Assembly: GCA_009773355.1 (NCBI GenBank)
Contig: WRPG01000012.1
Location: 56,810-120,809, forward strand
Direction of reading: 5' to 3'
Length of the DNA: 64,000 nt
From: Limisphaerales bacterium
GTDB taxonomy: Bacteria; Verrucomicrobiota; Verrucomicrobiia; Limisphaerales; SXTU01
Under the pieces are notes generated by a model, which was not told where the DNA came from, searched no databases, and was given only the letters and a program-made list of their open reading frames with translations. The position numbers were made by a program, and so were the translations under genes. The first letter of the stretch is position 1, and each line of letters starts with the position of its first letter. This document shows, one piece after another, positions 1 to 64,000 of the stretch.

Positions 1-2
1 TC

Positions 3-524
3 GGTTGCGCAAGCTGCCACGGCACCTACGACGGCCAGGGCAACGTGCAATGGACCGGCTTGCACACGGACGTCGGCACTGACCCGGCGCGCCTGCGGCT
101 AGTCAACGCCGAGTTCGTCACGGCCTTTCAAGCGAGTCCGCTCGCACAGGTCGGCAAGCTGGCCCCGAGCCGCGGCTATGCGGCGACGCCTTTGACCGGC
201 GTGTGGGCGAACTTCCCCTACCTGCACAACGGCAGCGTGCCCACGCTCTACCATTTGCTCGGGCCGGCGTCCGCCCGCCCGCGCCTCTTCAGCGTCCAAG
301 CCGCGCGGCACTTCGACCGGGTGAAGGTGGGCCAGGCGGTGCGCGACCCGTCCGCCGCCACCGCGCCCGAGGATGAAGCCGAGCTGCTCCGCCTCCACGG
401 CGATGACCGCGACTGGTTCAACGCCGGGCGCACCGGCTGCGACAACGGCGGCCACGACTTCTGGTCGCGGATCAAGACCGAGGAGAACCGCTTGGACCTC
501 ATCGAGTATCTCAAGACGCTGTGA
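3..524 (+). CDS. C-type cytochrome, C-terminal part (5' end outside window)
   Basis: The reading frame is open from the first bases of the window, so the gene is cut by the left edge. The first visible residues form a covalent heme-binding motif, CASCH, at 6-20. Near positions 205-245 is the stretch GVWANFPYLHNGSVPTL, typical of the second half of cytochrome c peroxidase-like and di-heme 'thiol oxidoreductase-like' proteins common in PVC bacteria. This suggests a periplasmic electron carrier or peroxidase-like enzyme. The missing N-terminal part would carry the signal peptide and any first heme, so the subfamily cannot be fixed. The C-terminus, ending in an ENRLDLIEYLKTL-like helix, is usual for the family. 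Confidence 0.8.
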   Translation, partial: GCASCHGTYDGQGNVQWTGLHTDVGTDPARLRLVNAEFVTAFQASPLAQVGKLAPSRGYAATPLTGVWANFPYLHNGSVPTLYHLLGPASARPRLFSVQAARHFDRVKVGQAVRDPSAATAPEDEAELLRLHGDDRDWFNAGRTGCDNGGHDFWSRIKTEENRLDLIEYLKTL

Positions 525-575
525 GCCAAAGCGCTGCCGTTGACGACGCGTCAGTGCCCGGCCCAAACTCCGCGC

Positions 576-2741
576 GTGAACCAAATTGCCTCCCCATTCA
601 CGCGCCACCTTGCTCCCGCCGTGCTGAAGCCGGCCGGCCTCCTATCCGCGATCTGGCTGCTCTGCGCTTGCTTGCCGGCGGCGGAGCCAGCTCCCAAGCC
701 CGTCAAAACCGTCCGCCTGCTGACGGTGGGCAACAGTTTCTCGGCAAACGCCACGCGGCAGCTCGGCAACCTCGTGACCAACGCGGGCCATGTGCTCATT
801 CACCAGCCCATCGTGGTGGGCGGAGCGTCGCTGGAGCTGCACTGGGGCCGGGCGGCGGCGTTTGAGAAGGACGCCACCAGCACCAACGGCCTCTACTCGA
901 ACAAGCAAAGCCTGCGGCAGATGCTCGGCGCGCAGCCGTGGGACTTCGTCACCATCCAGCAGGCGAGCCTCAAGAGCCACGATGCCGCGACTTACCGGCC
1001 GTTCGCGAAGCAGCTTCACGACTACATCAAGCAGCACGCGCCCAAGGCCGAGGTGTTGATGCACCAGACCTGGGCCTATCGCGTGGATGACCCGCGCTTC
1101 GCCGTCGCTGCGCCCAAGGCCGGCGAGCCGAAGACGCAGGCCGACATGTATCGGATGCTCACGAGCGCCTACACGACCATCGCCGCCGAGTTGGGCCTCC
1201 GCCGTCTCCCGGTGGGCGACGCCTTCTACTTCGCCGACACTGACCCAAAGTGGGGCTATCAACGGGACGCGAAGTATGACTTCAAGGACAAGGCCCAGAC
1301 CGCGTTGCCAGAACAAAAGCACTCGCTCCACGTCGGCTGGCGCAGGGCGAAGGGCAAGGACGGCAAGGAGTCGCTCGGCATGGACGGCCATCACGCGAAC
1401 ATGGCCGGCGAGTATCTGGGCGCGTGCGTGTGGTATGAAGTGCTCTTCGGCGAGAGCGTGGTGGGCAATGGGTTCGTCACGCCGGGGCTGGACAAGAGTT
1501 ACGCGCGTTTCTTGCAGGAGACGGCGCACAAGGCGGTCATGGCCTCGGCGAACCGAAAATTATCGTCGGCAAACGGCCCTGACTGGACCGCACAGGCGCT
1601 CGCCGACGCCAAACAGGACCGCACGAGCATCCCCTACGACGGCAAGACGCCGAACAAGCTCGTGTGCGACACCACGCTGCGGCTGTTGCCCGACGGCTCG
1701 TGGGCGCTCTTCATGCTGGCCGGCGATGACTTCGAGCCGTCGCCGAAAAACTACGTCGGCCTCACACGCAGCAAAGACGAGGGCCGCACCTGGACACCGC
1801 TGGAGCCGGTGGAAATCGGCTTCCCGCGCGAGGGCAAGACCAGCGGGCAGGGGCCAACCGAGCTGCTCGTGCGCGGCAGGCGCAGCACACTCTTCTTCTC
1901 CACGCACTCGCAGACGTGGGGCCGCGACTGGCAGTCGTGGTTCATGCACAGCGACGATTCGTGCCGGACGTGGAGCAAGCCCGAGCCGGTGCCGGGCCGC
2001 CTCGGCAAGTTCACCTTCATCCGCAACCACATCGTCGCGCGCGACGGGCGCATCATCCTCCCCTTCCAGCACTACCTCGGTCCGCCCGCCGGCACGCCGC
2101 CGCCCGCGCCGGAGGAGAAGCCGTGGCACAAGACGCTCTTCCATTACGTCAGCAACCCGCGCAACGGCGTGCTCATCAGCCGCGACGGCGGCAAGACCTG
2201 GAGCGAGCACGGCAACGTGCGCCTCACCGACAACGACCGTTATCACGGCTGGGCGGAGAACAATCTCGCCGAACTCAGCGACGGCCGCATCGCGATGATC
2301 ATTCGCGCCGACCGGCTCGGCGGCGTGCTCTACTACGCGGAGTCCAAGGACGGCGGGAAGACGTGGCCGGAGTTCGCCGTGAAGACGGACATCCCCAACC
2401 CCGGCTCGAAGGCCACGCTCTACCCGCTGGGCGGCGACACGGTCGCGATGCTGCACAATCCGAACCCCACGCACCGCAGCCCGCTGGCGTTGTGGATTTC
2501 CTTCGACGGCCTCAAGACCTGGCCCTACCGCCGCGTGCTCGTGCCCGAGTCCTGCGACGGCCCGAAAGGCCGGCTGAACTACCCCGACGGTTTTGTGAGC
2601 GGGGACAAGCAATGGCTGCACTTCGCCTTCGACGACAACCGCCACCGCGCCGTCCACTACAGCGCCAAGCTGCCGCCGGCGCGCACGAATACAAGGTCAT
2701 CCCCCGCAACTCCCGTGGCGACGGCCCGGAGAGCGCGGTGA
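576..2741 (+). CDS. Secreted two-domain protein: DUF4886 (SGNH-like) plus sialidase/BNR-repeat domain
   Basis: The frame is open from a TTG at 540, but I prefer the GTG at 576 because it puts a signal peptide (hydrophobic core [14 protein letters not shown], then an AAEP cleavage region) at the N-terminus. Residues about 45-330 match the DUF4886 SGNH-hydrolase-like family: [10 protein letters not shown] carries the Gly-Asn-Ser block, and [14 protein letters not shown] near residue 270 carries an Asp-x-x-His block. Residues about 360-710 resemble a sialidase six-bladed propeller, with Asp-box motifs [24 protein letters not shown] and SKDGGKTW at roughly 398, 458, 535 and 589. A role in trimming host or environmental glycans is plausible but inferred. 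The last ~20 residues look out of frame: the +1 frame from about 2680 to 2761 reads like the end of a fibronectin type III domain. Confidence 0.8.
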
Positions 2742-2915
2742 GTGTGGTCAACGTGAGCTGATTCCTCCCCTCCCTCGCCCTCACGGGACGGCGACCAGCC
2801 TTTCGGCCTGTGGAGCGACACCGTGCAAATCGCGGTGCAGGGGTGAGAGGACGCCACTCTACCACTGAAGGGGCTCGCAGCAGGAGCCGCACAATCGGTC
2901 CCACCAGATGAACAG

Positions 2916-4910
2916 CTACTCTGAAAACTGCTTCAACTTGTCCTCGAAAAATCCAAACGAGAGCCGCAACATCTGAAAGTCATCTTCGGCTATTAGCTTC
3001 GCGTGAGCATCGGCGCGGTGCTCGTTAATCAGCTCAAGGTGACGAAGTGCCTTGTTTTGGTCAGGGCCGATGATGTGTTTGAAGCAATCCCAATGCTTCG
3101 AGATCATCTTCCTCAAATCTTCCCAATAAATCTGGCCCTTCTCTGGGCTAAAGAGCTCGGAGTATTCAAGACCAGCGAGCGTCGTGTTCCGCGCTTTTCC
3201 AAAGATGTCGAGAACCTTCTGCTTTGCGTCGGCGTTGCCGTAGAACACTTGGAGCATATTGCGGCAAAGCAGGCGCAGCTTGGGTTCGAGCTTGTTTCTT
3301 CGCTCTGAAATCTCGGCCCATTTCTCCTGGTTCGTGAGATTAAGTCTTTGAAAGCGCGCTTCGCGGGATAAAAACTCCTTTAGCGCGTCCACCCGGAACA
3401 CGAATTCGTCTCCTTGAAGTTCAATGATGCCGTAGCCTTGCAAATGCTCTGTGTAAGCAGGGTCAGCAGTTGCGAAAAGGTCGAAGGATTTGTGGTCGCC
3501 TAAGGCTAAGAATTTTAACATTTCATACTCATTGGGGTAGTGCTCCCTCAAGACAATGAGGATCATTTCGAAATAACCACGCCCTTCCCGGATAAACTGC
3601 TTTTTCGCCTTCTCATAGAGCGCCTTTCCGACTGCGACAGGGCGCTGAGAATCTGCGATTCGATGGATCGCACTGCAAAGATGCCGGATGAGATAAGGGT
3701 GCCCACCAAAGTCTTCGGTCAACTGAGAGTAAACGAATTCATCAAAATCCAACCCCATTAACCTTCCAAGCCGTCGCACCATTTCCCGAGTTTGAACTGA
3801 TGAAAAGCGCGGAATGTAAATGCGAGGAAATTGGGCGAAAATCGGATTGTCTACGTCCTTAATTTTCGGCTGTTCATTGCAGCGCGGATTTGTCCCAACG
3901 ATGAGGTAGCTGAACAAGCCGGACTTGCGCTGAAACAACGAGCGCATCGTTTGCCAGAAAAGGACAAAATCCAAATCGTCACGCCAGTGCGCCGAGGGGG
4001 ACAAGCCGGGCGAAGCGTTCTCAATCTCATCGAAAGTGAGAAGAATCGATTTCTTCCCGACGGCTTCGTGCAGTTTGAGAAAATACTTCTCAAACAAGTC
4101 AGCCGCCCGTTCCGGTGTGAATTCCGATTCGAGCCCGAGACGGACGTCAGAACCGCAGGCAGCACGCGCCTCGTTTAAGACATACCAGAGTGCCTGATTC
4201 CAACGCCGTTGGTGAAAGGCTGGCGTCTGGCAGTCAATGAACGCTGAGTAGAAGCCATGAGCCGCAAGTGCTCTCTGGACGCCGTAGATCACTGAAGTTT
4301 TCCCTGCCTTTCGCAGGCCGAAAAGTGCAGAAACTTGGTCCGTTCGATGCCGATCGACAAGTTGGTGAATTAAGTCTGTCCTGCCGAAAAAGAATAAATC
4401 AGTTTTGAGGGGCGATTCAGATGCGAAGAGGTCACGGGTGTAGAAATGTGCGCGCAGTCTATTCCGGAAAAAGTGCGTGTCCGCGTTTGGACGCCTCAAC
4501 TCCGAATAAGTAAACGGGACGACAATCTGGGCTTCGGTATCATTTTGCAATAGCTGCCGGAGTTTCTGCTCTGAAGCTTCATCTTTGCTGACAACCAAGC
4601 TGCAAATCCTGTCCACCCGTAAATGAGGGAAATGGGATTGCGCCTTGCCAATTGCGTCAAGTATCCGCGGGTGAAAGTCGTCGTAAGGGCTGAACACGCA
4701 CACCAACTCGCGCTCAAGGTTAAAGGCGTGTTGCAGATTGTCTGTGGGCTTAACCAGAATGAATTTGTAGGTGCTTGCTTGAGTAAAATGCAGCGCGTGA
4801 CCGCTGTTCGTCACATACCACTCCTTCGAAATAGTGTTGATGATCGCGCGTTCGTCGTGGTCGAACTGCGCGAGGTTAAAGTCTTTGTGGATTCCTGGTG
4901 TCGTCGCCAT
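2916..4910 (-). CDS. STAND/AAA-type ATPase with HEPN-like C-terminus
   Basis: The 664-residue protein has an N-terminal region (about 1-165) with no family I recognise, then a P-loop NTPase module. Walker A is GLRKAGKTS near residues 196-204; the hydrophobic strand plus acidic residues ILLTFDEIEN near 288 is Walker B; GRTDLI just before the P-loop resembles the entry of STAND/MNS ATPases. Residues about 330-480 look like the sensor and winged-helix part. The C-terminal ~130 residues are helical and contain EHRADAHAK near 629-637, which recalls the R..H signature of HEPN nucleases, though with three rather than four intervening residues. Lone STAND proteins of this kind are often anti-phage effectors; that role is inferred. 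It stands alone, with clearly lower GC than its neighbours. Confidence 0.7.
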   Translation of the reverse strand: MATTPGIHKDFNLAQFDHDERAIINTISKEWYVTNSGHALHFTQASTYKFILVKPTDNLQHAFNLERELVCVFSPYDDFHPRILDAIGKAQSHFPHLRVDRICSLVVSKDEASEQKLRQLLQNDTEAQIVVPFTYSELRRPNADTHFFRNRLRAHFYTRDLFASESPLKTDLFFFGRTDLIHQLVDRHRTDQVSALFGLRKAGKTSVIYGVQRALAAHGFYSAFIDCQTPAFHQRRWNQALWYVLNEARAACGSDVRLGLESEFTPERAADLFEKYFLKLHEAVGKKSILLTFDEIENASPGLSPSAHWRDDLDFVLFWQTMRSLFQRKSGLFSYLIVGTNPRCNEQPKIKDVDNPIFAQFPRIYIPRFSSVQTREMVRRLGRLMGLDFDEFVYSQLTEDFGGHPYLIRHLCSAIHRIADSQRPVAVGKALYEKAKKQFIREGRGYFEMILIVLREHYPNEYEMLKFLALGDHKSFDLFATADPAYTEHLQGYGIIELQGDEFVFRVDALKEFLSREARFQRLNLTNQEKWAEISERRNKLEPKLRLLCRNMLQVFYGNADAKQKVLDIFGKARNTTLAGLEYSELFSPEKGQIYWEDLRKMISKHWDCFKHIIGPDQNKALRHLELINEHRADAHAKLIAEDDFQMLRLSFGFFEDKLKQFSE

Positions 4911-5042
4911 AGCGTATTCAGAGTTCGACTAGCGTTCTGACTAACCGTTTACAAGCAGCCGTGCCTGGCTGACTGCTGTCCTGTCTTTTCCAAGAGTCCA
5001 TGCGGCACGGCACTCATGTCGAAGTGGAGTCTTGCTCCACCT

Positions 5043-6614
5043 TCACGCCCAATACCGGTAGTTCACGTCGGGGAAGAGGTTGTCCAGCCACTCGATGCGC
5101 GTGAGCCACGGTTCGTCCACGCGCGTGAGGGTGAGCATCTCGTGCAGGGCGATGAAGCGCAGGAGGTGGTCCTTCACCCGCTTGCGCGCGTAGTCCGGGC
5201 TGGTGCCGGTGCGCAGGATGAAGGGCCAGTCGCTGGATTGCGCGAGGAGGAGTTCGCGCGCGGCCTGGTTCAGCGCGCGGAGGGTGAGGCCGGCGGCCTC
5301 GGGGTGCGCGCGGGCCAGGGCGGTCATGCGCTCCTGCGCCACGGTCAGGTGCGGGAGAATCCACTCGTTGGTCTCGTTGAGCCAGAGTTTCCAGTAGCCT
5401 TCCTCGCCCCAGCTCGACGGGCTGGGCCGGACGATTTGCAGGGTGGCGTTTTCCTTCAGGTAGTCGCTGGGCGTGACGAACTTGAAGTCCTGCTGGTCGT
5501 AGTGGGCCTTGCGCACGAAGAGGTCGAGGAAGTCGGGGCCTTCATACCACCAGTGGCCGAACAACTCGGCGTCGTAGGGCGCGACGATGAGCGGCGGACG
5601 GTCCATGATTTCGCCGAGCTTGCGGGCCTGCTCGCGGCGGGCGTCGAGGAAGTGGCTGGCGTGGTCCTCGACGGCCGCCAGCGCGAGGGCGCGGTCATAG
5701 ACTTCCTTGTCGGGCGTGGGGCCGGTGATGCGGCAATACTTGAGGCCGGTGAAGCCGCGCAGGTCCGGGCTGGGCAGATAGGGGCGGACGTAGTCGAAGT
5801 CGAGGTCGAAGCCCACGTCGCGGTAGAAGTCGCGATAGCGCGGGTCGCCGGGGTAGCCCTCGTTGCGGCTCCAGACCTGGCGGGCGGATTCGAGGTCGCG
5901 CGCGAAGGCGGCGATGCCGTTGGGCGTGAGCACGGGGGCGAAGACGCCGTAGCGCGGGCGCGGGCGGGCGTGCAGCAACCCGTGGGTGTCCATGATGAAC
6001 CAGCGGATGTTCGCCTCCTGCAACACGGCCTCGACGCCCTCGACGTAGGCGCATTCGGGCAGCCAGATGCCGCGTGGGTCGCAGCCGAAGCAGCTCCGGT
6101 AGTGGTCGCGCGCGGTGAGGATTTGCGCGCGGACGGAGGGCGGATGATTCAGCAACGGCAAGAGCGCGTGCGTGGCGGCGGTGGTGATGATTTCGAGCCG
6201 GCCGGCTTCCTGGAACTTGCGGAACGCGCCGACGAGGTTGCGCCCGTAGGCGAAGTAAGTCGCGCGCAGGCTGGTGAGCCGCTGGTGATACATCCACGCG
6301 AGCTCGCGAAACTCGCGGTCCCAGTGCGTGCGGTGGATTTCCTTGTCGGCGAGTTCGAGCAGGCCTTCGAGATGCCGCACGTAGCGGTCTTGCAGGAGCG
6401 GGTCCAGGAGCATCGCGCAGAGCGTGGGCGAGAGCGTGAGCGTGAGGCGCGTCTCCATGCCGAGCGCCTGCCAGCCTTCCATCACTTGGATGAGCGGGAG
6501 GTAAGTCTCCGTGACCGCCTCGAACAGCCAGCTCTCTTCCAGAAAGCGGTCGTGCTCCGGATGGCGCACAAAGGGCAGGTGCGCGTGCAGCACGAGGGCG
6601 AGGCGGCTTTGCAT
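5043..6614 (-). CDS. GH57 1,4-alpha-glucan branching enzyme
   Basis: The 523-residue product matches GH57/DUF1957 branching enzymes, which transfer alpha-1,4-glucan segments to alpha-1,6 positions during glycogen synthesis in the cytoplasm. The N-terminus LVLHAHLPFVRHPE is the family's first conserved block. The nucleophile motif GIWLPECAY places Glu187, and APYDAELFGHWWYEGP places the acid/base Asp348, so both catalytic residues are present. A C-terminal helical region with the conserved SSDWPF stretch also fits. Length agrees with the TK1436-type enzymes. No other glycogen genes are adjacent. Confidence 0.9.
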   Translation of the reverse strand: MQSRLALVLHAHLPFVRHPEHDRFLEESWLFEAVTETYLPLIQVMEGWQALGMETRLTLTLSPTLCAMLLDPLLQDRYVRHLEGLLELADKEIHRTHWDREFRELAWMYHQRLTSLRATYFAYGRNLVGAFRKFQEAGRLEIITTAATHALLPLLNHPPSVRAQILTARDHYRSCFGCDPRGIWLPECAYVEGVEAVLQEANIRWFIMDTHGLLHARPRPRYGVFAPVLTPNGIAAFARDLESARQVWSRNEGYPGDPRYRDFYRDVGFDLDFDYVRPYLPSPDLRGFTGLKYCRITGPTPDKEVYDRALALAAVEDHASHFLDARREQARKLGEIMDRPPLIVAPYDAELFGHWWYEGPDFLDLFVRKAHYDQQDFKFVTPSDYLKENATLQIVRPSPSSWGEEGYWKLWLNETNEWILPHLTVAQERMTALARAHPEAAGLTLRALNQAARELLLAQSSDWPFILRTGTSPDYARKRVKDHLLRFIALHEMLTLTRVDEPWLTRIEWLDNLFPDVNYRYWA

Positions 6615-6677
6615 GGCGGGGATTGAAGCGGAACCGGCGTCGCGCGAAAAGTTTTTTAGGCCGGAGGACGATGCAAG

Positions 6678-7100
6678 TTACTTCTGGAACAGCTCCCTCA
6701 CCGAGGGCCGCGCCAGCACCAGCAGCGTGAACACGCCCAGCACGGTGCCGAACGGCATGAAGATGCAGCCGACGCCCGCCACGACCTGGCAGAAGAGGTA
6801 GCGGCGACGGCGGGACAGGTTGCGCCCGGCCAGCACGAACAGCAGCGCGAGCGTCCAGCCGGCGAGAATCATTCCCGCAGCGAACACGACGAAAATCCAC
6901 GCGAGAAACTCCGGCGGCGGGCGGGGCTTGAAGGCCTCGGGCTTGAGCAGCATGAACACGCCGATGCCGAGGTGGATGAACGGGAAGCAGGCGAACAGCG
7001 CCGTCAGTCCGCCGACGACGTAGTGGAAGACCGTCAGCAGCCGCAGGTGTTCCGCGTCTTGGTTCGCGGGCACCGTGGGTGGAGCCGGAGGTTCGCTCAT
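6678..7100 (-). CDS. Small integral membrane protein, unknown function
   Basis: I place the start at the ATG at 7100 (MSEPPAPP) rather than further upstream, because the extra residues have no conserved character and the Pro-rich cytoplasmic head followed by membrane segments is typical. The 140-residue product shows about four hydrophobic segments: FHYVVGGLTALFACFPFIHLG, FLAWIFVVFAAGMILAG / WTLALLFVLAG, and a C-terminal VVAGVGCIFMPFGTVLGVF. A short basic loop, RNLSRRRRY, sits between them. I recognise this as a recurrent hypothetical membrane protein type in PVC genomes, but no function is known to me. It lies between the branching enzyme and mutL on the same strand. Confidence 0.65.
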   Translation of the reverse strand: MSEPPAPPTVPANQDAEHLRLLTVFHYVVGGLTALFACFPFIHLGIGVFMLLKPEAFKPRPPPEFLAWIFVVFAAGMILAGWTLALLFVLAGRNLSRRRRYLFCQVVAGVGCIFMPFGTVLGVFTLLVLARPSVRELFQK

Positions 7101-7154
7101 GGGACACGGAGAGATTGAACCGCCTCGCGAGGTTTGCAATCCGCGACTGGCCGC

Positions 7155-9170
7155 CTACTGCACCCGACCAAACTTCTTCTCCAGCTCCTTCAGGCTCATC
7201 TCGATGAGCGTGGGGCGGCCATGCGGGCAGGTGTAGGGCATCCGGCAGCGGCGCAGGTCGGCGACGAGGTTTTCCAGCTCCGGGCCGGCGAGCGGGTCGT
7301 TGGCCTTCACGGCGTGGCGGCAGACGGTTTTGGCGATGACATCCTCGCCGAGGCGCAGCGCGTTGACGCCTTCCCCGGCGGACTTGAGCGCGTCCACGAG
7401 TTCGACCACGAAGCGCCGGGCGTCGGGGATTTTTGCGAAGGGCGGCAGCGCTTCGAGGAGAAAGGTGCGCTCGCCAAACTCGCTCAGGCCCACGCCGAGG
7501 CGCGAGAGGATGGGCAGTTGCTTGCGGAGGAATTCCACGTCGCGCACGGACAGCTCGACAGTCTCGGGGAGCAACAACCGTTGCGAGTTCGCCTCGCCGC
7601 CGGCTTCGAGCCGGTCGAGCATCTGCTCGAAGAGAACTCGCTCGTGCGCCGCGTGCTGGTCCATGAGCACGAGGCCGCGGTCGCTCTCCAGCACGACGTA
7701 GAGCCGGCCAATGACGCCGACGAGGCGGAGCGGGACGGAGAGCAATGGGGAATGGGGCGCGGTGAATGCCGGCTGCGCGCCGGCTGCTGACGGCTGTCCG
7801 CTGAAGCCCATCGGCAAGGGCGTTTGCTTCGGCGCGCTCGCGGGCCAGTCGGGGATGGGCTTGCCGGGGAGCGATGGGAAGAAATCCGGTGGAGCGGCGG
7901 CCGGTTGGTGGGGCGAGACTCCCGGCGAGCCGGCGGCAGTTTTGGGAAGGGAAGGGGATGGCTCGTCAGGAGCCTCGCCCCACCGGGCGCGCTGCTGCGC
8001 GTCCGGCTCGGGTGCGCTTGGCGGTGACGGAATCTCACTTGAGGAAGGGACGCGCAGGCCGACCGGCAGGTCGGCCCTACCAGCCGCATGAAAGTTCAGC
8101 AGCGTGTCGCGGATGGCCTGCGTGACGAACGTGCGGACGGCGCGCTCGTGGTGGAATTTCACCTCGCGCTTGGCCGGATGAATGTTCACGTCCACCTGAG
8201 CAGGATCGAGTTCGAGGAAGAGGCACGCGACGGGGTAGCGGCCCTTCATCAACGCGGTGTGGTAGCCCTCGATGAGCGCGAAGTTCAGCGCGCGGTTCTC
8301 GATGGGCCGGCGGTTGACAAAGAGGTGCTGGTCATCGCGCGAGCCGCGCGAGACGCCGGGTGCGCCGATGAAACCCCACAGCCTGAGTTTCGAGTTTGGG
8401 GTTTCGAGTTTGGAGTTGAGTTCGGGTTCAGCGGGGTCGCGGAGTTCCTCGTAGGTTCCCTGTGTGTCCACGGTGAGGAGTTTCAGGTCGGTGCCATGGA
8501 GCGCGCGGAGGCGTTCGCGGAGCGCGGCGAACTGGCCGGCGGGGTCGCCCGCAGGCGGCGTGGCGGGCAGTTGAAAAATCGTGCGGCTGTCGGTGGTGAA
8601 GGTGAAGGCGACGTGTGGGTGCGCCAGCGCGGCGAGCGTGAGGTAGTGGTGGATGTGGGCGCGCTCGGTCTCCTCGGTGCGGAGGAACTTCCGGCGCGCG
8701 GGCAGGTTGTAGAAAAGCTGCCGCACCTCGACGCTCGTGCCGGACGGCGCTCCGGCGGAACGCACTTCCAGCAGCTTGCCGCCGTGGACAATGACCTGCG
8801 TGGCCTCGGGCGACTCGCTGTCCCGTTCGCGGGTGGTGAGCGTGAAGCGGCTCACGCTGGCGATGCTCGGCAGCGCCTCGCCGCGAAAGCCCATCGTGGA
8901 GATGCGGAAAAGGTCGTCGGCGTTCCGCACCTTGCTGGTCGCATGGCGTTCGAGACAGAGCAACGCGTCGTCGCGGCTCATGCCCAGACCGTCATCCGTC
9001 ACCCGGACGAGGCCGCGTCCGCCGGCGAGCACATCCACGGTGAGGTGCGCGGCCTGGGCGTCGAGGGCGTTCTCGACCAGCTCCTTCACCACGCTGGCCG
9101 GGCGCTCGATCACCTCGCCGGCGGCGATTTGATTGGCGACTTGCTCGGGCAGCAGGCGGATGCGGTTCAT
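7155..9170 (-). CDS. mutL: DNA mismatch repair endonuclease MutL
   Basis: The 671-residue protein starts MNRIRLLPEQVANQIAAGEV, the invariant MutL N-terminus, and carries the GHKL ATPase motifs (ELVENALDA, DDGLGM, ATSK, GFRGEAL). The C-terminal dimerisation domain has DQHAAHERVLFE near residue 501, matching the DQHA(X)2E(X)4E metal-binding endonuclease motif, plus CRHAVKAND and CPHGRPT, so it should nick DNA. No mutS is in the window. The protein is interrupted by repeat-derived stretches: NSKLETPNSKLRL around residues 245-262, RADLPVGL near 365, and a 78-bp palindromic element at about 395-421 in the linker. All keep the frame, and those in the linker are probably tolerated because it is disordered. 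Confidence 0.97.
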   Translation of the reverse strand: MNRIRLLPEQVANQIAAGEVIERPASVVKELVENALDAQAAHLTVDVLAGGRGLVRVTDDGLGMSRDDALLCLERHATSKVRNADDLFRISTMGFRGEALPSIASVSRFTLTTRERDSESPEATQVIVHGGKLLEVRSAGAPSGTSVEVRQLFYNLPARRKFLRTEETERAHIHHYLTLAALAHPHVAFTFTTDSRTIFQLPATPPAGDPAGQFAALRERLRALHGTDLKLLTVDTQGTYEELRDPAEPELNSKLETPNSKLRLWGFIGAPGVSRGSRDDQHLFVNRRPIENRALNFALIEGYHTALMKGRYPVACLFLELDPAQVDVNIHPAKREVKFHHERAVRTFVTQAIRDTLLNFHAAGRADLPVGLRVPSSSEIPSPPSAPEPDAQQRARWGEAPDEPSPSLPKTAAGSPGVSPHQPAAAPPDFFPSLPGKPIPDWPASAPKQTPLPMGFSGQPSAAGAQPAFTAPHSPLLSVPLRLVGVIGRLYVVLESDRGLVLMDQHAAHERVLFEQMLDRLEAGGEANSQRLLLPETVELSVRDVEFLRKQLPILSRLGVGLSEFGERTFLLEALPPFAKIPDARRFVVELVDALKSAGEGVNALRLGEDVIAKTVCRHAVKANDPLAGPELENLVADLRRCRMPYTCPHGRPTLIEMSLKELEKKFGRVQ
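7907..7984. repeat. Palindromic element inside mutL
   Basis: Arms 7907-7931 and 7960-7984 (25 bp) match as reverse complements at 22 of 25 positions (GGTGGGGCGAGACTCCCGGC against GGCTCGTCAGGAGCCTCGCC). It encodes part of the MutL linker in frame. Confidence 0.8.
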
Positions 9171-9210
9171 CGCGGTGCGGAAGTGTCGGCTGCGGACGGG
9201 GAAGGGGGCA

Positions 9211-9290
9211 AGTGTTCAGTAATCAGTATTCAGTTTTCAGTCAGCGGTCGGAGCATGGGGACGCCCACTGAACACTGGTTACTGAATACT
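9211..9290. repeat. CAGTGTTCAGTAATCAGT inverted repeat
   Basis: AGTGTTCAGTAATCAGTATT begins at 9211, and the reverse, CACTGAACACTGGTTACTG, starts at 9267. It fills the gap between mutL and the histidine kinase and belongs to the same family as 55391-55474. Confidence 0.85.
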
Positions 9291-9294
9291 TCCC

Positions 9295-10392
9295 TTATCG
9301 GACCAGCGGCAGCGTGAAGACAAACGTCGCGCCCTTGCCCGGCTCGCTGCGGGCGGAGATTTTGCCGCCGTGGTCCTCGACGATCTTTTTGCAGATGGAG
9401 AGGCCGAGGCCGGTGCCGTTCTGCTTGCCGTGCGTGGCGAACGGCTCGAAGAGCCGCTGGGCCATCTCCGGCGCGATGCCCGGCCCGGAGTCTTCGACCT
9501 CCGTGACCAGCTCGTTGCCACGCGCAGCCGCCCGGAAGGTGATGACGCCGCCGGGCTTCATCTCGTCCACGGCGTTGTTGACGAGGTTGTAGAAGAGGCG
9601 CGAGAGGCGCTGCGGCTCGACCTGCACCTTGACCGCCGGCAGCGGGGCCTCGACGCGCAGGGTCATCTCCCGTTCGGCGATCTCCGCGCCGATCTCCTCG
9701 CCCAGCGCGGCGACATACTCGGCGTAGTTGACCGAGGCGAGCACGAGCTGGGAACTGGTGTTGCGCGTGAAGTCCAGCAGCTCGTTGAGCATGTTGGTCA
9801 TGCGCGCGACCTGCCGGGTGATGCGCGTCTGCGCGTGGCCGCGCATCTCGGGCGTGGCGATGTCCATGCCGGCCATCTCGGCGGCCAGGCCGATGACGTT
9901 CAGCGGGTTCTTGAAGTCGTGGACGATGGTGCGCGCGAAGCGGCCCACCATCGCGAGGCGCTCGGCCTGGAGGATTTCATCAATGTATTTCCGGTTCAGC
10001 GAGCGGACGCGGTGGCTGAACTCGCGGATCAGGTTCAAGGCCAGTTGCGGCCGTTGCTCCAGCAGGGCGAGCAGCTCGTCGCGCCCGATGCAGAAGGCCC
10101 GCGTGTCCGTCTCGGCGGTGGCGGTGGCGGAGCGCGGCGCGTCGTCCAGCAGCGCCATCTCGCCGAAGAACTCGCCGGCGTTGATGGTCGCCAGCGGACG
10201 GGACTCGGTGTTGCCGATGGCGGCGGAGATGATGACCCGGCCCGACTCGACCAGATAGAAGCCATCGCCAGGATCGCCCGCGCGGAAGATGGTCTGCCCG
10301 GCTCGGAACCGGCGCATCTTGGCGGTGTTCTCCAACGCCTGCAGTTCCTCGTTGAGGAGTCCGGCGAAGCGCTTCTCTTCGGCTGGGGCCAT
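9295..10392 (-). CDS. Histidine kinase with N-terminal cyclic-nucleotide-binding domain
   Basis: I start at the ATG at 10392 (MAPAEEKRF), since upstream residues are not domain-like. Residues about 10-135 form a cNMP-binding/Crp-type sensor (FRAGQTIFRAGDPGDGFYLVESGRV, then GEFFGEMALLDDAPRSATA), here as two stretches of the phosphate-binding cassette. Residues about 160-365 form a HisKA-type kinase: H-box IVHDFKNPLNVIG with the phospho-accepting His, N-box LVNNAVDEM, G1 DSGPGIAP and G2 GTGLGLSI. No membrane segment is seen, so it is cytoplasmic and would sense a soluble ligand, possibly cAMP or c-di-GMP; the ligand is not deducible. No response regulator gene is adjacent, so it is an orphan kinase. 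Confidence 0.9.
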   Translation of the reverse strand: MAPAEEKRFAGLLNEELQALENTAKMRRFRAGQTIFRAGDPGDGFYLVESGRVIISAAIGNTESRPLATINAGEFFGEMALLDDAPRSATATAETDTRAFCIGRDELLALLEQRPQLALNLIREFSHRVRSLNRKYIDEILQAERLAMVGRFARTIVHDFKNPLNVIGLAAEMAGMDIATPEMRGHAQTRITRQVARMTNMLNELLDFTRNTSSQLVLASVNYAEYVAALGEEIGAEIAEREMTLRVEAPLPAVKVQVEPQRLSRLFYNLVNNAVDEMKPGGVITFRAAARGNELVTEVEDSGPGIAPEMAQRLFEPFATHGKQNGTGLGLSICKKIVEDHGGKISARSEPGKGATFVFTLPLVR

Positions 10393-10502
10393 GCGGCGGC
10401 AACTGTAGTCGAGTCTCGCGGGCCGTAAAGCCCGGAGATTCCCGGTGCGCCGCAGCCAACATTTTTGATGCAAGCCTTCCGGCGCTGCGTCAGGTTTTCG
10501 CC

Positions 10503-11450
10503 ATGCCCAACGTGATCATCCGACCCGACTGGCACCTCGCGGAAAGCCGCGTCACGCCGGAGCGCGCGTATCGCGACCGGCGGAAATTCCTGCGCGAACT
10601 CGGCTTCGCCGGCGGCGGCCTGCTGGCGGCCTCGCTCGCGGCGCGCGACGCCCAAGCCGCCGCCGCGACGAAGCTCTACCCCGCCCAGCGCAACGTCGCC
10701 TTCAGCCCGCCGGACCTGAAGCTGAGCAACGAGCGCGTCTTCACGACCTACAACAACTTCTACGAGTTCAGCACGGACAAGGAGGCGGTGGTGGACCGCG
10801 TGGACAAGTTCGTCATCGCGCCGTGGCCGGTGAAGATCCACGGCCTGTGCGAGAAGCCGTTCACGGCGGACGCGCAGGAGCTGGCGGCGGAGTTCGGGCT
10901 GGAGGAGCGCGTGTATCGCTTCCGGTGCGTCGAGGCGTGGGGCGCGGTCGTGCCGTGGACGGGCTTCGAGCTGCGCAAGTTGCTGGCGAAGGTCCAGCCC
11001 AAGGCCGGCGCGAAGTTCGTGAAGTTCGTCACCGCCGCGCGGCCCGACCAGATGCCCGGCATCAACCGCCTGCGCGGCTACCCGTGGCCCTACACCGAGG
11101 GCCTGCGTATCGAGGAGGCCATGCACCCGCTCACGATGCTCGTCACCGGCGTCTATGGGAAACCGCTGCCCAAGCAGAACGGCGCGCCCATCCGCGTGGT
11201 GGTGCCGTGGAAATACGGCTACAAGAGCGGCAAGTCCCTCGTGGAAATCGAGCTGACGGACCAGCAGCCCAAGACGCTTTGGGAAACGCTCTCAGCCGAG
11301 GAATACCCCTTCGAGTCCAACGTGGACCCCGCCAAGCCCCACCCGCGCTGGTCCCAGGCCACGGAACGGCAGGTGGACACCGGCGACCGCATCCGCACCC
11401 TGCCGCTCAACGGCTACGGGGCGCAGGTGGCGGGCCTCTACAAGAAGTAG
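10503..11450 (+). CDS. msrP: Protein-methionine-sulfoxide reductase catalytic subunit MsrP
   Basis: The 315-residue product matches the molybdopterin enzyme MsrP (YedY), which repairs oxidised methionines in periplasmic proteins. A Tat signal is present: Arg26-Arg27 in DRRKFLREL followed by a Gly/Ala-rich hydrophobic stretch. The molybdenum ligand is Cys142 in RFRCVEAW, and the following GVYGKPLPKQNGAP and KYGYKSGK blocks are diagnostic. The usual membrane heme partner gene msrQ is not next to it, as also seen in some other genomes; electrons would have to come from elsewhere. Confidence 0.95.
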   Translation: MPNVIIRPDWHLAESRVTPERAYRDRRKFLRELGFAGGGLLAASLAARDAQAAAATKLYPAQRNVAFSPPDLKLSNERVFTTYNNFYEFSTDKEAVVDRVDKFVIAPWPVKIHGLCEKPFTADAQELAAEFGLEERVYRFRCVEAWGAVVPWTGFELRKLLAKVQPKAGAKFVKFVTAARPDQMPGINRLRGYPWPYTEGLRIEEAMHPLTMLVTGVYGKPLPKQNGAPIRVVVPWKYGYKSGKSLVEIELTDQQPKTLWETLSAEEYPFESNVDPAKPHPRWSQATERQVDTGDRIRTLPLNGYGAQVAGLYKK

Positions 11451-11580
11451 GACAGCGCGTCCCGCCTGTCCTTCTGACTCCTGCAATCGCCTAACGACCA
11501 AGTTCAGCGAACCGAACCGTGGGATGCACGGATCGCAACTGCCGCAAGATGGCAAGATTCGCTGACGAGCGTGGATACGC

Positions 11581-12243
11581 CTAAGATTTGATCTCGCACC
11601 ATTGCTTAACAATCCTTCCATCCCGAACGACCGCAACACCTGCCCGGCCAGCAAAACGGTGCCAACCTCCACCATCCCACTCCCAGAGTTCATCTCCTGG
11701 CTGCATTTGAGCGTGAATTTCAATCTCCCGCTTCTTGATCCGCTCTTTCGCATCGTTCCAAATTTTATCTCTCGCTGCCGGATCGGCGACGCCCTCCAAG
11801 AGTCTATCGCAATATGCTTCGTAGGTGGTCTTTCCCCTGAGTATCCGACAGAGATCGAGGTTCTCAGATATCCACCGTGAACGCTCTGACCGGCAAACAG
11901 CGCAAATCAGATCACCGCCGGACGCGAACGGGAAATTCGTCTCAAATGCCTGATCGTATTCGGGCGTATCGCGGATTTCGAGTGGCGGATCATTTCTCAA
12001 CAACGTGGTCAGATTACAGTCGTGAACGTCGCAAATGCGAAAAATGTCCATGACAGTCTCTTCACCCGTGGGTGCGCCTCGCCCGTTGGTGACAAATTTA
12101 TGCCACAACTCTTCCTGCCAGAAGAAAAGGCGCCCCTTACGGCGACAACCTCGGTTGATGCTCCGCACAAACTTACGATAGCGGTCTGCCCCCACGAACT
12201 CTCGGAATGACCCTCGTATTTCAGTAGCGTCCAACTCGGGCAT
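11581..12243 (-). CDS. Hypothetical protein, no family recognised
   Basis: The 220-residue product begins MPELDATEIRGSFREFVGAD and has no signal peptide or membrane segment. Visible features are a basic patch (NRGCRRKGR), an acidic middle, a single CAVC pair near residue 113 that could help bind metal, and a C-terminal DELWEWDGGGWHRFAGRAGVAVVRDGRIV stretch (shown here only as motifs DELWEWDGGGW and GVAVVRDGRIV) that looks like two beta hairpins. The motif DIFRICDVHDCNL is distinctive but not one I can name. Its GC is slightly lower than that of neighbours. It sits alone, downstream of msrP in convergent orientation. Confidence 0.6.
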   Translation of the reverse strand: MPELDATEIRGSFREFVGADRYRKFVRSINRGCRRKGRLFFWQEELWHKFVTNGRGAPTGEETVMDIFRICDVHDCNLTTLLRNDPPLEIRDTPEYDQAFETNFPFASGGDLICAVCRSERSRWISENLDLCRILRGKTTYEAYCDRLLEGVADPAARDKIWNDAKERIKKREIEIHAQMQPGDELWEWDGGGWHRFAGRAGVAVVRDGRIVKQWCEIKS

Positions 12244-12363
12244 ATCATTGTCGATTGAGCGACTGGTTTGTCGTTAATCAGGGTTGATGCCGCGCAGGCT
12301 AGAGCGGGGGCAGGGGCTTGTCCAGCAGGCGGTCGGGCCAAGTCCAGCGTCGTGACTGAACCC

Positions 12364-12398
12364 GGTAGGGACGAGCTGCGCTCGTCCTCGTCCCTACC
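12364..12398. repeat. Perfect 12-bp inverted repeat (hairpin)
   Basis: Arms GGTAGGGACGAG (12364-12375) and CTCGTCCCTACC (12387-12398) pair perfectly around an 11-base loop. The same arm type (GGTAGGGACGCG) recurs at 62856 and 62922, so it is a dispersed palindromic element rather than a simple terminator. Confidence 0.75.
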
Positions 12399-12638
12399 AT
12401 AAACCGGAGCGCGGGCGGTCCCCGCCCGCAGCGGTTTCGTCTCCTGAATGGGCTGGGACTTTCCGCTCCCGCCGGTCTTCGCGCCCGCGCTGCGACCGGG
12501 GACCGGTCGCGCTCCGGTTCAGGGGCTGAAATCGCGAGCCTCGGCGACTTGTGGGTTCTCTCCATTTTCAGAGGACGAGGCTGACCACAGGTCGGCCCGA
12601 CCAGATTCCCAGAACCCGCCGTCGCCGGTTCTGTCCCC

Positions 12639-12780
12639 GGTCTGCGCATCCCGACGGCTTGAGGAAGCGGTTCGGCCGCTGGCGGAGCCACCCCGACGGC
12701 TTGGAACGGAAATCCGGCAGCCTGGGTCACGGGGGCGATGGCCTGGGGAGGCATTCCGCCAGCTTGGGGAGGCACGTCGG
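12639..12780. repeat. Degenerate 21-bp tandem repeat
   Basis: About six units of roughly 21 bp end in GGCTTGG, GCCTGG, GCTTGG or similar (for example GGAGGCATTCCGCCAGCTTGG over 20-base stretches). The minus strand reads as a seven-residue Pro-Gln-Ala repeat, but there is no convincing gene. It lies in the long stretch without intact genes between 12244 and 13063. Confidence 0.6.
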
Positions 12781-12805
12781 TGAGGTCCAAATGTCTTCCC
12801 AGAAG

Positions 12806-13022
12806 CGTGTCCGAAAGTTTGTGTGCGGGTCAGAACCCTGAGAGAAGAGCACATGAACAAACAGAAGCAGAGCGAAGTAGTGGCAGCAGCCCCCCGAACC
12901 CGAAACTTTTAAGGAGGAGCGGGGCAAGCTGGACGTGACCTTGATTGACGCATGGCTGGCCGAGCAATACACCGGGCCGCAGGACGTGCTGGGCAAGGAG
13001 GGGCTGCTGGCGCAGTTGCAAT
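12806..13022 (+). pseudogene. Remnant of an IS256-family (mutator) transposase, N-terminal part
   Basis: A short frame beginning at the ATG at 12853 (MNKQKQSEVVAAAPRTRNF, then stop) is continued in another frame from 12911 by KEERGKLDVTLIDAWLAEQY and then DVLGKEGLLAQL, which is the conserved start of IS256-type transposases. Homology stops near 13022, about 40 bp before the end of the facing DUF1080 gene. The sequence just upstream (about 12806-12836, GTGTCCGAAAGTTTGTGTGC) resembles a terminal inverted repeat of that family. The frameshift and the loss of the DDE domain make it a dead fragment. Confidence 0.65.
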
Positions 13023-13063
13023 CTGTTCGTCAAAGGGCAGCGCCTTCTTGGTGGCAGCAGCCT

Positions 13064-13789
13064 CTACTTCTTTACCTCGGGCGCGGTCTGCTCCGGCGTG
13101 ATGGTTCCCGGCGGGAGTTCGAGGATGCGGAGGTTGCGGAAGTGGATTTCCGCGCCTTCAGATTCCAAGCAGAGGTAGCCTTTCTTCACGGACGCCTGGC
13201 TCACGCCGTTCACGAACTTGCCGTTGATGGACAGCTTCACCACGCCGTCCACGGCCACGACGTCGTAGGTGTTCCACTCGCCCTTGCCCTTGCAGCGCAT
13301 CTCGACGGACTGGCTGCGGCTGCCGCGGGGGTTGTCGGGCGTGGTCTTCAGCCCGCCCGCGCCGAACAGCTCGCCGGAGACGTAGCCGAGCGGGCGCGGC
13401 TTGCCGTCCTTCTCCGGGTTCAGCACCGGCCATTGCAATTCGAGCATCTGCACCTCCATGCCTTTGGGCAGCCGCCGTCCCTCGGGCACGGTGCCCTCGC
13501 TCCAGATGAAGACGCCGGAGTTGCCGCCGGCCTCCATGTGCCGCCACTCGATGTGCAGGATGAAGTTCTCATACTGCTTCTCCGACCGCATCACGCCGAT
13601 GGGTTTGCCGCTGCACACGAGCAGGCCGTCCCGCACGGTCCAAGTCTCCTTGCTGGTGTTCACGTCCACCCAGCCGGTGAGGTCCTTGCCGTTGAAGAGG
13701 TCGCGGAAGCCGGCGGTCGGCGCGTTGGTCTGGGCCGTGGCAATGAACGGCAGAGCGGAGAGCAGGAGGGCAAGGCAGGTGATTTTCAT
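13064..13789 (-). CDS. Secreted DUF1080 (3-keto-disaccharide hydrolase domain) protein
   Basis: The 241-residue product has a signal peptide ([20 protein letters not shown]) and a single DUF1080 domain. [17 protein letters not shown] is the family's opening block, GGNSGVFIW its central strand, and [10 protein letters not shown] with [10 protein letters not shown] the later strands. The fold is a concanavalin-like jelly roll; some members hydrolyse 3-keto-glycosides, others are only binding domains, so the activity here is uncertain. It is the last gene of a three-gene operon, 7 bp after the cytochrome gene. Confidence 0.85.
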
Positions 13790-13796
13790 GGCGAGA

Positions 13797-14186
13797 CTAT
13801 TGGGGTGAAGAGGCGGAGGAAACCGGCATCGCGTTTATCCATCTGCGCAGCAGTTCAAGCTCTTCCTTGGTGACGCGCGGGGTTTCCTTCTTCGGAGGCA
13901 TCTCGTTGTAGTGCAGCAACTCGATAAGCAGGCTCTTCTGCGCGTTGCCCGGCCTGATGGCGGGACTGGTCACGCCGCCCTTGAGCAACGCATCGAGCGT
14001 CCGCATGTCCAGCTTGCCGTCGCGCTTCTTCTCGCCGTGGCAGCGGAGGCACTTGGCCTCGAAGATGGGGAACACGTCCCGCTGGAAGTCGAGAACTGCG
14101 GTGCGCTTGTCGTCGGCTGTTGCATTACCAGCGACTGCAACGCAAAGCAGCAGCCCGCCGAGGAAAGCTTGGAGCCGGAGCCGCAT
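13797..14186 (-). CDS. Secreted monoheme cytochrome c (Planctomycete-type)
   Basis: The 129-residue product has a signal peptide ([20 protein letters not shown]) followed by one heme domain of the PSCyt1 kind. [16 protein letters not shown] carries the CLRCH heme site, [14 protein letters not shown] is the standard following helix, and HYNEMPPKK supplies the axial Met. In PVC bacteria this domain usually heads long DUF1549/DUF1553 proteins; here it stands alone, so it is either a soluble carrier or a shortened relative. It lies 18 bp downstream of the DUF3500 gene and 7 bp upstream of the DUF1080 gene. Confidence 0.85.
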
Positions 14187-14204
14187 CGCGGGGCGTAGCG
14201 CTTG

Positions 14205-15296
14205 CTAGGCCTGACCGACGACGTTCACGAAGCAGTGGACATGCGGCAGCACGCGGTAGTTCCACACGAAGCCGGGGCCTTCGAGCCGCCAGGCATCCCA
14301 GCGGTCGTTACCCTTCTCCGCGTTCTCCTTGTAGAAGGCGAGGCGCACTTTCTCCATGCCGCCGTTGGTCTTGATGAGCTGCATCACCTCGTCGCCGTCC
14401 TCCTGCCGGAACGGGCTGATGAGCGTGCGCATGACGCCGGTGACGAGGGCTTGCTGCGACTGGTCCAACTCCGCGTAGGCGATGCCAGTGGGTGGCTGGG
14501 CCACGAGCTTGGCCTTGAGCGCCGCCACGCCGTCGCTGGGAGCACCGACGATGACGGCCTGCTTTTGCTGCGGTGCGTTGAGCATGTCAAACACGCTCAT
14601 CACCTGCCTAGTCTGGTAGTTGTAGACATTCGCCTCGCTGTGGCCTTGGGCGGAATGGCCGTAATACATCGGCCCGCCGAACGCGGCGTTGGGCTGCGAG
14701 TTCCCGTCGCAGCGCAGCGTGAGGTGATGCCCGGCGAAGACCCAGGAGAACGGCTCCTTGCCCGTGGGGTCGCCGAAGATGGCGACGCCGTTGCCCTCGA
14801 AGGAACCGGAGCTGTCCCAGGTGCCCTTACGGCTGATGCGCTCGTAGGCGTCCTCGCCGGAGAGAATCGCCTTGAAGGTCGTGCGGATGAGGTCCTGCTG
14901 CGGCTTCGTGAACTGCTCGCCCAGCTTCTTGCCGAGCGGGGCGGCGTTGTGCGTCTTGAGCCGCGTCGCCAGGCCGCCCTTTTCCGCGCCGTGATTCCAA
15001 GGCAGCACCATCGCCTTCTTCTGCTCGTCCGTCAGCGTGGCGAAGAACTCGCGAACCAGCGACTCCGCCGGCTTCGCGGCGCGCGGCTTATCGGCCGAGG
15101 CCGCCTTGGCGACGGACGGGAGCAGGGCCGCGCCACCCATCACGCTCACCGCGCGGATGAAATCGCGCCGGGCAAGGCCGGTCATGGGCGAGACGGTTTC
15201 GGAGCACTCGGGGCAGGTCTGGGGCGCGGCGTTTGAGTTCATAGGAAGAGGTTTGGTGGCTGGTGCATGGTTTTGGGCGAAGAGATTCGGGTTCAT
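14205..15296 (-). CDS. DUF3500 family protein with Tat signal
   Basis: I start at the ATG at 15296 (MNPNLFAQ); a later Met at about 15242 (MNSNAAPQ) is also possible. The segment ARRDFIRAVSVMGGAALLPS is a twin-arginine signal, so the protein is exported folded. The remaining ~300 residues match DUF3500: EFFATLTDEQKK near the start, GTWDSSGSFEGNG and FGDPTGKEPFSWVFAGHHLT in the middle, and DAWRLEGPGFVWNYR with PHVHCFVNV at the end. The function is unknown; the several conserved His suggest metal binding. It is the first gene of the operon with the cytochrome and DUF1080 proteins, so all three may act on one extracellular substrate. Confidence 0.85.
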   Translation of the reverse strand: MNPNLFAQNHAPATKPLPMNSNAAPQTCPECSETVSPMTGLARRDFIRAVSVMGGAALLPSVAKAASADKPRAAKPAESLVREFFATLTDEQKKAMVLPWNHGAEKGGLATRLKTHNAAPLGKKLGEQFTKPQQDLIRTTFKAILSGEDAYERISRKGTWDSSGSFEGNGVAIFGDPTGKEPFSWVFAGHHLTLRCDGNSQPNAAFGGPMYYGHSAQGHSEANVYNYQTRQVMSVFDMLNAPQQKQAVIVGAPSDGVAALKAKLVAQPPTGIAYAELDQSQQALVTGVMRTLISPFRQEDGDEVMQLIKTNGGMEKVRLAFYKENAEKGNDRWDAWRLEGPGFVWNYRVLPHVHCFVNVVGQA

Positions 15297-15343
15297 TGAC
15301 GGGCACACTACGCCGCCGCTTCAGACGGTCAATCGGTTATTGG

Positions 15344-15412
15344 GTAGCTCGACATTCCAATGTCGGGTCTGGGTCGCCATCCCCTCGTCTCGACATTGGA
15401 ATGTCGAGCTAC
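15344..15412. repeat. Perfect 22-bp inverted repeat (palindromic element)
   Basis: Arms at 15344-15365 and 15391-15412 are exact reverse complements, centred on CTCGACATTCCAATGTCG and its mirror, with a 25-base spacer. It lies between the divergent DUF3500 and ArfB-like genes, so a simple terminator role is unlikely. Confidence 0.85.
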
Positions 15413-15514
15413 TCTTGGTGCGTGTGTCAGCCTGCGCCCGAAGCGGAACGGCTGGGGCCAGCCTCCCGTGATTGGCATTGAGAGCTGCGTGAACTGCTGG
15501 TCATACTTCCCCGC

Positions 15515-15928
15515 ATGAGCGCGTTCCCCGTCAGCCCGGAGAAGGAAACCCAGCTCGCCCAACGCCTGACCGCGCTGGGCGTGCGCGAGTGCGACCTTGA
15601 GGAATCCTTCGTCCGCTCCGGCGGACACGGCGGGCAGAACGTCAACAAGACCTCCACCTGCGTCATGCTGGTTCACCGCCCGACCGGCGTGCAGGTCAAA
15701 TGCCAGGAAACCCGCCAGCAGGGACTCAACCGCTTCATCGCGCGCCGTCTGCTGCTCGACAAAATCGAGGCCATGCAGCAGGGGAAGCTGGCCGCTGAAC
15801 GCGCCCGCTTGGAAAAGGCCCGTCGGCAAAAGCGCAAGCGGTCCAAAGGCGCGAAGAACCGAATGCTGGCGGACAAATCCCATCACGCCGGCAAGAAAGC
15901 AGCGCGTCGGCCGGTCGCGATGGAGTAG
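15515..15928 (+). CDS. ArfB/YaeJ-like peptide chain release factor
   Basis: The 137-residue protein has only the catalytic RF domain: ESFVRSGGHGGQNVNKTST holds the GGQ motif that triggers peptidyl-tRNA hydrolysis in the ribosome's peptidyl transferase centre. There is no codon-recognition domain. The C-terminal third is rich in Lys and Arg (KARRQKRKRSKGAKN), like the tail that ArfB inserts into the empty mRNA channel of stalled ribosomes. Rescue of stalled ribosomes is therefore the likely role. RF-H-type proteins are an alternative but are longer. It heads a translation-related cluster. Confidence 0.85.
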   Translation: MSAFPVSPEKETQLAQRLTALGVRECDLEESFVRSGGHGGQNVNKTSTCVMLVHRPTGVQVKCQETRQQGLNRFIARRLLLDKIEAMQQGKLAAERARLEKARRQKRKRSKGAKNRMLADKSHHAGKKAARRPVAME

Positions 15929-15978
15929 CCACCTTCTTGGCTTCCGGCGAAACGTGACTGCGCCTACGCTCCCACCGC

Positions 15979-16839
15979 ATGGCAATCATCGGCAAACGCA
16001 ACCGGCTCGTTGTCGTCCGGGAGTCCGCCTCCGGCCTCTACCTCGACGGCGGGGAACTCGGCGAGGTTTTGCTGCCGAGCCGCTACGTTCCGCACGACCG
16101 CACTCCCGACGACCGGCTGGACGTTTTCCTCTACCGCGATTCGGAGGACCGGCTCGTGGCCACCACGGAGCAGCCGCACGCCGAGGTCGGCGAGTTTGCC
16201 TGGCTGAAAGTCACCGACGTGCATCACCAGATTGGCGCGTTCCTCGACTGGGGTTTGCCCAAGGATTTGCTGCTGCCTTTTCGCGAGCAGGGCATTCCCG
16301 TGCGCGCGGGCCAGCGGGTGGTCGTCGCCGTGTGTCTGGACCCGAAGACGAACCGCATCATGGCGAGCGCACGGCTCAACCGTCATCTCAGCCGCGAGAC
16401 GCCAGCCTATCGCGACGGCCAGCCCGTCACCTTCCTCATCACGGGCGAGACGCCCATGGGCTACAATGCCATCGTGGAAAACGCGCACCGCGGCCTGCTC
16501 TATCGCAACAACCTCGCCGCCCCGTTGCTGACCGGCCAGGTGCTGAACGGTTTTGTCCGCACCGTCCGCCCGAACGGGAAAATTGACCTGAGCCTCGACG
16601 CCTCCGGCTACAAGCGCGTGGCCTCGCTGACGGAACAGATCGTTCAAGCCTTGGAAGCAGGCGGCGGACGGCTGGACTTCGACGACGACAGTTCACCCGA
16701 AGCGATCCGCGAAAGCTTTGGCGTCAGCAAGAAGGCCTTCAAGCAGGCGCTCGGCAAACTCTACCGCGACCGCCGCATTGCGTTTCAGAATCCGGGCATC
16801 CAGTTGCTCGACAACTCCTCCTGGTCGCCCGGCAACTGA
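15979..16839 (+). CDS. CvfB-type S1 RNA-binding protein
   Basis: The 286-residue product matches the CvfB/YitL family: tandem S1-like beta barrels followed by a winged helix. The stretch GAFLDWGLPKDLLLPF is the most diagnostic S1 block, with a second region around NGFVRTVRPNGKIDLSL. The C-terminal ESFGVSKKAFKQALGKLYRD is the winged-helix motif shared by the family. Members bind RNA and affect virulence or translation in Firmicutes; the exact role here is unknown. It lies 50 bp after the ArfB-like gene on the same strand. Confidence 0.88.
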   Translation: MAIIGKRNRLVVVRESASGLYLDGGELGEVLLPSRYVPHDRTPDDRLDVFLYRDSEDRLVATTEQPHAEVGEFAWLKVTDVHHQIGAFLDWGLPKDLLLPFREQGIPVRAGQRVVVAVCLDPKTNRIMASARLNRHLSRETPAYRDGQPVTFLITGETPMGYNAIVENAHRGLLYRNNLAAPLLTGQVLNGFVRTVRPNGKIDLSLDASGYKRVASLTEQIVQALEAGGGRLDFDDDSSPEAIRESFGVSKKAFKQALGKLYRDRRIAFQNPGIQLLDNSSWSPGN

Positions 16840-16884
16840 GGCCGGCATTTTGAGCCAGCACCAACCCGCGTCTTCCCACCCCGC

Positions 16885-17283
16885 ATGAGCAACTCCAAAC
16901 GCATCCCCACCGACGGCGGGCAAAGCTTCGGCCACAATCCCTTCGATGCCCTGTCCAGCGCCGGCCTCCCGTCCGTGCCCGAGAGTTCGCCTGCGGACTC
17001 CGCGCCATCCGTCGCCCCAGCGAAGGCCGCGAAGAAAAATCGCGGACGCGTGGACATCATCCGGCAAAAGGCGGGACGCGGCGGCAAGACGGTGACGGTG
17101 GTCAAAGGCTTTGTCGGCATCGGCCTCCCGGAAAAGGAGCAACTGGCCAAGGCGATGCAGAAAGCCTGCGGCACCGGCGGCACCGTGAAGGACGGCCAGA
17201 TCGAGATTCAGGGCGACAAGCGCGACGAGGTCGCCCGCATCCTGACTGCGGCGAATTTCCGCCCGGTGTTCGCCGGCGGGTGA
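16885..17283 (+). CDS. SUI1/eIF1-family translation initiation factor (YciH-like)
   Basis: The 132-residue product has a low-complexity Pro/Ala/Ser-rich head (1-50) and a SUI1 domain (about 55-132). The signature is GGKTVTVVKGF followed by a helix AKAMQKACGTGGTV and the closing GDKRDEVARIL. Bacterial YciH is thought to check start-codon selection, as eIF1 does, but it is not essential. It follows the CvfB-like gene by 45 bp, giving three translation-related genes in a row. Confidence 0.9.
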   Translation: MSNSKRIPTDGGQSFGHNPFDALSSAGLPSVPESSPADSAPSVAPAKAAKKNRGRVDIIRQKAGRGGKTVTVVKGFVGIGLPEKEQLAKAMQKACGTGGTVKDGQIEIQGDKRDEVARILTAANFRPVFAGG

Positions 17284-17350
17284 ACGGCGGTTTGCTTGGC
17301 CGCGAGCGCGGCACTCCCCATTCAACCGCATCGTTCCGGCTAAGAGTCCC

Positions 17351-18490
17351 TCAGGGCAGCAGCCGGATGCAGGAGGGGCTGGGCACGGCGAGCGGTTCAC
17401 CCACGGACTTCAGGCCGCCCGTCGCCGCGTCAATGCGGAACACCGCGAGGTTGTTGCCCGGCATGTTGGCGCACAGGAGCAGCTCGCCGCCGCCGGTGAT
17501 CAGGAGGTTCTGCGGCCCCTTGCCGAGGCTTGGCTCGATCTCCAGCAGCGTCAGCCGCCCGTCCTCGCCGATGCGATACGCGGCGATGCTGTCGTGGCCC
17601 CGGTTCGTGCCGTAGAGGAAGCGGCCGTTGGGCGTGATCTTGAGATCGGCGCAATAGCTGCGGCCGGTGAAATCCACAGGCAGCGTCGAGATGGTCTCCC
17701 GTTCGGTCAGGGTGCCGGTCACGACCGCGTAATCGAACCGCGTGACCGAGTTCTTCAGCTCGTTGATGACGTAAACGTGCCGGCCGTTTGGGTGGAACGT
17801 GAGGTGGCGTGGCCCGGCGCCCGGCGGGGCCTTCGTGAACGGCGGCTGGTTGGGCGTGAGCTTCGCGGTGGCCGCGTCGAGGCGGTAGCTCAGGATTTGG
17901 TCAATGCCGAGATCGGCGGCCAGGGCGTAGCGGTTGTCCGGGCTGACCACGAACGAGTGCGCGTTCGGCCCTTTCTGCCGGGGCAGGTCCACGCTGGAGC
18001 CGGTGTGCTGGAAGAACGAGGCCGCCTCGCCGAGCGAGCCATCCGCACGGACCGGAAAGGACGCGACATTGCCGGTGGTGTAGTTGGCCACGAGCACGGT
18101 CCTGCCCGTGGCATCCACATCGAGATAACAGCTCGCGGTGCCGCGCGTGGACTGGCGGTTCAGCAATGTCATCCGGCCCGTGCGGCCTTCGAGGGCGTAG
18201 GCGGCGACCTGCTCCGGCTCCTTGCCACCGAACGTCTTGGCGTGGATCGAGTAGAGGAACCGCCGATCCCGCGACACGGCGATGAAGAAGGGATGCTCGA
18301 CACCGGTCGTCCGGTGCAGGGGCTTCAAACCGCCCGTGGCGGTCTGCAACTGGTAAGCGTTGATGGCCCCCTTGTCCCCGCCCGCGAACGACGTGACGAA
18401 GACCACGGGGGCCTCGGCGGCGGCGGTGGGTTTGATCAGCAGCGCGCCGACGGTGAGGAGCAGAAGGGAGCGGAGCAAGGGGTGGTTCAT
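17351..18490 (-). CDS. Secreted beta-propeller, lactonase (6-phosphogluconolactonase-like) family
   Basis: I start at the ATG at 18490 (MNHPLLRSLLLLTVGALL), which gives a proper signal peptide; 12 more in-frame residues upstream add nothing. The remaining ~350 residues form a seven-bladed propeller of the YbhE/Pgl lactonase family, with repeats such as HPFFIAVSRDRRFLY, GPNAHSFVVSPDNRYA, GPRHLTFHPNGRHVYV and ADLKITPNGRFLYGTNRG. Cytoplasmic members hydrolyse 6-phosphogluconolactone; because this one is exported, it more likely acts on another lactone or only binds. It converges with the translation cluster. Confidence 0.85.
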   Translation of the reverse strand: MNHPLLRSLLLLTVGALLIKPTAAAEAPVVFVTSFAGGDKGAINAYQLQTATGGLKPLHRTTGVEHPFFIAVSRDRRFLYSIHAKTFGGKEPEQVAAYALEGRTGRMTLLNRQSTRGTASCYLDVDATGRTVLVANYTTGNVASFPVRADGSLGEAASFFQHTGSSVDLPRQKGPNAHSFVVSPDNRYALAADLGIDQILSYRLDAATAKLTPNQPPFTKAPPGAGPRHLTFHPNGRHVYVINELKNSVTRFDYAVVTGTLTERETISTLPVDFTGRSYCADLKITPNGRFLYGTNRGHDSIAAYRIGEDGRLTLLEIEPSLGKGPQNLLITGGGELLLCANMPGNNLAVFRIDAATGGLKSVGEPLAVPSPSCIRLLP

Positions 18491-18772
18491 GGCGAGTTCG
18501 GAGTGAAATCTATGACTGCCGGTCAACGATGCCGGCGTGAACGGGGCCTTTGACGCACCGAGCCGGCCAAAACTTGGCTCAAACCGCGTCGCCCATTTTC
18601 AAGGGGCCTGCCCAAGCTCTCGGCGGCCCAGACCCGAGGCGCGTTTGCTTGCTGCCAGCCGTTCGGGTTCACAAGGCGGAATTGTCCCCCGAGCTTTTGG
18701 GCGGTGCGGCGATGACAGGCCGCGCCGCAATTCGTTGAAGACAAGTGCCGTCGCCGAATCCAATCTCTCCCG

Positions 18773-20437
18773 ATGACCATAGCCGACATGCTCACGCGCA
18801 AGGGGCTGCTCACCACCGAGCAGCTCGCGGAGGCGCAAAGCCACACGCAGGCCGAGGGGCTGCGGCTGGACCGCGCCGTGGTGCAGAAGGGCTGGCTCAC
18901 GGAGCGGCAGTTGCTGGAAGTCTTCGGTGAGCAGTTGCACCTGCCGGTCGTCACGCTGGAGGACCGCGCGTTTGATGGTGAGCTGCTCCGGTCGTTGCCG
19001 GCGCGCGTGGTCTATCGCCAGCGGCTCGTGCCGGTCGGGCGCGTGGATGGCTTGTTGCAGGTGGCGACGAGCGATCCGTTTGATCTCTACGCCTTCGACG
19101 ACTTGCGCCTGCTCACCGGGCTGAACATCCAGCCCGTGCTCGCCACGCGCGAGGAGATCGAGAAGGTCATCAAGACCCATTACGGCCTCGGCGGCGACAC
19201 GCTCGATGAAATGGTCGGCGAAGACGATGCGCCCGCCGCCCTGGTTGAGGGCAGCGAGGACCTGCTCGAAGCCGCGCAGGAGGCCAGCGTCATCAAGCTC
19301 GTCAACGAGATCATCCTCGAAGCCGTGAACGAGCGGGCGAGTGACATTCATGTCGAGCCTTACGAGCACCACATGGCCATCCGCTACCGCATTGACGGCG
19401 TGTTGCAGGATGCGCCGGTGCCACCGCAGATGCACCGTTTCGCCGCAGCGATCATCAGCCGCATCAAGATTCTCGCGAACCTCAACATCGCCGAGCGCCG
19501 CATCCCGCAGGACGGCCGCATCAAGTTCAACGTCGGCGGCCGGCAGATTGACGTGCGCGTCAGCGTCATCCCGATGCTCTTCGGCGAGGGCGTGGTGATG
19601 CGTCTGCTCGACAAGGCGAACGTCCTCTTCACCCTGCCGCAGCTCGGCATGGACGCCCACTCGTTCGAGCTGTTCAAGGGACTCATTGACCGGCCGCATG
19701 GCATCTTTCTCGTCACCGGCCCCACGGGCGCGGGCAAGACCACCACGCTCTACGCCGCGCTCAACGCCATCGTCGGCCCCGGCCTCAAGGTGCTCACGGT
19801 CGAGGACCCGGTGGAATACAACCTGACCGGGGTGAACCAGATTCCCGTCAACGCGGCGGTGGGCATGACCTTCGAGAAGGGCCTGCGCGCCATCCTGCGT
19901 CACGACCCGGACGTGGTGATGATTGGTGAAATCCGCGACCTCGAAACCGCCAGCGCCGCCATCCAGGCCGCGCTCACCGGCCACCTCGTCCTCTCGACGC
20001 TGCACACGAACGACGCCGCGTCCGCGCCGATGCGGCTCATTGACATGGGCGTCGAGCCGTTCCTCATCAGCAGCACGATGATCGGCTCGATGGCCCAGCG
20101 CCTCGTGCGCCGCATCTGCTCCAAGTGCAAGGCCGACTACGAACCGGACCGCGCCCACCTCCCGCGCGATCTCGAACTCGCGCCCGGCGACAAGCTCTGG
20201 CGCGGCACCGGCTGCCCGAACTGCCGCAACACCGGCTATCGCGGCCGCAGCGGCCTCTACGAACTCATGGTGATGAGCGACGCCCTCTCCGAGAAGATCA
20301 TCGAGCGCGCCCCGCAGCACCAGATCGTGTCTGTCGCCAAGCAAGGCGGTCTGCGCCTCCTGCGCGAGGATGGCTGGGACAAAGTCCGCCAAGGCATCAC
20401 GACACCGGATGAAGTGGTGATGTGCACGGCGGGGTGA
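18773..20437 (+). CDS. gspE: Type II secretion ATPase GspE
   Basis: The 554-residue cytoplasmic ATPase powers pseudopilus assembly. Residues 1-150 are the GspE/PilB N-terminal domain (GLLTTEQLAEAQ, LQVATSDPFDLYAFDDLR). The nucleotide-binding half has Walker A GPTGAGKTTT near 316-325, the Asp box TVEDPVEYNL, Walker B DPDVVMIGEIRD and the His box LTGHLVLSTLHTNDA. A zinc-binding pair, CSKC and CPNC, sits near 450 and 482, as in GspE and PilB. It opens the secretion operon; the 246 bp upstream hold no other gene and presumably the promoter, though I cannot point to one. Confidence 0.96.
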   Translation: MTIADMLTRKGLLTTEQLAEAQSHTQAEGLRLDRAVVQKGWLTERQLLEVFGEQLHLPVVTLEDRAFDGELLRSLPARVVYRQRLVPVGRVDGLLQVATSDPFDLYAFDDLRLLTGLNIQPVLATREEIEKVIKTHYGLGGDTLDEMVGEDDAPAALVEGSEDLLEAAQEASVIKLVNEIILEAVNERASDIHVEPYEHHMAIRYRIDGVLQDAPVPPQMHRFAAAIISRIKILANLNIAERRIPQDGRIKFNVGGRQIDVRVSVIPMLFGEGVVMRLLDKANVLFTLPQLGMDAHSFELFKGLIDRPHGIFLVTGPTGAGKTTTLYAALNAIVGPGLKVLTVEDPVEYNLTGVNQIPVNAAVGMTFEKGLRAILRHDPDVVMIGEIRDLETASAAIQAALTGHLVLSTLHTNDAASAPMRLIDMGVEPFLISSTMIGSMAQRLVRRICSKCKADYEPDRAHLPRDLELAPGDKLWRGTGCPNCRNTGYRGRSGLYELMVMSDALSEKIIERAPQHQIVSVAKQGGLRLLREDGWDKVRQGITTPDEVVMCTAG

Positions 20438-20440
20438 GCT

Positions 20441-21031
20441 ATGGCGAACACACCTCCACCGCCGCCAATCAATGAGCGCGACAGCGTTGCCTTGCTCAAG
20501 GATCTGTGCATCGCTCTTCGAGAGGTCGCGTGCGGTGATAGCAGCCTTCCAGACAACGAATACGTTGTGGACCGCATCAAAGCAGCCGTCCAAATCCATT
20601 TGGAGTTGCGGCGAAGAGCGGTTGACCCCAAGCCCAAGCTCGAACTGCTATCAGCCGAGACGAACTGGCGAATGGTGGAGTTGCTTAACGACTGTCACAA
20701 CTTTCCAAGGACAATCCCCTACGTTCGAGAAGGTGACGGACTACGCCGCGCCCTTCGATGCCAACTTTGCGCCAAGGCAGAGCGAAGCCCCGATTCAAAG
20801 CTCTTCTGGTTTTGCGACGATTGTATGCACCGATTGCTCGAATCCATCCGAACCAAGACACCGATTCCGGGCATCACTCTTTGTAGAACCTACAACCCAG
20901 AATGTCGGTGTGAGCACGCGGATAGCGAAACGGTTCTGGCGTGCGGCAGCTACCTCGACCAACTCTGGGGAAATTGTGAACGTTGTATTCGAGATGAAAT
21001 CGAGAGGAGGAAAGCGTGTTCTCCTGTCTGA
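20441..21031 (+). CDS. Cys-rich protein of unknown function inserted between gspE and gspF
   Basis: The 196-residue product is unrelated to any T2SS component I know. It starts 3 bp after the gspE stop, so translation is probably coupled. Paired cysteines (CQLCAK, CDDCMHRL, CRCEHAD, CERCIRDE) in the second half suggest one or two zinc sites. There is no signal peptide or membrane segment. The first 80 residues are helical and charged. Its base composition is AT-richer than gspE or gspF, with codons such as TCA, ACA and CGA more frequent, which suggests a later arrival in the operon. Confidence 0.7.
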   Translation: MANTPPPPPINERDSVALLKDLCIALREVACGDSSLPDNEYVVDRIKAAVQIHLELRRRAVDPKPKLELLSAETNWRMVELLNDCHNFPRTIPYVREGDGLRRALRCQLCAKAERSPDSKLFWFCDDCMHRLLESIRTKTPIPGITLCRTYNPECRCEHADSETVLACGSYLDQLWGNCERCIRDEIERRKACSPV

Positions 21032-21056
21032 ATGACATCAGGCTTCCACCGTTTCC

Positions 21057-22259
21057 ATGACCCAGTTCACCTACACCGCGATGACTGAGGCCGGGGAGCG
21101 CGTCTCTGGCGCGCTCGAAGCCGAGAGCGAGGCGGCGGCGATGCGGGCGTTGGAGGACAAGCGCCTCTTCCCCGTCACCGTGTCGGGCGGCGCTTCGGCG
21201 GACGGCGGCAAGCCCGCGAGGCGCAAGGTCCGCGCGCGCGACCTCGGGATGCTCTACGGCCAGCTCGCGGACCTGCTCGGCTCCGGCGTGCCGTTGCTGC
21301 GCGCGCTGGACTCGCTTATCCGCTCAACGCCCGCGCCAGCCGTCCGCGAGCTGCTCAAGGAAATCCGCGCCTCCGTCTCCGAAGGCAAGACGCTCACTGA
21401 CGCACTGCGGCCCTACCCGGAAGTTTTCCCCACGCTGCACATCGCGATGATTCAGGCGGGCGAGCGCGCGGCGTTCCTGGAGGACGTGCTGCGGAACCTG
21501 TCCGGCTTCCTCGAACGCTTCGAGGAACTGCGCAGCAAGGTGATGGGCGCGCTGATTTACCCGGCCTTGCTCACGGCGCTCGGCTCTCTCGTGATGGTCG
21601 GCGCGCTGGTGTTCTTCGTGCCGCGCTTCGAGCCGCTGCTGGCCGCCGCGAAGAAGCCGCTGCCCACGGAGATTCTCTTCGGCGCGAGCAAGCTGGTGCG
21701 CGGTTACTGGTGGCTGCTGCTGGCGGGCGGCGCGGGCGCGGGTTTCTTCCTCTGGCTGAATCTCCAGACCGAGGCCGCGCGGCGGAAGCTGGAAGCGTGG
21801 CAGTTGAAAATCCCCGTGGTCGGCGAGGCGCTGCGGCTGCTGGCCATCACGCGCTTCTGCCGCATCCTCGGCACGATGCTCGCCAACGGCGTGCCGCTGC
21901 TCACGGCGCTGAAGATCGCCCAGAACGCCACCGGCTCGACCCTCCTCGCCGAGCGCATCGCCGAGGCCACCGAGTCCGTGCGCGACGGCAAGCGCCTGTC
22001 CGAGCCGCTGGCGAAGGGCGGTTTCTTCCCCGACCAGATTCTCGCGATGATCGCCGTGGCCGAGGAATCCAACAAACTCGACAAGGTGCTGGTGCAAATC
22101 TCCGACACCGTCGAGCGCCGCACCAACCGCTCGGTGGACCAGGCGGTGCGGCTCATCGAGCCGTTGATTCTGTGCCTGGTGGCGGCGGGCATTGGCTTCC
22201 TCGCGCTGGGCCTGCTGCTGCCCATCTTCACCATGGCCAGCGCACTGGGGTCGAAGTAG
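21057..22259 (+). CDS. gspF: Type II secretion inner-membrane platform protein GspF
   Basis: The 400-residue product shows the two repeated T2SSF domains. The N-terminal ARDLGMLYGQLADLLGSGVP and later ARFCRILGTMLANGVP-like block (here ITRFCRILGTMLANGVP) mark the two copies. Three membrane segments follow the expected order: near 170 (LTALGSLVMVGALVFFVP), near 220 (WWLLLAGGAGAGFFLWLNL) and at the C-terminus (LILCLVAAGIGFLALGLLLP). GspF links GspE to the pseudopilus. The start at 21057 follows the inserted Cys-rich gene by 25 bp. Confidence 0.95.
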   Translation: MTQFTYTAMTEAGERVSGALEAESEAAAMRALEDKRLFPVTVSGGASADGGKPARRKVRARDLGMLYGQLADLLGSGVPLLRALDSLIRSTPAPAVRELLKEIRASVSEGKTLTDALRPYPEVFPTLHIAMIQAGERAAFLEDVLRNLSGFLERFEELRSKVMGALIYPALLTALGSLVMVGALVFFVPRFEPLLAAAKKPLPTEILFGASKLVRGYWWLLLAGGAGAGFFLWLNLQTEAARRKLEAWQLKIPVVGEALRLLAITRFCRILGTMLANGVPLLTALKIAQNATGSTLLAERIAEATESVRDGKRLSEPLAKGGFFPDQILAMIAVAEESNKLDKVLVQISDTVERRTNRSVDQAVRLIEPLILCLVAAGIGFLALGLLLPIFTMASALGSK

Positions 22260-22338
22260 GCGGGCGTCACAAAGATTTTTCGCCTTTGCCGGAGTTCCGT
22301 TGAATCTTACCCCAAGCATCCCGTCGCACTTTGGAGAC

Positions 22339-22860
22339 ATGAAGTTCAAAAACGCATTGGCAGTTCGTCGGTCGCCGCGTCGCGCGGCGGGATTCACGCT
22401 TATTGAAATCCTCCTCGTCATCGTCGTCATCCTGATGCTCGCGGGGGCGATGGTTGTGTTCGTCCTGCCGCAGCAGAAGGGCGCGGAGAAGAACACCACC
22501 AAGCTGATGCTCGCGCAGGTGGCCACCGCGCTGGACACCTACCGTCTCAACCTCGGCCATTATCCGACCGAGCAGGAGGGCGGCCTCGACGCGCTGACCA
22601 AGAAGCCGACCTTCGAGAACGAGCGCCTGGGCGAGAAGTGGCAGGGGCCGTATCTCAAGCCCGGCACGACGCTCGATGACCCGTGGGGCAACAAGCTTCG
22701 CTACGAGCCGGTCGCCGCCGGGGGCGACGCCGGCGAGGCCGCCAGCACCACCGCGCTGCCCTACAAGCTTTTCTCCGTCGGCCCCGACGGCCAGCCCGAC
22801 ACGGACGACGACATCAAGCACGGCGCGGAGCCGGCGGGCACGGAGAACACCGGACGTTGA
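22339..22860 (+). CDS. gspG: Major pseudopilin GspG
   Basis: I start at the ATG at 22339, preceded by GGAG at a suitable distance, instead of the longer frame that runs back into gspF. The 173-residue product has a basic leader ending RRAAG, cleaved before FTLIEILLVIVVILML with Glu at +5, the prepilin peptidase site. The globular part has the GspG signatures TYRLNLGHYPTEQEGGLDAL and DPWGNKLRYE, and a C-terminal acidic loop, GPDGQPDTDDDI, which binds calcium in GspG. An Ala/Gly/Thr-rich insertion near residue 135 is unusual. Confidence 0.95.
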   Translation: MKFKNALAVRRSPRRAAGFTLIEILLVIVVILMLAGAMVVFVLPQQKGAEKNTTKLMLAQVATALDTYRLNLGHYPTEQEGGLDALTKKPTFENERLGEKWQGPYLKPGTTLDDPWGNKLRYEPVAAGGDAGEAASTTALPYKLFSVGPDGQPDTDDDIKHGAEPAGTENTGR

Positions 22861-22865
22861 GCTTC

Positions 22866-23573
22866 ATGCGCGTCGCCCTTCACCAACCCCGCCGCCCCGG
22901 CTACACGCTCGTCGAGCTGCTGCTCGCGGTCGTGCTTGTGCTGGCGCTGCTTGGCGCGGTGGTCTTCAACTTCTCCTCCTTCAACCGCACCGCGCGGCTC
23001 GACGAGGGCGCGACGCAGGTCGAGGCGTTGTTCCGCTTCGCCCGGGCGCACGCGGCCAGCACCGGCAAGCAGGTGCGCATCCTTTTCCCCGAGGCCGAGT
23101 CCGGCGACAACGCGGAGCTGCTCGCGGCGGAAGCGCCCGGCGCGACCGTCCGCGTGACGAGCGAGCTGGACCCCATCGGCGCGCCCGGCGTCTTCACGGA
23201 CGTGCCGGCGGCGGCCAACTACGTGACGAGCATCAGCGACCTCGTGAGCATCCAGCAGGTGCAGGCCGGCGAGCCGGCGGCGGAAAACTCCGCCGAGTCC
23301 GTCGCGCCGCCGGCCGAGCCGGGCAGCGAGGCAGCTCCCGCAGCCGAGGCCCCGCGCAGCGCGTTTTCATCCGTGACGTTTTATCCCGACGGCACCGGCG
23401 ATTCCGTCGAGCTGCTGCTCGCCTCGCGCAGTGATGAGGACGCCCGCCGCTTCTCGGTGCGCGTCACCGGCATCACCGGTTCCATCCGCCGCCAGTTGCT
23501 CGCCGATCCCGCCGCCACCGAAACCGCGCCTCCCGCTCCGGCCACGGAGGCCGCTGCGGAGGCCGGGAAATGA
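22866..23573 (+). CDS. gspH: Minor pseudopilin GspH
   Basis: The 235-residue product begins 5 bp after gspG. The leader RRPG is cut before YTLVELLLAVVLVLALLGAVV, with Glu at +5. The rest has EALFRFARAHAASTGKQVRI, typical of GspH, then a long Ala/Pro/Glu-rich stretch (about residues 135-170) that makes it longer than usual, and an ending SVTFYPDGTGDSVELLLAS that corresponds to the family's final strands. The last ~25 residues are again Ala/Pro/Glu-rich. It overlaps gspI by 4 bp (ATGA). Confidence 0.85.
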   Translation: MRVALHQPRRPGYTLVELLLAVVLVLALLGAVVFNFSSFNRTARLDEGATQVEALFRFARAHAASTGKQVRILFPEAESGDNAELLAAEAPGATVRVTSELDPIGAPGVFTDVPAAANYVTSISDLVSIQQVQAGEPAAENSAESVAPPAEPGSEAAPAAEAPRSAFSSVTFYPDGTGDSVELLLASRSDEDARRFSVRVTGITGSIRRQLLADPAATETAPPAPATEAAAEAGK

Positions 23574-23992
23574 GGTTCAACCCGGCTCCGCCCGCTTCCC
23601 TGCGCCGGGGAACCGCCCTGCTCGAAGTCCTCCTCGCCCTGGCGCTGTTCGTCGTTGCCGCCGCCATCGTCACCAGCGGCATGAGCGCCTCGACGGACAA
23701 TCTCGACCGGCAACGGCGCAACACCCACGCGGCCAACCTCGCCGCCACCGTGCTCGCGGAAATCCAACTCGGCATCCGCTCCACCGCCGAGGCGGGCGAG
23801 CAGCCGTTCGCCGCGCCGTTTGACAAGTGGACGGCCGAACTCGTCGTGACCCCGACCGAGACCGAAGCCGGCGAGGCCAGCGGCCTGCTGCGCGTGGAAG
23901 TCATCATCCGGCACCAGGAATCTGCGCTCGTGCGCCGCCTCGCGCAGGTCATCCGCGTGCCGGACACTTCGGCCCGCACCGCCGCCTTCTGA
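23570..23992 (+). CDS. gspI: Minor pseudopilin GspI
   Basis: The 140-residue product has a leader ending LRRG, cut before TALLEVLLALALFVVAAAIV, with Glu at +5. The following RNTHAANLAATVLAEIQLG matches the GspI helix containing the conserved Ala-x-x-Leu-Ala pattern. Its length is normal for GspI. GspI forms the tip complex of the pseudopilus with GspJ and GspK, whose genes follow directly; the gap to gspJ is only 2 bp. Confidence 0.85.
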   Translation: MRFNPAPPASLRRGTALLEVLLALALFVVAAAIVTSGMSASTDNLDRQRRNTHAANLAATVLAEIQLGIRSTAEAGEQPFAAPFDKWTAELVVTPTETEAGEASGLLRVEVIIRHQESALVRRLAQVIRVPDTSARTAAF

Positions 23993-23994
23993 CC

Positions 23995-24858
23995 ATGCGC
24001 CTGCCCTGCCAACCTGGTAGCAGCCGACGTGAGGAGGCTCTGACTTCCCATTCCGCATTCCGCGTTCCGCGTTCCGCGTTTGAACAGAGCCTCCTCACGT
24101 CGGCTGCTACGAGGACAGTTCGTCATTCCTCCTGCGCCTTCACCCTCCTCGAAGTCGTCCTCGCCATCATCATCGCCATCGCGATTCTCGTTGTCGCGCT
24201 CGCCTTCCATCACCAAGCCACGACCCTGCGCGCCAATCTCCTCGATGAGTCCGAGCGGCTCGCCGCCGTGCGCCAAATCATGGACCGCCTCGCCGCCGAC
24301 CTGCGCGTCGCGCCCGTCCACAACCACGTTGGCTTCACCGGCGACTCCAACTCGCTGCGGTTCGTCACCACGCGCCTGCCGCTGGCCGCCGCCGGCTTCG
24401 ACTCCGACCTGCGCCGCGTGACCTATCGCGCCCTTTTCTCCGGCGACACCACGAACCTCACCATCAGCGGCCTCACGCGCCTCGACGAGCCGGCGGTGGA
24501 GCTGATTCCGTCGCCGCTCGCGCCCGCCACCGCGCCCGCGTCGGAGCCGGTGGGCGACGCCGCCGAGGAACTGGCCGCCGGCGTCACCAACACCACCGCG
24601 TCCGTGACCGGAACCGCCGAGCCGCTGACGCAGGCGATTCGTTTTCTCAACTTCCGTTTCTGGGACGGCACCGCCTGGACCGATTCGTGGAGCGGCGTGG
24701 CCCCGCCGCCCGGCGTGGAAATCAGCCTCGGCTTCGAGCCGCTGCCGGCCGAGACCACGCCCGACCTGTATCCCGGCGAAGTCTTCCGCCGCGTCATCTT
24801 CCTCCCCGCCGGCCAGCCCAAGCCGGCGGAAATGAACTTGGTGGCCAGCCGACCATGA
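23995..24858 (+). CDS. gspJ: Minor pseudopilin GspJ with palindromic-repeat-derived leader
   Basis: The 287-residue product has the prepilin core AFTLLEVVLAIIIAIAILVV with Glu at +5, then RQIMDRLAADLRVA and FLNFRFWDGTAWTDSW, typical of GspJ. The leader is far too long: residues about 8-39 (GSSRREEALT to LLTSAATR) are encoded by a palindromic element whose perfect 24-bp arms lie at 24017-24040 and 24087-24110. Without it, a leader of about 15-20 residues would remain. If translation really starts at 23995, the prepilin peptidase must cope with a leader near 48 residues. No closer start codon gives a convincing alternative. Confidence 0.85.
   Translation: MRLPCQPGSSRREEALTSHSAFRVPRSAFEQSLLTSAATRTVRHSSCAFTLLEVVLAIIIAIAILVVALAFHHQATTLRANLLDESERLAAVRQIMDRLAADLRVAPVHNHVGFTGDSNSLRFVTTRLPLAAAGFDSDLRRVTYRALFSGDTTNLTISGLTRLDEPAVELIPSPLAPATAPASEPVGDAAEELAAGVTNTTASVTGTAEPLTQAIRFLNFRFWDGTAWTDSWSGVAPPPGVEISLGFEPLPAETTPDLYPGEVFRRVIFLPAGQPKPAEMNLVASRP
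24017..24110. repeat. Palindromic element within the gspJ leader region
   Basis: Arms of 24 bp (24017-24040 and 24087-24110) are exact reverse complements, for example GTAGCAGCCGACGTGAGGAG against its mirror CTCCTCACGTCGGCTGCTAC. The 46-base spacer contains short TTCCGCA/GTTCCGC repeats. The whole element is read through in frame as part of gspJ. Confidence 0.9.
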
Positions 24859-26606
24859 GATTGCCACACGCAACAGAGTGCAGAGGCGCGCTGGCGGGCG
24901 GCGGGGCTGGGGTGTCGGTTGAAGTCCCAAATCCCAAGCTCCAAATCCCAAAGAAGCTCCAAGCTCCAAGCTCCAACGCACCATCGCACGACGTTACCGC
25001 GCCGGGTAAAACTGCTCCCGCGCGCCGTTTGGAATTTGGAGCTTGGAATTTGGAACCTGGAGCTTCTCGGCCCCACGCCTTCGTCCTCGTCGCCGTCCTC
25101 GTCATCGTGATGCTGCTTTCGATGCTCGTCATCAGCCTGCTGTTCCGTTTCCAGGCGGAGGACACCGCGGCGAGCGCGAGCCTCGGCAGCGAGCAGGCTT
25201 GGGCGGCGGCGATGAGCGGCGTCGAGGAGGCGTTGCGCGTCGCGGCCACCGCCGCCTCCGGTGCGACGGACTGGCAGGACAATCCCGGCGCGTTCCGCGA
25301 GCGGCTGGTGTTCGAGGACGGCGGCGAGAACTGGTATTTCAGCGTGTTCTCGCCCGGCGGCGGCGATGCGCTCAACGAGGTGCGGCACGGCCTGACCGAC
25401 GAGGCCTCGAAGCTCAACGTCAATTACTCCTCCTCCGCCAATCTGGAGAAGCTCCCACGCGTTTCGCCGACGATGGCCGCCGCGCTCATTGACTTCCTCG
25501 ACGCCGACGACATCCCGGAGTCGGAGGGTGCGGAGCAGGAGTATTACAGCGCGCTGGCGCGGCCCTACACCATTCGCAACGGCCCGCTGGCCTCGCTCGA
25601 CGAACTGCTGCTCGTGCGCGGCTTCACGGCGGAGATTCTGCACGGCGCGGCGGCGATTCCCGCGAACGCGACGAACGCCGAGCCTCCCACCGCGACCGCC
25701 AACGCCCGGCCCGCGCGCGGCCTTAGCCAGTTCCTCACCGTCGCGTCCTACGACCTGAACCCCGATGGCGACGGCTGGGACCGCACGAACTTGAACGACC
25801 CCGCTGCCCCGCTGCCCGCCACCGAGTTGCTGCCCCCGGCAGTCACCAACTTCATCTTCGCGCTGCAAACCAACGGCGTCACCCTCAGCCACCCCGCCGA
25901 CCTGTTGGAAGCCACGTTGCCCGTGAAGGACGCTAAGGGCGTCGAGACCGAACTCACCTCCGGCGTGGGCAAGGCCGAGCTGGCCGCCGTGCTCGAACTC
26001 TTCACCGCCACCGACGATTACTTCACCGACGGCCTCATCAACGTGAACACCGCCAGCGCCACCGTGCTCGCGACACTGCCCGGCGTGGACGAGGCGCTGG
26101 CCGAGACCATCGTCTCCGCTCGCGGCGCGCTCGGGCCGGACCGCAAGACCACCATCGCGTGGCTTTATCAGGAGGGCGTGCTCAACGCGGCGAAGTTCAA
26201 GGCGCTCGCGCCGCTGCTCACGGCGCGCAGCGCGCAGTTCACGTTTCAAGTCATCGGCTACGGGCTGCCCTCGGGCCGCTTCCGCGTGCTGGAGGCGGGC
26301 ATTGATGTCACCGGTGGCGAACGTCGCGTGACCTACCTGCGCGACGTGACGCGGCGCGGCTTGCCGTTCACGATTGCAAGTGAAGGCGATGGGCAGATGA
26401 CGAAACACGAAAGTCCGAACACCAAAGCTCAACGAAGCTCCAAGCTCCAAGCTCCAAATCCCAAAGAAGCTCCAAGTGCCAAGCTCCAAATGCCAAGGCG
26501 CGCGTCCATCCATCCGCGCGCGAATTGGGATTTGGAGCTTGGAACTTCTTTGGAACTTGGAGCTTGGGTTTTGGAGCTTTCTTCTCCGGAGGTGAACCGT
26601 GGCTGA
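24855..26606 (+). CDS. gspK: Minor pseudopilin GspK with repeat-derived N- and C-terminal extensions
   Basis: The 583-residue product overlaps gspJ by 4 bp. Its prepilin helix, AFVLVAVLVIVMLLSMLVIS, begins near residue 76 instead of near 10-20. The globular part has ALRVAATAASGATDW, GLTDEASKLNVNYSSS, PLASLDELLLVRGF and the helix-hairpin region INVNTASATVLATLPGVDE, all GspK-like. Residues about 22-72 come from an AAGCTCCAAGCTCC-type inverted repeat (24921-25066), and the last ~65 residues from a second copy (26413-26580). Both stay in frame. Normal GspK has about 320-350 residues, so the mature part is also enlarged. Confidence 0.88.
   Translation: MRLPHATECRGALAGGGAGVSVEVPNPKLQIPKKLQAPSSNAPSHDVTAPGKTAPARRLEFGAWNLEPGASRPHAFVLVAVLVIVMLLSMLVISLLFRFQAEDTAASASLGSEQAWAAAMSGVEEALRVAATAASGATDWQDNPGAFRERLVFEDGGENWYFSVFSPGGGDALNEVRHGLTDEASKLNVNYSSSANLEKLPRVSPTMAAALIDFLDADDIPESEGAEQEYYSALARPYTIRNGPLASLDELLLVRGFTAEILHGAAAIPANATNAEPPTATANARPARGLSQFLTVASYDLNPDGDGWDRTNLNDPAAPLPATELLPPAVTNFIFALQTNGVTLSHPADLLEATLPVKDAKGVETELTSGVGKAELAAVLELFTATDDYFTDGLINVNTASATVLATLPGVDEALAETIVSARGALGPDRKTTIAWLYQEGVLNAAKFKALAPLLTARSAQFTFQVIGYGLPSGRFRVLEAGIDVTGGERRVTYLRDVTRRGLPFTIASEGDGQMTKHESPNTKAQRSSKLQAPNPKEAPSAKLQMPRRASIHPRANWDLELGTSLELGAWVLELSSPEVNRG
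24921..25066. repeat. AAGCTCCAA-type inverted repeat within the gspK leader region
   Basis: The left arm (about 24921-24977) is built of copies of CAAGCTCCAAATCCCAAAG and CCAAGCTCCAAG; the right arm (about 25028-25066) has the reverse, such as TTGGAATTTGGAGCTTGG. The pairing is imperfect because both arms are internally repetitive. Confidence 0.85.
26413..26580. repeat. AAGCTCCAA-type inverted repeat within the gspK 3' end
   Basis: Left arm about 26413-26497 (GAAGCTCCAAGCTCCAAGC and AAATCCCAAAGAAGCTCC), right arm about 26525-26580 (GGATTTGGAGCTTGGAAC, GGAACTTGGAGCTTGGG). It is the same family as the one at 24921 and adds the C-terminal tail of GspK. The ribosome-binding site of the next gene (GGAGG at 26588) follows 8 bp later. 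Confidence 0.85.
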
Positions 26607-28238
26607 CCGCGACGCCCTGCCCGCCTTCCCGCTGAAGAAGGCCTCGTCCGCCCGCGCGAAACTGCCCGCGCAGGCGACCGCGCTCGACTTCGACAGCCGC
26701 TCGCTGCGCGTCGTGCAGCCCGGCCTCAGCCGCGTGGCCGTCGCGCCGCTGAACCTGCCGGCGGACGCGGACCGCGCTGACGCCGCCATGCTCGGAGCCG
26801 CGCTCGCGAAGGCGCTGGAGCAGCTCAAGCTCAAGCCCGGCCCCGTCGTCATGGGCCTGCCGCGCGCGCAGGTCGTGCTCAAGACGCTGCTGCTCCCGGT
26901 CATCGCGGATGTGAGCGAGCTGGCATCCGTCGTGCATCTGCAAGTCGGCCGCGACCTGCCCTTCCGCGTGGCGGACGCGGTGGTTGATTTCCAAGTCCTG
27001 CGCCAAATCACCCCGCCCGCTCCCAAGCCCGACGCCAACGCCAAGCCCGGCGCGGAAGCTCCCGCCACGCCGCCGCCCAAGCTCGAAGTGCTCGTCGCCG
27101 TCGCGCGGCGCGAGGTGGTTGATTTCTACCAGCGCGTCGCCACGGCGGCGGGCGTGAAGCTCGTCGCGCTCGGGCTGCTGCCCAACGCGGGCGCGCGGTG
27201 CGTCGAGGCGTGCCAGGTGGCGGAGCGCGGGCAGGCTTACGCGCTCGTATCGCTGCGGCCGGATGAGGTCGGCATTGATGTCGCCTGCGACCAGGCCGTG
27301 CCGTTTAGCCGCGGCGCGGCGCTCGGAGTCCCGCCTTCAGGCGGCAAAACCTCCCGACCGCCTGAAGGCGGTTCGTCAACGCCGCGACCATTGAGGTCGT
27401 TCGCAGCCTGCACAGTTACGGCGGGCAGGGCGCGGCGGGTTCGCCCGCAAAAATTCTCGTCACCGGCGCGACCGGCCATGAGGCCGCGTTCGTCAGCGCG
27501 CTCGCATCCCGAATGGGCGCGGCCGTTGAGCTGCTCGATTCCACCGCGCTCAAGCTGCCCGCCGATACGCACACGGAAGCGGCGGGCGCGACGTCGGCGA
27601 TTGGTCTCGCGCTCGGCTACGCGGACGCGGGCGGGCTGCCGTTCGACTTCCTCAACCCGAAACGCCCCGCCGTCCCGCGCGACCTGCGGCGCATCAAGAT
27701 TCTCGCCAGCCTTGCGGCGACAGCCGCGCTCTTCATGCTCGTCGCCGGCATTTGCACCTGGCTCGTGGGCAAGCGGCAGGCCGTGCTCGACGCCGTGACC
27801 GCCGAGGCCGTCGCCGCCGAGAAGAACCGGCCCGCGTATCGCAAGGTGATTTCGCAGGCCGCCGTGGTGAACGAGTGGGTCGGCGGCGAGCGCGACTGGC
27901 TGCTGCATTACGCGCACCTCACCGCCGTGCTGCCGCGCAGCGAGGAGATTTTTCTCACGTCCTTCGCCGTGAGCGGGCCGGGCGCGCTGCGGCTCGGCGT
28001 GCGCGCCAAGAGCGGCGAGATTCTGGCGAAGGTCGAGAAGCAGCTCCGCGCCGCCGGCTACGAGGTCAAGCCGCTCGCCATCACGCCGGGCACGGACAAG
28101 AACGGTTACGAATTCCAGTCCACCGTCGAGCTGGCGGTGCCGCACAAGCTGAAGGTTGACCTTTCCAAGGTGAGGCCACCCGCCCGCCCGGCGGATGACG
28201 CGTCGCTCGACCCGCCGCGACGGAAAGGAGGCGGATGA
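26599..28238 (+). pseudogene. gspL: GspL-like assembly protein, frameshifted by a 47-bp palindromic insertion
   Basis: Translation starts at a GTG at 26599, with GGAGG at 26588-26592. Up to 27324 the frame encodes the PilM/GspL actin-like cytoplasmic domain (VVMGLPRAQVVLKTLLLP, then VALGLLPNAGARCVEA). At 27325-27371 sits a 47-bp palindromic element; after it the protein resumes in another frame with FVNAATIEVVRSLHSYGG, a membrane segment LAATAALFMLVAGICTWLVG and the periplasmic PilN/GspL part, ending at 28238. As written, the first frame continues wrongly to 27798, and the second could start at the ATG at 27513. It is either a broken gene or one split into PilM-like and PilN-like halves. An element insertion is more likely than a sequencing error. 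Confidence 0.85.
27325..27371. repeat. 47-bp palindromic insertion in gspL
   Basis: Arms CCGCCTTCAGGCGG (27331-27344) and CCGCCTGAAGGCGG (27358-27371) are perfect reverse complements. The flanking coding frames join without loss if these 47 bases are removed (…GCGCTC then TTCGTCAACGCC…), which identifies the exact insertion. Confidence 0.85.
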
Positions 28239-29275
28239 ACGCGCGCGAGAAACTCCTCGCCAGCCTTGTGCTGGGCGGCGCGTGCCTCTTCGGCGGCGCG
28301 CTGGGCATCCGCGCGTTCATCATGAAGCCGCTGACGGACCTCGACAAACGCATCGTCGCCGCGCGCGAGCGGCTCGGAAAAATCCAGGCCGAGCGCCGCA
28401 GCTTCTTCACCGCCGAGGACCGGTTGAAGGCGCTGGGCCGGCTGACGTTCGCCGACTCGGTGGACGAGGCCAGCGCGCGTTCCGGCGAGGCGCTGACCAA
28501 GCAGATTCTTCAGGCCGGCCTCGACGAGGGGAATTTCACCCGCCTGCCGCTGGGTCCGCGCAAGCTGCGGGGTGCGAGTGAAATCGGCTGGAACGTCCAG
28601 GGCGACGGCGCGCTCGCGACCGTCGTCAATCTGCTGTTCATCCTCGAACAGTCGCCGCACCTGCAGCGGCTCGACGGCCTCGTGCTTTCGCAGGCGGAGA
28701 AGCCCGGCGAGGTGCGCGTGCGCTTCCGCTGCCTGACGCTCGTGTTCGACCCCGCGCCCGACGTGAAGCGCGAGGCGCTGCTGGCGAAGGCCAGCTTGAA
28801 GTCAGACGAGCGCCGGGTCTTCGATGGCATCGTGTCGCGCGACCTGCTGCGGCCTTACATCAAGCGCCCGCCGCCCCCGCCCGTGGTGGCGAAGGCCGGT
28901 GTCGGTTCCGCGACGGCCACGCCCGCCACGCCGCCCGCGCCGCCGGGACCGGAGACGTTCCGCGTCGTGTCGCTCTCCGAATGGCAGGGGCAGCCGGAGG
29001 CCCATGTGCGCGACCTGACCGCGCAGAAGACTGTCCGCTACAAGCCCGGCGATGCGCTCGCGGGCGGCACCATCGCGCTGGTGGACTACCGCGCGATGCC
29101 GCTGCCCGGCACGAGCGGCCTGCAATCCTTCAGCCGTGTCATCGTGCGCGTGAAGGGCGACTATTTCGCCATCGAGCGCGGCCAGACGCTGGCCGACTTG
29201 CGGAAACTGGAGCTGGCCCAGCTTCCGCCCGAGCTGGTAAAGCCTGTCGTTGAAGCCCCGCGCGCCACGCCGTAA
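28235..29275 (+). CDS. GspM-like protein with C-terminal PilP/GspC-like domain
   Basis: The 346-residue product overlaps the gspL stop by 4 bp and has AAAGGAGG just upstream. A single N-terminal membrane segment (LLASLVLGGACLFGGALGI) is followed by a coiled stretch (RIVAARERLGKIQAERRSF) and a PilO/GspM-like domain to about residue 185. After a Pro-rich linker (KRPPPPPVV), residues about 240-335 (FRVVSLSEWQGQPEAHVRD, then YKPGDALAGGTI) resemble the homology region of PilP and GspC, which contacts secretin N-domains. No separate gspC is present, so this protein may combine GspM and GspC roles. The domain assignment rests on pattern similarity only. Confidence 0.7.
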   Translation: MNAREKLLASLVLGGACLFGGALGIRAFIMKPLTDLDKRIVAARERLGKIQAERRSFFTAEDRLKALGRLTFADSVDEASARSGEALTKQILQAGLDEGNFTRLPLGPRKLRGASEIGWNVQGDGALATVVNLLFILEQSPHLQRLDGLVLSQAEKPGEVRVRFRCLTLVFDPAPDVKREALLAKASLKSDERRVFDGIVSRDLLRPYIKRPPPPPVVAKAGVGSATATPATPPAPPGPETFRVVSLSEWQGQPEAHVRDLTAQKTVRYKPGDALAGGTIALVDYRAMPLPGTSGLQSFSRVIVRVKGDYFAIERGQTLADLRKLELAQLPPELVKPVVEAPRATP

Positions 29276-29290
29276 CTCCCTTTCCCTTTT

Positions 29291-32200
29291 ATGAACCGAA
29301 CGCATCCCACGCTCCTCGCCCTGGCGCTCGCCGGTGGCACGTTCACCCTCGCGGCGCAGGTCGCGCCCAAGGCCGCGTCCGCTACAAACGCGCCCGCGAA
29401 GTCCGTCACCATCACGCCCGGCACCGCCGCGCCCGCGTCCGCGACGACCGCCGCCGCCGCGCGCAACATCCGCTTCCAATTCGACGGCATCCCTTACGCC
29501 GACGTGATTGAGCGGTTCGCGCAGATGGCGAACAAGCCGCTCCTGGCCGGCACGAAGCCCGAGGGCACGCTCACCTACAACGACCCCAACGCCTACACCT
29601 ACGTCGAGGCGCTCGACACGCTCAACGTCATCCTCGCGATGAAGGGCGTCATGCTCGTCGAGAACGCCAACTATCTTCAGCTCGTGCCGTTCAAGGAGCT
29701 GCCCTCCACGCCGCTGAAACTCCTGCGCGGCACCGCCCCCGCCGGCGACGTCCGGCCCGGCGAGGTCGTCACCGCCGTGCTCGACGCGAAGAACGTGGAC
29801 TCGAAGGAAATCACCGAGTCGCTCACCTCCATGCTGTCCAGCGCTGGCTCGATGGCGGTCCTCCCGCGCGGGCGCGGCATCATCATCACGGACCGGCTGG
29901 CGAACATTCAGCGCATCAAAACCCTGCTCGCCACGATAGACATCGAGGCCCCGGCCGAGCGGATGATGAAAACCTTCGCGCTGCAAAACACGTCGGGCGC
30001 GATTGTCGCCGACCTGCTCAACCGCACCTTTGGCCTCGCCACCGCGCCGCGCCGGCAGGAGTTCAATCCCACCACCAAGACCATGGTCGCCGTCCCGCCC
30101 GACCCGAACGAATACATCACCGCCGTCTATGACGACGCCTCGCGCACGATGGTCCTCTTCGGCCCGCGCGAGCGCATCGCGCTGGCGGAGGAGCTGATTG
30201 CGAAGTTCGAGCAGCGCGAAGGCCCGGCGGGCGACGTGCGCATCTACCAGTTGCAGAGCACCAAGGCCGAGGAGCTCGCCATGATTATCCGTCAGGCCAT
30301 CCCCGGCGTGGCCGAGCCGAAGGAAACCGGTTCCGCCGCCGCCACGAAGGCCCGCGTCATCGCGGACTCGAAGGACAACCGCCTCATCGTCGCCTCGCCG
30401 GTCGCGGCGCAGTTGGAGCAGATTGACCTGCTCATCAGCCGCGTGGACAAGGGCACCACCGGGAATTTCAGCAACACCAACAACATCGCGCTCCGCACGC
30501 AGACCGTGATGCTCACGAAAGTCTTCCGCCCGCGCGCGACCGAGCCGAAGGATTTTGCCGCCATCCTCACGCAGGCGCTCACGCGGCGCGAGCCGGGCGC
30601 GCGCACGGGCAGCTCCACGGCGAGCGTCACATTCGACGCCGCCAGCAAGAGCGTCGTCATCACCGGCTCGCCCGGCGACTTGCAGACGGCCACGGAGATT
30701 CTCACGCAGTTGGAGACGGGCACCTCACAGCCGCAGGCGCTCCAGACGCGGTTCATCGAGGTCGGCACGGCGGCGGACGCGAAGCGCCTGCTGCCGCTGG
30801 TCGAGGAGCTTTACCGCAACCAGATGAGCGGCGCGGGGTCGCTGGAATCCGGCCCGCACGCGAAGCTGATGAGCGACGACAACGGCCGGCTCATCGTGAC
30901 CGCGAGCGAGCCGCACCTGCTCCGCATCGAGGAGCTGGTGAAGCAACTGCGCGGCAAGCACGGCGTCGTGCTCAACCGCCAGCTCTCCATCATCGCGCTC
31001 AAGAACACCAAGCTGGACACGGTTTTCGCCGGCTTCGAGAAGCTGCTCGCCGACCGCATGGCCGACCGCCGTTACGAAGGCCAGCCCAAGCCGTCCGTCG
31101 TCGCTGACAACGCGAACAACCGGATGCTTGTGACCGCGACGCCGGAGCAGCTCACGGAGATTGAGCAGCTCGTGAAGGTCGTGGACCTCGCGCCGGCCAC
31201 GCAGCGCCGCGAGATGGTCGTGCTGCCCGTGCGCGCCAAGACGCCGACCGAAATCATCACGCTCGCCACGCAGCTCCTGGCGCAGATGGGCGGCCCCGGC
31301 ACGGACCCGCAGATGGAGCCGAAGCTCATCCCCGACGCCAGCGGCAAGCAAATTATCGTGCTGGCCGCGCAGAAGGATTTGAAGCGCGTGCAGGATTTGG
31401 TCACGCAGCTCGACACCGCCACGACGCAAAATCTGGCCCGCCAGTTCCGCTCCGTGGACTTGCACGCGCGCACCGCGACCGAGCTGACGCCGCTGGTCAC
31501 GCAGCTTTACCAGGAGCAGCTCAAAGGGCAGAGCGAGCCGCCCGGCGGCGCGGCCACCGTCCTCGCCGATGCGAAGAACAACCGCATCATGGTCAGCGGC
31601 GCGGACGCGGAAATCACCCGCGTCGAGGCCATCATCCGGCAGCTCGACCCCGCCGGTCGCAAGCCCGCCCGCGACGAGACGCGCGTCATCCGCCTGCGCT
31701 CGGCGCTCGCCGCCGAGATTTCCGGCCTCGTCGAGAAGAGCCTTAACGCGCAGGCCCAGACCGTGAAGGTGCTCGTGGACGCGCGCAGCAACAGCCTGGT
31801 CCTCAGCGGCGAGCCGGACGCCGTCGAGGCCGCGTCGAAGGTCATCCAGCAGCTCGACACGCCCGGCGACGTGCAGCCGCGCGAGATGCGGGTGATGGAG
31901 TTGAAGCAGGGCGACGCCACCGCCATCGCCGCGCTCGCGCTGCCGCTCGTGACCGAGCTGCTCAAGAGCCAGCGCGGCCCGGAGTATTCGCCCTCGGTCA
32001 AGATTGTCGCCGACGCCGCCTCGAACCGCCTCATCCTCAGCGGCCCGCGCAACGAACTGCTTGCCGTGAACACCATCGTCGAGCAGCTCGACCAGGCTCC
32101 CGAGGGCGCGGGCGGCGCGCGGGTCTTCAAACTCAACAACGCCGACGCGATCAAGGTGGTCGGGATCGTCTCGAACGCGATGGTGCGCTTCGACGCGCGC

Positions 32201-35200
32201 AACCAGCCCATCCGCCGCGTCACCGTCTCCGCCGACCGCGAGTCGAACAGCATCGTGGTGGCCGGCACGCGCGCGGACTTGAAGGACGCGGAGAACATCA
32301 TCCAGCGCCTCGACAACGAGGGCATTGACCCCTCGAACCTGGACAAGCCCAAAGGCATGAGGCTCATCGAGGTGCGCGGCGACGCCGACGCGCTGGCCGC
32401 GCTCGCGACCAAAATCTTCGTCGCGCAGAGCGGCGGACGGGCAGTGACGAACCTCGTGAGCATCACGCCGAACGGGAAGCGCCTCATCGTCCTCGCGCCG
32501 GAACCGATGCTCGTGCAAATCGAGGCGCTCGTCGCCTCGCTCGACAGCAAGCCGGACGAGCTTCAGCGCGAGCTGCATCCCATCGTGCTGAAGAACGCGT
32601 CGGCCACTGAGCTGCTGCCGAAGGTCACGGCGATTTACTCCGAGCAGTCCCTCGGCAAGACGCAGAAGCCCGCGACGATTTACGCCGATGCGAGCGGCAC
32701 GCGGCTGAACGTCTTCGGCACGAAGCAGCAGGCGGAGGCGATTCAGCAGATTGCCGACACGCTCGCCGGTGGCGCACCCGCGACGCGCGAGACGAAGGTC
32801 ATTGACCTCGGCAAGCTCGCCGAGGCGAAGCGCGTGATGGCGCTCGCGCTCCAGCTCTACAAGGACCAGTTCGCCGCGAACCCGCAGCTCGGCGCGGCGG
32901 ACGCGCAGATGGTCAGCGACGGCGTCTCGGGCCGCGTCATCGTCAGCGCACGCGCGGACCAGATGAAGGCCATCGAAGACATCTTCACCCGCCTCCAGCC
33001 AACCGCTGCCGCCGCGACCGCGCGTGAGACGCGGATGATTGAAGTCGGAACGGCGAACGACGTGGCGCGGCTGCTGCCCATCGTGCAGAAGCTCTACACC
33101 GAGCAGTGGAAGGACCGCCCCGAGACCGACCCGGCGGACGCGCAAATCGTCGCGGACCCGCAGGGCGGGCGCGTCATCGTCACGGGCCGGCCCGAGCACG
33201 TGAAGGAGATTGAAGGCATCTTGCAAAAGCTCGGCACGGCCAAGGCCAAACCGCAGGCGCGCGAAACGCGGCTCTTCGATCTCACCACCGCGAGCGCCAC
33301 CGAGCTGGCCGTGACGGTGAAGCTGCTTTACGGAGAGTCGGCCAAGGCCCGCTTCGGCAACCAATCGCCCGACACGCTCATCATGGCGGACACCAGCGCG
33401 AACCGGCTCATCGCCATCGGCGAGGTCACGGAGCTGGAGGCCGTCGCCGACTTGGTGAAGAAGCTGGACACCACCGCCGGCCAGAGCGCGACCGCCCGTG
33501 TCTTCAAAATCAAGTCCGCCGACCCGGCGAAGGTCGCCGAGGTGCTGACCACGGCGCTCGTGCGCTTCGACGCGCTGGGTCGCCCCCAGAAGCGCGTGAG
33601 TGTTTCGGTGGACGCGAAGACCCGCACGCTCATCGTCACTGGCGACGCGAAGGAGTTGTCCGCCGTGCCCGCCATCATCGAGCAGCTCGACCAGTCGCTT
33701 GGCGAGCAGCCGGCACGGAAGATTCAGGTGGTGCAGCTCAACTCCGCGACGCCCAACACGCTGCTTTCGCAGGCGCGCAAGCTCTACGACGACCAAATCA
33801 AGACGCAGCCCGAGCTGGCCGTGGCCGAGCTGCTCGTGATGGACGACGCCAGCGGCAGCCAGCTCATCCTCGCGGGCAGCGACGCGCAGTTGAAGCTGTT
33901 CAGCCAGATTCTCACGGACTTGCAGAAGCTCCAGCCCACGCCGGGCGAGCGCGTCACGAAGGCGTTCGACCTCGGCCCCGCTGACGAAGTCGCGCGCCTC
34001 GTGCCGCTCGTGCGCTCGTTCTACGAGGAGAAGTGGCGCACGCGGCCGCTCTCGGACCCGGCGGACGCGACGTTCCTGCCCGACACGCGCAACGGCCGCA
34101 TGATTGTCACCGCGCGCACGAACCACCTTGTGGAGATTGAGGCGTTGCTCGGACAGTTGCGCGGGGCGGCGGCGACTGAGCCGCGCGCGACGCGGTTCTT
34201 CGACCTCACCAGCAGCGACGCCGGCACGCTCGCCGGGACGTTGCGCCCGCTGTATCTGGAGCAGGCCCGGCTGCGGCCCGGCTCTCCCGCACGCGACACG
34301 TTGATTCTGGCGGAGACCAATTCCAACCGCCTCATCGTGACGGGCACGACGAACGAGCTGGCGGTGGTCGAGCACCTGGTGCGCGAGCTGGACAAGGCCA
34401 GCCCGCAGAGCGCCAACGCGCGCATCTTCAAGCTCAAGGCCGCCGACCCCGCGCAGGTCACGGAGATTCTCACCAACGCCTTCGTGATGATGGACCGTTT
34501 TGGGCGTCCGACCAAACGCATCAGCGTGGTGGTGGACGCCAAGAACCGCAGCCTCATCGTCACCGGCGAGGCGAAGGACCTGCACGCCGCCGCGCAGGTG
34601 GTCGAGCAGCTCGACACAGCCACGGGCACCAACACGGTGCGTTCGATGCGGGTCTTCGCGCTCAAGGGCCGCCGCGCCACGGAGACCGCGCCGAAGATTC
34701 GGCAGGTCTTCGAGGAGCGCGCGCGCAGCCTGCCCGACGTTGGCTCCGCCGGCGCGCTGGTCATCGAGGACATTCCCGGCAACCAGCTCATTTTCGTGGG
34801 CACCGAGGCGCAGCTCGCGCTGATGCAGGAGACCGCCGACGTGATGGACAAGGCCGGCACGACGTTGGGCCGCGAGGTCCGCGTGTTCCCGCTGGAGCGC
34901 AATTCCGCCGCCGCCGTGGTCGTGATGCTCAACCGCCTCTTCCCGCGCCAGACCGGCACAACCGACCGCGAGGACCGCCTGCTCATCAGCGCGGGCGGCG
35001 ACGACAACACGCTCATCGTGGACGCCACGCGCACGCAGTTGGAGCAAATCGAGCAGCTCCTCCGCGTGATGGACGCCGCGCCCGCCGGCGACAAGACGAC
35101 CTTCCACGCCGTGCATCTCACGAAGGGCAAGGCGGAGGAAGTTGCGACCGCCGTGACCGCGTCGTTCACCGCCAAGCTGGGCCGGGGCAAGCTCCCGCGC

Positions 35201-38200
35201 ACCACCGTCACGCCCGTCACCGGCGCGAACACGCTGCTCATCAACGGCCCGAACGGCGAGGTCGAGGACGTGCTGAAAATCATCCAGGCGCTCGACGTGG
35301 AGATGAAGGGCGACGAAATCGAGATTCGCATCTACAAGCTGGAGAACGGCACGGCGAAGGAAGTCTCCGTCATCATCGAACAGCTTTTGCAGGGCGTCTC
35401 GCGCACGCGCGTCCGCGCCGCCGCCATCAACGTGGCCGTGGACCCGCGCGCGAACACGCTCATCATCTCCGGCACGCCCGCGCACTTCCGCGTCGTGGAG
35501 AAGGTGCTGCCCACGCTCGACAAGGCTCCCGAGCGTTCCGACCGCGATGTGCAGTTCGTCTGGCTCAAGAAGGCGAAAGCCTTCGACGTGAGCACCAAGC
35601 TCGATGCGCTTTTCGCCGAGCGGCCCAAGGGCGAGCAGCCGCTCATCGAGCCGGACGTGATGAACAACTCGCTCACGGTCATCGCCAAGCGCGCCGACCT
35701 CGCGCAAATCCAGGACCTCGTGTCGCGCCTCGACGAGCAGAGCAAGGACAACAGCATCCAAGTCCGCCTGCGCCCGCTGGACCGCGTCGTCGCCGAGCAG
35801 ATGGCGAAGATGCTGCAAAGCATTTACCCGCAGATGTCGCGCGGCACCGTGCGCGTGGTTGAGAAGCTCGACCCGCTCAAGCCCGCCACGACCAACGCGC
35901 CGGCTGCCAGCCCGGCGACGAACGCTCCGGCCAACCCGCCCGCCGCGCAGGCGCAAGCCACGGTCGTGGACACCAACGCAGTTCCCGAAGTCGTCATCGC
36001 CGTGGACAAGAACGCGAACTCGCTGCTGCTCTCCGGCCCCGCGTCCGAGCTGGACAATGTTGAGCGCATCATCGGCGACCTCTCACTGAACTTTTACAGC
36101 AACGAGGCCGAGTTCCGCCTGTTCCCGCTCAAGGACGCCGACCCCATCGTCGTCGCGCGCACGCTCAACGAGCTGCTCCGCATGCCGCCCGTCACCGTCG
36201 CGCCACAGCGGCCCGGCGAGCCGGTTCGCACCGTCGAGCAGCCGCCGCGCATCACCGTCGTGGCCGAGCAGCGCACGCGCAGCGTCGTGGTCCGCGCGCG
36301 GCCGACGGACTTCGCGCTGATGGAGTCGCTCATCAAGCAGCTCGACGGCGCGGGCCAGGCCGCCCAGCTCGACTTCCGCAGCGTGCCGCTCACCAACGCG
36401 CCGCCGGAGAAGGTGCTCCCGCTCGTGCAGCAGATGGTCACGCAACTCAACCTCATCCGCCCCGGCGAGCCGCTCACGGTCGTCATTGACCCGCGTTCGC
36501 GCGGGCTGCTCGTCGTCGCGCGCGAGGCCGTCATCGTGCAGGTGGAGAAGATGATTCAGTCGCTCGACAAGCCCGCGCCCTACATTGAGGCGGAGGTGAT
36601 GGTTTTCGCGTTGAAGAAGGCGAACGCGGCGGCGCTCGCGCTCGTGTTGCAGAACATGATTCGCCCCGGCCCACAGGGCACGCAGAGTTTGGAAGCGCGC
36701 GAGCTGCAGGAGCAAATCCGCCGCCTCCGTGTGCTCGGCGACAACGGCGAGGCCGTCACTCTGGACCTCACCAAGCCCATCAAAATTTCCGCCGACGGTG
36801 CGGGTGGCGGCAACCGTCTCGTGCTCACCTCGACGCCTGACAACTTGAAGGCGCTCGCCGCCGTGGTCGAGCTGATGGACACGCCGCAGGTCGTCGAGGG
36901 CGTCAACGTCCGCATCATCAAGCTCCAGCACGCGGACGCCGCGTCGGTGCTGACCACGGTGCAGAGCATCTTCACGCAGGGCCGCACGCTCGCGACCGGC
37001 CCCGGCGGCCCCGGCGCGCAGCCCGAGGGCTTGACCGGCAAGGCGCTCGTCAACCCCGTCGGCATCGGCGTGGACGCGCGCTCGAACACACTGATTCTCA
37101 GCGGGCAGATGGAGTCCATCGAGCTGGCCTCGAAGCTCATCGAGGACTTGGACAAGCAGCTCGACCATCCCGTGACGGAGGTGAAGTTGTTCCGGCTCAA
37201 GCACGCGTCGGCCACGCGGCTCGTCGCGATGCTGCAAAGCGTCTTCGCGGAAGGCCCGCCCGTGCCCGGCACCGAGGGCTTGAAGACGCAAGTGACTCGC
37301 CTCCGCACGCTGAAGGAGGGCGCTAACACGCCGCGCACGAGCGAGAACGCGAAGTCCCGCGCCGCGCTGACGATTCAGGCCGACGACCTCTCGAACATCC
37401 TCATCATCGCCGCCCGCAGCGACATGCTGCCGCTCATCGCGGACGTGATTGACCAGCTCGACATCCCGTCCGCGTCGGGCCTGGAGACCGTCCGCATCTT
37501 CCCGCTCGCGCACGCCGAGCCGGCGGCGGTGCAAAAAGTTCTGGCCGACCTCTACGCTGGCCAGCGCGCCAACGCCGTCCGCAACGAGGACAAGCCCGTC
37601 ATCACGCTGGACGAGCGCACCGGCGCGCTCATCGTCGCGGGCAACGCGAAGAGCTTCGCCATCGTCGAGGGCCTGCTGAAGCAGCTCGACCAGAAGCTGC
37701 CGTTCGACCTGCGCGACATCCGCATCCTGCCGCTGGAGCACGCCGACGCGAACGCCGTGGCCGGCACGCTGCAGAAGCTCATGGACGCCCGGCTTACGCA
37801 GCGCGTGACGCTCAACAAGGGCCAGTCCGACGCGCTCAAGGTCATCATCCTCGCCGACTCGCGCAGCAACGCGCTGCTCGTGGGCGGCGGGCGCGACGGC
37901 TTCGAGATGGTCGAGGCGCTCGCCAAGCAGCTCGACACGGCGGGCGCGGCCTTGAGCGGGCGCATCCGGCTGATTCCGCTTCAGTTCGCCGACGCGCGAC
38001 TCGTGGGCGCGACGTTGACGACCTTGTTCGAGCAGCGCTACGCCGCCGCGCGCACGACCGACGTGCAGCGGAACAAGCCGGTGATTCTCCCCGACCCGCG
38101 CAGCAACAGCCTGCTCATCACGGCGAACCAGGAGGACAACCGGACGATTGACGAGCTGCTCCAGAAGCTCGACACGCGCATGGACAATCCGTCGCTCCAG

Positions 38201-41131
38201 CTCACCGTCCTGCCGCTCAAGCACAACGACGCCGCGCGCGTGGCCGGGATGATTGAGAGCATCTTCGCCGCGCGCCGGGCCGCGCAGACGCTGCCGGGCC
38301 AGCCGCCGCTGCCCAGCACGCAAATCAAGCTGGAATTCGACGCGCTCAACAACTCACTCGTCGTCTCCGCGAGCAAGGAGAACCTCGAGTTGATTCAGGA
38401 CCTGCTCAAGAAGCTCGACGCCGAGCCGGTCATCGCCGGCGGCGTGCTAGAGGTGTTCACGTTGCAATTCGCTGACGCCGCGCGCGTCGGGGCGATGCTG
38501 AGTTCGCTCGTGCAGCAGGGGCTTTACCGGCCCGGCCAGTTGCGCGGCGCACCGGCTGCGAGCGCGGCGGACAAGCTCGCCGTGACCGTGGACCCGCGCA
38601 GCAACTCGCTCTTCGTCAGCGCCAGCCCGGAGACGATGGCCGTGGTGCGCGAGGTCATCAAACGCATGGACACGCAGGAGCAGGCCGTGACCGGCGACGT
38701 GCGGCTCTTCCAGCTCAAGCACGCGCGCGCCAGCTCGCTCGCGACCACGCTGACGCAGTTCTTCACTGCTAAAGAGGCGGCGGACGCGTTGACCGTGAAC
38801 GCCAACCAGCGCCGCGTGAAGGCAACGGTCATCGCCGACGACCGCGTCAACACGATTCTCGTCACCGGCGGGAAGGAGGCCTTCGACTTCGTCGAGCGCA
38901 TCCTGCCGCAGCTCGATGGCGAGGGGACGTTCAGCAAGCTGAACTTCCGCGTGTTCACGCTGACGAAGGCCACGGCGCAGAAGCTCCAGGCCACGCTTCA
39001 GCCCATCTTCGCCAACCGGCCGCCGCGTGTGCGGGGCGAGCCGAACGACCCCATCACCATCATCGCCGACGCGTGGGTGAACGCGCTGCTGGTCGGCGCG
39101 AATGTCGAGGACATGACCGCGGTCGAGGCGCTTATCAAGCAGCTCGACGCCGAGCCGGCTCCGAACGGCCTGGCCATCCACGTCTTCCCGCTGGCCAAGG
39201 CGGACGTGCGGAAGGTCGCGCTCACCGTGCAGGGCCTCTTCCGCGACGGGCCTCCCGGCCAGCCGGGGCAGCAGACGCCGGTGCAAGTCACCGCCGACGA
39301 ACGCATCAACGCGCTGGTCGTCTCCTGCGGCGAGGTGGATGCCCGGCGCATCGCCGAGCTGGTGAAGAGGCTCGACACCGAGCAGGTCGCACGCGTGGCC
39401 GAGATCAAGGTCTTCCCGCTGAAGAACGCGCGGGCCGAGACGCTCTCGACCATTTTGAACGCCGCGTTGAACACCAAGCCCGCGCCGCTCACCGACCAGC
39501 AGAACCCGAATGCGCAGTCGGTGCTCCAGTTCATCACGCGCACGCTGGAAGGCCGCGACCTCATCACGGCGGCGTTGAAGGAATCCGTTCTCATCACGCC
39601 TGACCCGCGCATGAACTCGCTCATCGTCAGCGGCCCGGTGGATTACATGGGCTTGCTGGAGCAGATCATCACGCGGCTCGACGCCAGCTCCCCACAGGAG
39701 GCGAAGATCAAGGTGTTCACCCTCAAGAACGCCTCGGCCCGCCAGATGGCCGACATCCTCACGCAGATGTTCCGCATGACCGCGACGGCGACGACTGCCA
39801 GCCAGCGCACCATCCAATACACGCTGGTCCGCCCCGGCGGCACGAACGACGCCGCCAGCGCCACGCTTGGCACGGCCGAACAGGCCGCGCTGACTGTGAC
39901 CGTGGACCCACGCACGAACAGCCTGCTCGTGGGCGGCACGGACCATTACGTGACGATGGTCGAGCAGATCATCGAGTCGCTGGACTCCACCACGGCCAAC
40001 GACCGCCGCACCGAGATCGTCCGCCTCAAGAACACCCAGGCGGGGGATGTGGCGGGGGCCGTGCGCTCGTTCCTGGACCAGGAGCGCCAGCGCGTGACGC
40101 AGGTGCTCGGCGCGGATGCCGTCGGCACCGCGCAGCAGATGCTTGAGCGCGAGGTGGCCGTGGTGGGCGAGACGAACAGCAACACGCTGCTGCTCTCGGC
40201 CAGCCCGCGCTACTTCACGCAGGTCCAGCAGCTCATCACCGAATTGGACAAGTCCCAGCCGCAGGTGATGATCCAGGTCGTGCTGGCCGAGGTGGCGCTG
40301 ACCGACGGGCGAGACGTGGGGCTGGAGTGGAACCTCACGGGCGGGCCGGTCTATTCCAGCGGCGTGAACCTGGGCGTTGCCAACCTGGCCAAGAACGGCT
40401 TCACCGCCGCCCTGACCGGCGGCGACACGAGCTTCATCCTCAAGGCGCTGAAAGAGCACTCGAAGCTGGAGGTCCTCAGCCGCCCACAGATCGTCACGGC
40501 GGACAACAAGCCGGCGACGATCAATGTCGGCCAGCGCGTGCCGCTCATCACCGACAGCCGCGTGACCGAACGCGGCGACACCATCAACTCCTTCCGCTAC
40601 GAGGATATCGGTGTGAACCTGACCGTGACGCCGAAGATCAGCCTCGATGGCTTTGTGAAGCTGGAGCTGGGCACGACCAACTCGTCGCTCGCCAGCTCGG
40701 ACGTGAAGATCAACGCGTCCGCCACCGTGCCCGTCATCAACCAGCGCCGCGCCAACACGACGGTGAGCGTCCAGAACGGCCAGACCATCATCATCGGCGG
40801 CCTCATCGGCACGCAGGAGGACCGGCGCGAGCGCAAGGTGCCGTTCTTCGGCGACATCCCGTATCTCGGCGCGGCTTTCCGCAGCACCAAGGTCACGAAG
40901 GAGAAACGCGAGCTGCTCATCTTCCTCACCCCGACCATCATGGCGAACAACCAGACGCCCGTGCCGTTGAACGACCCGCTCGACGCCACCCGCGAGCAAC
41001 TGGACCGCTCGCGGCTCAAGGACGAGCTTAAACGCAACGACTTCAACCAGCCGCTGCTGGATTCCCTCTTCCCGCCGCCGATCACCCCGCCGCCCGTCAA
41101 TCCGGGCGGGCGGAAACCCACTAAATCTTGA
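29291..41131 (+). CDS. gspD: Giant type II secretion secretin (GspD-like) with about 43 N1-type domains
   Basis: The single 3946-residue frame has a signal peptide (PTLLALALAGGTFTLAAQ) and an N0-like domain at about 57-135 (VIERFAQMANKPLL, YVEALDTLNVIL). Next come about 43 copies of an N1-like module of roughly 75-95 residues, each closing with a strand-helix pattern like NSLIVSGPxxxxxxVEQLIxxLD. The C-terminal secretin domain spans about 3655-3900: EVLSRPQIVTADNKPATINV, VPFFGDIPYLGAAFR near 3850, and ELLIFLTPTIM. A Pro-rich tail ends it. Normal GspD has N0-N3 and about 650-750 residues. The outer-membrane pore should therefore carry a hugely extended periplasmic part. Modules 15-18 and 19-22 look like a duplicated four-module block. 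No stop codon or palindromic element interrupts 11.8 kb. Confidence 0.93.
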   Translation: MNRTHPTLLALALAGGTFTLAAQVAPKAASATNAPAKSVTITPGTAAPASATTAAAARNIRFQFDGIPYADVIERFAQMANKPLLAGTKPEGTLTYNDPNAYTYVEALDTLNVILAMKGVMLVENANYLQLVPFKELPSTPLKLLRGTAPAGDVRPGEVVTAVLDAKNVDSKEITESLTSMLSSAGSMAVLPRGRGIIITDRLANIQRIKTLLATIDIEAPAERMMKTFALQNTSGAIVADLLNRTFGLATAPRRQEFNPTTKTMVAVPPDPNEYITAVYDDASRTMVLFGPRERIALAEELIAKFEQREGPAGDVRIYQLQSTKAEELAMIIRQAIPGVAEPKETGSAAATKARVIADSKDNRLIVASPVAAQLEQIDLLISRVDKGTTGNFSNTNNIALRTQTVMLTKVFRPRATEPKDFAAILTQALTRREPGARTGSSTASVTFDAASKSVVITGSPGDLQTATEILTQLETGTSQPQALQTRFIEVGTAADAKRLLPLVEELYRNQMSGAGSLESGPHAKLMSDDNGRLIVTASEPHLLRIEELVKQLRGKHGVVLNRQLSIIALKNTKLDTVFAGFEKLLADRMADRRYEGQPKPSVVADNANNRMLVTATPEQLTEIEQLVKVVDLAPATQRREMVVLPVRAKTPTEIITLATQLLAQMGGPGTDPQMEPKLIPDASGKQIIVLAAQKDLKRVQDLVTQLDTATTQNLARQFRSVDLHARTATELTPLVTQLYQEQLKGQSEPPGGAATVLADAKNNRIMVSGADAEITRVEAIIRQLDPAGRKPARDETRVIRLRSALAAEISGLVEKSLNAQAQTVKVLVDARSNSLVLSGEPDAVEAASKVIQQLDTPGDVQPREMRVMELKQGDATAIAALALPLVTELLKSQRGPEYSPSVKIVADAASNRLILSGPRNELLAVNTIVEQLDQAPEGAGGARVFKLNNADAIKVVGIVSNAMVRFDARNQPIRRVTVSADRESNSIVVAGTRADLKDAENIIQRLDNEGIDPSNLDKPKGMRLIEVRGDADALAALATKIFVAQSGGRAVTNLVSITPNGKRLIVLAPEPMLVQIEALVASLDSKPDELQRELHPIVLKNASATELLPKVTAIYSEQSLGKTQKPATIYADASGTRLNVFGTKQQAEAIQQIADTLAGGAPATRETKVIDLGKLAEAKRVMALALQLYKDQFAANPQLGAADAQMVSDGVSGRVIVSARADQMKAIEDIFTRLQPTAAAATARETRMIEVGTANDVARLLPIVQKLYTEQWKDRPETDPADAQIVADPQGGRVIVTGRPEHVKEIEGILQKLGTAKAKPQARETRLFDLTTASATELAVTVKLLYGESAKARFGNQSPDTLIMADTSANRLIAIGEVTELEAVADLVKKLDTTAGQSATARVFKIKSADPAKVAEVLTTALVRFDALGRPQKRVSVSVDAKTRTLIVTGDAKELSAVPAIIEQLDQSLGEQPARKIQVVQLNSATPNTLLSQARKLYDDQIKTQPELAVAELLVMDDASGSQLILAGSDAQLKLFSQILTDLQKLQPTPGERVTKAFDLGPADEVARLVPLVRSFYEEKWRTRPLSDPADATFLPDTRNGRMIVTARTNHLVEIEALLGQLRGAAATEPRATRFFDLTSSDAGTLAGTLRPLYLEQARLRPGSPARDTLILAETNSNRLIVTGTTNELAVVEHLVRELDKASPQSANARIFKLKAADPAQVTEILTNAFVMMDRFGRPTKRISVVVDAKNRSLIVTGEAKDLHAAAQVVEQLDTATGTNTVRSMRVFALKGRRATETAPKIRQVFEERARSLPDVGSAGALVIEDIPGNQLIFVGTEAQLALMQETADVMDKAGTTLGREVRVFPLERNSAAAVVVMLNRLFPRQTGTTDREDRLLISAGGDDNTLIVDATRTQLEQIEQLLRVMDAAPAGDKTTFHAVHLTKGKAEEVATAVTASFTAKLGRGKLPRTTVTPVTGANTLLINGPNGEVEDVLKIIQALDVEMKGDEIEIRIYKLENGTAKEVSVIIEQLLQGVSRTRVRAAAINVAVDPRANTLIISGTPAHFRVVEKVLPTLDKAPERSDRDVQFVWLKKAKAFDVSTKLDALFAERPKGEQPLIEPDVMNNSLTVIAKRADLAQIQDLVSRLDEQSKDNSIQVRLRPLDRVVAEQMAKMLQSIYPQMSRGTVRVVEKLDPLKPATTNAPAASPATNAPANPPAAQAQATVVDTNAVPEVVIAVDKNANSLLLSGPASELDNVERIIGDLSLNFYSNEAEFRLFPLKDADPIVVARTLNELLRMPPVTVAPQRPGEPVRTVEQPPRITVVAEQRTRSVVVRARPTDFALMESLIKQLDGAGQAAQLDFRSVPLTNAPPEKVLPLVQQMVTQLNLIRPGEPLTVVIDPRSRGLLVVAREAVIVQVEKMIQSLDKPAPYIEAEVMVFALKKANAAALALVLQNMIRPGPQGTQSLEARELQEQIRRLRVLGDNGEAVTLDLTKPIKISADGAGGGNRLVLTSTPDNLKALAAVVELMDTPQVVEGVNVRIIKLQHADAASVLTTVQSIFTQGRTLATGPGGPGAQPEGLTGKALVNPVGIGVDARSNTLILSGQMESIELASKLIEDLDKQLDHPVTEVKLFRLKHASATRLVAMLQSVFAEGPPVPGTEGLKTQVTRLRTLKEGANTPRTSENAKSRAALTIQADDLSNILIIAARSDMLPLIADVIDQLDIPSASGLETVRIFPLAHAEPAAVQKVLADLYAGQRANAVRNEDKPVITLDERTGALIVAGNAKSFAIVEGLLKQLDQKLPFDLRDIRILPLEHADANAVAGTLQKLMDARLTQRVTLNKGQSDALKVIILADSRSNALLVGGGRDGFEMVEALAKQLDTAGAALSGRIRLIPLQFADARLVGATLTTLFEQRYAAARTTDVQRNKPVILPDPRSNSLLITANQEDNRTIDELLQKLDTRMDNPSLQLTVLPLKHNDAARVAGMIESIFAARRAAQTLPGQPPLPSTQIKLEFDALNNSLVVSASKENLELIQDLLKKLDAEPVIAGGVLEVFTLQFADAARVGAMLSSLVQQGLYRPGQLRGAPAASAADKLAVTVDPRSNSLFVSASPETMAVVREVIKRMDTQEQAVTGDVRLFQLKHARASSLATTLTQFFTAKEAADALTVNANQRRVKATVIADDRVNTILVTGGKEAFDFVERILPQLDGEGTFSKLNFRVFTLTKATAQKLQATLQPIFANRPPRVRGEPNDPITIIADAWVNALLVGANVEDMTAVEALIKQLDAEPAPNGLAIHVFPLAKADVRKVALTVQGLFRDGPPGQPGQQTPVQVTADERINALVVSCGEVDARRIAELVKRLDTEQVARVAEIKVFPLKNARAETLSTILNAALNTKPAPLTDQQNPNAQSVLQFITRTLEGRDLITAALKESVLITPDPRMNSLIVSGPVDYMGLLEQIITRLDASSPQEAKIKVFTLKNASARQMADILTQMFRMTATATTASQRTIQYTLVRPGGTNDAASATLGTAEQAALTVTVDPRTNSLLVGGTDHYVTMVEQIIESLDSTTANDRRTEIVRLKNTQAGDVAGAVRSFLDQERQRVTQVLGADAVGTAQQMLEREVAVVGETNSNTLLLSASPRYFTQVQQLITELDKSQPQVMIQVVLAEVALTDGRDVGLEWNLTGGPVYSSGVNLGVANLAKNGFTAALTGGDTSFILKALKEHSKLEVLSRPQIVTADNKPATINVGQRVPLITDSRVTERGDTINSFRYEDIGVNLTVTPKISLDGFVKLELGTTNSSLASSDVKINASATVPVINQRRANTTVSVQNGQTIIIGGLIGTQEDRRERKVPFFGDIPYLGAAFRSTKVTKEKRELLIFLTPTIMANNQTPVPLNDPLDATREQLDRSRLKDELKRNDFNQPLLDSLFPPPITPPPVNPGGRKPTKS

Positions 41132-41142
41132 ACCATCACCCG

Positions 41143-41688
41143 ATGATCCAATCGAGGCTGGCGGCCCCGCTGCCGTGTTGGGCGTTGGCCGGCCGGTTCT
41201 TCGCCCTGGCGCTGGTGGCTGGGCTGACGCTGTTGAGCTTGAACGGCTGCGTCTCCAGCGACGGCGGCGCCCTGTCCTGGGGCGGCGGCTCCATTCAGGA
41301 ACTGCATCTTCTGGTGCTGCCCGTGACCTTGAAGTCCAGCCAGGCGGGCGCGACCGACGGTTTCGCCGTGCGGGTTTTCGCCAGCGACCGCCGCCGGTCG
41401 AAGGGCATTCCCATCCGCGGCGGCACGCTGGAGATTTTGGGCTATGAAGGCAGCCCCTACGAAACCGATCCCCGGACCATGACCCCGGCTCAAGTCTGGT
41501 CCTATCCGGCGGCGAGCCTGCCGCCCTTTGCCATCGCCACTTCGCTCGGCACGGGCTACGACCTGACCCTGCCCTGGCAGGGGCCGCGCCCGACCAACAG
41601 CCGCCTGACGCTCGTGGTCCGCCACACGCCAGCCTCGGGGTCCGCGCTGCTCAGTGCTCCGAGCGTCATTCCCAACGGCCTGAAATAG
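41143..41688 (+). CDS. Lipoprotein directly after the secretin gene
   Basis: I choose the ATG at 41143; a TTG at 41128 would overlap the secretin stop by 4 bp and only lengthen the leader. The 181-residue product has a lipoprotein signal, LALVAGLTLLSLNGC, with the lipidated Cys in LNGCVSS. The remainder (TLKSSQAGATDGFAVRVFAS, GGTLEILGYEG, SLGTGYDLTLPWQGP) looks like a compact beta sandwich and matches no family I can name. Its place at the end of the T2SS operon suggests a pilotin-like helper for secretin insertion, but this is inference from position. Confidence 0.7.
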   Translation: MIQSRLAAPLPCWALAGRFFALALVAGLTLLSLNGCVSSDGGALSWGGGSIQELHLLVLPVTLKSSQAGATDGFAVRVFASDRRRSKGIPIRGGTLEILGYEGSPYETDPRTMTPAQVWSYPAASLPPFAIATSLGTGYDLTLPWQGPRPTNSRLTLVVRHTPASGSALLSAPSVIPNGLK

Positions 41689-41718
41689 CCGGCCGGCTGC
41701 GGAGCGTCGCCGCCGGGT

Positions 41719-42408
41719 TCAAGCAGCCTTGAGCCGCATGGCTTCGAGTTGGTAGCTGCCCATGATCGGCCCGGCGGCAGCGCCGCGCTCGGCGAGCCGG
41801 TGCTCCGCGAGGGGCGCAGCCATCGCCTCTTGGAGGTGCTCCCTGGAAATACCTTCTACGAGCAGCACCCAAGGCGGGATGTCGGTGGGATTGTTGCGGA
41901 CCAGCTTCTCGGCGGTCGGAATCCGCGAGCCGTCCGGATCGGTGAAGCCCAGATGCGCGCCCAAGACACCGGGCTGCGCGAGCAACGCGGGGATCGCCTC
42001 GCCCGCCAGGTAGTTTTGCAACGCCGCGTCACCACCCGCCGCCGCGGCGATCCGGACCGTGGCGATCACGCCGCCCTGGCCGATGCCCGCCGACGCAGCC
42101 ACGCGGCACAGCCCGCGCGTCACATTGCGGAAGTGCGTGACCGCCTGCCTGGTCCAAGGAGTTGGGGCGTTTAGGCGGGCAAGGTAGTCCGGCCCAACGA
42201 GCACTGCGAACGCCTCGACTTCGTAGAGGTTGAAGAACGTCTGGCCATCACCCGCGACCTGCCGGTAGCGCCGGCCCCGGCGAAACCCCGGGATGGCCAG
42301 CCGTTCGGGCATGTGCTCCCGGTCGTGCCACGCGTGGAAAGTCGCCAACCCCTCGGGCGCGATGTCGTGCCAGATCGCCACGAAGGCTTCACCCGCCAGT
42401 CCGCTCAT
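41719..42408 (-). CDS. Cytoplasmic protein with two ferredoxin-like (EthD/DUF-type) halves, unknown function
   Basis: The start at 42408 (MSGLAGEAFVAIWHDI) overlaps the upstream gene's stop by 4 bp (ATGA), which fixes it well. The 229-residue product begins FVAIWHDIAPEGLATFHAWH and contains DREHMPERLAIPGFRRGRRY, a pattern typical of EthD-like dimeric alpha-beta barrel proteins; a second similar half runs from about residue 105 (VIATVRIAAAAGGDAALQNY). Proteins with this layout often act on small aromatic or hydrophobic molecules, but no reaction can be assigned. It is coupled with the secreted protein encoded just before it. Confidence 0.6.
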   Translation of the reverse strand: MSGLAGEAFVAIWHDIAPEGLATFHAWHDREHMPERLAIPGFRRGRRYRQVAGDGQTFFNLYEVEAFAVLVGPDYLARLNAPTPWTRQAVTHFRNVTRGLCRVAASAGIGQGGVIATVRIAAAAGGDAALQNYLAGEAIPALLAQPGVLGAHLGFTDPDGSRIPTAEKLVRNNPTDIPPWVLLVEGISREHLQEAMAAPLAEHRLAERGAAAGPIMGSYQLEAMRLKAA

Positions 42409-43115
42409 TTGGCAGCCGCGGGTTCCCCTGTTCCGCAGCATCCACCACGCGCAGCCACCACCAAAGGCTTGAGTGATTCCGCCGACTTGCGGGGCAGGTT
42501 CGGCACGAGGCTTGGGTCATACTTCGCCCCGGCGGACACCTGGATCACCGTCATGCGGATCCTGGTGGGGAAGAACTTCTCGTGGTCCGCACGCTTGTGC
42601 GCGTGGCCGCCGCCGCCGCTGCCGTCCTTGATCACCAAGTCCATCTGCTTGATGCCCTCGGTCCAGACGATGCCGTCGTTCTGCCAGAAGGCTTTCATCG
42701 AGACATCCTTCTCATACACGCCCTTCTCGCGGTAGAGGTCCGTGCCGGTGCAACCGTAGCCGTTGCCCTGGCCCTTGTTGGGGATGTAGCAGATGCTCCA
42801 CGTCGTCGGCTCGCTGCCGGCGGGTTTCTCGAGGATCTCGGTGCGGATGTGGACGGTGCCGTTGCGGTAGTCCACCGGAGCCGTCCAGTCGCGGGGCCGC
42901 TCGGGGTTGATGGCGGCCCCCTTGACATAGTAGTGCGACTTGCTCGGCTTGGAGTTGTCCGCGTCGTCCTTGGTGAAGGTGAAGGTGACATCGAACAGCA
43001 CGAACTGCGCGGCCGGCAGCGAGGCGCAGGCGGCGATCAATGCCAGGAGCCAGCCCCAAGCCCGTGCGAAGCGGACACGGGCGGGTGCGGCGGAGGACAG
43101 AAAGTCGGTGCTCAT
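42405..43115 (-). CDS. Secreted hypothetical protein
   Basis: The 236-residue product has a signal peptide (WGWLLALIAACASLPAAQ) and no domain I can name. FVLFDVTFTFTKDDADNS and SKSHYYVKGAAINPERPRDW suggest a beta-rich domain, and WSICYIPNKGQGNGYGC with CTGTDLYREKGVYEKD is distinctive. A Gly/His-rich stretch, GSGGGGHAHKRADHEKFF, may bind metal, and two Cys pairs occur, the last near the C-terminus (GGCCGTG). It forms a two-gene unit with the following EthD-like gene through a 4-bp overlap. Confidence 0.6.
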   Translation of the reverse strand: MSTDFLSSAAPARVRFARAWGWLLALIAACASLPAAQFVLFDVTFTFTKDDADNSKPSKSHYYVKGAAINPERPRDWTAPVDYRNGTVHIRTEILEKPAGSEPTTWSICYIPNKGQGNGYGCTGTDLYREKGVYEKDVSMKAFWQNDGIVWTEGIKQMDLVIKDGSGGGGHAHKRADHEKFFPTRIRMTVIQVSAGAKYDPSLVPNLPRKSAESLKPLVVAARGGCCGTGEPAAAK

Positions 43116-43167
43116 GGCGACACCGTGAGTCAGCGGGTTTTGGCCGTCCAGCTTCTTTCGCCCGGCC

Positions 43168-43415
43168 TCAGTTGGGATAGACCGCGCGCAGCGTCGTGGC
43201 CCCGAGGGAAGTGGCGATCAACCGCGCCTGTTGATCCAAGGCAGCCGATGACAACTGTTGCACGCTGCCGTCGGACAGCACGGTGTTGCCGGCCTGGTCA
43301 TGATGGCCAAACTGGCCGGACGTGCCCGCGCCCACGACCCAGAGCAGCTTTCCCGGCGCCGGACGAGGAGTTCGATGAGGGTGAAAGCTCCGGGGCGGCG
43401 GATGGGCTGGCGCAT
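43168..43415 (-). pseudogene. Decayed prepilin-like (H-X9-DG/DUF1559-type) gene with internal deletion
   Basis: A frame from the ATG at 43415 gives MRQPIRRPGAFTLIELLV, a classic prepilin cleavage and methylation start, and then loses sense. In the next frame, from about 43360 to 43168, the sequence reads LLWVVGAGTSGQFGHHDQAG and NTVLSDGSVQQLSSAALD, like the end of PVC-specific DUF1559 pseudopilins (DGSVQ signature). About 200 internal residues are missing. It is a deletion remnant. The rest of the 43116-43554 gap holds nothing else I can identify. Confidence 0.65.
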
Positions 43416-43554
43416 GGCTGGTGGGCTGGTTTGCGTGAACCGGAACGCCGCCGAGGGACGGGCAGCGCTTCGTGAACGGCGCTGTGGGTGCTGGTGTCTG
43501 AATGGAGCAACGGGGCGTGGCCGTGCGCAACCCTGATTTCAACTCGCCGCCAGC

Positions 43555-44403
43555 CTATTTCTTCCGCAGCAACTCGGCGGCCTTGGCCTGCACTTCCTGC
43601 CAGCGGCGCTCCCAGTCGTCCCAGTGCGCGGCCCAGTCCGCGCCGGTGAGCTGCTTGCGGGCCTTCGGGAGCAACCCGGCCAGCGTGTCGAGATCGCGCT
43701 GGAGGGTCTTCTTCTCCTTCCACATGACCCAAGTCTCGATGAGGACGAGGTGGTTTTCTGGAAACTGCGGCGCCAGCTCGACCGCGCGGAGCAGATGCGT
43801 GCGCGCCTTGGACTTGCTGCCGACGCTGATGGGCCAGCCGGGGGCGTCGCGGTAAAGCAGGCCAAGGCAGCGGTCGGGACCGGCGTGGTCGAGGCGCGGG
43901 TTCATGCCGCCGGCGAGCTTGAGGCCGCGCTCCAGTTCCTTGACGAGGCCGAGGGCTTCGAGCCACTTCGTGCGCGCGAGCTGGCCGAGGTTCATCGCGA
44001 GATAGTAGTGACCCTCCGGCACGGTCGGCGCGCGGATGGTCAGGGGACGACAGACCGCGATGCCCTCGTTCGCGAGCGCCGTGCGCTCCTCGTCATCCCC
44101 GGCGAATTCGCCGCGCCAGAAGCACGCCTGCCCCAACGCCCACGCCGCCGGGGTGCTGTTGGTGTCGGCCTGGAACTTCTTGCGGGCGTTGATGAGCTTG
44201 ATTTGCGCGGTGTCGGAGAACTTGGCCGACAACGTGGGCATGGGGATGTCGGCGGGCTTCTTGGGCGGAGCCGGGGCAGCGCAGAGCAGCACGGCCTGTA
44301 GGATGAGGGCGAGGCAGGGGCCGGCGAGTGGGCGCAGGCCCTTGCGCCAGCCCCGGTTCAGGGCGGCGGAAATAGGCGTTGCGCTGGCGTTGCCCGGCTT
44401 CAT
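43555..44403 (-). CDS. Secreted TPR-like repeat protein
   Basis: The 282-residue product has a signal peptide with hydrophobic core LAGPCLALILQAVLLCAA. The rest is alpha-helical with TPR-like pairs: AWALGQACFWRGEFAGDDEE, EGHYYLAMNLGQLART and ARTHLLRAVELAPQFPENHL. A family name is not apparent, but such helical-repeat proteins usually hold partner proteins in the periplasm. It faces the small lipoprotein gene at 44415 with only 11 bp between start codons, so the two promoters must overlap the neighbouring genes or lie in that short gap. Confidence 0.65.
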   Translation of the reverse strand: MKPGNASATPISAALNRGWRKGLRPLAGPCLALILQAVLLCAAPAPPKKPADIPMPTLSAKFSDTAQIKLINARKKFQADTNSTPAAWALGQACFWRGEFAGDDEERTALANEGIAVCRPLTIRAPTVPEGHYYLAMNLGQLARTKWLEALGLVKELERGLKLAGGMNPRLDHAGPDRCLGLLYRDAPGWPISVGSKSKARTHLLRAVELAPQFPENHLVLIETWVMWKEKKTLQRDLDTLAGLLPKARKQLTGADWAAHWDDWERRWQEVQAKAAELLRKK

Positions 44404-44414
44404 ATAGTGCTGCG

Positions 44415-44624
44415 ATGCGTTTTAGTTGGAAACGACCTCTGTTGGCAATCCTCCCCATGCTCGCGCTCGGGGCGGCTGGTTGCAGCGGCTTTCGTTCCTC
44501 GCATTCGGTGTCGCCGGCGACGTTCCTGATCCCCGGCCTGATTCACACCCCGACGGACACCACGCCCGCCGAGCGTCTCGACGTCTCGCGCGAGCCGGTG
44601 CCGCAAATCGCTTCAGTTCAGTAA
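44415..44624 (+). CDS. Small lipoprotein upstream of hpnH
   Basis: The ATG at 44415 starts a 69-residue product: a basic head, hydrophobic segment LAILPMLALGAAGC with a lipobox Cys, and a short mature part (SVSPATFLIPGLIHTP). An in-frame start 36 bp upstream is possible but breaks the signal pattern. It ends 4 bp before hpnH, so they are likely co-transcribed. Function unknown; similar tiny lipoproteins could anchor hopanoid enzymes, but nothing here proves it. Confidence 0.6.
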   Translation: MRFSWKRPLLAILPMLALGAAGCSGFRSSHSVSPATFLIPGLIHTPTDTTPAERLDVSREPVPQIASVQ

Positions 44625-44628
44625 TCCT

Positions 44629-46056
44629 ATGCGCTTCCCCCTCGCGCTGACGGTCAAAATCGCCCGTCACATCGTCAAGCACAAGCTTCGCAAGACGCCG
44701 AAGTTCGCCATGGTCTTGCAGCTCGAGCCGCTGCACACCTGCAACCTCACCTGCACCGGCTGCGGGCGCATCCGCGAGTATTCCACTTCGCTCAAGGACA
44801 TGGTGCCGCTGGAGCAGTGCCTCGCCGCCGCGCAGGATTGCGACGCGCCGATGGTGTCCATTTGCGGCGGTGAGCCGCTGATTTACCCGAAGATCGAGGA
44901 GCTGGTCGCCGGGCTGCGCACGCAGGGCCGCATCATCTACATCTGCACGAACGGGATGTTCATGCGGAAGAAGATGCGCGACTACATGGCCACCGTCTTC
45001 ACACCGGAGATGGAGCCGAAGCTCCAGCAACTCGTCGCCGAGAAGCTCGTGACTGAGAAGGAGGCTGAGGCCATTCGCAACGCCGACGCGGCCGCGAAGG
45101 CCAAGGTCGTCATCAAGCCCAGCAAGTGGATGTATTGGAACGTCCATGTGGACGGGCTGGAATTCACGCACGACCTCATCGTCGAGCGCGAGGGCGTCTT
45201 CAAGGAGTGCGTTGCGGCCATCAAGATGGCCAAGATTCTCGGCTATCAGACCGCGACGAACACGACTGTCTACAAGGAAACCGACGTGCAGGAAATCGAG
45301 GACATGTTCAAGTTCCTCTCCTCGCTCGACGTGGACGGCCACACGATTTCCCCCGGCTACGACTACGACGCCGCCAAGAAGGACATGGTCAAGCGCCTCG
45401 GACGCGACCCGAAGGAGTTCTTCCTCACGCGCGACATGACGCGGAAGAAGTTCGCCAAGATTGAGGAATGGGGCCAGCTCTTCACCATCTTCGGCACGCC
45501 GGTTTATCAGGAGTTCCTCGCCGGCAAGCGCGAGCTGACCTGCACCGCCTGGGCCATCCCGACCTACAACGTCAAGGGCTGGAAAGCGCCGTGCTACCTG
45601 ATGACCGACGGCCATTACCCGACCTACGGCGAGATGCTCGGCACGGTGAAGTGGGAGAACTACGGCGTGGTGGACGGCGTCGCGCGCGACTCGCGCTGCG
45701 AGCATTGCATGGTCCACTGCGGCTACGACCCCAGCGGCGCGTTGAGCAACAAGCCGCGCGACACGTGGATCAACATGAAATACAACTTCGGCGCGAAGCC
45801 GAAGCCATATCCCGCCAGCGCCGACTTGGAGAAACGCGCCTTCAACGGCGTGACCATCGGCAAGGGCCACCTCGCCGAAGCGAAGGCCGCCATCAACCCC
45901 GCCGCCAATGCGCGTGGAGCCTTTACCCGGAAGGAAGAGGAACACACGCACGCGCCAGCAGCCGGTGGTGGTTGCGGCTCCGGTGACACTTCCCAGCGCG
46001 ACGATCTACTCGCGAAGATCAAGGCCAACGGCACGGTGACGACGAAGGCGGAATGA
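44629..46056 (+). CDS. hpnH: Hopanoid radical SAM enzyme HpnH (adenosyl hopene transferase)
   Basis: The 475-residue product matches HpnH, which joins 5'-deoxyadenosine to diploptene in the first step of extended hopanoid synthesis. The radical SAM cluster is Cys38, Cys42 and Cys45 in CNLTCTGC, and SICGGEPLIYPKI supplies the SAM-binding GGE. The C-terminal part is DUF3463-like (ELTCTAWAIPTYNVKGWKAP, CEHCMVHCGYDPSGAL). It is about 100 residues longer than usual: an insertion rich in Ala, Lys and Glu lies around 128-160, and a His/Cys-rich tail (EEEHTHAPAAGGGCGSG) follows residue 435. hpnJ, which acts later on the same side chain, lies two genes downstream. Confidence 0.93.
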   Translation: MRFPLALTVKIARHIVKHKLRKTPKFAMVLQLEPLHTCNLTCTGCGRIREYSTSLKDMVPLEQCLAAAQDCDAPMVSICGGEPLIYPKIEELVAGLRTQGRIIYICTNGMFMRKKMRDYMATVFTPEMEPKLQQLVAEKLVTEKEAEAIRNADAAAKAKVVIKPSKWMYWNVHVDGLEFTHDLIVEREGVFKECVAAIKMAKILGYQTATNTTVYKETDVQEIEDMFKFLSSLDVDGHTISPGYDYDAAKKDMVKRLGRDPKEFFLTRDMTRKKFAKIEEWGQLFTIFGTPVYQEFLAGKRELTCTAWAIPTYNVKGWKAPCYLMTDGHYPTYGEMLGTVKWENYGVVDGVARDSRCEHCMVHCGYDPSGALSNKPRDTWINMKYNFGAKPKPYPASADLEKRAFNGVTIGKGHLAEAKAAINPAANARGAFTRKEEEHTHAPAAGGGCGSGDTSQRDDLLAKIKANGTVTTKAE

Positions 46057-46057
46057 G

Positions 46058-47092
46058 ATGGTCAGCCAGGCTCAACCGACTGCTGGTGAGAAACGACGCG
46101 CTCCGCGAAATCGGACGCTCACCGTTTCGCCCGCTGATTCGACCGCCGCCCATCGCTCGTTGCTGCGAGTCAGCACGTCGGTTTCTACAGGTGAAGTTGA
46201 AGACCGGACTATTTGTGGCGACAGCATGGTAGTGGCGGACTCCCTGCCGCGCCGGTTTGCCGACCTGCTCTTTCTGGACCCGCCTTACAACCTCACCAAG
46301 TCTTTCAACGGTCATGTCTTCCGGGAGCTGCCAGTGGAGGAGTATCGGACTCTGCTCGAATCCTGGCTGTTGCGACTGCTGCCTTGTCTGAAGCCGGCTG
46401 CGACTGTCTACATCTGCGGCGACTGGCGGTCGTCGGGTGCGATTCAGAGTGTGGCCGAGCAACATCTTCGCGTCAGGAACCGCATCACTTGGGAACGCGA
46501 GAAGGGGCGGGGCGCGAAGGCCAACTGGAAGAATTGCTCCGAGGACATCTGGTTCTGCACGGTCGGTGAAGACTTCTACTTCGACGCCGAAGCCGTGAAG
46601 CTCAAGCGCCGGGTCATCGCGCCCTACACGAGCGCGGATGGCGAGCCAAAGGACTGGGATCGCTCCGAAGGCGGTTCCTTCCGCCTGACCAGCCCCTCCA
46701 ACCTGTGGACAGACCTCACCGTGCCGTTCTGGTCCATGCCGGAAAACACCGACCATCCGACTCAAAAGCCCGAGAAGCTGCTGGCCAAGCTGCTGCTCGC
46801 CAGCACACGGGCGGGGGACATGGTTTTCGACCCGTTCCTCGGCTCCGGCACCACGTCTGTTGTGGCCAAGAAGCTGGGACGTCGCTTTGTCGGCATTGAG
46901 CAGGACGAAACTTACTGCGCCCTGGCCGAAAAGCGTCTCCGCCTCGCCGAGGCTGACAACCGCATCCAAGGCTACTCCAACGGTGTGTTTTGGGAACGCA
47001 ACTCCGCCCCTGCGCGGAATGATGGCAAGCCTTCGCGCACGGCCGACAGCCGACTCGGCCAAGACCTCTTCGGCTCCCGTGTCATCGCATGA
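46058..47092 (+). CDS. DNA methyltransferase (beta-class, N6-adenine/N4-cytosine) of a type II RM system
   Basis: The 344-residue product begins 1 bp after the hpnH stop. Motif IV is Asp74-Pro-Pro-Tyr in LLFLDPPYNLTKSF and precedes motif I (MVFDPFLGSGTTSVVAKKLG near 257), the beta-class order. HPTQKPEKLLAKLLLAS before motif I is typical. The first ~48 residues are low-complexity and Ser/Arg-rich, so translation may really start later, close to DRTICGDSM. It overlaps the endonuclease gene by 4 bp (ATGA), which marks a linked pair. The recognition site cannot be read from the sequence. Confidence 0.9.
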   Translation: MVSQAQPTAGEKRRAPRNRTLTVSPADSTAAHRSLLRVSTSVSTGEVEDRTICGDSMVVADSLPRRFADLLFLDPPYNLTKSFNGHVFRELPVEEYRTLLESWLLRLLPCLKPAATVYICGDWRSSGAIQSVAEQHLRVRNRITWEREKGRGAKANWKNCSEDIWFCTVGEDFYFDAEAVKLKRRVIAPYTSADGEPKDWDRSEGGSFRLTSPSNLWTDLTVPFWSMPENTDHPTQKPEKLLAKLLLASTRAGDMVFDPFLGSGTTSVVAKKLGRRFVGIEQDETYCALAEKRLRLAEADNRIQGYSNGVFWERNSAPARNDGKPSRTADSRLGQDLFGSRVIA

Positions 47093-47751
47093 GGAGCGAA
47101 ATCTTCCACACACCGCTGCGCGAGAAGCTGGAGGGGGACATCCTTCGCTTTCTCAACGGCTACGGTTCCTTTCTGTCGAAGGAGGCGGCGGCCAGCACTC
47201 GCGCCGTAGGCGATGCGGTGGAGACCATTCTTTCGGAGAATATCGCCAAGCTGCTCGGCGAGCACATCCAAGACTACTCCGCTGACTTCGCGCGGCGGGC
47301 GATGGCCGATCTGGCCTTCACGGAGAAATCCGGCTGCTATCATCGCGTGGACGTCAAAACCCATCGCCTCGACACGAAGTTCAACATGCCGAACCTCACT
47401 TCGTGCGAGCGGCTGTGCCGCTTCTACGAGGACGACCGGAACTACTTTGTCATCCTGATGGTGGCCTACACGCTCGACGGCACACGGTTCGAGGCGCAGC
47501 AGGTGCATTTCGTCCCAATCGAATTCTTTTCGTGGGAATGCCTGACCATCGGCGCGCTGGGCTGGGGACAGATTCAAATCGCGAACTCGAACCGGTTGCT
47601 CATCGAGCCTTCCAGCCGCAAGGCCTGGATGTTGAAGCTCTGCGACACGATGCAGGACTTCTACGAAGAGGAGATTCGGAAAATCACCACCCGCCGCATC
47701 GGCTACTTTGAACGGGTGAAACAACTTTGGCTTAAGAAATCTGACAACTGA
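47089..47751 (+). CDS. Type II restriction endonuclease
   Basis: The 220-residue product follows the methyltransferase with a 4-bp overlap. Its central region DLAFTEKSGCYHRVDVKTH looks like a PD-(D/E)xK core, with Asp88-Val-Lys90 as the (D/E)xK element. The next block, FNMPNLTSCERLCRFYED, is a pattern I associate with cleavage-domain families of short type II enzymes. No DNA-binding motif stands out. It ends 2 bp before hpnJ. The assignment rests on the catalytic-looking motif and on the partner gene. Confidence 0.8.
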   Translation: MRSEIFHTPLREKLEGDILRFLNGYGSFLSKEAAASTRAVGDAVETILSENIAKLLGEHIQDYSADFARRAMADLAFTEKSGCYHRVDVKTHRLDTKFNMPNLTSCERLCRFYEDDRNYFVILMVAYTLDGTRFEAQQVHFVPIEFFSWECLTIGALGWGQIQIANSNRLLIEPSSRKAWMLKLCDTMQDFYEEEIRKITTRRIGYFERVKQLWLKKSDN

Positions 47752-47753
47752 AC

Positions 47754-49202
47754 ATGAGCGCACTCTTCCTCTCCCCTCCCTCCTTCGACGGCTTTGACGG
47801 CGGCGCCGGCGCGCGCTACCAGGCCACGCGCGAGGTCACCAGCTACTGGTATCCCACCTGGCTCGCGCAGCCCGCCGCGCTCGTGCCTGGCAGCCGGCTC
47901 CTCGACTGCCCGCCGCACCACATTGACATGGCCCAGTGCCTCGCCATCGCGAAGGACTTCGACCACGTCATCATCAACACCAGCACGCCCTCGCTGAAGA
48001 ACGACTGCAAGGTCGCCGAGGCCATCAAGCAGCAGAAGCCCGGCACCAAAATTGGCTTCGTCGGCGCGCACGCGATGGTGCTCCCCACCGAGACGCTCAA
48101 GGCCTCGTGGGCCATTGACTGGGTCGCGCGCAAGGAGTTCGACTTCACCTGCAAGGAAGTCGCCGAGGGCCGCGACCTCGCGACCATCAAGGGCCTCTCC
48201 TACAAGGACAGCGAGGGCAAAATCAAACACAACCCCGAGCGCGAGATGATTGCCGACATGGACTCGCTCCCTTGGGTTGCCGACGTCTACAAGCGCGACC
48301 TCGAAATCGAAAAGTATTTCATCGGCTACCTCCAGCATCCCTACGTCTCGATGTATACTGGTCGCGGCTGCCCGGCGCAGTGCACCTTCTGCCTCTGGCC
48401 GCAGACCATCGGCGGGCACAAGTATCGCGTCCGCAGCGCGCAGAACGTCGCCGACGAGATGGCCTACATGAAGAAAATCTTCCCGCAGGTGCGCGAGTTC
48501 TTCTTCGATGACGACACCTTCACCGCCAACCTCCCGCGCGCCCGCGAAATCGCGAAGAAGCTCGGCCCGCTCGGCGTGGACTGGAGCTGCAACAGCCGCG
48601 CGAACCTCGACTACGACACCATCAAGAGTTTCAAGGACAACGGCCTCCGCCTCTTCCTCGTCGGCTACGAGAGCGGCAACGACGCCACCCTCACGCGCAT
48701 CAAGAAAGGCGTCACCACCGACGAAATGCGCCGCTTCACCAAGGACTGCCACAAGGCCGGCGTCGTCATCCACGGCACCTTCATCCTCGGCCTGCCGGTC
48801 GAGACGAAGGAAACCATCGAGCAGACCATCAACTTCGCGAAGGAGCTGGACGTCTTCTCGCTGCAAGTCTCACTCGCCGCACCGTATCCCGGCACGGAGC
48901 TTTACGAACAGGCCAAGCTCAACGGCTGGTTCGTGAAGAAGGACAAGACCGACCTCGTGGAAGACGACGGCCTCCAGCAAAGCACGCTCGAATACCCCGG
49001 CCTCTCGAAGGAGCAAATCTTCGAGGACGTGGAGCGCTTCTACCGCAGCTACTACCTGCGCCCGAAGCCGATTCTGCGCATCATCAAGACCATGCTCGAG
49101 GACAAGGATGTCTGCGTCCGCCGCCTGCGCGAAGGCTACGAGTTCTTCAAGAGCATGGCCGCCCGCCGCAGCGACCTCGCGGCCGCCAAAGCGGCGGTTT
49201 GA
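47754..49202 (+). CDS. hpnJ: Hopanoid B12-binding radical SAM protein HpnJ
   Basis: The 482-residue product starts with SPPSFDGFDGGAGARYQATR, the HpnJ signature, followed by a cobalamin-binding Rossmann region. The radical SAM cluster is Cys206, Cys210 and Cys213 in GRGCPAQCTFCLWPQT, also diagnostic for HpnJ. The enzyme contracts the ribose-derived ring of bacteriohopanetetrol to the cyclitol ether side chain. Later blocks FFFDDDTFTANLPRARE and HGTFILGLPVETKET agree. Only hpnH and hpnJ of the pathway are in the window; the endonuclease gene ends 2 bp upstream, so hpnJ is probably still read from the hpnH promoter. Confidence 0.95.
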   Translation: MSALFLSPPSFDGFDGGAGARYQATREVTSYWYPTWLAQPAALVPGSRLLDCPPHHIDMAQCLAIAKDFDHVIINTSTPSLKNDCKVAEAIKQQKPGTKIGFVGAHAMVLPTETLKASWAIDWVARKEFDFTCKEVAEGRDLATIKGLSYKDSEGKIKHNPEREMIADMDSLPWVADVYKRDLEIEKYFIGYLQHPYVSMYTGRGCPAQCTFCLWPQTIGGHKYRVRSAQNVADEMAYMKKIFPQVREFFFDDDTFTANLPRAREIAKKLGPLGVDWSCNSRANLDYDTIKSFKDNGLRLFLVGYESGNDATLTRIKKGVTTDEMRRFTKDCHKAGVVIHGTFILGLPVETKETIEQTINFAKELDVFSLQVSLAAPYPGTELYEQAKLNGWFVKKDKTDLVEDDGLQQSTLEYPGLSKEQIFEDVERFYRSYYLRPKPILRIIKTMLEDKDVCVRRLREGYEFFKSMAARRSDLAAAKAAV

Positions 49203-49331
49203 GCCGGGCCTGAACGGCGGAGTTTCGAGCGTGGTTTCCGCCGTCAGGCGGGTTCGATGCAACTGGCTCGATCGCCGATTGAATGAACCCGGCAATCAAT
49301 CCCGGCCTGTCCCTCGCCCCACCAGGACGGG

Positions 49332-50336
49332 CTATCTGACCAGCACTTCCGCGATCTGCACCGCGTTGAGCGCCGCGCCCTTGAGGAGCTGGTCGCCGGA
49401 GACCCAGAAGCAGAGGCCGTTCTCCAGCGCGCAGTCCATGCGGAGGCGGCCCACCGCGCAGTGGTATTTCTCGGCGGTGAAAAGTGGCATCGGATAGACC
49501 TTGTTCGCCGGGTCGTCCACCACGTCGAGGCCGGGAGCTTGCTTCAAGACTTCGCGCGCGGCCTCCACGGAGACGGGCTTCTCGAAGTCCGCGCTGACGG
49601 CCACCGAGTGCGCGCGATAGACCGGCACGCGCACGCAGGTGACGCTGGCGCGGAACTTCGGGTGGTGCATGATCTTGCGGCCCTCGTTCTCCATCTTCAT
49701 CTCCTCCTTCGTGTAGCCGGTGTCGAGGAACGAGTCCACCTGCGGCAGGACGTTGAAGGCGATCTGGTGCGGATAAACTTCCTTCGTCACCGGCTGCTTC
49801 CTGACGATCTGGTCCACCTGGCGCTCCAGCTCCTCGATGGCCTTCGCGCCCGTGCCGGAGACGGCCTGGTAGCTTGAAGCGAAAATGCGGGTGACGCCGA
49901 AGGCCTGATGCAGCGGGTAGAGCGCCATCAGCGTGATGGCGGTGGTGCAGTTCGGGTTGGCGATGATGCCCTGGTGCTGGGCGCAGTCGGCGGCGTTGAT
50001 CTCCGGCACGACGAGCGGGACGATGGGGTCCATGCGGAACGCGCTGGAGTTGTCCACGACGACGCAGCCGGCCTTCGCCGCAATGGGCGCGAACTCCTTC
50101 GAGATGCCGCCGCCGGCGCTGAACAAGGCGATGTCCACGCCCTTGAACGAATCCTTGGTCAGCTCGGTGATGGCGATGTCCTGCCCGCGGAACTTGAGCG
50201 TCTTGCCCACGGAGCGGGCGGAGGCGAGCAGGGTGAGCCGGCCCACGGGGAAGTTCCGCTTTTCGAGCGTCTTGATCATCTCGACGCCGACCGCACCGGT
50301 CGCGCCGACCACTGCCACATGAGGGTTTCGGTTCAT
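49332..50336 (-). CDS. asd: Aspartate-semialdehyde dehydrogenase
   Basis: The 334-residue product matches Asd, which reduces aspartyl phosphate to aspartate semialdehyde with NADPH, for lysine/diaminopimelate, threonine and methionine synthesis. The N-terminus HVAVVGATGAVGVEMIKTLE is the NADP-binding loop, Cys130 in ANPNCTTAI is the catalytic thiol, and RAHSVAVSADFE holds the His that follows it. SASRSVGK-like loop (here ASARSVGKTLKFRG) and FSAGGGISKEF are also typical. It converges with hpnJ. Confidence 0.97.
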   Translation of the reverse strand: MNRNPHVAVVGATGAVGVEMIKTLEKRNFPVGRLTLLASARSVGKTLKFRGQDIAITELTKDSFKGVDIALFSAGGGISKEFAPIAAKAGCVVVDNSSAFRMDPIVPLVVPEINAADCAQHQGIIANPNCTTAITLMALYPLHQAFGVTRIFASSYQAVSGTGAKAIEELERQVDQIVRKQPVTKEVYPHQIAFNVLPQVDSFLDTGYTKEEMKMENEGRKIMHHPKFRASVTCVRVPVYRAHSVAVSADFEKPVSVEAAREVLKQAPGLDVVDDPANKVYPMPLFTAEKYHCAVGRLRMDCALENGLCFWVSGDQLLKGAALNAVQIAEVLVR

Positions 50337-50518
50337 ACCAAAGGGCGCGCACTATACCGGCGAGTGGAAGGCTGTCAAATGTGCGGCGGCCGGCCGCTCA
50401 GGCGGGGCGCTCCCCTCAGGAATTCCCCGGTGCGCGGCGAAGCGGTTGCCAATAGATTCCACTTGTGGGCGGCGAAAAGTCTGAGACACTCCGCCGTTCA
50501 TAAGCAACGCGTGAACAA

Positions 50519-50998
50519 TTGCTGAACCAAACTCCAGCCGCCAACCAGGCTCCCGCCATACAAGCCGCGCCACCAACTTCACCCGCCCGCATCCTCGTCG
50601 TGGACGACAACGAGGCCATCCGCGCCTTCCTCAGGCATTTCTTCAGGTTGGAAAACCTGCCGGTCGAAATCATTGATTCCGCCCGGGTCGCGTGGGATCG
50701 CTTTCAGGCCGCGCCACACGATTATTCCATGCTGTTGACCGACTGCGAGATGCCGGGCATGACCGGCGTGGAGCTCGCCAAGCGCGTCCGTCAGGTGCGC
50801 GCCGACCTGCCGATGATCATCTTCTCCACGTCCGTCGCCGTGCATGGGCCGAAGCACTTCGCCACGCAGGGCTTCGTGGCCGCGCTGCCCAAGCCGGTCG
50901 CGCTGGACACGCTCCGTTCCACCATCCGGAACGCGCTGGTCACGGAAAGCCCGTCCACGGCTGGCACGCCCGCACAGTCCGAACAGGCGCAGATCTGA
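50519..50998 (+). CDS. Single-domain response regulator (CheY-like receiver)
   Basis: The 159-residue product starts at a TTG at 50519, since no ATG or GTG suits. A Pro/Ala-rich head of ~22 residues precedes a receiver domain: acidic pocket in RILVVDDNEAIRAFL, phosphorylation site Asp75 in SMLLTDCEMPGMTGVELAKR, Ser/Thr in IIFSTSV, and Lys in AALPKPVALDTL. No output domain is present, so it acts through partners, like CheY or Spo0F. No kinase gene adjoins; the orphan kinase at 9295-10392 is a possible but unproven partner. Confidence 0.88.
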   Translation: MLNQTPAANQAPAIQAAPPTSPARILVVDDNEAIRAFLRHFFRLENLPVEIIDSARVAWDRFQAAPHDYSMLLTDCEMPGMTGVELAKRVRQVRADLPMIIFSTSVAVHGPKHFATQGFVAALPKPVALDTLRSTIRNALVTESPSTAGTPAQSEQAQI

Positions 50999-51054
50999 GG
51001 CCTGGTCCTTTCCGCAGTTGCAACCCGCCCTCCCGCGCCTAAAGTCCGCGCGCA

Positions 51055-52254
51055 ATGCAGACCGTCATTCACTCCGTGGAATCCGCCCTCGCCGACTTGC
51101 GCCGGGGGAAGATGGTCATCGTGGTGGACGACGCCGACCGTGAAAACGAGGGCGACCTGGTCATGGCCGCCGAGCACGCCACGCCGGCCGCGATCAACTT
51201 CATGGCGAAGTTTGGGCGCGGCCTGATCTGCGTGCCGACCACGGGCGAGCGCCTCAAGCAGCTCGGCATCGAGCGCATGGTCACGCAGAACCGCGAGACC
51301 TTCAAAACCGACTTCCAGGTCAGCGTGGACGCCGCGCGCGGCATCAGCACCGGCATCAGCGCCGCCGACCGCGCCCGGACGATTCAGATCATGGCCGAAC
51401 CGACGGCCGTGCCCGACGACCTCATCCAGCCCGGCCATGTCTTTCCGCTCCGCGCCAAGTCCGGCGGCGTGCTTCAGCGCGCGGGACACACGGAAGCGGC
51501 GGTTGATCTCTCGCGCCTCGCCGGCTGCCGGCCCATCGGCGTCATCTGCGAAGTCATGTCCGACGACGGCACGATGGCGCGCCTGCCGGAGCTGCGGAAA
51601 TTCGCCCGCCGGCACAAGCTCAAGATCTGCTCCATCGCGGACCTCATCAGCTACCGGCGCTCGCGGGAAAAGCTCGTCGAGCGCATCGAGGTGGTGAAGA
51701 TGCCCACCGACTACGGCGACTTCGACCTGCACCTCTACCGCTCGCACACCGACGGCCAGCACCATGTCGCGCTCGTGAAGGGCGACGTGGCCCATACCCA
51801 GCGCGTGCTCGTGCGCGTCCACAGCGAATGCCTCACGGGCGATGTCTTTGGCTCGCGCCGGTGCGATTGCGGGCCGCAGCTCCAGCAGGCGATGCGGCAG
51901 GTCTCCGCCGCCGGCTGCGGCGTCATCCTCTACATGCGGCAGGAAGGCCGCGGCATCGGGCTGGGGCCGAAGATTCAGGCCTACAAGCTCCAGGAGAAGG
52001 GCCTCGACACCGTGGAGGCGAACCAGAAGCTAGGCTTCGGCATGGACCTGCGCGAATACGGCCTCGGCGCGCAAATCCTCTGCGACCTCGGCCTCAAGAC
52101 CATCCGCCTGCTCACCAACAACCCGAAGAAGATCGTCGGCCTCGGTGGCTACGGGCTGAAGGTCGTCGAGCAGGTGCCCATCCGCGTGAAGCCCAACCCG
52201 CACAACGAGCGGTATCTCAAGACCAAGCGGGAGAAGCTCGGCCACCTGCTGTGA
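51055..52254 (+). CDS. ribBA: Bifunctional RibBA (DHBP synthase / GTP cyclohydrolase II)
   Basis: The 399-residue product joins two riboflavin enzymes. Residues about 1-200 are 3,4-dihydroxy-2-butanone-4-phosphate synthase (VDDADRENEGDLVMAAEHAT; HTEAAVDLSRLAG). Residues about 205-399 are GTP cyclohydrolase II, with the zinc-binding GDVFGSRRCDCGPQLQQA, the EGRGIGLGPKIQAYKLQE block and LGFGMDLREYG. Both active sites look complete. The 56-bp upstream gap is too short for an FMN riboswitch. FolE2, another GTP cyclohydrolase but for folate, is at 63013. Confidence 0.97.
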   Translation: MQTVIHSVESALADLRRGKMVIVVDDADRENEGDLVMAAEHATPAAINFMAKFGRGLICVPTTGERLKQLGIERMVTQNRETFKTDFQVSVDAARGISTGISAADRARTIQIMAEPTAVPDDLIQPGHVFPLRAKSGGVLQRAGHTEAAVDLSRLAGCRPIGVICEVMSDDGTMARLPELRKFARRHKLKICSIADLISYRRSREKLVERIEVVKMPTDYGDFDLHLYRSHTDGQHHVALVKGDVAHTQRVLVRVHSECLTGDVFGSRRCDCGPQLQQAMRQVSAAGCGVILYMRQEGRGIGLGPKIQAYKLQEKGLDTVEANQKLGFGMDLREYGLGAQILCDLGLKTIRLLTNNPKKIVGLGGYGLKVVEQVPIRVKPNPHNERYLKTKREKLGHLL

Positions 52255-52282
52255 AGTGCGGACGCGCGGGGAAGCTGACGCA

Positions 52283-52495
52283 TCAGCCCTCCTGCATCGC
52301 TTCAGCTAGGCAAACCCGCCTCAGCTCAACTTGAACTGATTCCTCGGACCAATCCGGATGAGCCCGTTGAATTGAGGCGGCCCTTTCCCTGCGGTTTTCC
52401 CACCAAAGCCGCTCCGCCTCCTGTAATCGCTGCTCCGGAGTCATCCGCCGGAGAATCGCGAACTGCTCCGGGCTGGTCTGTTCATCCGCAAGCAC
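52283..52495 (-). CDS. Small hypothetical protein
   Basis: The 70-residue product, MLADEQTSPEQFAILRRMTP..., is charged and helical. RMTPEQRLQEAERLWWENRR, then AHPDWSEESVQVELRRV, is a pattern I recall from short uncharacterised proteins that often accompany nucleotidyltransferases or toxin-antitoxin loci, but no partner is here. It lies 23 bp upstream of the alaS stop on the same strand and 28 bp from the ribBA stop. Confidence 0.55.
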   Translation of the reverse strand: MLADEQTSPEQFAILRRMTPEQRLQEAERLWWENRRERAASIQRAHPDWSEESVQVELRRVCLAEAMQEG

Positions 52496-52518
52496 GGTGA
52501 GACTTTGCGCCTGTCTGC

Positions 52519-55377
52519 CTAGCCGAGCAAGCTCTTCACCTTCGCCAGCGCCTCGTCGAGCTTGCTCGCATCCTTCCCGCCGCCGCGGGCGTTGTCGGGC
52601 TTGCCGCCGCCCTTGCCGCCGACGATGGGCGCGATCTGCTGGATGATTTTCCCGGCTTGCGCCTTCGCGGTGAAGTCAGGCGAGACGCTGGCGATGAGCG
52701 TGACCGCGCCGCCCGCGCCGCCGCCGAGGACGATCACGCCCTTGAACCGGCTCTTGAGCGCGTCCACCACGGCTTGGAGGAACTCGCCGTCCGCGTCGCC
52801 GAGGTTGTGCGTGATGAGCGGCGTGCCGTTCACGTCGTGCGCGCGGCTGAGGAGTTCGCTCGCGGCGTTGGACGCGTTGCGCGCGACGGCCAGCTTGAGC
52901 TGCTTCTCCAGTTCCTTCTGCTGCGCGAGCACCAGCTCGATTTTCTTCTCCAGTTCGTGGATGGGGGAATTCACCTTGCCGGCCACGGTGCGGATCAATT
53001 CGCGGTCCAGGCGCATCGCGTCGAAGGCGGTGAGGCCGGCGACGGCTTCGATGCGGCGCACGCCGGCGGCAATCGCGTTCTCGCCGACAATGCGGAAGAG
53101 GCCGATTTCGCCGGTCGCGCGCGTGTGCGTGCCGCCGCAGAGTTCCATGGAGTAACCGTTGAGCTGGTTTGCTGCGCCGCCGATTTGGACCACGCGCACG
53201 GTGTCCCCATACTTGTCGCCGAAGAACTGCATCACGTCCTTGCGGCCCTTCACGTCGGCGTGCGGGACTTCGGTCCACGAGACGCCGGCATTCTCGACGA
53301 TGCGTTCGTTGACGAGCTTCTCGATGTCCGCGATCTGCGCGGGGGTGAGCGCGGCGCTGTTGAAGTCGAAGGTCAATTTGTCCGGGCCGACGAAGGAGCC
53401 TTTCTGCGAGGCTTCCTGGCTCACGACCTCGTGCAAGGCCCAGTGCAGCAGGTGCGTGACGGTGTGGTGGCGCTCAATCGCCGAGCGCCGGGCGCGGTCC
53501 ACGCTCAAGGTCACGGTCGAGCCGACGGCGGGCGCGTCGTCAGGGGATGGGGAATGGGGGATGGGGGATAGGGAGGAGTCAGCGGCTGCGCCGAGGATGT
53601 GCAGCCAGGTGTTGCCGGACTTCTGGGTGTTGACCACGCGCCAGAGCTGGCCGCTGCCGGTGAGTTCGCCGGTGTCGCCGAGCTGGCCGCCCATCTCGGC
53701 GTAGCAAGTGGAGGTGTCGAGCACCACGGCGGTCTTGTCCTTGAGACCGACGACTTCGAGCACGCGCGCGGGCGTCTCCAGCGCGTCGTAGCCGAGGAAG
53801 CGCGTGGGCGTCTTGGTTTCGATTTGGGACAGCTCGATGACGGTCTTCTTCTGCGCGGCGCGGGCGCGGGCCTTCTGCTCCTCCATCAAGGCGTTGAAGC
53901 CGGCGACGTCCACGGTCAGGCCGCGCTCGCGGGCCATCAGCTCGGTGAGGTCGAGGGGAAAGCCGTAGGTGTCGTAGAGGAGAAACGCGAACTGCCCAGT
54001 AATTTGAGAAACAGCAACGTCCGACTTGCTTCGTTCCCAAGTAATGACATCAAGCGGCTCCTTTCCATGCAGTCGCATGGAAGTTCCACCAGATGGCGCA
54101 TTCCGTTGCCACTCAAATTCAAGCTTTGAGTTGTGTGCTTGGATCGCCCCCTCGAACAAGCCGATGCCATTGTCCAACGTCTTGTTGAAACTCTCCTCCT
54201 CCAGCTTGAGCACATCCTTCACATGCTGCTTGCGCGTGCGGATTTCGGGGAAGACATCGCCCATCGTCGCGGCGAGCACGTCCACGAGCTTGTAGAAGAA
54301 CGGCTCGTGGAAGCCGAGCGTGCGGCCGTAGCGCACCGCGCGGCGCAGGATGCGGCGCAGGACGTAGTTGCGGTCGGTGTTGCCCGGCTGGATGCCGTCC
54401 GCGATGGCGAAGCTGAGGGTGCGGATGTGGTCACCGATGACGCGGAAGGCGATGTCCACCTTCTCCTGCTCGGTGTCGCCGGTGCTGCCGGACTTGGGCA
54501 GGGTGGAGCCGTATTGCTTCCCGCTCATCTTCTCCAGCTCATCGAAAATCGGCCGGAAGATGTCGGTCTCGTAGTTGGAAATCTTGGCGTTGGCGAAGTC
54601 GGAGAACATCTTCGTCCCCTGCATGATGCTGGTCACGCGCTCAAAGCCCATGCCGGTGTCCACGTGCTTGGCGGGGAGCGGGCTGAAGGTGCCGTCGGGG
54701 TTGGCGTTGAACTGAATGAAGACGTTGTTCCAGATTTCGATGCACTCGGCCGTGCCTTTGTTGACCAGCGCGCCCTTCGTGTCGCCGGCGGGCGTGAGGT
54801 CCACATGGAGTTCGGAGCACGGGCCGCAGGGGCCGGTCTCGCCCATCATCCAGAAGTTGTCTTTCTTGCCGCCGGTGACGATGTGGACGGCGGGGTCGAG
54901 GCCGACGCTGCGGAACTTCGCGGCCCAGATGTCCCACGCCTCCTGGTCGAACTCGCTGGGGTCGCCCTTGGTTTTGTCGGGGTTGTAAACGGTCGCGTAG
55001 AGCCGCTGCGGCGGGAACTTCCAGACTTCGATGACCAGCTCCCACGCCCAACTGATGGCCTCCTGCTTGAAGTAATCGCCGAAGGACCAGTTGCCGAGCA
55101 TCTCGAAGAACGTGTGGTGGTAGGTGTCCAGGCCGACGTCATCGAGGTCGTTGTGCTTGCCGCCGGCGCGGATGCACTTCTGGGTGTCGGCGGCGCGGCC
55201 GGGGGAGTAGGGGCACTTGGTCTCGTTGAGGAAGATGGGCACGAACTGGTTCATGCCGGCGTTGGTGAAGAGCAGGTTCGGGCTGTCCGGCAGGAGGCTG
55301 GAGGAGGGAACGATGGTGTGCTGCTTCGACCGGAAGAAGTCGAGGAACGACTGGCGGATTTGCGTGCTGGTCATCAT
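52519..55377 (-). CDS. alaS: Alanine--tRNA ligase
   Basis: The 952-residue enzyme charges tRNA-Ala. The N-terminal class II core is intact ([37 protein letters not shown]), the editing domain has ERHHTVTHLLHWAL and CGGTHTRATG for zinc, and the C-terminal DHHA1-like part ends PIVGGKGGGKPDNARGGG. It is longer than the usual 870-890 residues. About 50 extra residues (roughly 415-465, ending at SQITGQFAFLLYDTYG) lie between the helical and following domains, in AT-richer DNA near 54000-54145, and a Ser/Pro stretch SSLSPIPHSPSPDD near residue 605 is encoded by a GGGGAATGGGGGATGGGGG run. Its 5' end is duplicated at 62529-62842. Confidence 0.97.
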   Translation of the reverse strand: MMTSTQIRQSFLDFFRSKQHTIVPSSSLLPDSPNLLFTNAGMNQFVPIFLNETKCPYSPGRAADTQKCIRAGGKHNDLDDVGLDTYHHTFFEMLGNWSFGDYFKQEAISWAWELVIEVWKFPPQRLYATVYNPDKTKGDPSEFDQEAWDIWAAKFRSVGLDPAVHIVTGGKKDNFWMMGETGPCGPCSELHVDLTPAGDTKGALVNKGTAECIEIWNNVFIQFNANPDGTFSPLPAKHVDTGMGFERVTSIMQGTKMFSDFANAKISNYETDIFRPIFDELEKMSGKQYGSTLPKSGSTGDTEQEKVDIAFRVIGDHIRTLSFAIADGIQPGNTDRNYVLRRILRRAVRYGRTLGFHEPFFYKLVDVLAATMGDVFPEIRTRKQHVKDVLKLEEESFNKTLDNGIGLFEGAIQAHNSKLEFEWQRNAPSGGTSMRLHGKEPLDVITWERSKSDVAVSQITGQFAFLLYDTYGFPLDLTELMARERGLTVDVAGFNALMEEQKARARAAQKKTVIELSQIETKTPTRFLGYDALETPARVLEVVGLKDKTAVVLDTSTCYAEMGGQLGDTGELTGSGQLWRVVNTQKSGNTWLHILGAAADSSLSPIPHSPSPDDAPAVGSTVTLSVDRARRSAIERHHTVTHLLHWALHEVVSQEASQKGSFVGPDKLTFDFNSAALTPAQIADIEKLVNERIVENAGVSWTEVPHADVKGRKDVMQFFGDKYGDTVRVVQIGGAANQLNGYSMELCGGTHTRATGEIGLFRIVGENAIAAGVRRIEAVAGLTAFDAMRLDRELIRTVAGKVNSPIHELEKKIELVLAQQKELEKQLKLAVARNASNAASELLSRAHDVNGTPLITHNLGDADGEFLQAVVDALKSRFKGVIVLGGGAGGAVTLIASVSPDFTAKAQAGKIIQQIAPIVGGKGGGKPDNARGGGKDASKLDEALAKVKSLLG

Positions 55378-55390
55378 GCGCTTCGCGAAA

Positions 55391-55474
55391 AAGTAATCAG
55401 TGTTCAGTAATCAGTAATCAGTTGGCGCGTGTCCGGACAGCTCACTGAACACTGGACACTGATTACTGAATACT
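55391..55474. repeat. CAGTGTTCAGTAATCAGT inverted repeat
   Basis: Copies of CAGTAATCAGTGTTCAG run over about 55391-55421, and the reverse, CACTGAACACTGGACACTG and GATTACTGAATACT, over 55443-55474. A relative lies at 9211-9290. Both sit immediately upstream of a gene start (alaS, mutL), which argues against a terminator. Confidence 0.85.
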
Positions 55475-55654
55475 CTCGGTAAACAGAGCGGGGAAACTAG
55501 CGGCGAGTCGAGGCGCAAGGCGAGTTGGAATTTTGGCTTGAGGCGACGTGGTTCCAGCGGAATCCCGGTGAATGGTGCTTGGTGAACCTCCCCTTGAGGT
55601 CCACTGTGCCTGGGCAGAGTGGGGCAACAGGCCCTCCGGTGAACCGAAACATTC

Positions 55655-57937
55655 ATGCCTAAAGCACCTGACGCCCGCAAAATCGCGTTCCTTGGCGACT
55701 ACCTGCCGCGCAAGTGTGGCATCGCCACATTCACGACGGACCTGCGCGGCGCGGTCGCGGCGGCGTTTCCCAGAATGCAGTGCCTGGCGGTGCCGGTGAA
55801 CGACCTCGCGGGCGGCTACGATTACCCGGCGGAGGTCCGCTTTGAGATCGCGGAGCAGGATCTGCCTTCGTATCTGCGCGCGGCGGACTTCCTCAACATC
55901 ACGGATGTGGACGTGGTCTGCGTGCAGCATGAGTTCGGGATTTACGGCGGGCCGGCGGGCAGCCATCTGCTGGCGCTGCTGCGGGAGCTGCGGATGCCCA
56001 TTGTCACCACGCTGCACACGATCCTGCGCGAGCCGAACGCGGAGCAGCGGCGTGTGATGCGCGACCTGACGCGGCTTTCGACCCGGCTCGTGGTGATGAC
56101 CGGGCGCGGCCACGAACTGCTGCGCGAAGTGTATGCGGTGCCGGAGGCAAAGATTGACCTCATCCCGCACGGCATTCCCGACATGCCGTTCGCGGACCCG
56201 AACTATTTCAAGGACGAGTTCGGCGTGGCGGGCAGGCAGGTGATGCTCACGTTCGGACTGCTCTCGCCCAACAAGGGCATCGAGCACGCGCTGCGCGCGC
56301 TGCCTGAACTCATTCGCGAGTTCCCCAACCTCGTTTACATCGTGCTCGGGCAGACGCATCCGAACCTGCTGCGCGAGGAGGGCGAGGCTTACCGGCTGGG
56401 CTTGGAGCGGCTGGCGAAAGACCTCGGCGTGCAGAAGCACGTCGTGTTCTTCAACCGCTTCGTCGAGCTGGAGGAGCTGATGCGGTTCATCGGCGCGGCG
56501 GACATTTACCTCACGCCGTATCTGACCGAGGCGCAGATCACCTCGGGCACGCTGGCCTACGCGTTTGGAAACGGCAACGCGGTGGTGTCCACACCTTACT
56601 GGCACGCGGCGGAGCTGCTGGCCGACGGGCGCGGCAAGCTGGTGCCGTTCCGCGACTCCGGGGCCATCACGACGGCGGTGCGCGAGCTGCTGCACGACGA
56701 GCCGGTGCGCCACGCGATACGCAAACAGGCTTATCTGCTGGGGCGCGACATGGTGTGGAGCCGCGTGGCGCAGCTCTATGGGAAGTCCTTCGAGCAGGCG
56801 CGGCACGATCACAACTTCGTGGGCCGGCGGTCCTCGCCGATCAAGACGCTCGACGAGCAGCCGGGGCAGCTGCCGGAGCTGAAGCTCGACCATCTGTTCC
56901 GCCTGAGTGACTCGACGGGCATCTTCCAGCACGCGAGCTTCACGGTGCCGAACTTCGCCGAGGGCTATTGCACGGACGACAATGCGCGCGCGCTGGTGCT
57001 GGCGCTGATGCTGCAACAACTGGGCCACGGCTCGCCGCGCCTGGGCGCGCAGGCCGCCACTTACGCGGCGTTCCTGAACCACGCCTTCGACCGGGCGCAC
57101 GGGCGCTTCCGCAACTTCATGAGCTTCGAGCGGCGCTGGCTGGAAGAGGCCGGTTCGGAAGACTGTCATGGCCACGCGTTGTGGGCGCTGGGACTGTGCG
57201 TGGGGCAGACCGGCATGGGCAGCCTGCAAATGCTGGCGGCGCAGCTCTTCGAGCAGGCGCTGCCGGTCGCCGCCGAGTTCACCTCGCCGCGCGCGTGGGC
57301 GTGCACGCTGGTCGGCATTGACGAGTATCTCCGGCGGTTCAGCGGGGACCGGCGCGCCAGCCACATCCGGGAGGCGCTCACCGCCAAGCTGATGCAGCGC
57401 TACGCCGACGCGGCGAGCGAAGAATGGCATTGGTTCGAGGAGGTGGCCTCCTACGCGAACGCCAAGCTGCCGCACGCGCTGATCCTCAGCGGTCGCTGCC
57501 TGAATGACACGCCGATGATCGAGACCGGCCTCAAGGCGCTGCGGTGGCTGATGAAGGTGCAGACCTCGGACGCCGGTTCGCTGCGGCCCATCGGGTCGAA
57601 TGGCTTTTACCGGCGCGGCCAGGAACGCGCGCTGTTCGACCAGCAGCCCATTGAGGCGCAGGCCACGGTGTCCGCCTGCATCGAGGCGTATCACGCGACG
57701 GGCGACCTGCTCTGGGTCGCGGAGGCGCGGCGGGCATTTGAGTGGTTCCTCGGGCGCAACGACCTGGGCCTCGCGCTCTACGACGCGACCACCGGCGGCT
57801 GCCGCGACGGCCTGCACATGGACCGCGTGAGCCAGAACCAGGGCGCGGAGTCCACCCTGGCCTTCCTGCTCGCGCTCGCGGAGATGCAGGCGTTGCAGAA
57901 CACCCTCAGCAGCTTCAAGGAACCCGCCGGCAAATAA
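55655..57937 (+). CDS. GT4-type glycosyltransferase with C-terminal helical (toroid-like) domain
   Basis: The 760-residue product has an N-terminal GT-B glycosyltransferase of family 4 (FLGDYLPRKCGIATFTTDLR, VQHEFGIYGGPAGSHLL, TFGLLSPNKGIEHALRALPE, then YLTEAQITSGTLAYAFGNG). From about 415 the rest is alpha-helical, with FRLSDSTGIFQHASFTVPNF, EGYCTDDNARALVLALM and YRRGQERALFDQQPIEAQAT, resembling the (alpha/alpha)6 toroid of some glycoside hydrolases. Such proteins commonly adjoin GH130 genes, and one lies at 60926 after an RM island. The sugar used may be mannose, by analogy with GH130, but this is inferred. Confidence 0.85.
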   Translation: MPKAPDARKIAFLGDYLPRKCGIATFTTDLRGAVAAAFPRMQCLAVPVNDLAGGYDYPAEVRFEIAEQDLPSYLRAADFLNITDVDVVCVQHEFGIYGGPAGSHLLALLRELRMPIVTTLHTILREPNAEQRRVMRDLTRLSTRLVVMTGRGHELLREVYAVPEAKIDLIPHGIPDMPFADPNYFKDEFGVAGRQVMLTFGLLSPNKGIEHALRALPELIREFPNLVYIVLGQTHPNLLREEGEAYRLGLERLAKDLGVQKHVVFFNRFVELEELMRFIGAADIYLTPYLTEAQITSGTLAYAFGNGNAVVSTPYWHAAELLADGRGKLVPFRDSGAITTAVRELLHDEPVRHAIRKQAYLLGRDMVWSRVAQLYGKSFEQARHDHNFVGRRSSPIKTLDEQPGQLPELKLDHLFRLSDSTGIFQHASFTVPNFAEGYCTDDNARALVLALMLQQLGHGSPRLGAQAATYAAFLNHAFDRAHGRFRNFMSFERRWLEEAGSEDCHGHALWALGLCVGQTGMGSLQMLAAQLFEQALPVAAEFTSPRAWACTLVGIDEYLRRFSGDRRASHIREALTAKLMQRYADAASEEWHWFEEVASYANAKLPHALILSGRCLNDTPMIETGLKALRWLMKVQTSDAGSLRPIGSNGFYRRGQERALFDQQPIEAQATVSACIEAYHATGDLLWVAEARRAFEWFLGRNDLGLALYDATTGGCRDGLHMDRVSQNQGAESTLAFLLALAEMQALQNTLSSFKEPAGK

Positions 57938-57994
57938 CGCCGGCAGATCGGTGAAATCGCAGCTTTTTGCTCCTGTTTTGGTGCGCAGGCGCGT

Positions 57995-58867
57995 TTAGCC
58001 GTGCTCAGCCCTCGCGTTTGTCAGCAAGGATAAAAACTCCGGAGCCAAAGCGATGAGTCCGCCGGAGAAAATGCTGTGGGTCACATACTTCTTTGAGGTG
58101 CTCACGCCCAATTGCGCCGCCACGTTCACGTCTTGGACGTCGCCAATTTTCGTGGCGACCGCCGGGGTTGCGATGAACACGATTTTTTGCTCGCGGGCGC
58201 CCTGAGCGTCTATGCGGTCGTAAGTCTGGCTTTTCTTGAAAATTCCCGTCGTCATTTGGAGACGGACCTGATCACAGCCGGGTTCGCAGAACTTCTGGTT
58301 GAATTCGTTGACCGCTTTCAACGCCACCGCAAAGCCTTCTTGGTCGAAAAGGTGTGCGATTACGATGGGCACGCCAAAATCCGCCTCCCATCCGTTGAGC
58401 CGGCTTAAGTCCTCTTCCTTGACCCAGATATTTGGTGCGATGGGAGGGTTGGCGTTTTTCAACGGGCGACGGTCCCATTGTTCAGAGGTTTTCGGCTGCC
58501 ACGACCTTCCCTTCATCTCACTCGCTCGGTAGGGGGAGAATTCGACTTCTACAGCCGCACACGCCTTGGCTACGACGAAATGGAGTTCGCCGCTCTGCCG
58601 CAACTGCTCGCGGTCTTCTCCGGACAGATCACCCACCATCAAAGTTTTCCGCTCCTGTTCCGTCAAATCCGCATTGTTGTAAACGAGCAAGTCTGGCTCC
58701 TTCCAAGAACGCTTGTCGTATTTTACATCACTGGCTGCTTTCACTTGGGAGAGGCCGAACCTGACCGCAGTCAATCCGGCCTGGGAGCGCAGGCTTTTCA
58801 ACAGGAGATCCTCAGCCCACCGGCTGGTCATGAACTTGTGCTCGAAATCAATCCCACGGCCCGCCAT
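57995..58867 (-). CDS. Type II restriction endonuclease (RM island, second system)
   Basis: The 290-residue product abuts the controller gene with no gap. KEPDLLVYNNADLTEQE and ACAAVEVEFSPYRASEMKGR together look like a PD…(D/E)x(K/E) active site, with Pro-Asp in the first and Glu-Val-Glu in the second. GVPIVIAHLFDQEGFAVALK and KIVFIATPAVATKIGDV are later beta strands. The neighbouring regulator and N6-adenine methyltransferase support an endonuclease role. I cannot name the recognition sequence. GC is lower than in the flanking glycan genes. Confidence 0.75.
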   Translation of the reverse strand: MAGRGIDFEHKFMTSRWAEDLLLKSLRSQAGLTAVRFGLSQVKAASDVKYDKRSWKEPDLLVYNNADLTEQERKTLMVGDLSGEDREQLRQSGELHFVVAKACAAVEVEFSPYRASEMKGRSWQPKTSEQWDRRPLKNANPPIAPNIWVKEEDLSRLNGWEADFGVPIVIAHLFDQEGFAVALKAVNEFNQKFCEPGCDQVRLQMTTGIFKKSQTYDRIDAQGAREQKIVFIATPAVATKIGDVQDVNVAAQLGVSTSKKYVTHSIFSGGLIALAPEFLSLLTNARAEHG

Positions 58868-59122
58868 TTATTCTCCTTTCTCCACGCCTTTAAGCAACAA
58901 CGAGAGGGTGATCTCCAAGGCTGATGCGAGGGCGGCCAGGACATTCAGCGTTGGATTGCGGTATCCTCGTTCGACTGAACTCAGGTAGGTCACATGCACT
59001 CCGGCTCTGCCGGCCAGTTCTTCGAGTGACCAGTCCTTGCGCTTCCGCAAGGCGCGGACGCGCTCGCCAAGCCGTTCGCTCAACTCGTTCGGACCGCGTC
59101 TGCTCAGTGATGGCCTGCCCAT
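58868..59122 (-). CDS. XRE-type regulator, likely RM controller (C) protein
   Basis: I start at the ATG at 59122 (MGRPSLSRRG); a TTG at 59137 is possible. The 84-residue product is a single helix-turn-helix domain: LGERVRALRKRKDWSLEELA, GRAGVHVTYLSSVERGYRNP (recognition helix region) and LNVLAALASALEITLSLLL. Its size and its position directly before the endonuclease, divergent from the methyltransferase, match C proteins that delay endonuclease expression until DNA is methylated. The putative operator is in the intergenic region just upstream. Confidence 0.85.
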   Translation of the reverse strand: MGRPSLSRRGPNELSERLGERVRALRKRKDWSLEELAGRAGVHVTYLSSVERGYRNPTLNVLAALASALEITLSLLLKGVEKGE

Positions 59123-59155
59123 TGGTCGCGGGCACAATAAAAAAAGGCTGAGTTG

Positions 59156-59184
59156 TTGACCATAGACTTGAAGTTAAGTAACAT
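59156..59184 (+). promoter_or_regulatory. Putative methyltransferase promoter with overlapping inverted repeat
   Basis: TTGACC (59156-59161) and TAACAT (59179-59184) are separated by 17 bp and resemble -35 and -10 boxes for the methyltransferase gene. The spacer holds ACTTGAAGTTAAGT (59166-59179), whose ends ACTT/AAGT form an inverted repeat, so a controller protein bound there could repress this promoter. Confidence 0.4.
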
Positions 59185-59205
59185 TTTTGCAGTCGCGGCG
59201 TTTTG

Positions 59206-60819
59206 ATGATGAGCACAACCAACCGACAGAGCCACCAGACGTTGCCGGCCAGCGGGCCGGCGAGGGAAACCTTGAGGAAGAAGGGCCAGTTTTGGACGCC
59301 TCAATGGCTTGCTAAAATAATGGCTGCCTGGGTGGTCGCCGAGCGTCCCGCCACGTTGTTTGATCCTGCCGTCGGGCCGGGAACTTTCTTTGCGGCGGCG
59401 AGAGAAGCTGGCTTTACTGGTGCTTTTACCGGGTTTGAGCTCGACGACGCGGTGTTGGCAGAAAGCTACAAGCTTGGGTTGAGCCCGTCGGAGCTGCGCG
59501 GCACGATAGTTGGTGATTTCATCAGCCAGCGAGTCGTCCAGAGCTATCCGGCGATCATTTCCAACCCTCCCTACATCCGTCATCACCGATTGAGTGAGGA
59601 GCAAAAGAAGGAGCTTCACCAACTGGCAAAGCACTGCCTTGGATTTTCCTTGGATGGCCGGGTAGGACTGCACATTTATTTCCTGTTGAAATGCCTGGAT
59701 CACCTTGCCCCCAATGGCCGCCTTGCTTTCTTGCTTCCGGCCGACGTCTGCGAAGGCGTTTCTTCCACTGTCGTATGGAAACGTCTGGGAGAAAAATATC
59801 GGATCGATGCGGTGCTTACTTTTGACAAGAGCGCCGCCCCGTTTCCAAACGTGGACACGAATGCCATGCTGTTTTTGCTTTCGCACCGCCAACCGTCGAA
59901 GCAAGTGCGTTGGTTGCGGGTTGTGAAGCCAGATTCCGAGGCCGTTCTGGCAGCTTTGGACGGGGGGACAACTGACTGTGGAGACGCTCTTTCAATCCAG
60001 CACCGAAAGCTGGACGAGCTTTTAGCCACGGGGCTTTCGCGCCCGCCACGAGCGCATGGATCCGCAGGTGTGCCTTTATCCGCTTTCGCCCGGGTGGTTC
60101 GGGGGATAGCAACCGGAGCCAATGAGTTTTTCTTCCTGACAGCAGAGCAGATTCGTCAGCATGCGCTTGAGAAATCCTACTTTAAGCGCGCCATAGGAAG
60201 GACAAGGGATTGTCCCAGCGCCACCGTCACCCGGGAGGACTTGGACAAACTGGACCGCGCCGGCCGCCCGACTTGGTTGCTTAGTCTGGGCAAGGAATCC
60301 GAACGTGATCTGCCTGCAACGATTCGCAACTATCTGAAAATAGGCGAACGAATGGGACTGCCGACGCGGTCTCTGATTGAGACCCGAAAGCCTTGGTATC
60401 GCATGGAGGAACGCACGGTGCCAGGCCTGCTGTTCGCCTACCTCGGCCGAAGGGACTGTCGCTTTATCCTCAACCGTGCGGGCGCAGTTCCGCTGACCGG
60501 ATTTCTTTGCGTGTTTCCTTGGGATGAAAGCGAGGCATACGTCCGAAAACTTTGGCGTGCCCTAAACCACGAGGATACGCAGGCGAATTTGGTCTTCGTT
60601 GGAAAGTCCTATGGCGGCGGCGCGCTGAAAGTTGAACCGCGCCAGCTCGATGATCTCGAAATTCCCGAGCATGTCTTAAAAGAGGTCGGGCTTGCACCTG
60701 TTCAAGCATGGAATCAGATGGTGTTGCTTGAGGCACTGCAGCCCGACGAAAAGAAGAGACGTGCGGCTACCCAACGCGAACGCACCACGCCTCCGCGGCC
60801 AAGCAAGCAGTTGCGTTGA
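59206..60819 (+). CDS. N6-adenine DNA methyltransferase (gamma-class)
   Basis: ATG codons at 59206 and 59209 are both possible starts. The product of about 537 residues has KKGQFWTPQWLAKIMAAWV and TLFDPAVGPGTFFAAA (motif I region) before motif IV, AIISNPPYIRHHRLS, with Asn-Pro-Pro-Tyr typical of N6-adenine enzymes of the TaqI/N6_MTase kind. GRLAFLLPADVCEG is motif VI-like. Residues from about 290 (VVRGIATGANEFFFLTAEQI) form the target-recognition part. It is divergent from the controller and endonuclease genes, the usual layout of controlled type II systems. Confidence 0.92.
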   Translation: MMSTTNRQSHQTLPASGPARETLRKKGQFWTPQWLAKIMAAWVVAERPATLFDPAVGPGTFFAAAREAGFTGAFTGFELDDAVLAESYKLGLSPSELRGTIVGDFISQRVVQSYPAIISNPPYIRHHRLSEEQKKELHQLAKHCLGFSLDGRVGLHIYFLLKCLDHLAPNGRLAFLLPADVCEGVSSTVVWKRLGEKYRIDAVLTFDKSAAPFPNVDTNAMLFLLSHRQPSKQVRWLRVVKPDSEAVLAALDGGTTDCGDALSIQHRKLDELLATGLSRPPRAHGSAGVPLSAFARVVRGIATGANEFFFLTAEQIRQHALEKSYFKRAIGRTRDCPSATVTREDLDKLDRAGRPTWLLSLGKESERDLPATIRNYLKIGERMGLPTRSLIETRKPWYRMEERTVPGLLFAYLGRRDCRFILNRAGAVPLTGFLCVFPWDESEAYVRKLWRALNHEDTQANLVFVGKSYGGGALKVEPRQLDDLEIPEHVLKEVGLAPVQAWNQMVLLEALQPDEKKRRAATQRERTTPPRPSKQLR

Positions 60820-60925
60820 ATTTGCTTGCCGTAGCGACGGTTGATTTCAGTTTCCCCGCTGCTGCGCGGTTCGCGACTTCGCTCTGCCCGCAGAAACGCG
60901 AAGCGAAATCACCGCTCGCTTTTCT

Positions 60926-62464
60926 GTGCTTTCAGGCGAGGGTGCGCCCGTTGCAATAGCTGTCCGTTCGTCCAGCCACCTCGCCGCGCGGTCGCGATTT
61001 ATTTTGAAAGCCACTTTCGTCCACGCCAAGCGCATCGGCCCCTCCCTCACCCCGGATCGCTCACGAGTGCTCCTGCGCCCGTTTTATCCGAGCACCGACG
61101 ACATCGCGCGGCGGGTGGTCGCCCGCGTGCTGACCCTGCCGGACGAGGAGGTGACGCGGCTGTTGGCTCTGGTGCTGGGCGACTTCGAGAGCCGGCACGA
61201 GCAGTTGGAACAGTTCTTCCGCAACCGCTTCGCGCACGTGCGCCAGCTTCTCGGCGGGACGTGGGAGGCTTCCGCAGAACGGCAGGCGCTCCTCGGCGCG
61301 CACTTCACGCATGAGTATTCCCCGGAGTCCGCCGCGCTGTTCAACCCGTCCATCGTGCTCCACCCGGACCAGGGCGAGCTGCCCAAGGGCGCGGCGCGGT
61401 TCATCCTCAGTTTGCGCGCCACCGGCGAAGGCCACATTTCCTCCATCACCTTCCGCAAGGGCGTCGTCAGCGCGCACCATCGCATCACGCTCACGCCGGC
61501 GGTGCCGTATGTGACCGAGCCGGAACGCGTGCCCAACGCGCTCTACGAGAAGGCGCTCTTTGCCCGCAAGCTCCAGGAGCTGGGCGTGCGCTGCGAATTC
61601 TGCCGCCGCGTGCTGGACCAGCTTCCCGAAGCCTTCATCCTCGAAGACCTGCGCCGGGTCCTGACCTCGGAGCGGCAGCATGTGGACCCGGCTGACGCCG
61701 CCGTGGACCGGTCCGCGCGCGGGATGCTGCTGCTGGCCGAGTCGAACTACGAAGTGCATTTCGCTCCCGGCAGCCAGGTCACGCAGCGCGTGCTGTTCCC
61801 GTCCTCGCCCAGCCAGAGCAACGGCATCGAGGACGCGCGGTTCGTGCGCTTCCAGAACGACGACGGCAGCTTCACCTACTACGCGACCTACACGGCTTAC
61901 GACGGCAAGATCACCCTGCCGCAGTTGCTGGAGACGCCGGACTTCGTGCATTTCAAGTTCAGCACCCTCAACGGCCCCGCCGTGCAGAACAAGGGCATGG
62001 CGATCTTCCCGCGCAAGGTCAACGGCCGCTACGCGATGCTCTCGCGCCAGGACGACGAGAACATCCTCCTGATGTTTTCCGACAACGTCCATTTCTGGCA
62101 GACGCCCGTGGTCCTGCTCGCACCCGCACATCCGTGGGAATTCATCAAGCTGGGCAACTGCGGCTCGCCCATCGAGACCGAGGCCGGCTGGCTGGTGTTG
62201 AGCCACGGCGTCGGGGCGATGCGGAAATACTGCCTCGGCGCGTTCCTTCTCGACTTGAACGACCCGACGCGTGTCATCGGCCGCCTGCGCGAACCGCTGC
62301 TGGGGCCGAACGAGGCCGAGCGCGAGGGCTACGTCCCGAACGTCGTTTACACCTGCGGTGCGCTGCTGCATGGGCGCGAACTCGTCATTCCCTACGCGAT
62401 GAGCGACTCCGCCACGAGCTTCGCCACGGTGGCTTTGGACGAGTTGCTGGAGGCGATGGAGTGA
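60926..62464 (+). CDS. GH130-family glycoside phosphorylase/hydrolase
   Basis: The 512-residue product matches GH130, which contains beta-mannoside phosphorylases and beta-1,2-mannosidases. The catalytic Asp is in SQSNGIEDARFVRFQND; NKGMAIFPRKVNGRYAMLSR and WEFIKLGNCGSPIETEAGWL are standard blocks, and YVPNVVYTCGALLHG closes the five-bladed propeller. The start is uncertain: a TTG at 61004 would remove 26 Arg/Ser-rich residues and begin close to the conserved RIGPSLTPDRSRVLLRPF. A member with this ~150-residue N-terminal helical addition is common. It probably works with the GT4 protein at 55655. Confidence 0.88.
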   Translation: MLSGEGAPVAIAVRSSSHLAARSRFILKATFVHAKRIGPSLTPDRSRVLLRPFYPSTDDIARRVVARVLTLPDEEVTRLLALVLGDFESRHEQLEQFFRNRFAHVRQLLGGTWEASAERQALLGAHFTHEYSPESAALFNPSIVLHPDQGELPKGAARFILSLRATGEGHISSITFRKGVVSAHHRITLTPAVPYVTEPERVPNALYEKALFARKLQELGVRCEFCRRVLDQLPEAFILEDLRRVLTSERQHVDPADAAVDRSARGMLLLAESNYEVHFAPGSQVTQRVLFPSSPSQSNGIEDARFVRFQNDDGSFTYYATYTAYDGKITLPQLLETPDFVHFKFSTLNGPAVQNKGMAIFPRKVNGRYAMLSRQDDENILLMFSDNVHFWQTPVVLLAPAHPWEFIKLGNCGSPIETEAGWLVLSHGVGAMRKYCLGAFLLDLNDPTRVIGRLREPLLGPNEAEREGYVPNVVYTCGALLHGRELVIPYAMSDSATSFATVALDELLEAME

Positions 62465-62478
62465 GAAGCTCCTCCCTA

Positions 62479-62842
<364 letters not shown>

Positions 62843-62855
62843 GGCAATGCCCGGT

Positions 62856-62933
62856 GGTAGGGACGCGGTGCTCCGCGTCCGTCACGGCACCGGCGGCAGA
62901 GAAGACAAGGACGCGCCGCAGCGCGTCCCTACC
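62856..62933. repeat. Palindromic element GGTAGGGACGCG
   Basis: Arms GGTAGGGACGCG (62856-62867) and CGCGTCCCTACC (62922-62933) are perfect reverse complements; the interior has further GGACGCG/CGCGTCC copies. It lies in the 548-bp stretch without intact genes between 62465 and 63012, next to the alaS fragment. A relative lies at 12364. Confidence 0.8.
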
Positions 62934-63012
62934 GAATCAGGGCGGGCAGCCTAGGTGAACCGGGCGCGGCAAGGCGAGGGGAAGTTTTCGCAGGACGGAC
63001 AAGGCGGGCGGG

Positions 63013-63852
63013 TCAGCCCTTCTCGATGCAGGCGTAGGCGTTGTGGTTGTGGATGCTCTCGAAGTTCTCGGCCTCGACCCGATACCACGTCACATCATCG
63101 TGGGCGTTGAGCTTGAGGGCGACGTTGCGGACGAGGTCCTCGACGAAGACGGGGTTCTCGTAGGCGCGCTCGGTCACGGCCTTCTCATCCTGCCGCTTGA
63201 GCAACGAGTAGAGTTCGCTGCTGGCGCTGGCCTCGACCAAGGCGATGAGATCCTCGATCCAGACGACCTCGTCCGAGCGGATGGACACGGTGACGTTGCC
63301 GCGCTGGTTGTGCGCGCCGTATTGGGAAATGGCCTTGGAGCAGGGGCACAGCGTGGTCACTCCCACGATGACGGTCAGCACGAAGTCAATCTCCTTGCCG
63401 CAGGCCGTGGCCGCGAAGCGCGCGGTGTAGTCCATCACGCCCTCCATGCCGGTCACCGGCGCCTTCTTCGTGAGGAAGAACGGGAACTCCATCTCCAGGT
63501 GCGCGGTGGCGGCGTGGAGCTTGGCCTGCATGGCGTGGAGGATGTCCTCGATGTTCTCGACGTGGACGACCGAGCCGTGGGCGTTGAGCACCTCGATGAA
63601 GCGGCTCATGTGCGTGCCCTTGAACTCCTTGGGCAGGTCCACGCACATCGCGATGGTGGCGATGGTGTTCTGGTGGCTGTGCGCCTTGTCGCGAATCTGG
63701 ATGGGAAAGCGCAGGCCGCGCACGCCGACCTTGTCAATGCGCAGCTCGCGGTGGTCCCGCCCGCTCTGCACGTCGTGCAATGGAGCCTTGGCGGGCGGGT
63801 CGGACTGTTTGGCGACAGTGGTCCCGGCGGCGGAATCGCTGGCTCGAATCAT
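63013..63852 (-). CDS. folE2: GTP cyclohydrolase FolE2 (type IB)
   Basis: I start at the ATG at 63852 (MIRASDSAAGTTVAKQ); the frame is open further upstream, but those residues are not family-like. The 279-residue product matches FolE2, which makes dihydroneopterin triphosphate for folate or queuosine synthesis and, unlike FolE, does not need zinc. KVGVRGLRFPIQIRDK opens the domain, GTHMSRFIEVLNAHG and MEFPFFLTKKAPVTGMEG follow, and GVTTLCPCSKAISQYGAHNQ holds the catalytic Cys and conserved His. ENPVFVEDLVRNVALKL and FESIHNHNAYACIEKG complete it. Confidence 0.95.
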   Translation of the reverse strand: MIRASDSAAGTTVAKQSDPPAKAPLHDVQSGRDHRELRIDKVGVRGLRFPIQIRDKAHSHQNTIATIAMCVDLPKEFKGTHMSRFIEVLNAHGSVVHVENIEDILHAMQAKLHAATAHLEMEFPFFLTKKAPVTGMEGVMDYTARFAATACGKEIDFVLTVIVGVTTLCPCSKAISQYGAHNQRGNVTVSIRSDEVVWIEDLIALVEASASSELYSLLKRQDEKAVTERAYENPVFVEDLVRNVALKLNAHDDVTWYRVEAENFESIHNHNAYACIEKG

Positions 63853-63916
63853 GCCGCAGCGTAGCCGCCTGCCGCGCAAATGCCAATGGTTCTCCTGCGC
63901 CCTGTCGGAACTCCGT

Positions 63917-64000
63917 GAGAATGTCCCTATGGTAACTCGATAAGAATGTCCCCATGGCGGCGGGTTTGCGAAAGCAGACTGCCAACCACATGGAGACATT
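63917..64000. mobile_element. Possible terminal region of an insertion sequence
   Basis: GAGAATGTCCCTATGG (63917) and AAGAATGTCCCCATGG (63943) are direct repeats, and CCACATGGAGACATT at the window's right edge (about 63986-64000) is a mirrored copy. Short repeated sites of this kind often lie at transposon ends. No transposase is visible because the window stops here. Confidence 0.35.

Follow-up and report, generated by a model that had tools for sequence, protein, structure and literature searches.

The T2SS gene cluster and its giant secretin

The window, by which we mean the whole 64,000-nucleotide stretch of DNA that was analysed, contains a cluster of type II secretion system (T2SS) genes that includes a secretin gene, gspD, of 3946 codons. 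The genes of the cluster and the domains of the giant protein are listed below.

18773..20437, + strand: gspE (T2SSE, E 2.2e-134)
21057..22259, + strand: gspF (T2SSF, E 1.9e-54)
22192..22860, + strand: gspG pseudopilin (T2SSG, E 1e-20; ORF bounds, true start later)
22683..23573, + strand: gspH-like pseudopilin (prepilin-like start by inspection; conserved; ORF bounds, true start later)
23570..23992, + strand: gspI-like pseudopilin (N_methyl at E 0.093 only; assigned from position and conservation)
23827..24858, + strand: gspJ (weak matches to T2SSJ, E 7.7e-4, and PRK08808, E 7.6e-5, both under the curated cut-offs; conserved; ORF bounds, true start probably later)
24687..26606, + strand: gspK (PF21687 and PF03934 over cut-off; ORF bounds, true start probably later)
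26599..28238, + strand: gspL in two frames, 26599-27798 and 27513-28238 (PilM_2, E 2.6e-8, in the first part)
28235..29275, + strand: GspM-like protein with a putative C-terminal PilP/GspC-HR-like domain, directly upstream of the giant
29291..41131, + strand: giant gspD, the T2SS secretin (3946 aa, ATG start, ORF without interruption)
29462..29704, + strand: N0 domain, residues ~58-138 (profile A3 against GspD 5wq7_A, E 2.6e-18)
29726..29950, + strand: first, divergent N1-type module, residues ~146-220 (within the stretch aligned to GspD)
29966..40252, + strand: 42 further N1-type modules, residues 226-3654 (Pfam and self-trained profile)
33029..34618, + strand: four-module super-repeat (module 14 resembles 18, 15 resembles 19 and 16 resembles 20)
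40445..40942, + strand: secretin pore domain, residues 3719-3884 (PF00263, E 1.4e-49; 6hcg_A, E 1.3e-44)
41128..41688, + strand: predicted lipoprotein, overlapping the gspD stop (relatives found by tblastn)

Pfam's Secretin_N matched the giant GspD in 37 stretches (1113 bits), and a self-trained module profile identified 42 contiguous modules, while the divergent first module escaped that profile. The N-terminal stretch comprising N0 and the divergent module, used as a profile, matched a solved GspD, and at the C-terminus the PF00263 match to the pore reached 168.4 bits against a cut-off of 27.5. The protein thus consists of an N0 domain, 43 N1-type modules (42 found by profile and one divergent) and a pore. 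These results bear out the initial annotation, which had described an uninterrupted 3946-codon gene among T2SS genes with a standard secretin pore, an N0-like domain and about 43 N1-like modules; it had named only three to four real N-domains as grounds for doubt, and the HMM searches for Secretin_N and Secretin found far more. At iE ≤0.05 the module profile picked out 5178 modules across 120 family proteins but none when these were shuffled (looser cut-offs gave 3 at iE 1 and 18 at iE 10 in the shuffled set), and a second profile detected 10658 modules in 240 proteins against one in shuffled sequence.

The GspD equivalog model TIGR02517 scored 1131 bits against a cut-off of 351.35, a value that is inflated because 22 stretches of the giant were matched. 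Membership of the Amuc_1098-type type IV pilus secretins, the PilQ family of Verrucomicrobiota with which the giant has the secretin pore in common, was rejected, as the NF042912 score was 59.2 against a cut-off of 750. The linkers between modules have a median length of 8 residues, which is the length in ordinary secretins; longer ones follow module 2 (21 residues) and module 10 (12 residues) and could be hinges. Modules 26, 29, 31, 40 and 41 are long, at 93-103 residues. A hydrophobic N-terminus is visible by eye in the translation. By the features tested the giant is a T2SS secretin whose N-domain array is expanded more than 10-fold. It shares with solved GspDs (5wq7, 5zdh, 6hcg and others) the N0, the N1-type modules, the pore, the linker length and the association with T2SS genes, but an ordinary GspD has ~620-660 residues and, as described in the available text of PMC3169554, N0 and N1-N3, in contrast to the 43 modules and 3946 residues found here.

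The T2SS cluster is conserved in relatives, with gspE, F, G and K exceeding cut-offs and the other genes assigned by position. Both parts of the split gspL match in 15 of 17 relatives, and in one of them (L092) the coordinates place both parts in a single frame. An inverted repeat (27331-27371) lies near the gspL frame break and has its only exact match in the genome there. Between gspE and gspF lies an ORF of 196 aa with several Cys (20441-21031), for which family searches gave nothing over cut-off and tblastn returned no match in 17 pieces of relatives.

In the protein directly upstream of the giant a GspM/PilO ferredoxin-like domain was found, and fold comparison of the predicted model suggested an additional HR/PilP-like domain, for which a sequence search of the PDB returned nothing relevant. 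This combination of GspM/PilO-like and GspC-HR/PilP-like folds resembles the PilO-PilP fusions of type IV pili, as presented in the available portions of PMC3169554, but its setting is different, next to a giant secretin within a T2SS cluster. The upstream protein is likely to be the inner-membrane partner of N0. For the lipoprotein downstream, tblastn located relatives at 34 of 48 loci searched (L009-L056), and 24 of these 34 show a loose lipobox motif; its position, its conservation and this motif make it a possible pilotin.

A family in two phyla

The window comes from a draft genome in 162 contigs, and the initial annotation had raised a collapsed or misassembled repeat as a possible source of the array. 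An identical protein is present on three database contigs, the longest of 612,496 bases compared with 120,809 for the window's contig, and this, along with the many relatives in other assemblies, indicates that the giant is not a collapsed repeat. Three protein searches, the second of which used a Phycisphaerales member as query, scored 352, 298 and 173 relatives, and the best 120 of each were listed. Because these searches are restricted to proteins 0.55-1.75 times as long as the query, short relatives are outside their reach; the listed relatives range from 2881 to 5312 aa. Where organisms are named they are Verrucomicrobia, Limisphaerales, Pedosphaera, Phycisphaerales and other Planctomycetes, and two relatives (P0140 and P0218) come from records that are 3.9 Mb and 4.5 Mb long. 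Exactly 42 profile modules, the number in the window protein, were counted in 62 of the first 120 proteins (the best of 352), with a range of 31-55; P0034 (31 modules), P0032 (36) and P0030 (39) are without the usual N-terminal stretch. At least 176 further proteins obtained with Phycisphaerales queries have 30-54 modules, 50 being the number in 43 of the 176.

We surveyed 116 genomes of the window's order with the last module and pore as query. Thirty-one matched at E 1.4e-94 or better, and 25 of these have frames of 2928-5155 aa. The other six have short frames, five of which run off contig ends by contig arithmetic and one of which (G093, 2418 aa) does not. Two candidates were rejected in this survey: graded intermediates, since a gap separates the giants (E ≤1.4e-94) from secretins of 373-512 aa (E ≥3.0e-55), and genuine short members, which are mostly cut or broken frames, G093 being unexplained. 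In a survey of the class, 14 of 236 genomes matched at E 1e-55, all of them in this order, and a draw of 288 genomes from the phylum matched only in the window's genome. When species genomes were scanned and the best 80 of 422 relatives kept, the next tier was mostly Planctomycetota, several with at least 34 modules, one such locus (L050) being titled Vicinamibacteraceae.

Of the 80 loci, 48 entered a quick tree of the pore together with the window and four of ten extra proteins; the remaining six extra proteins (P0079, P0041, P0138, P0179, P0218 and P0190) were left out because the motif did not find their pore. The 29 multi-module rows group together (SH-aLRT 90, with an open fork) and include two Planctomycetota subsets, of two and eight rows, and a Verrucomicrobiota subset of nineteen rows, each starred; long branches outside the multi-module group were flagged by the program. 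The 'Vicinamibacteraceae' locus and the 'Klebsiella' locus L014 both fall inside the multi-module sets. L014 is one of five giant-bearing loci, along with L010, L012, L015 and L016, that are titled Proteobacteria, Akkermansia muciniphila or Klebsiella pneumoniae and that look like mislabelled MAGs. The giant secretins are a conserved family in two phyla, Verrucomicrobiota and Planctomycetota. No cultured carrier was found among the titles of giant-bearing loci and the names in the protein lists, which are MAGs where organisms are named.

Module order and selection

The modules of the window protein correspond one by one to those of other Verrucomicrobiota-type proteins, with module i and module i being reciprocal best matches for 42 of 42 modules in P0028 and 41 of 42 in both P0033 and P0067. 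Five longer or shorter Verrucomicrobiota-type proteins retain 39-41 of 42 reciprocal best matches, with shifts. The extra modules of the longer members lie mostly between modules 14 and 23, around the super-repeat of the window protein, and probably arose by tandem duplication of module blocks. The Planctomycetota protein P0121 has reciprocal best matches for only 11 of 42 modules, its N-terminal modules not being matchable one by one. The last ~eleven modules of five Planctomycetota-type proteins line up in order with window modules 29-42, apart from a few misfits, and the carriers of both types have the gene cluster in common. Because the pore-proximal order is kept and the cluster is shared, the common ancestor of the two types probably already had at least ~eleven modules.

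Comparisons with five relatives gave dN/dS values of 0.095, 0.167, 0.132, 0.200 and 0.205, in agreement with the initial annotation, which had expected selection on the gene. Against five relatives pN/pS did not exceed 0.64 for any module and was 0.16-0.36 for the pore. Averaged over 62 aligned proteins, identity to the window protein was 0.83 for N0, 0.75-0.80 for the modules adjoining N0, 0.61-0.87 for the modules as a whole and 0.72 for the pore. Every module is under purifying selection.

Proposed arrangement of the modules in the cell envelope

We are inclined, with some reserve, to read the giant as a T2SS secretin with one N0, 43 N1-type modules and an ordinary pore. On this reading the modules likely stack as rings and so form a single long conduit, which is predicted to connect the platform in the inner membrane with the outer membrane. 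At the inner membrane N0 would bind to the HR-like domain, and the pore would lie in the outer membrane; the stack would in this way cross the periplasm, most probably at places where the periplasm is locally deep. With 12-15 subunits, as in other secretins, the complex would have a mass of ~5-6 MDa, and if each ring is assumed to add 2.5-4 nm, a stack of ~110-170 nm would result. The fuller proposal is a tentative one that we consider somewhat doubtful: a conduit of more than 100 nm and ~6 MDa, evolved once and found in two phyla, in which module number would act as a genetically encoded ruler for bridging deep enlargements of the periplasm. Such a tube, if real, would to our knowledge be among the largest bacterial channels.

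The nearest precedent is the PilQ of Thermus thermophilus, which like the giant has extra N rings, but which serves a type IV pilus and DNA uptake and has 757 residues and six rings. In the available text of two papers (PMC5745081, PMC4463427), this stack is ~35 nm long in a periplasm of ~70 nm, and its authors tie it to the wide periplasm. Six rings were the largest N-domain stack that we met in the literature consulted in part, and the number of N-domains is described as variable among secretins in the accessible portions of PMC8563730.

A structure model of five modules had a mean pLDDT of 69 and a pTM of 0.54, and long stretches fitted GspD and PilQ poorly (Foldseek rmsd mostly 20-43 Å); the model being unreliable and the fits poor, the predicted multi-module arrangement was left unused as evidence. 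The lengths of TonB bear on periplasm width, as a true TonB must span from the inner to the outer membrane. The median length of TonB_C proteins was 318 aa in 10 giant-bearing genomes (21 matches) and 305 aa in 10 other genomes of the order in which pore searches showed no giant (25 matches; p 0.25). As TonB_C proteins are not longer in giant-bearing genomes, a periplasm that is wide everywhere is unlikely, while local enlargement is possible; the expanded periplasm that the initial annotation had invoked thus gains no support from TonB if it was meant as uniform. TamB was matched in none of the 10 giant-bearing and three of the 10 other genomes, too few for a length comparison.

The TonB lengths also suit an alternative that we rate as rather unlikely, in which only the last few modules ring the pore and the rest are a chain of beads that tethers it to the inner-membrane platform over a variable distance. 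The absence of a fixed predicted arrangement of modules fits such a tether, as does the fact that the modules in common order with Planctomycetota are the pore-proximal ones. A tether should, however, permit linkers and module number to drift, yet the linkers mostly keep to the fixed, ordinary length and module order is kept; furthermore, N0 and the modules adjoining it are at least as conserved as the pore.

It is improbable, in our view, that the modules serve mainly to dock exoproteins or peptidoglycan, so that length would mean capacity and not reach. The separate conservation of every module position is what distinct binding sites would produce, and the five long modules could be viewed in the same way, but both in Pfam and by fold the modules match ordinary secretin N-domains. 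We give very little credence to a processed precursor, which the initial annotation had also offered and in which the chain would be cut after export to leave a secretin of normal size: an array split in two frames in one Phycisphaerae locus, the second with a signal-like start, is consistent with it, but linkers are short and uniform, and it is unlikely because all modules are about as strongly constrained as the pore. An assembly artefact or functionless repeat expansion can practically be dismissed, since the draft state of the genome, the ability of repeats to misassemble and the broken frames of some relatives are outweighed by the exact protein on three contigs, the relatives on megabase records and the constancy of module number.

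If the long conduit is real, it should be directly visible by tomography, even in uncultured cells. Secretins are among the well-characterised machines of the cell envelope. A family with ~30-55 modules makes the idea that ring number follows periplasm width testable by counting modules, and it gives structural access to the enlarged periplasm reported for Planctomycetes and the ribosome-free outer compartment reported for Verrucomicrobia. Planctopirus limnophila and Gemmata belong to another planctomycete class than Phycisphaerales. Enlargements of the periplasm are documented for both in the available text of PMC5394234, which for P. limnophila also describes trans-envelope crateriform structures that occur at sites of close membrane contact but not at invaginations, an observation that speaks against the long conduit. 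Four Verrucomicrobia, among them strain Ellin514 (subdivision 3), are reported in the accessible part of PMC2647929 to have a ribosome-free outer compartment, and by analogy we read this compartment as periplasm.

These proteins are already annotated in databases, some as type II secretion system protein D or secretin N-terminal domain-containing protein, and no description of secretins of this size and architecture was found in the titles, abstract openings and top matches of the open-access literature. A planctomycete paper notes giant genes, and the word secretin is absent from its available text (PMC12288469).

Several loci have unusual frames. Modules are in overlapping broken frames in L036 (26 and 17 modules) and L042 (three frames), and the 11 modules of L056 are in a frame that is open at the contig end. 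The Phycisphaerae locus with the split array, L049, has a frame with at least 7 modules that ends in a stop (1-1785) and a second frame (2399-7606) with its own signal-like start, 15 modules and a pore. A frame of 639 aa on contig G000:C132 (L090:1866-3782) has Secretin_N matches and a part that looks N0-like on inspection; a pore search of its genome gave no match on that contig, and it is possibly a pore-less secretin relative. On contig G000:C157, where a PF00263 search gave no match, a frame of 2911 aa (L089:2-6736) has one Secretin_N match and, by inspection, repeated segments that are N0-like or resemble export proteins.
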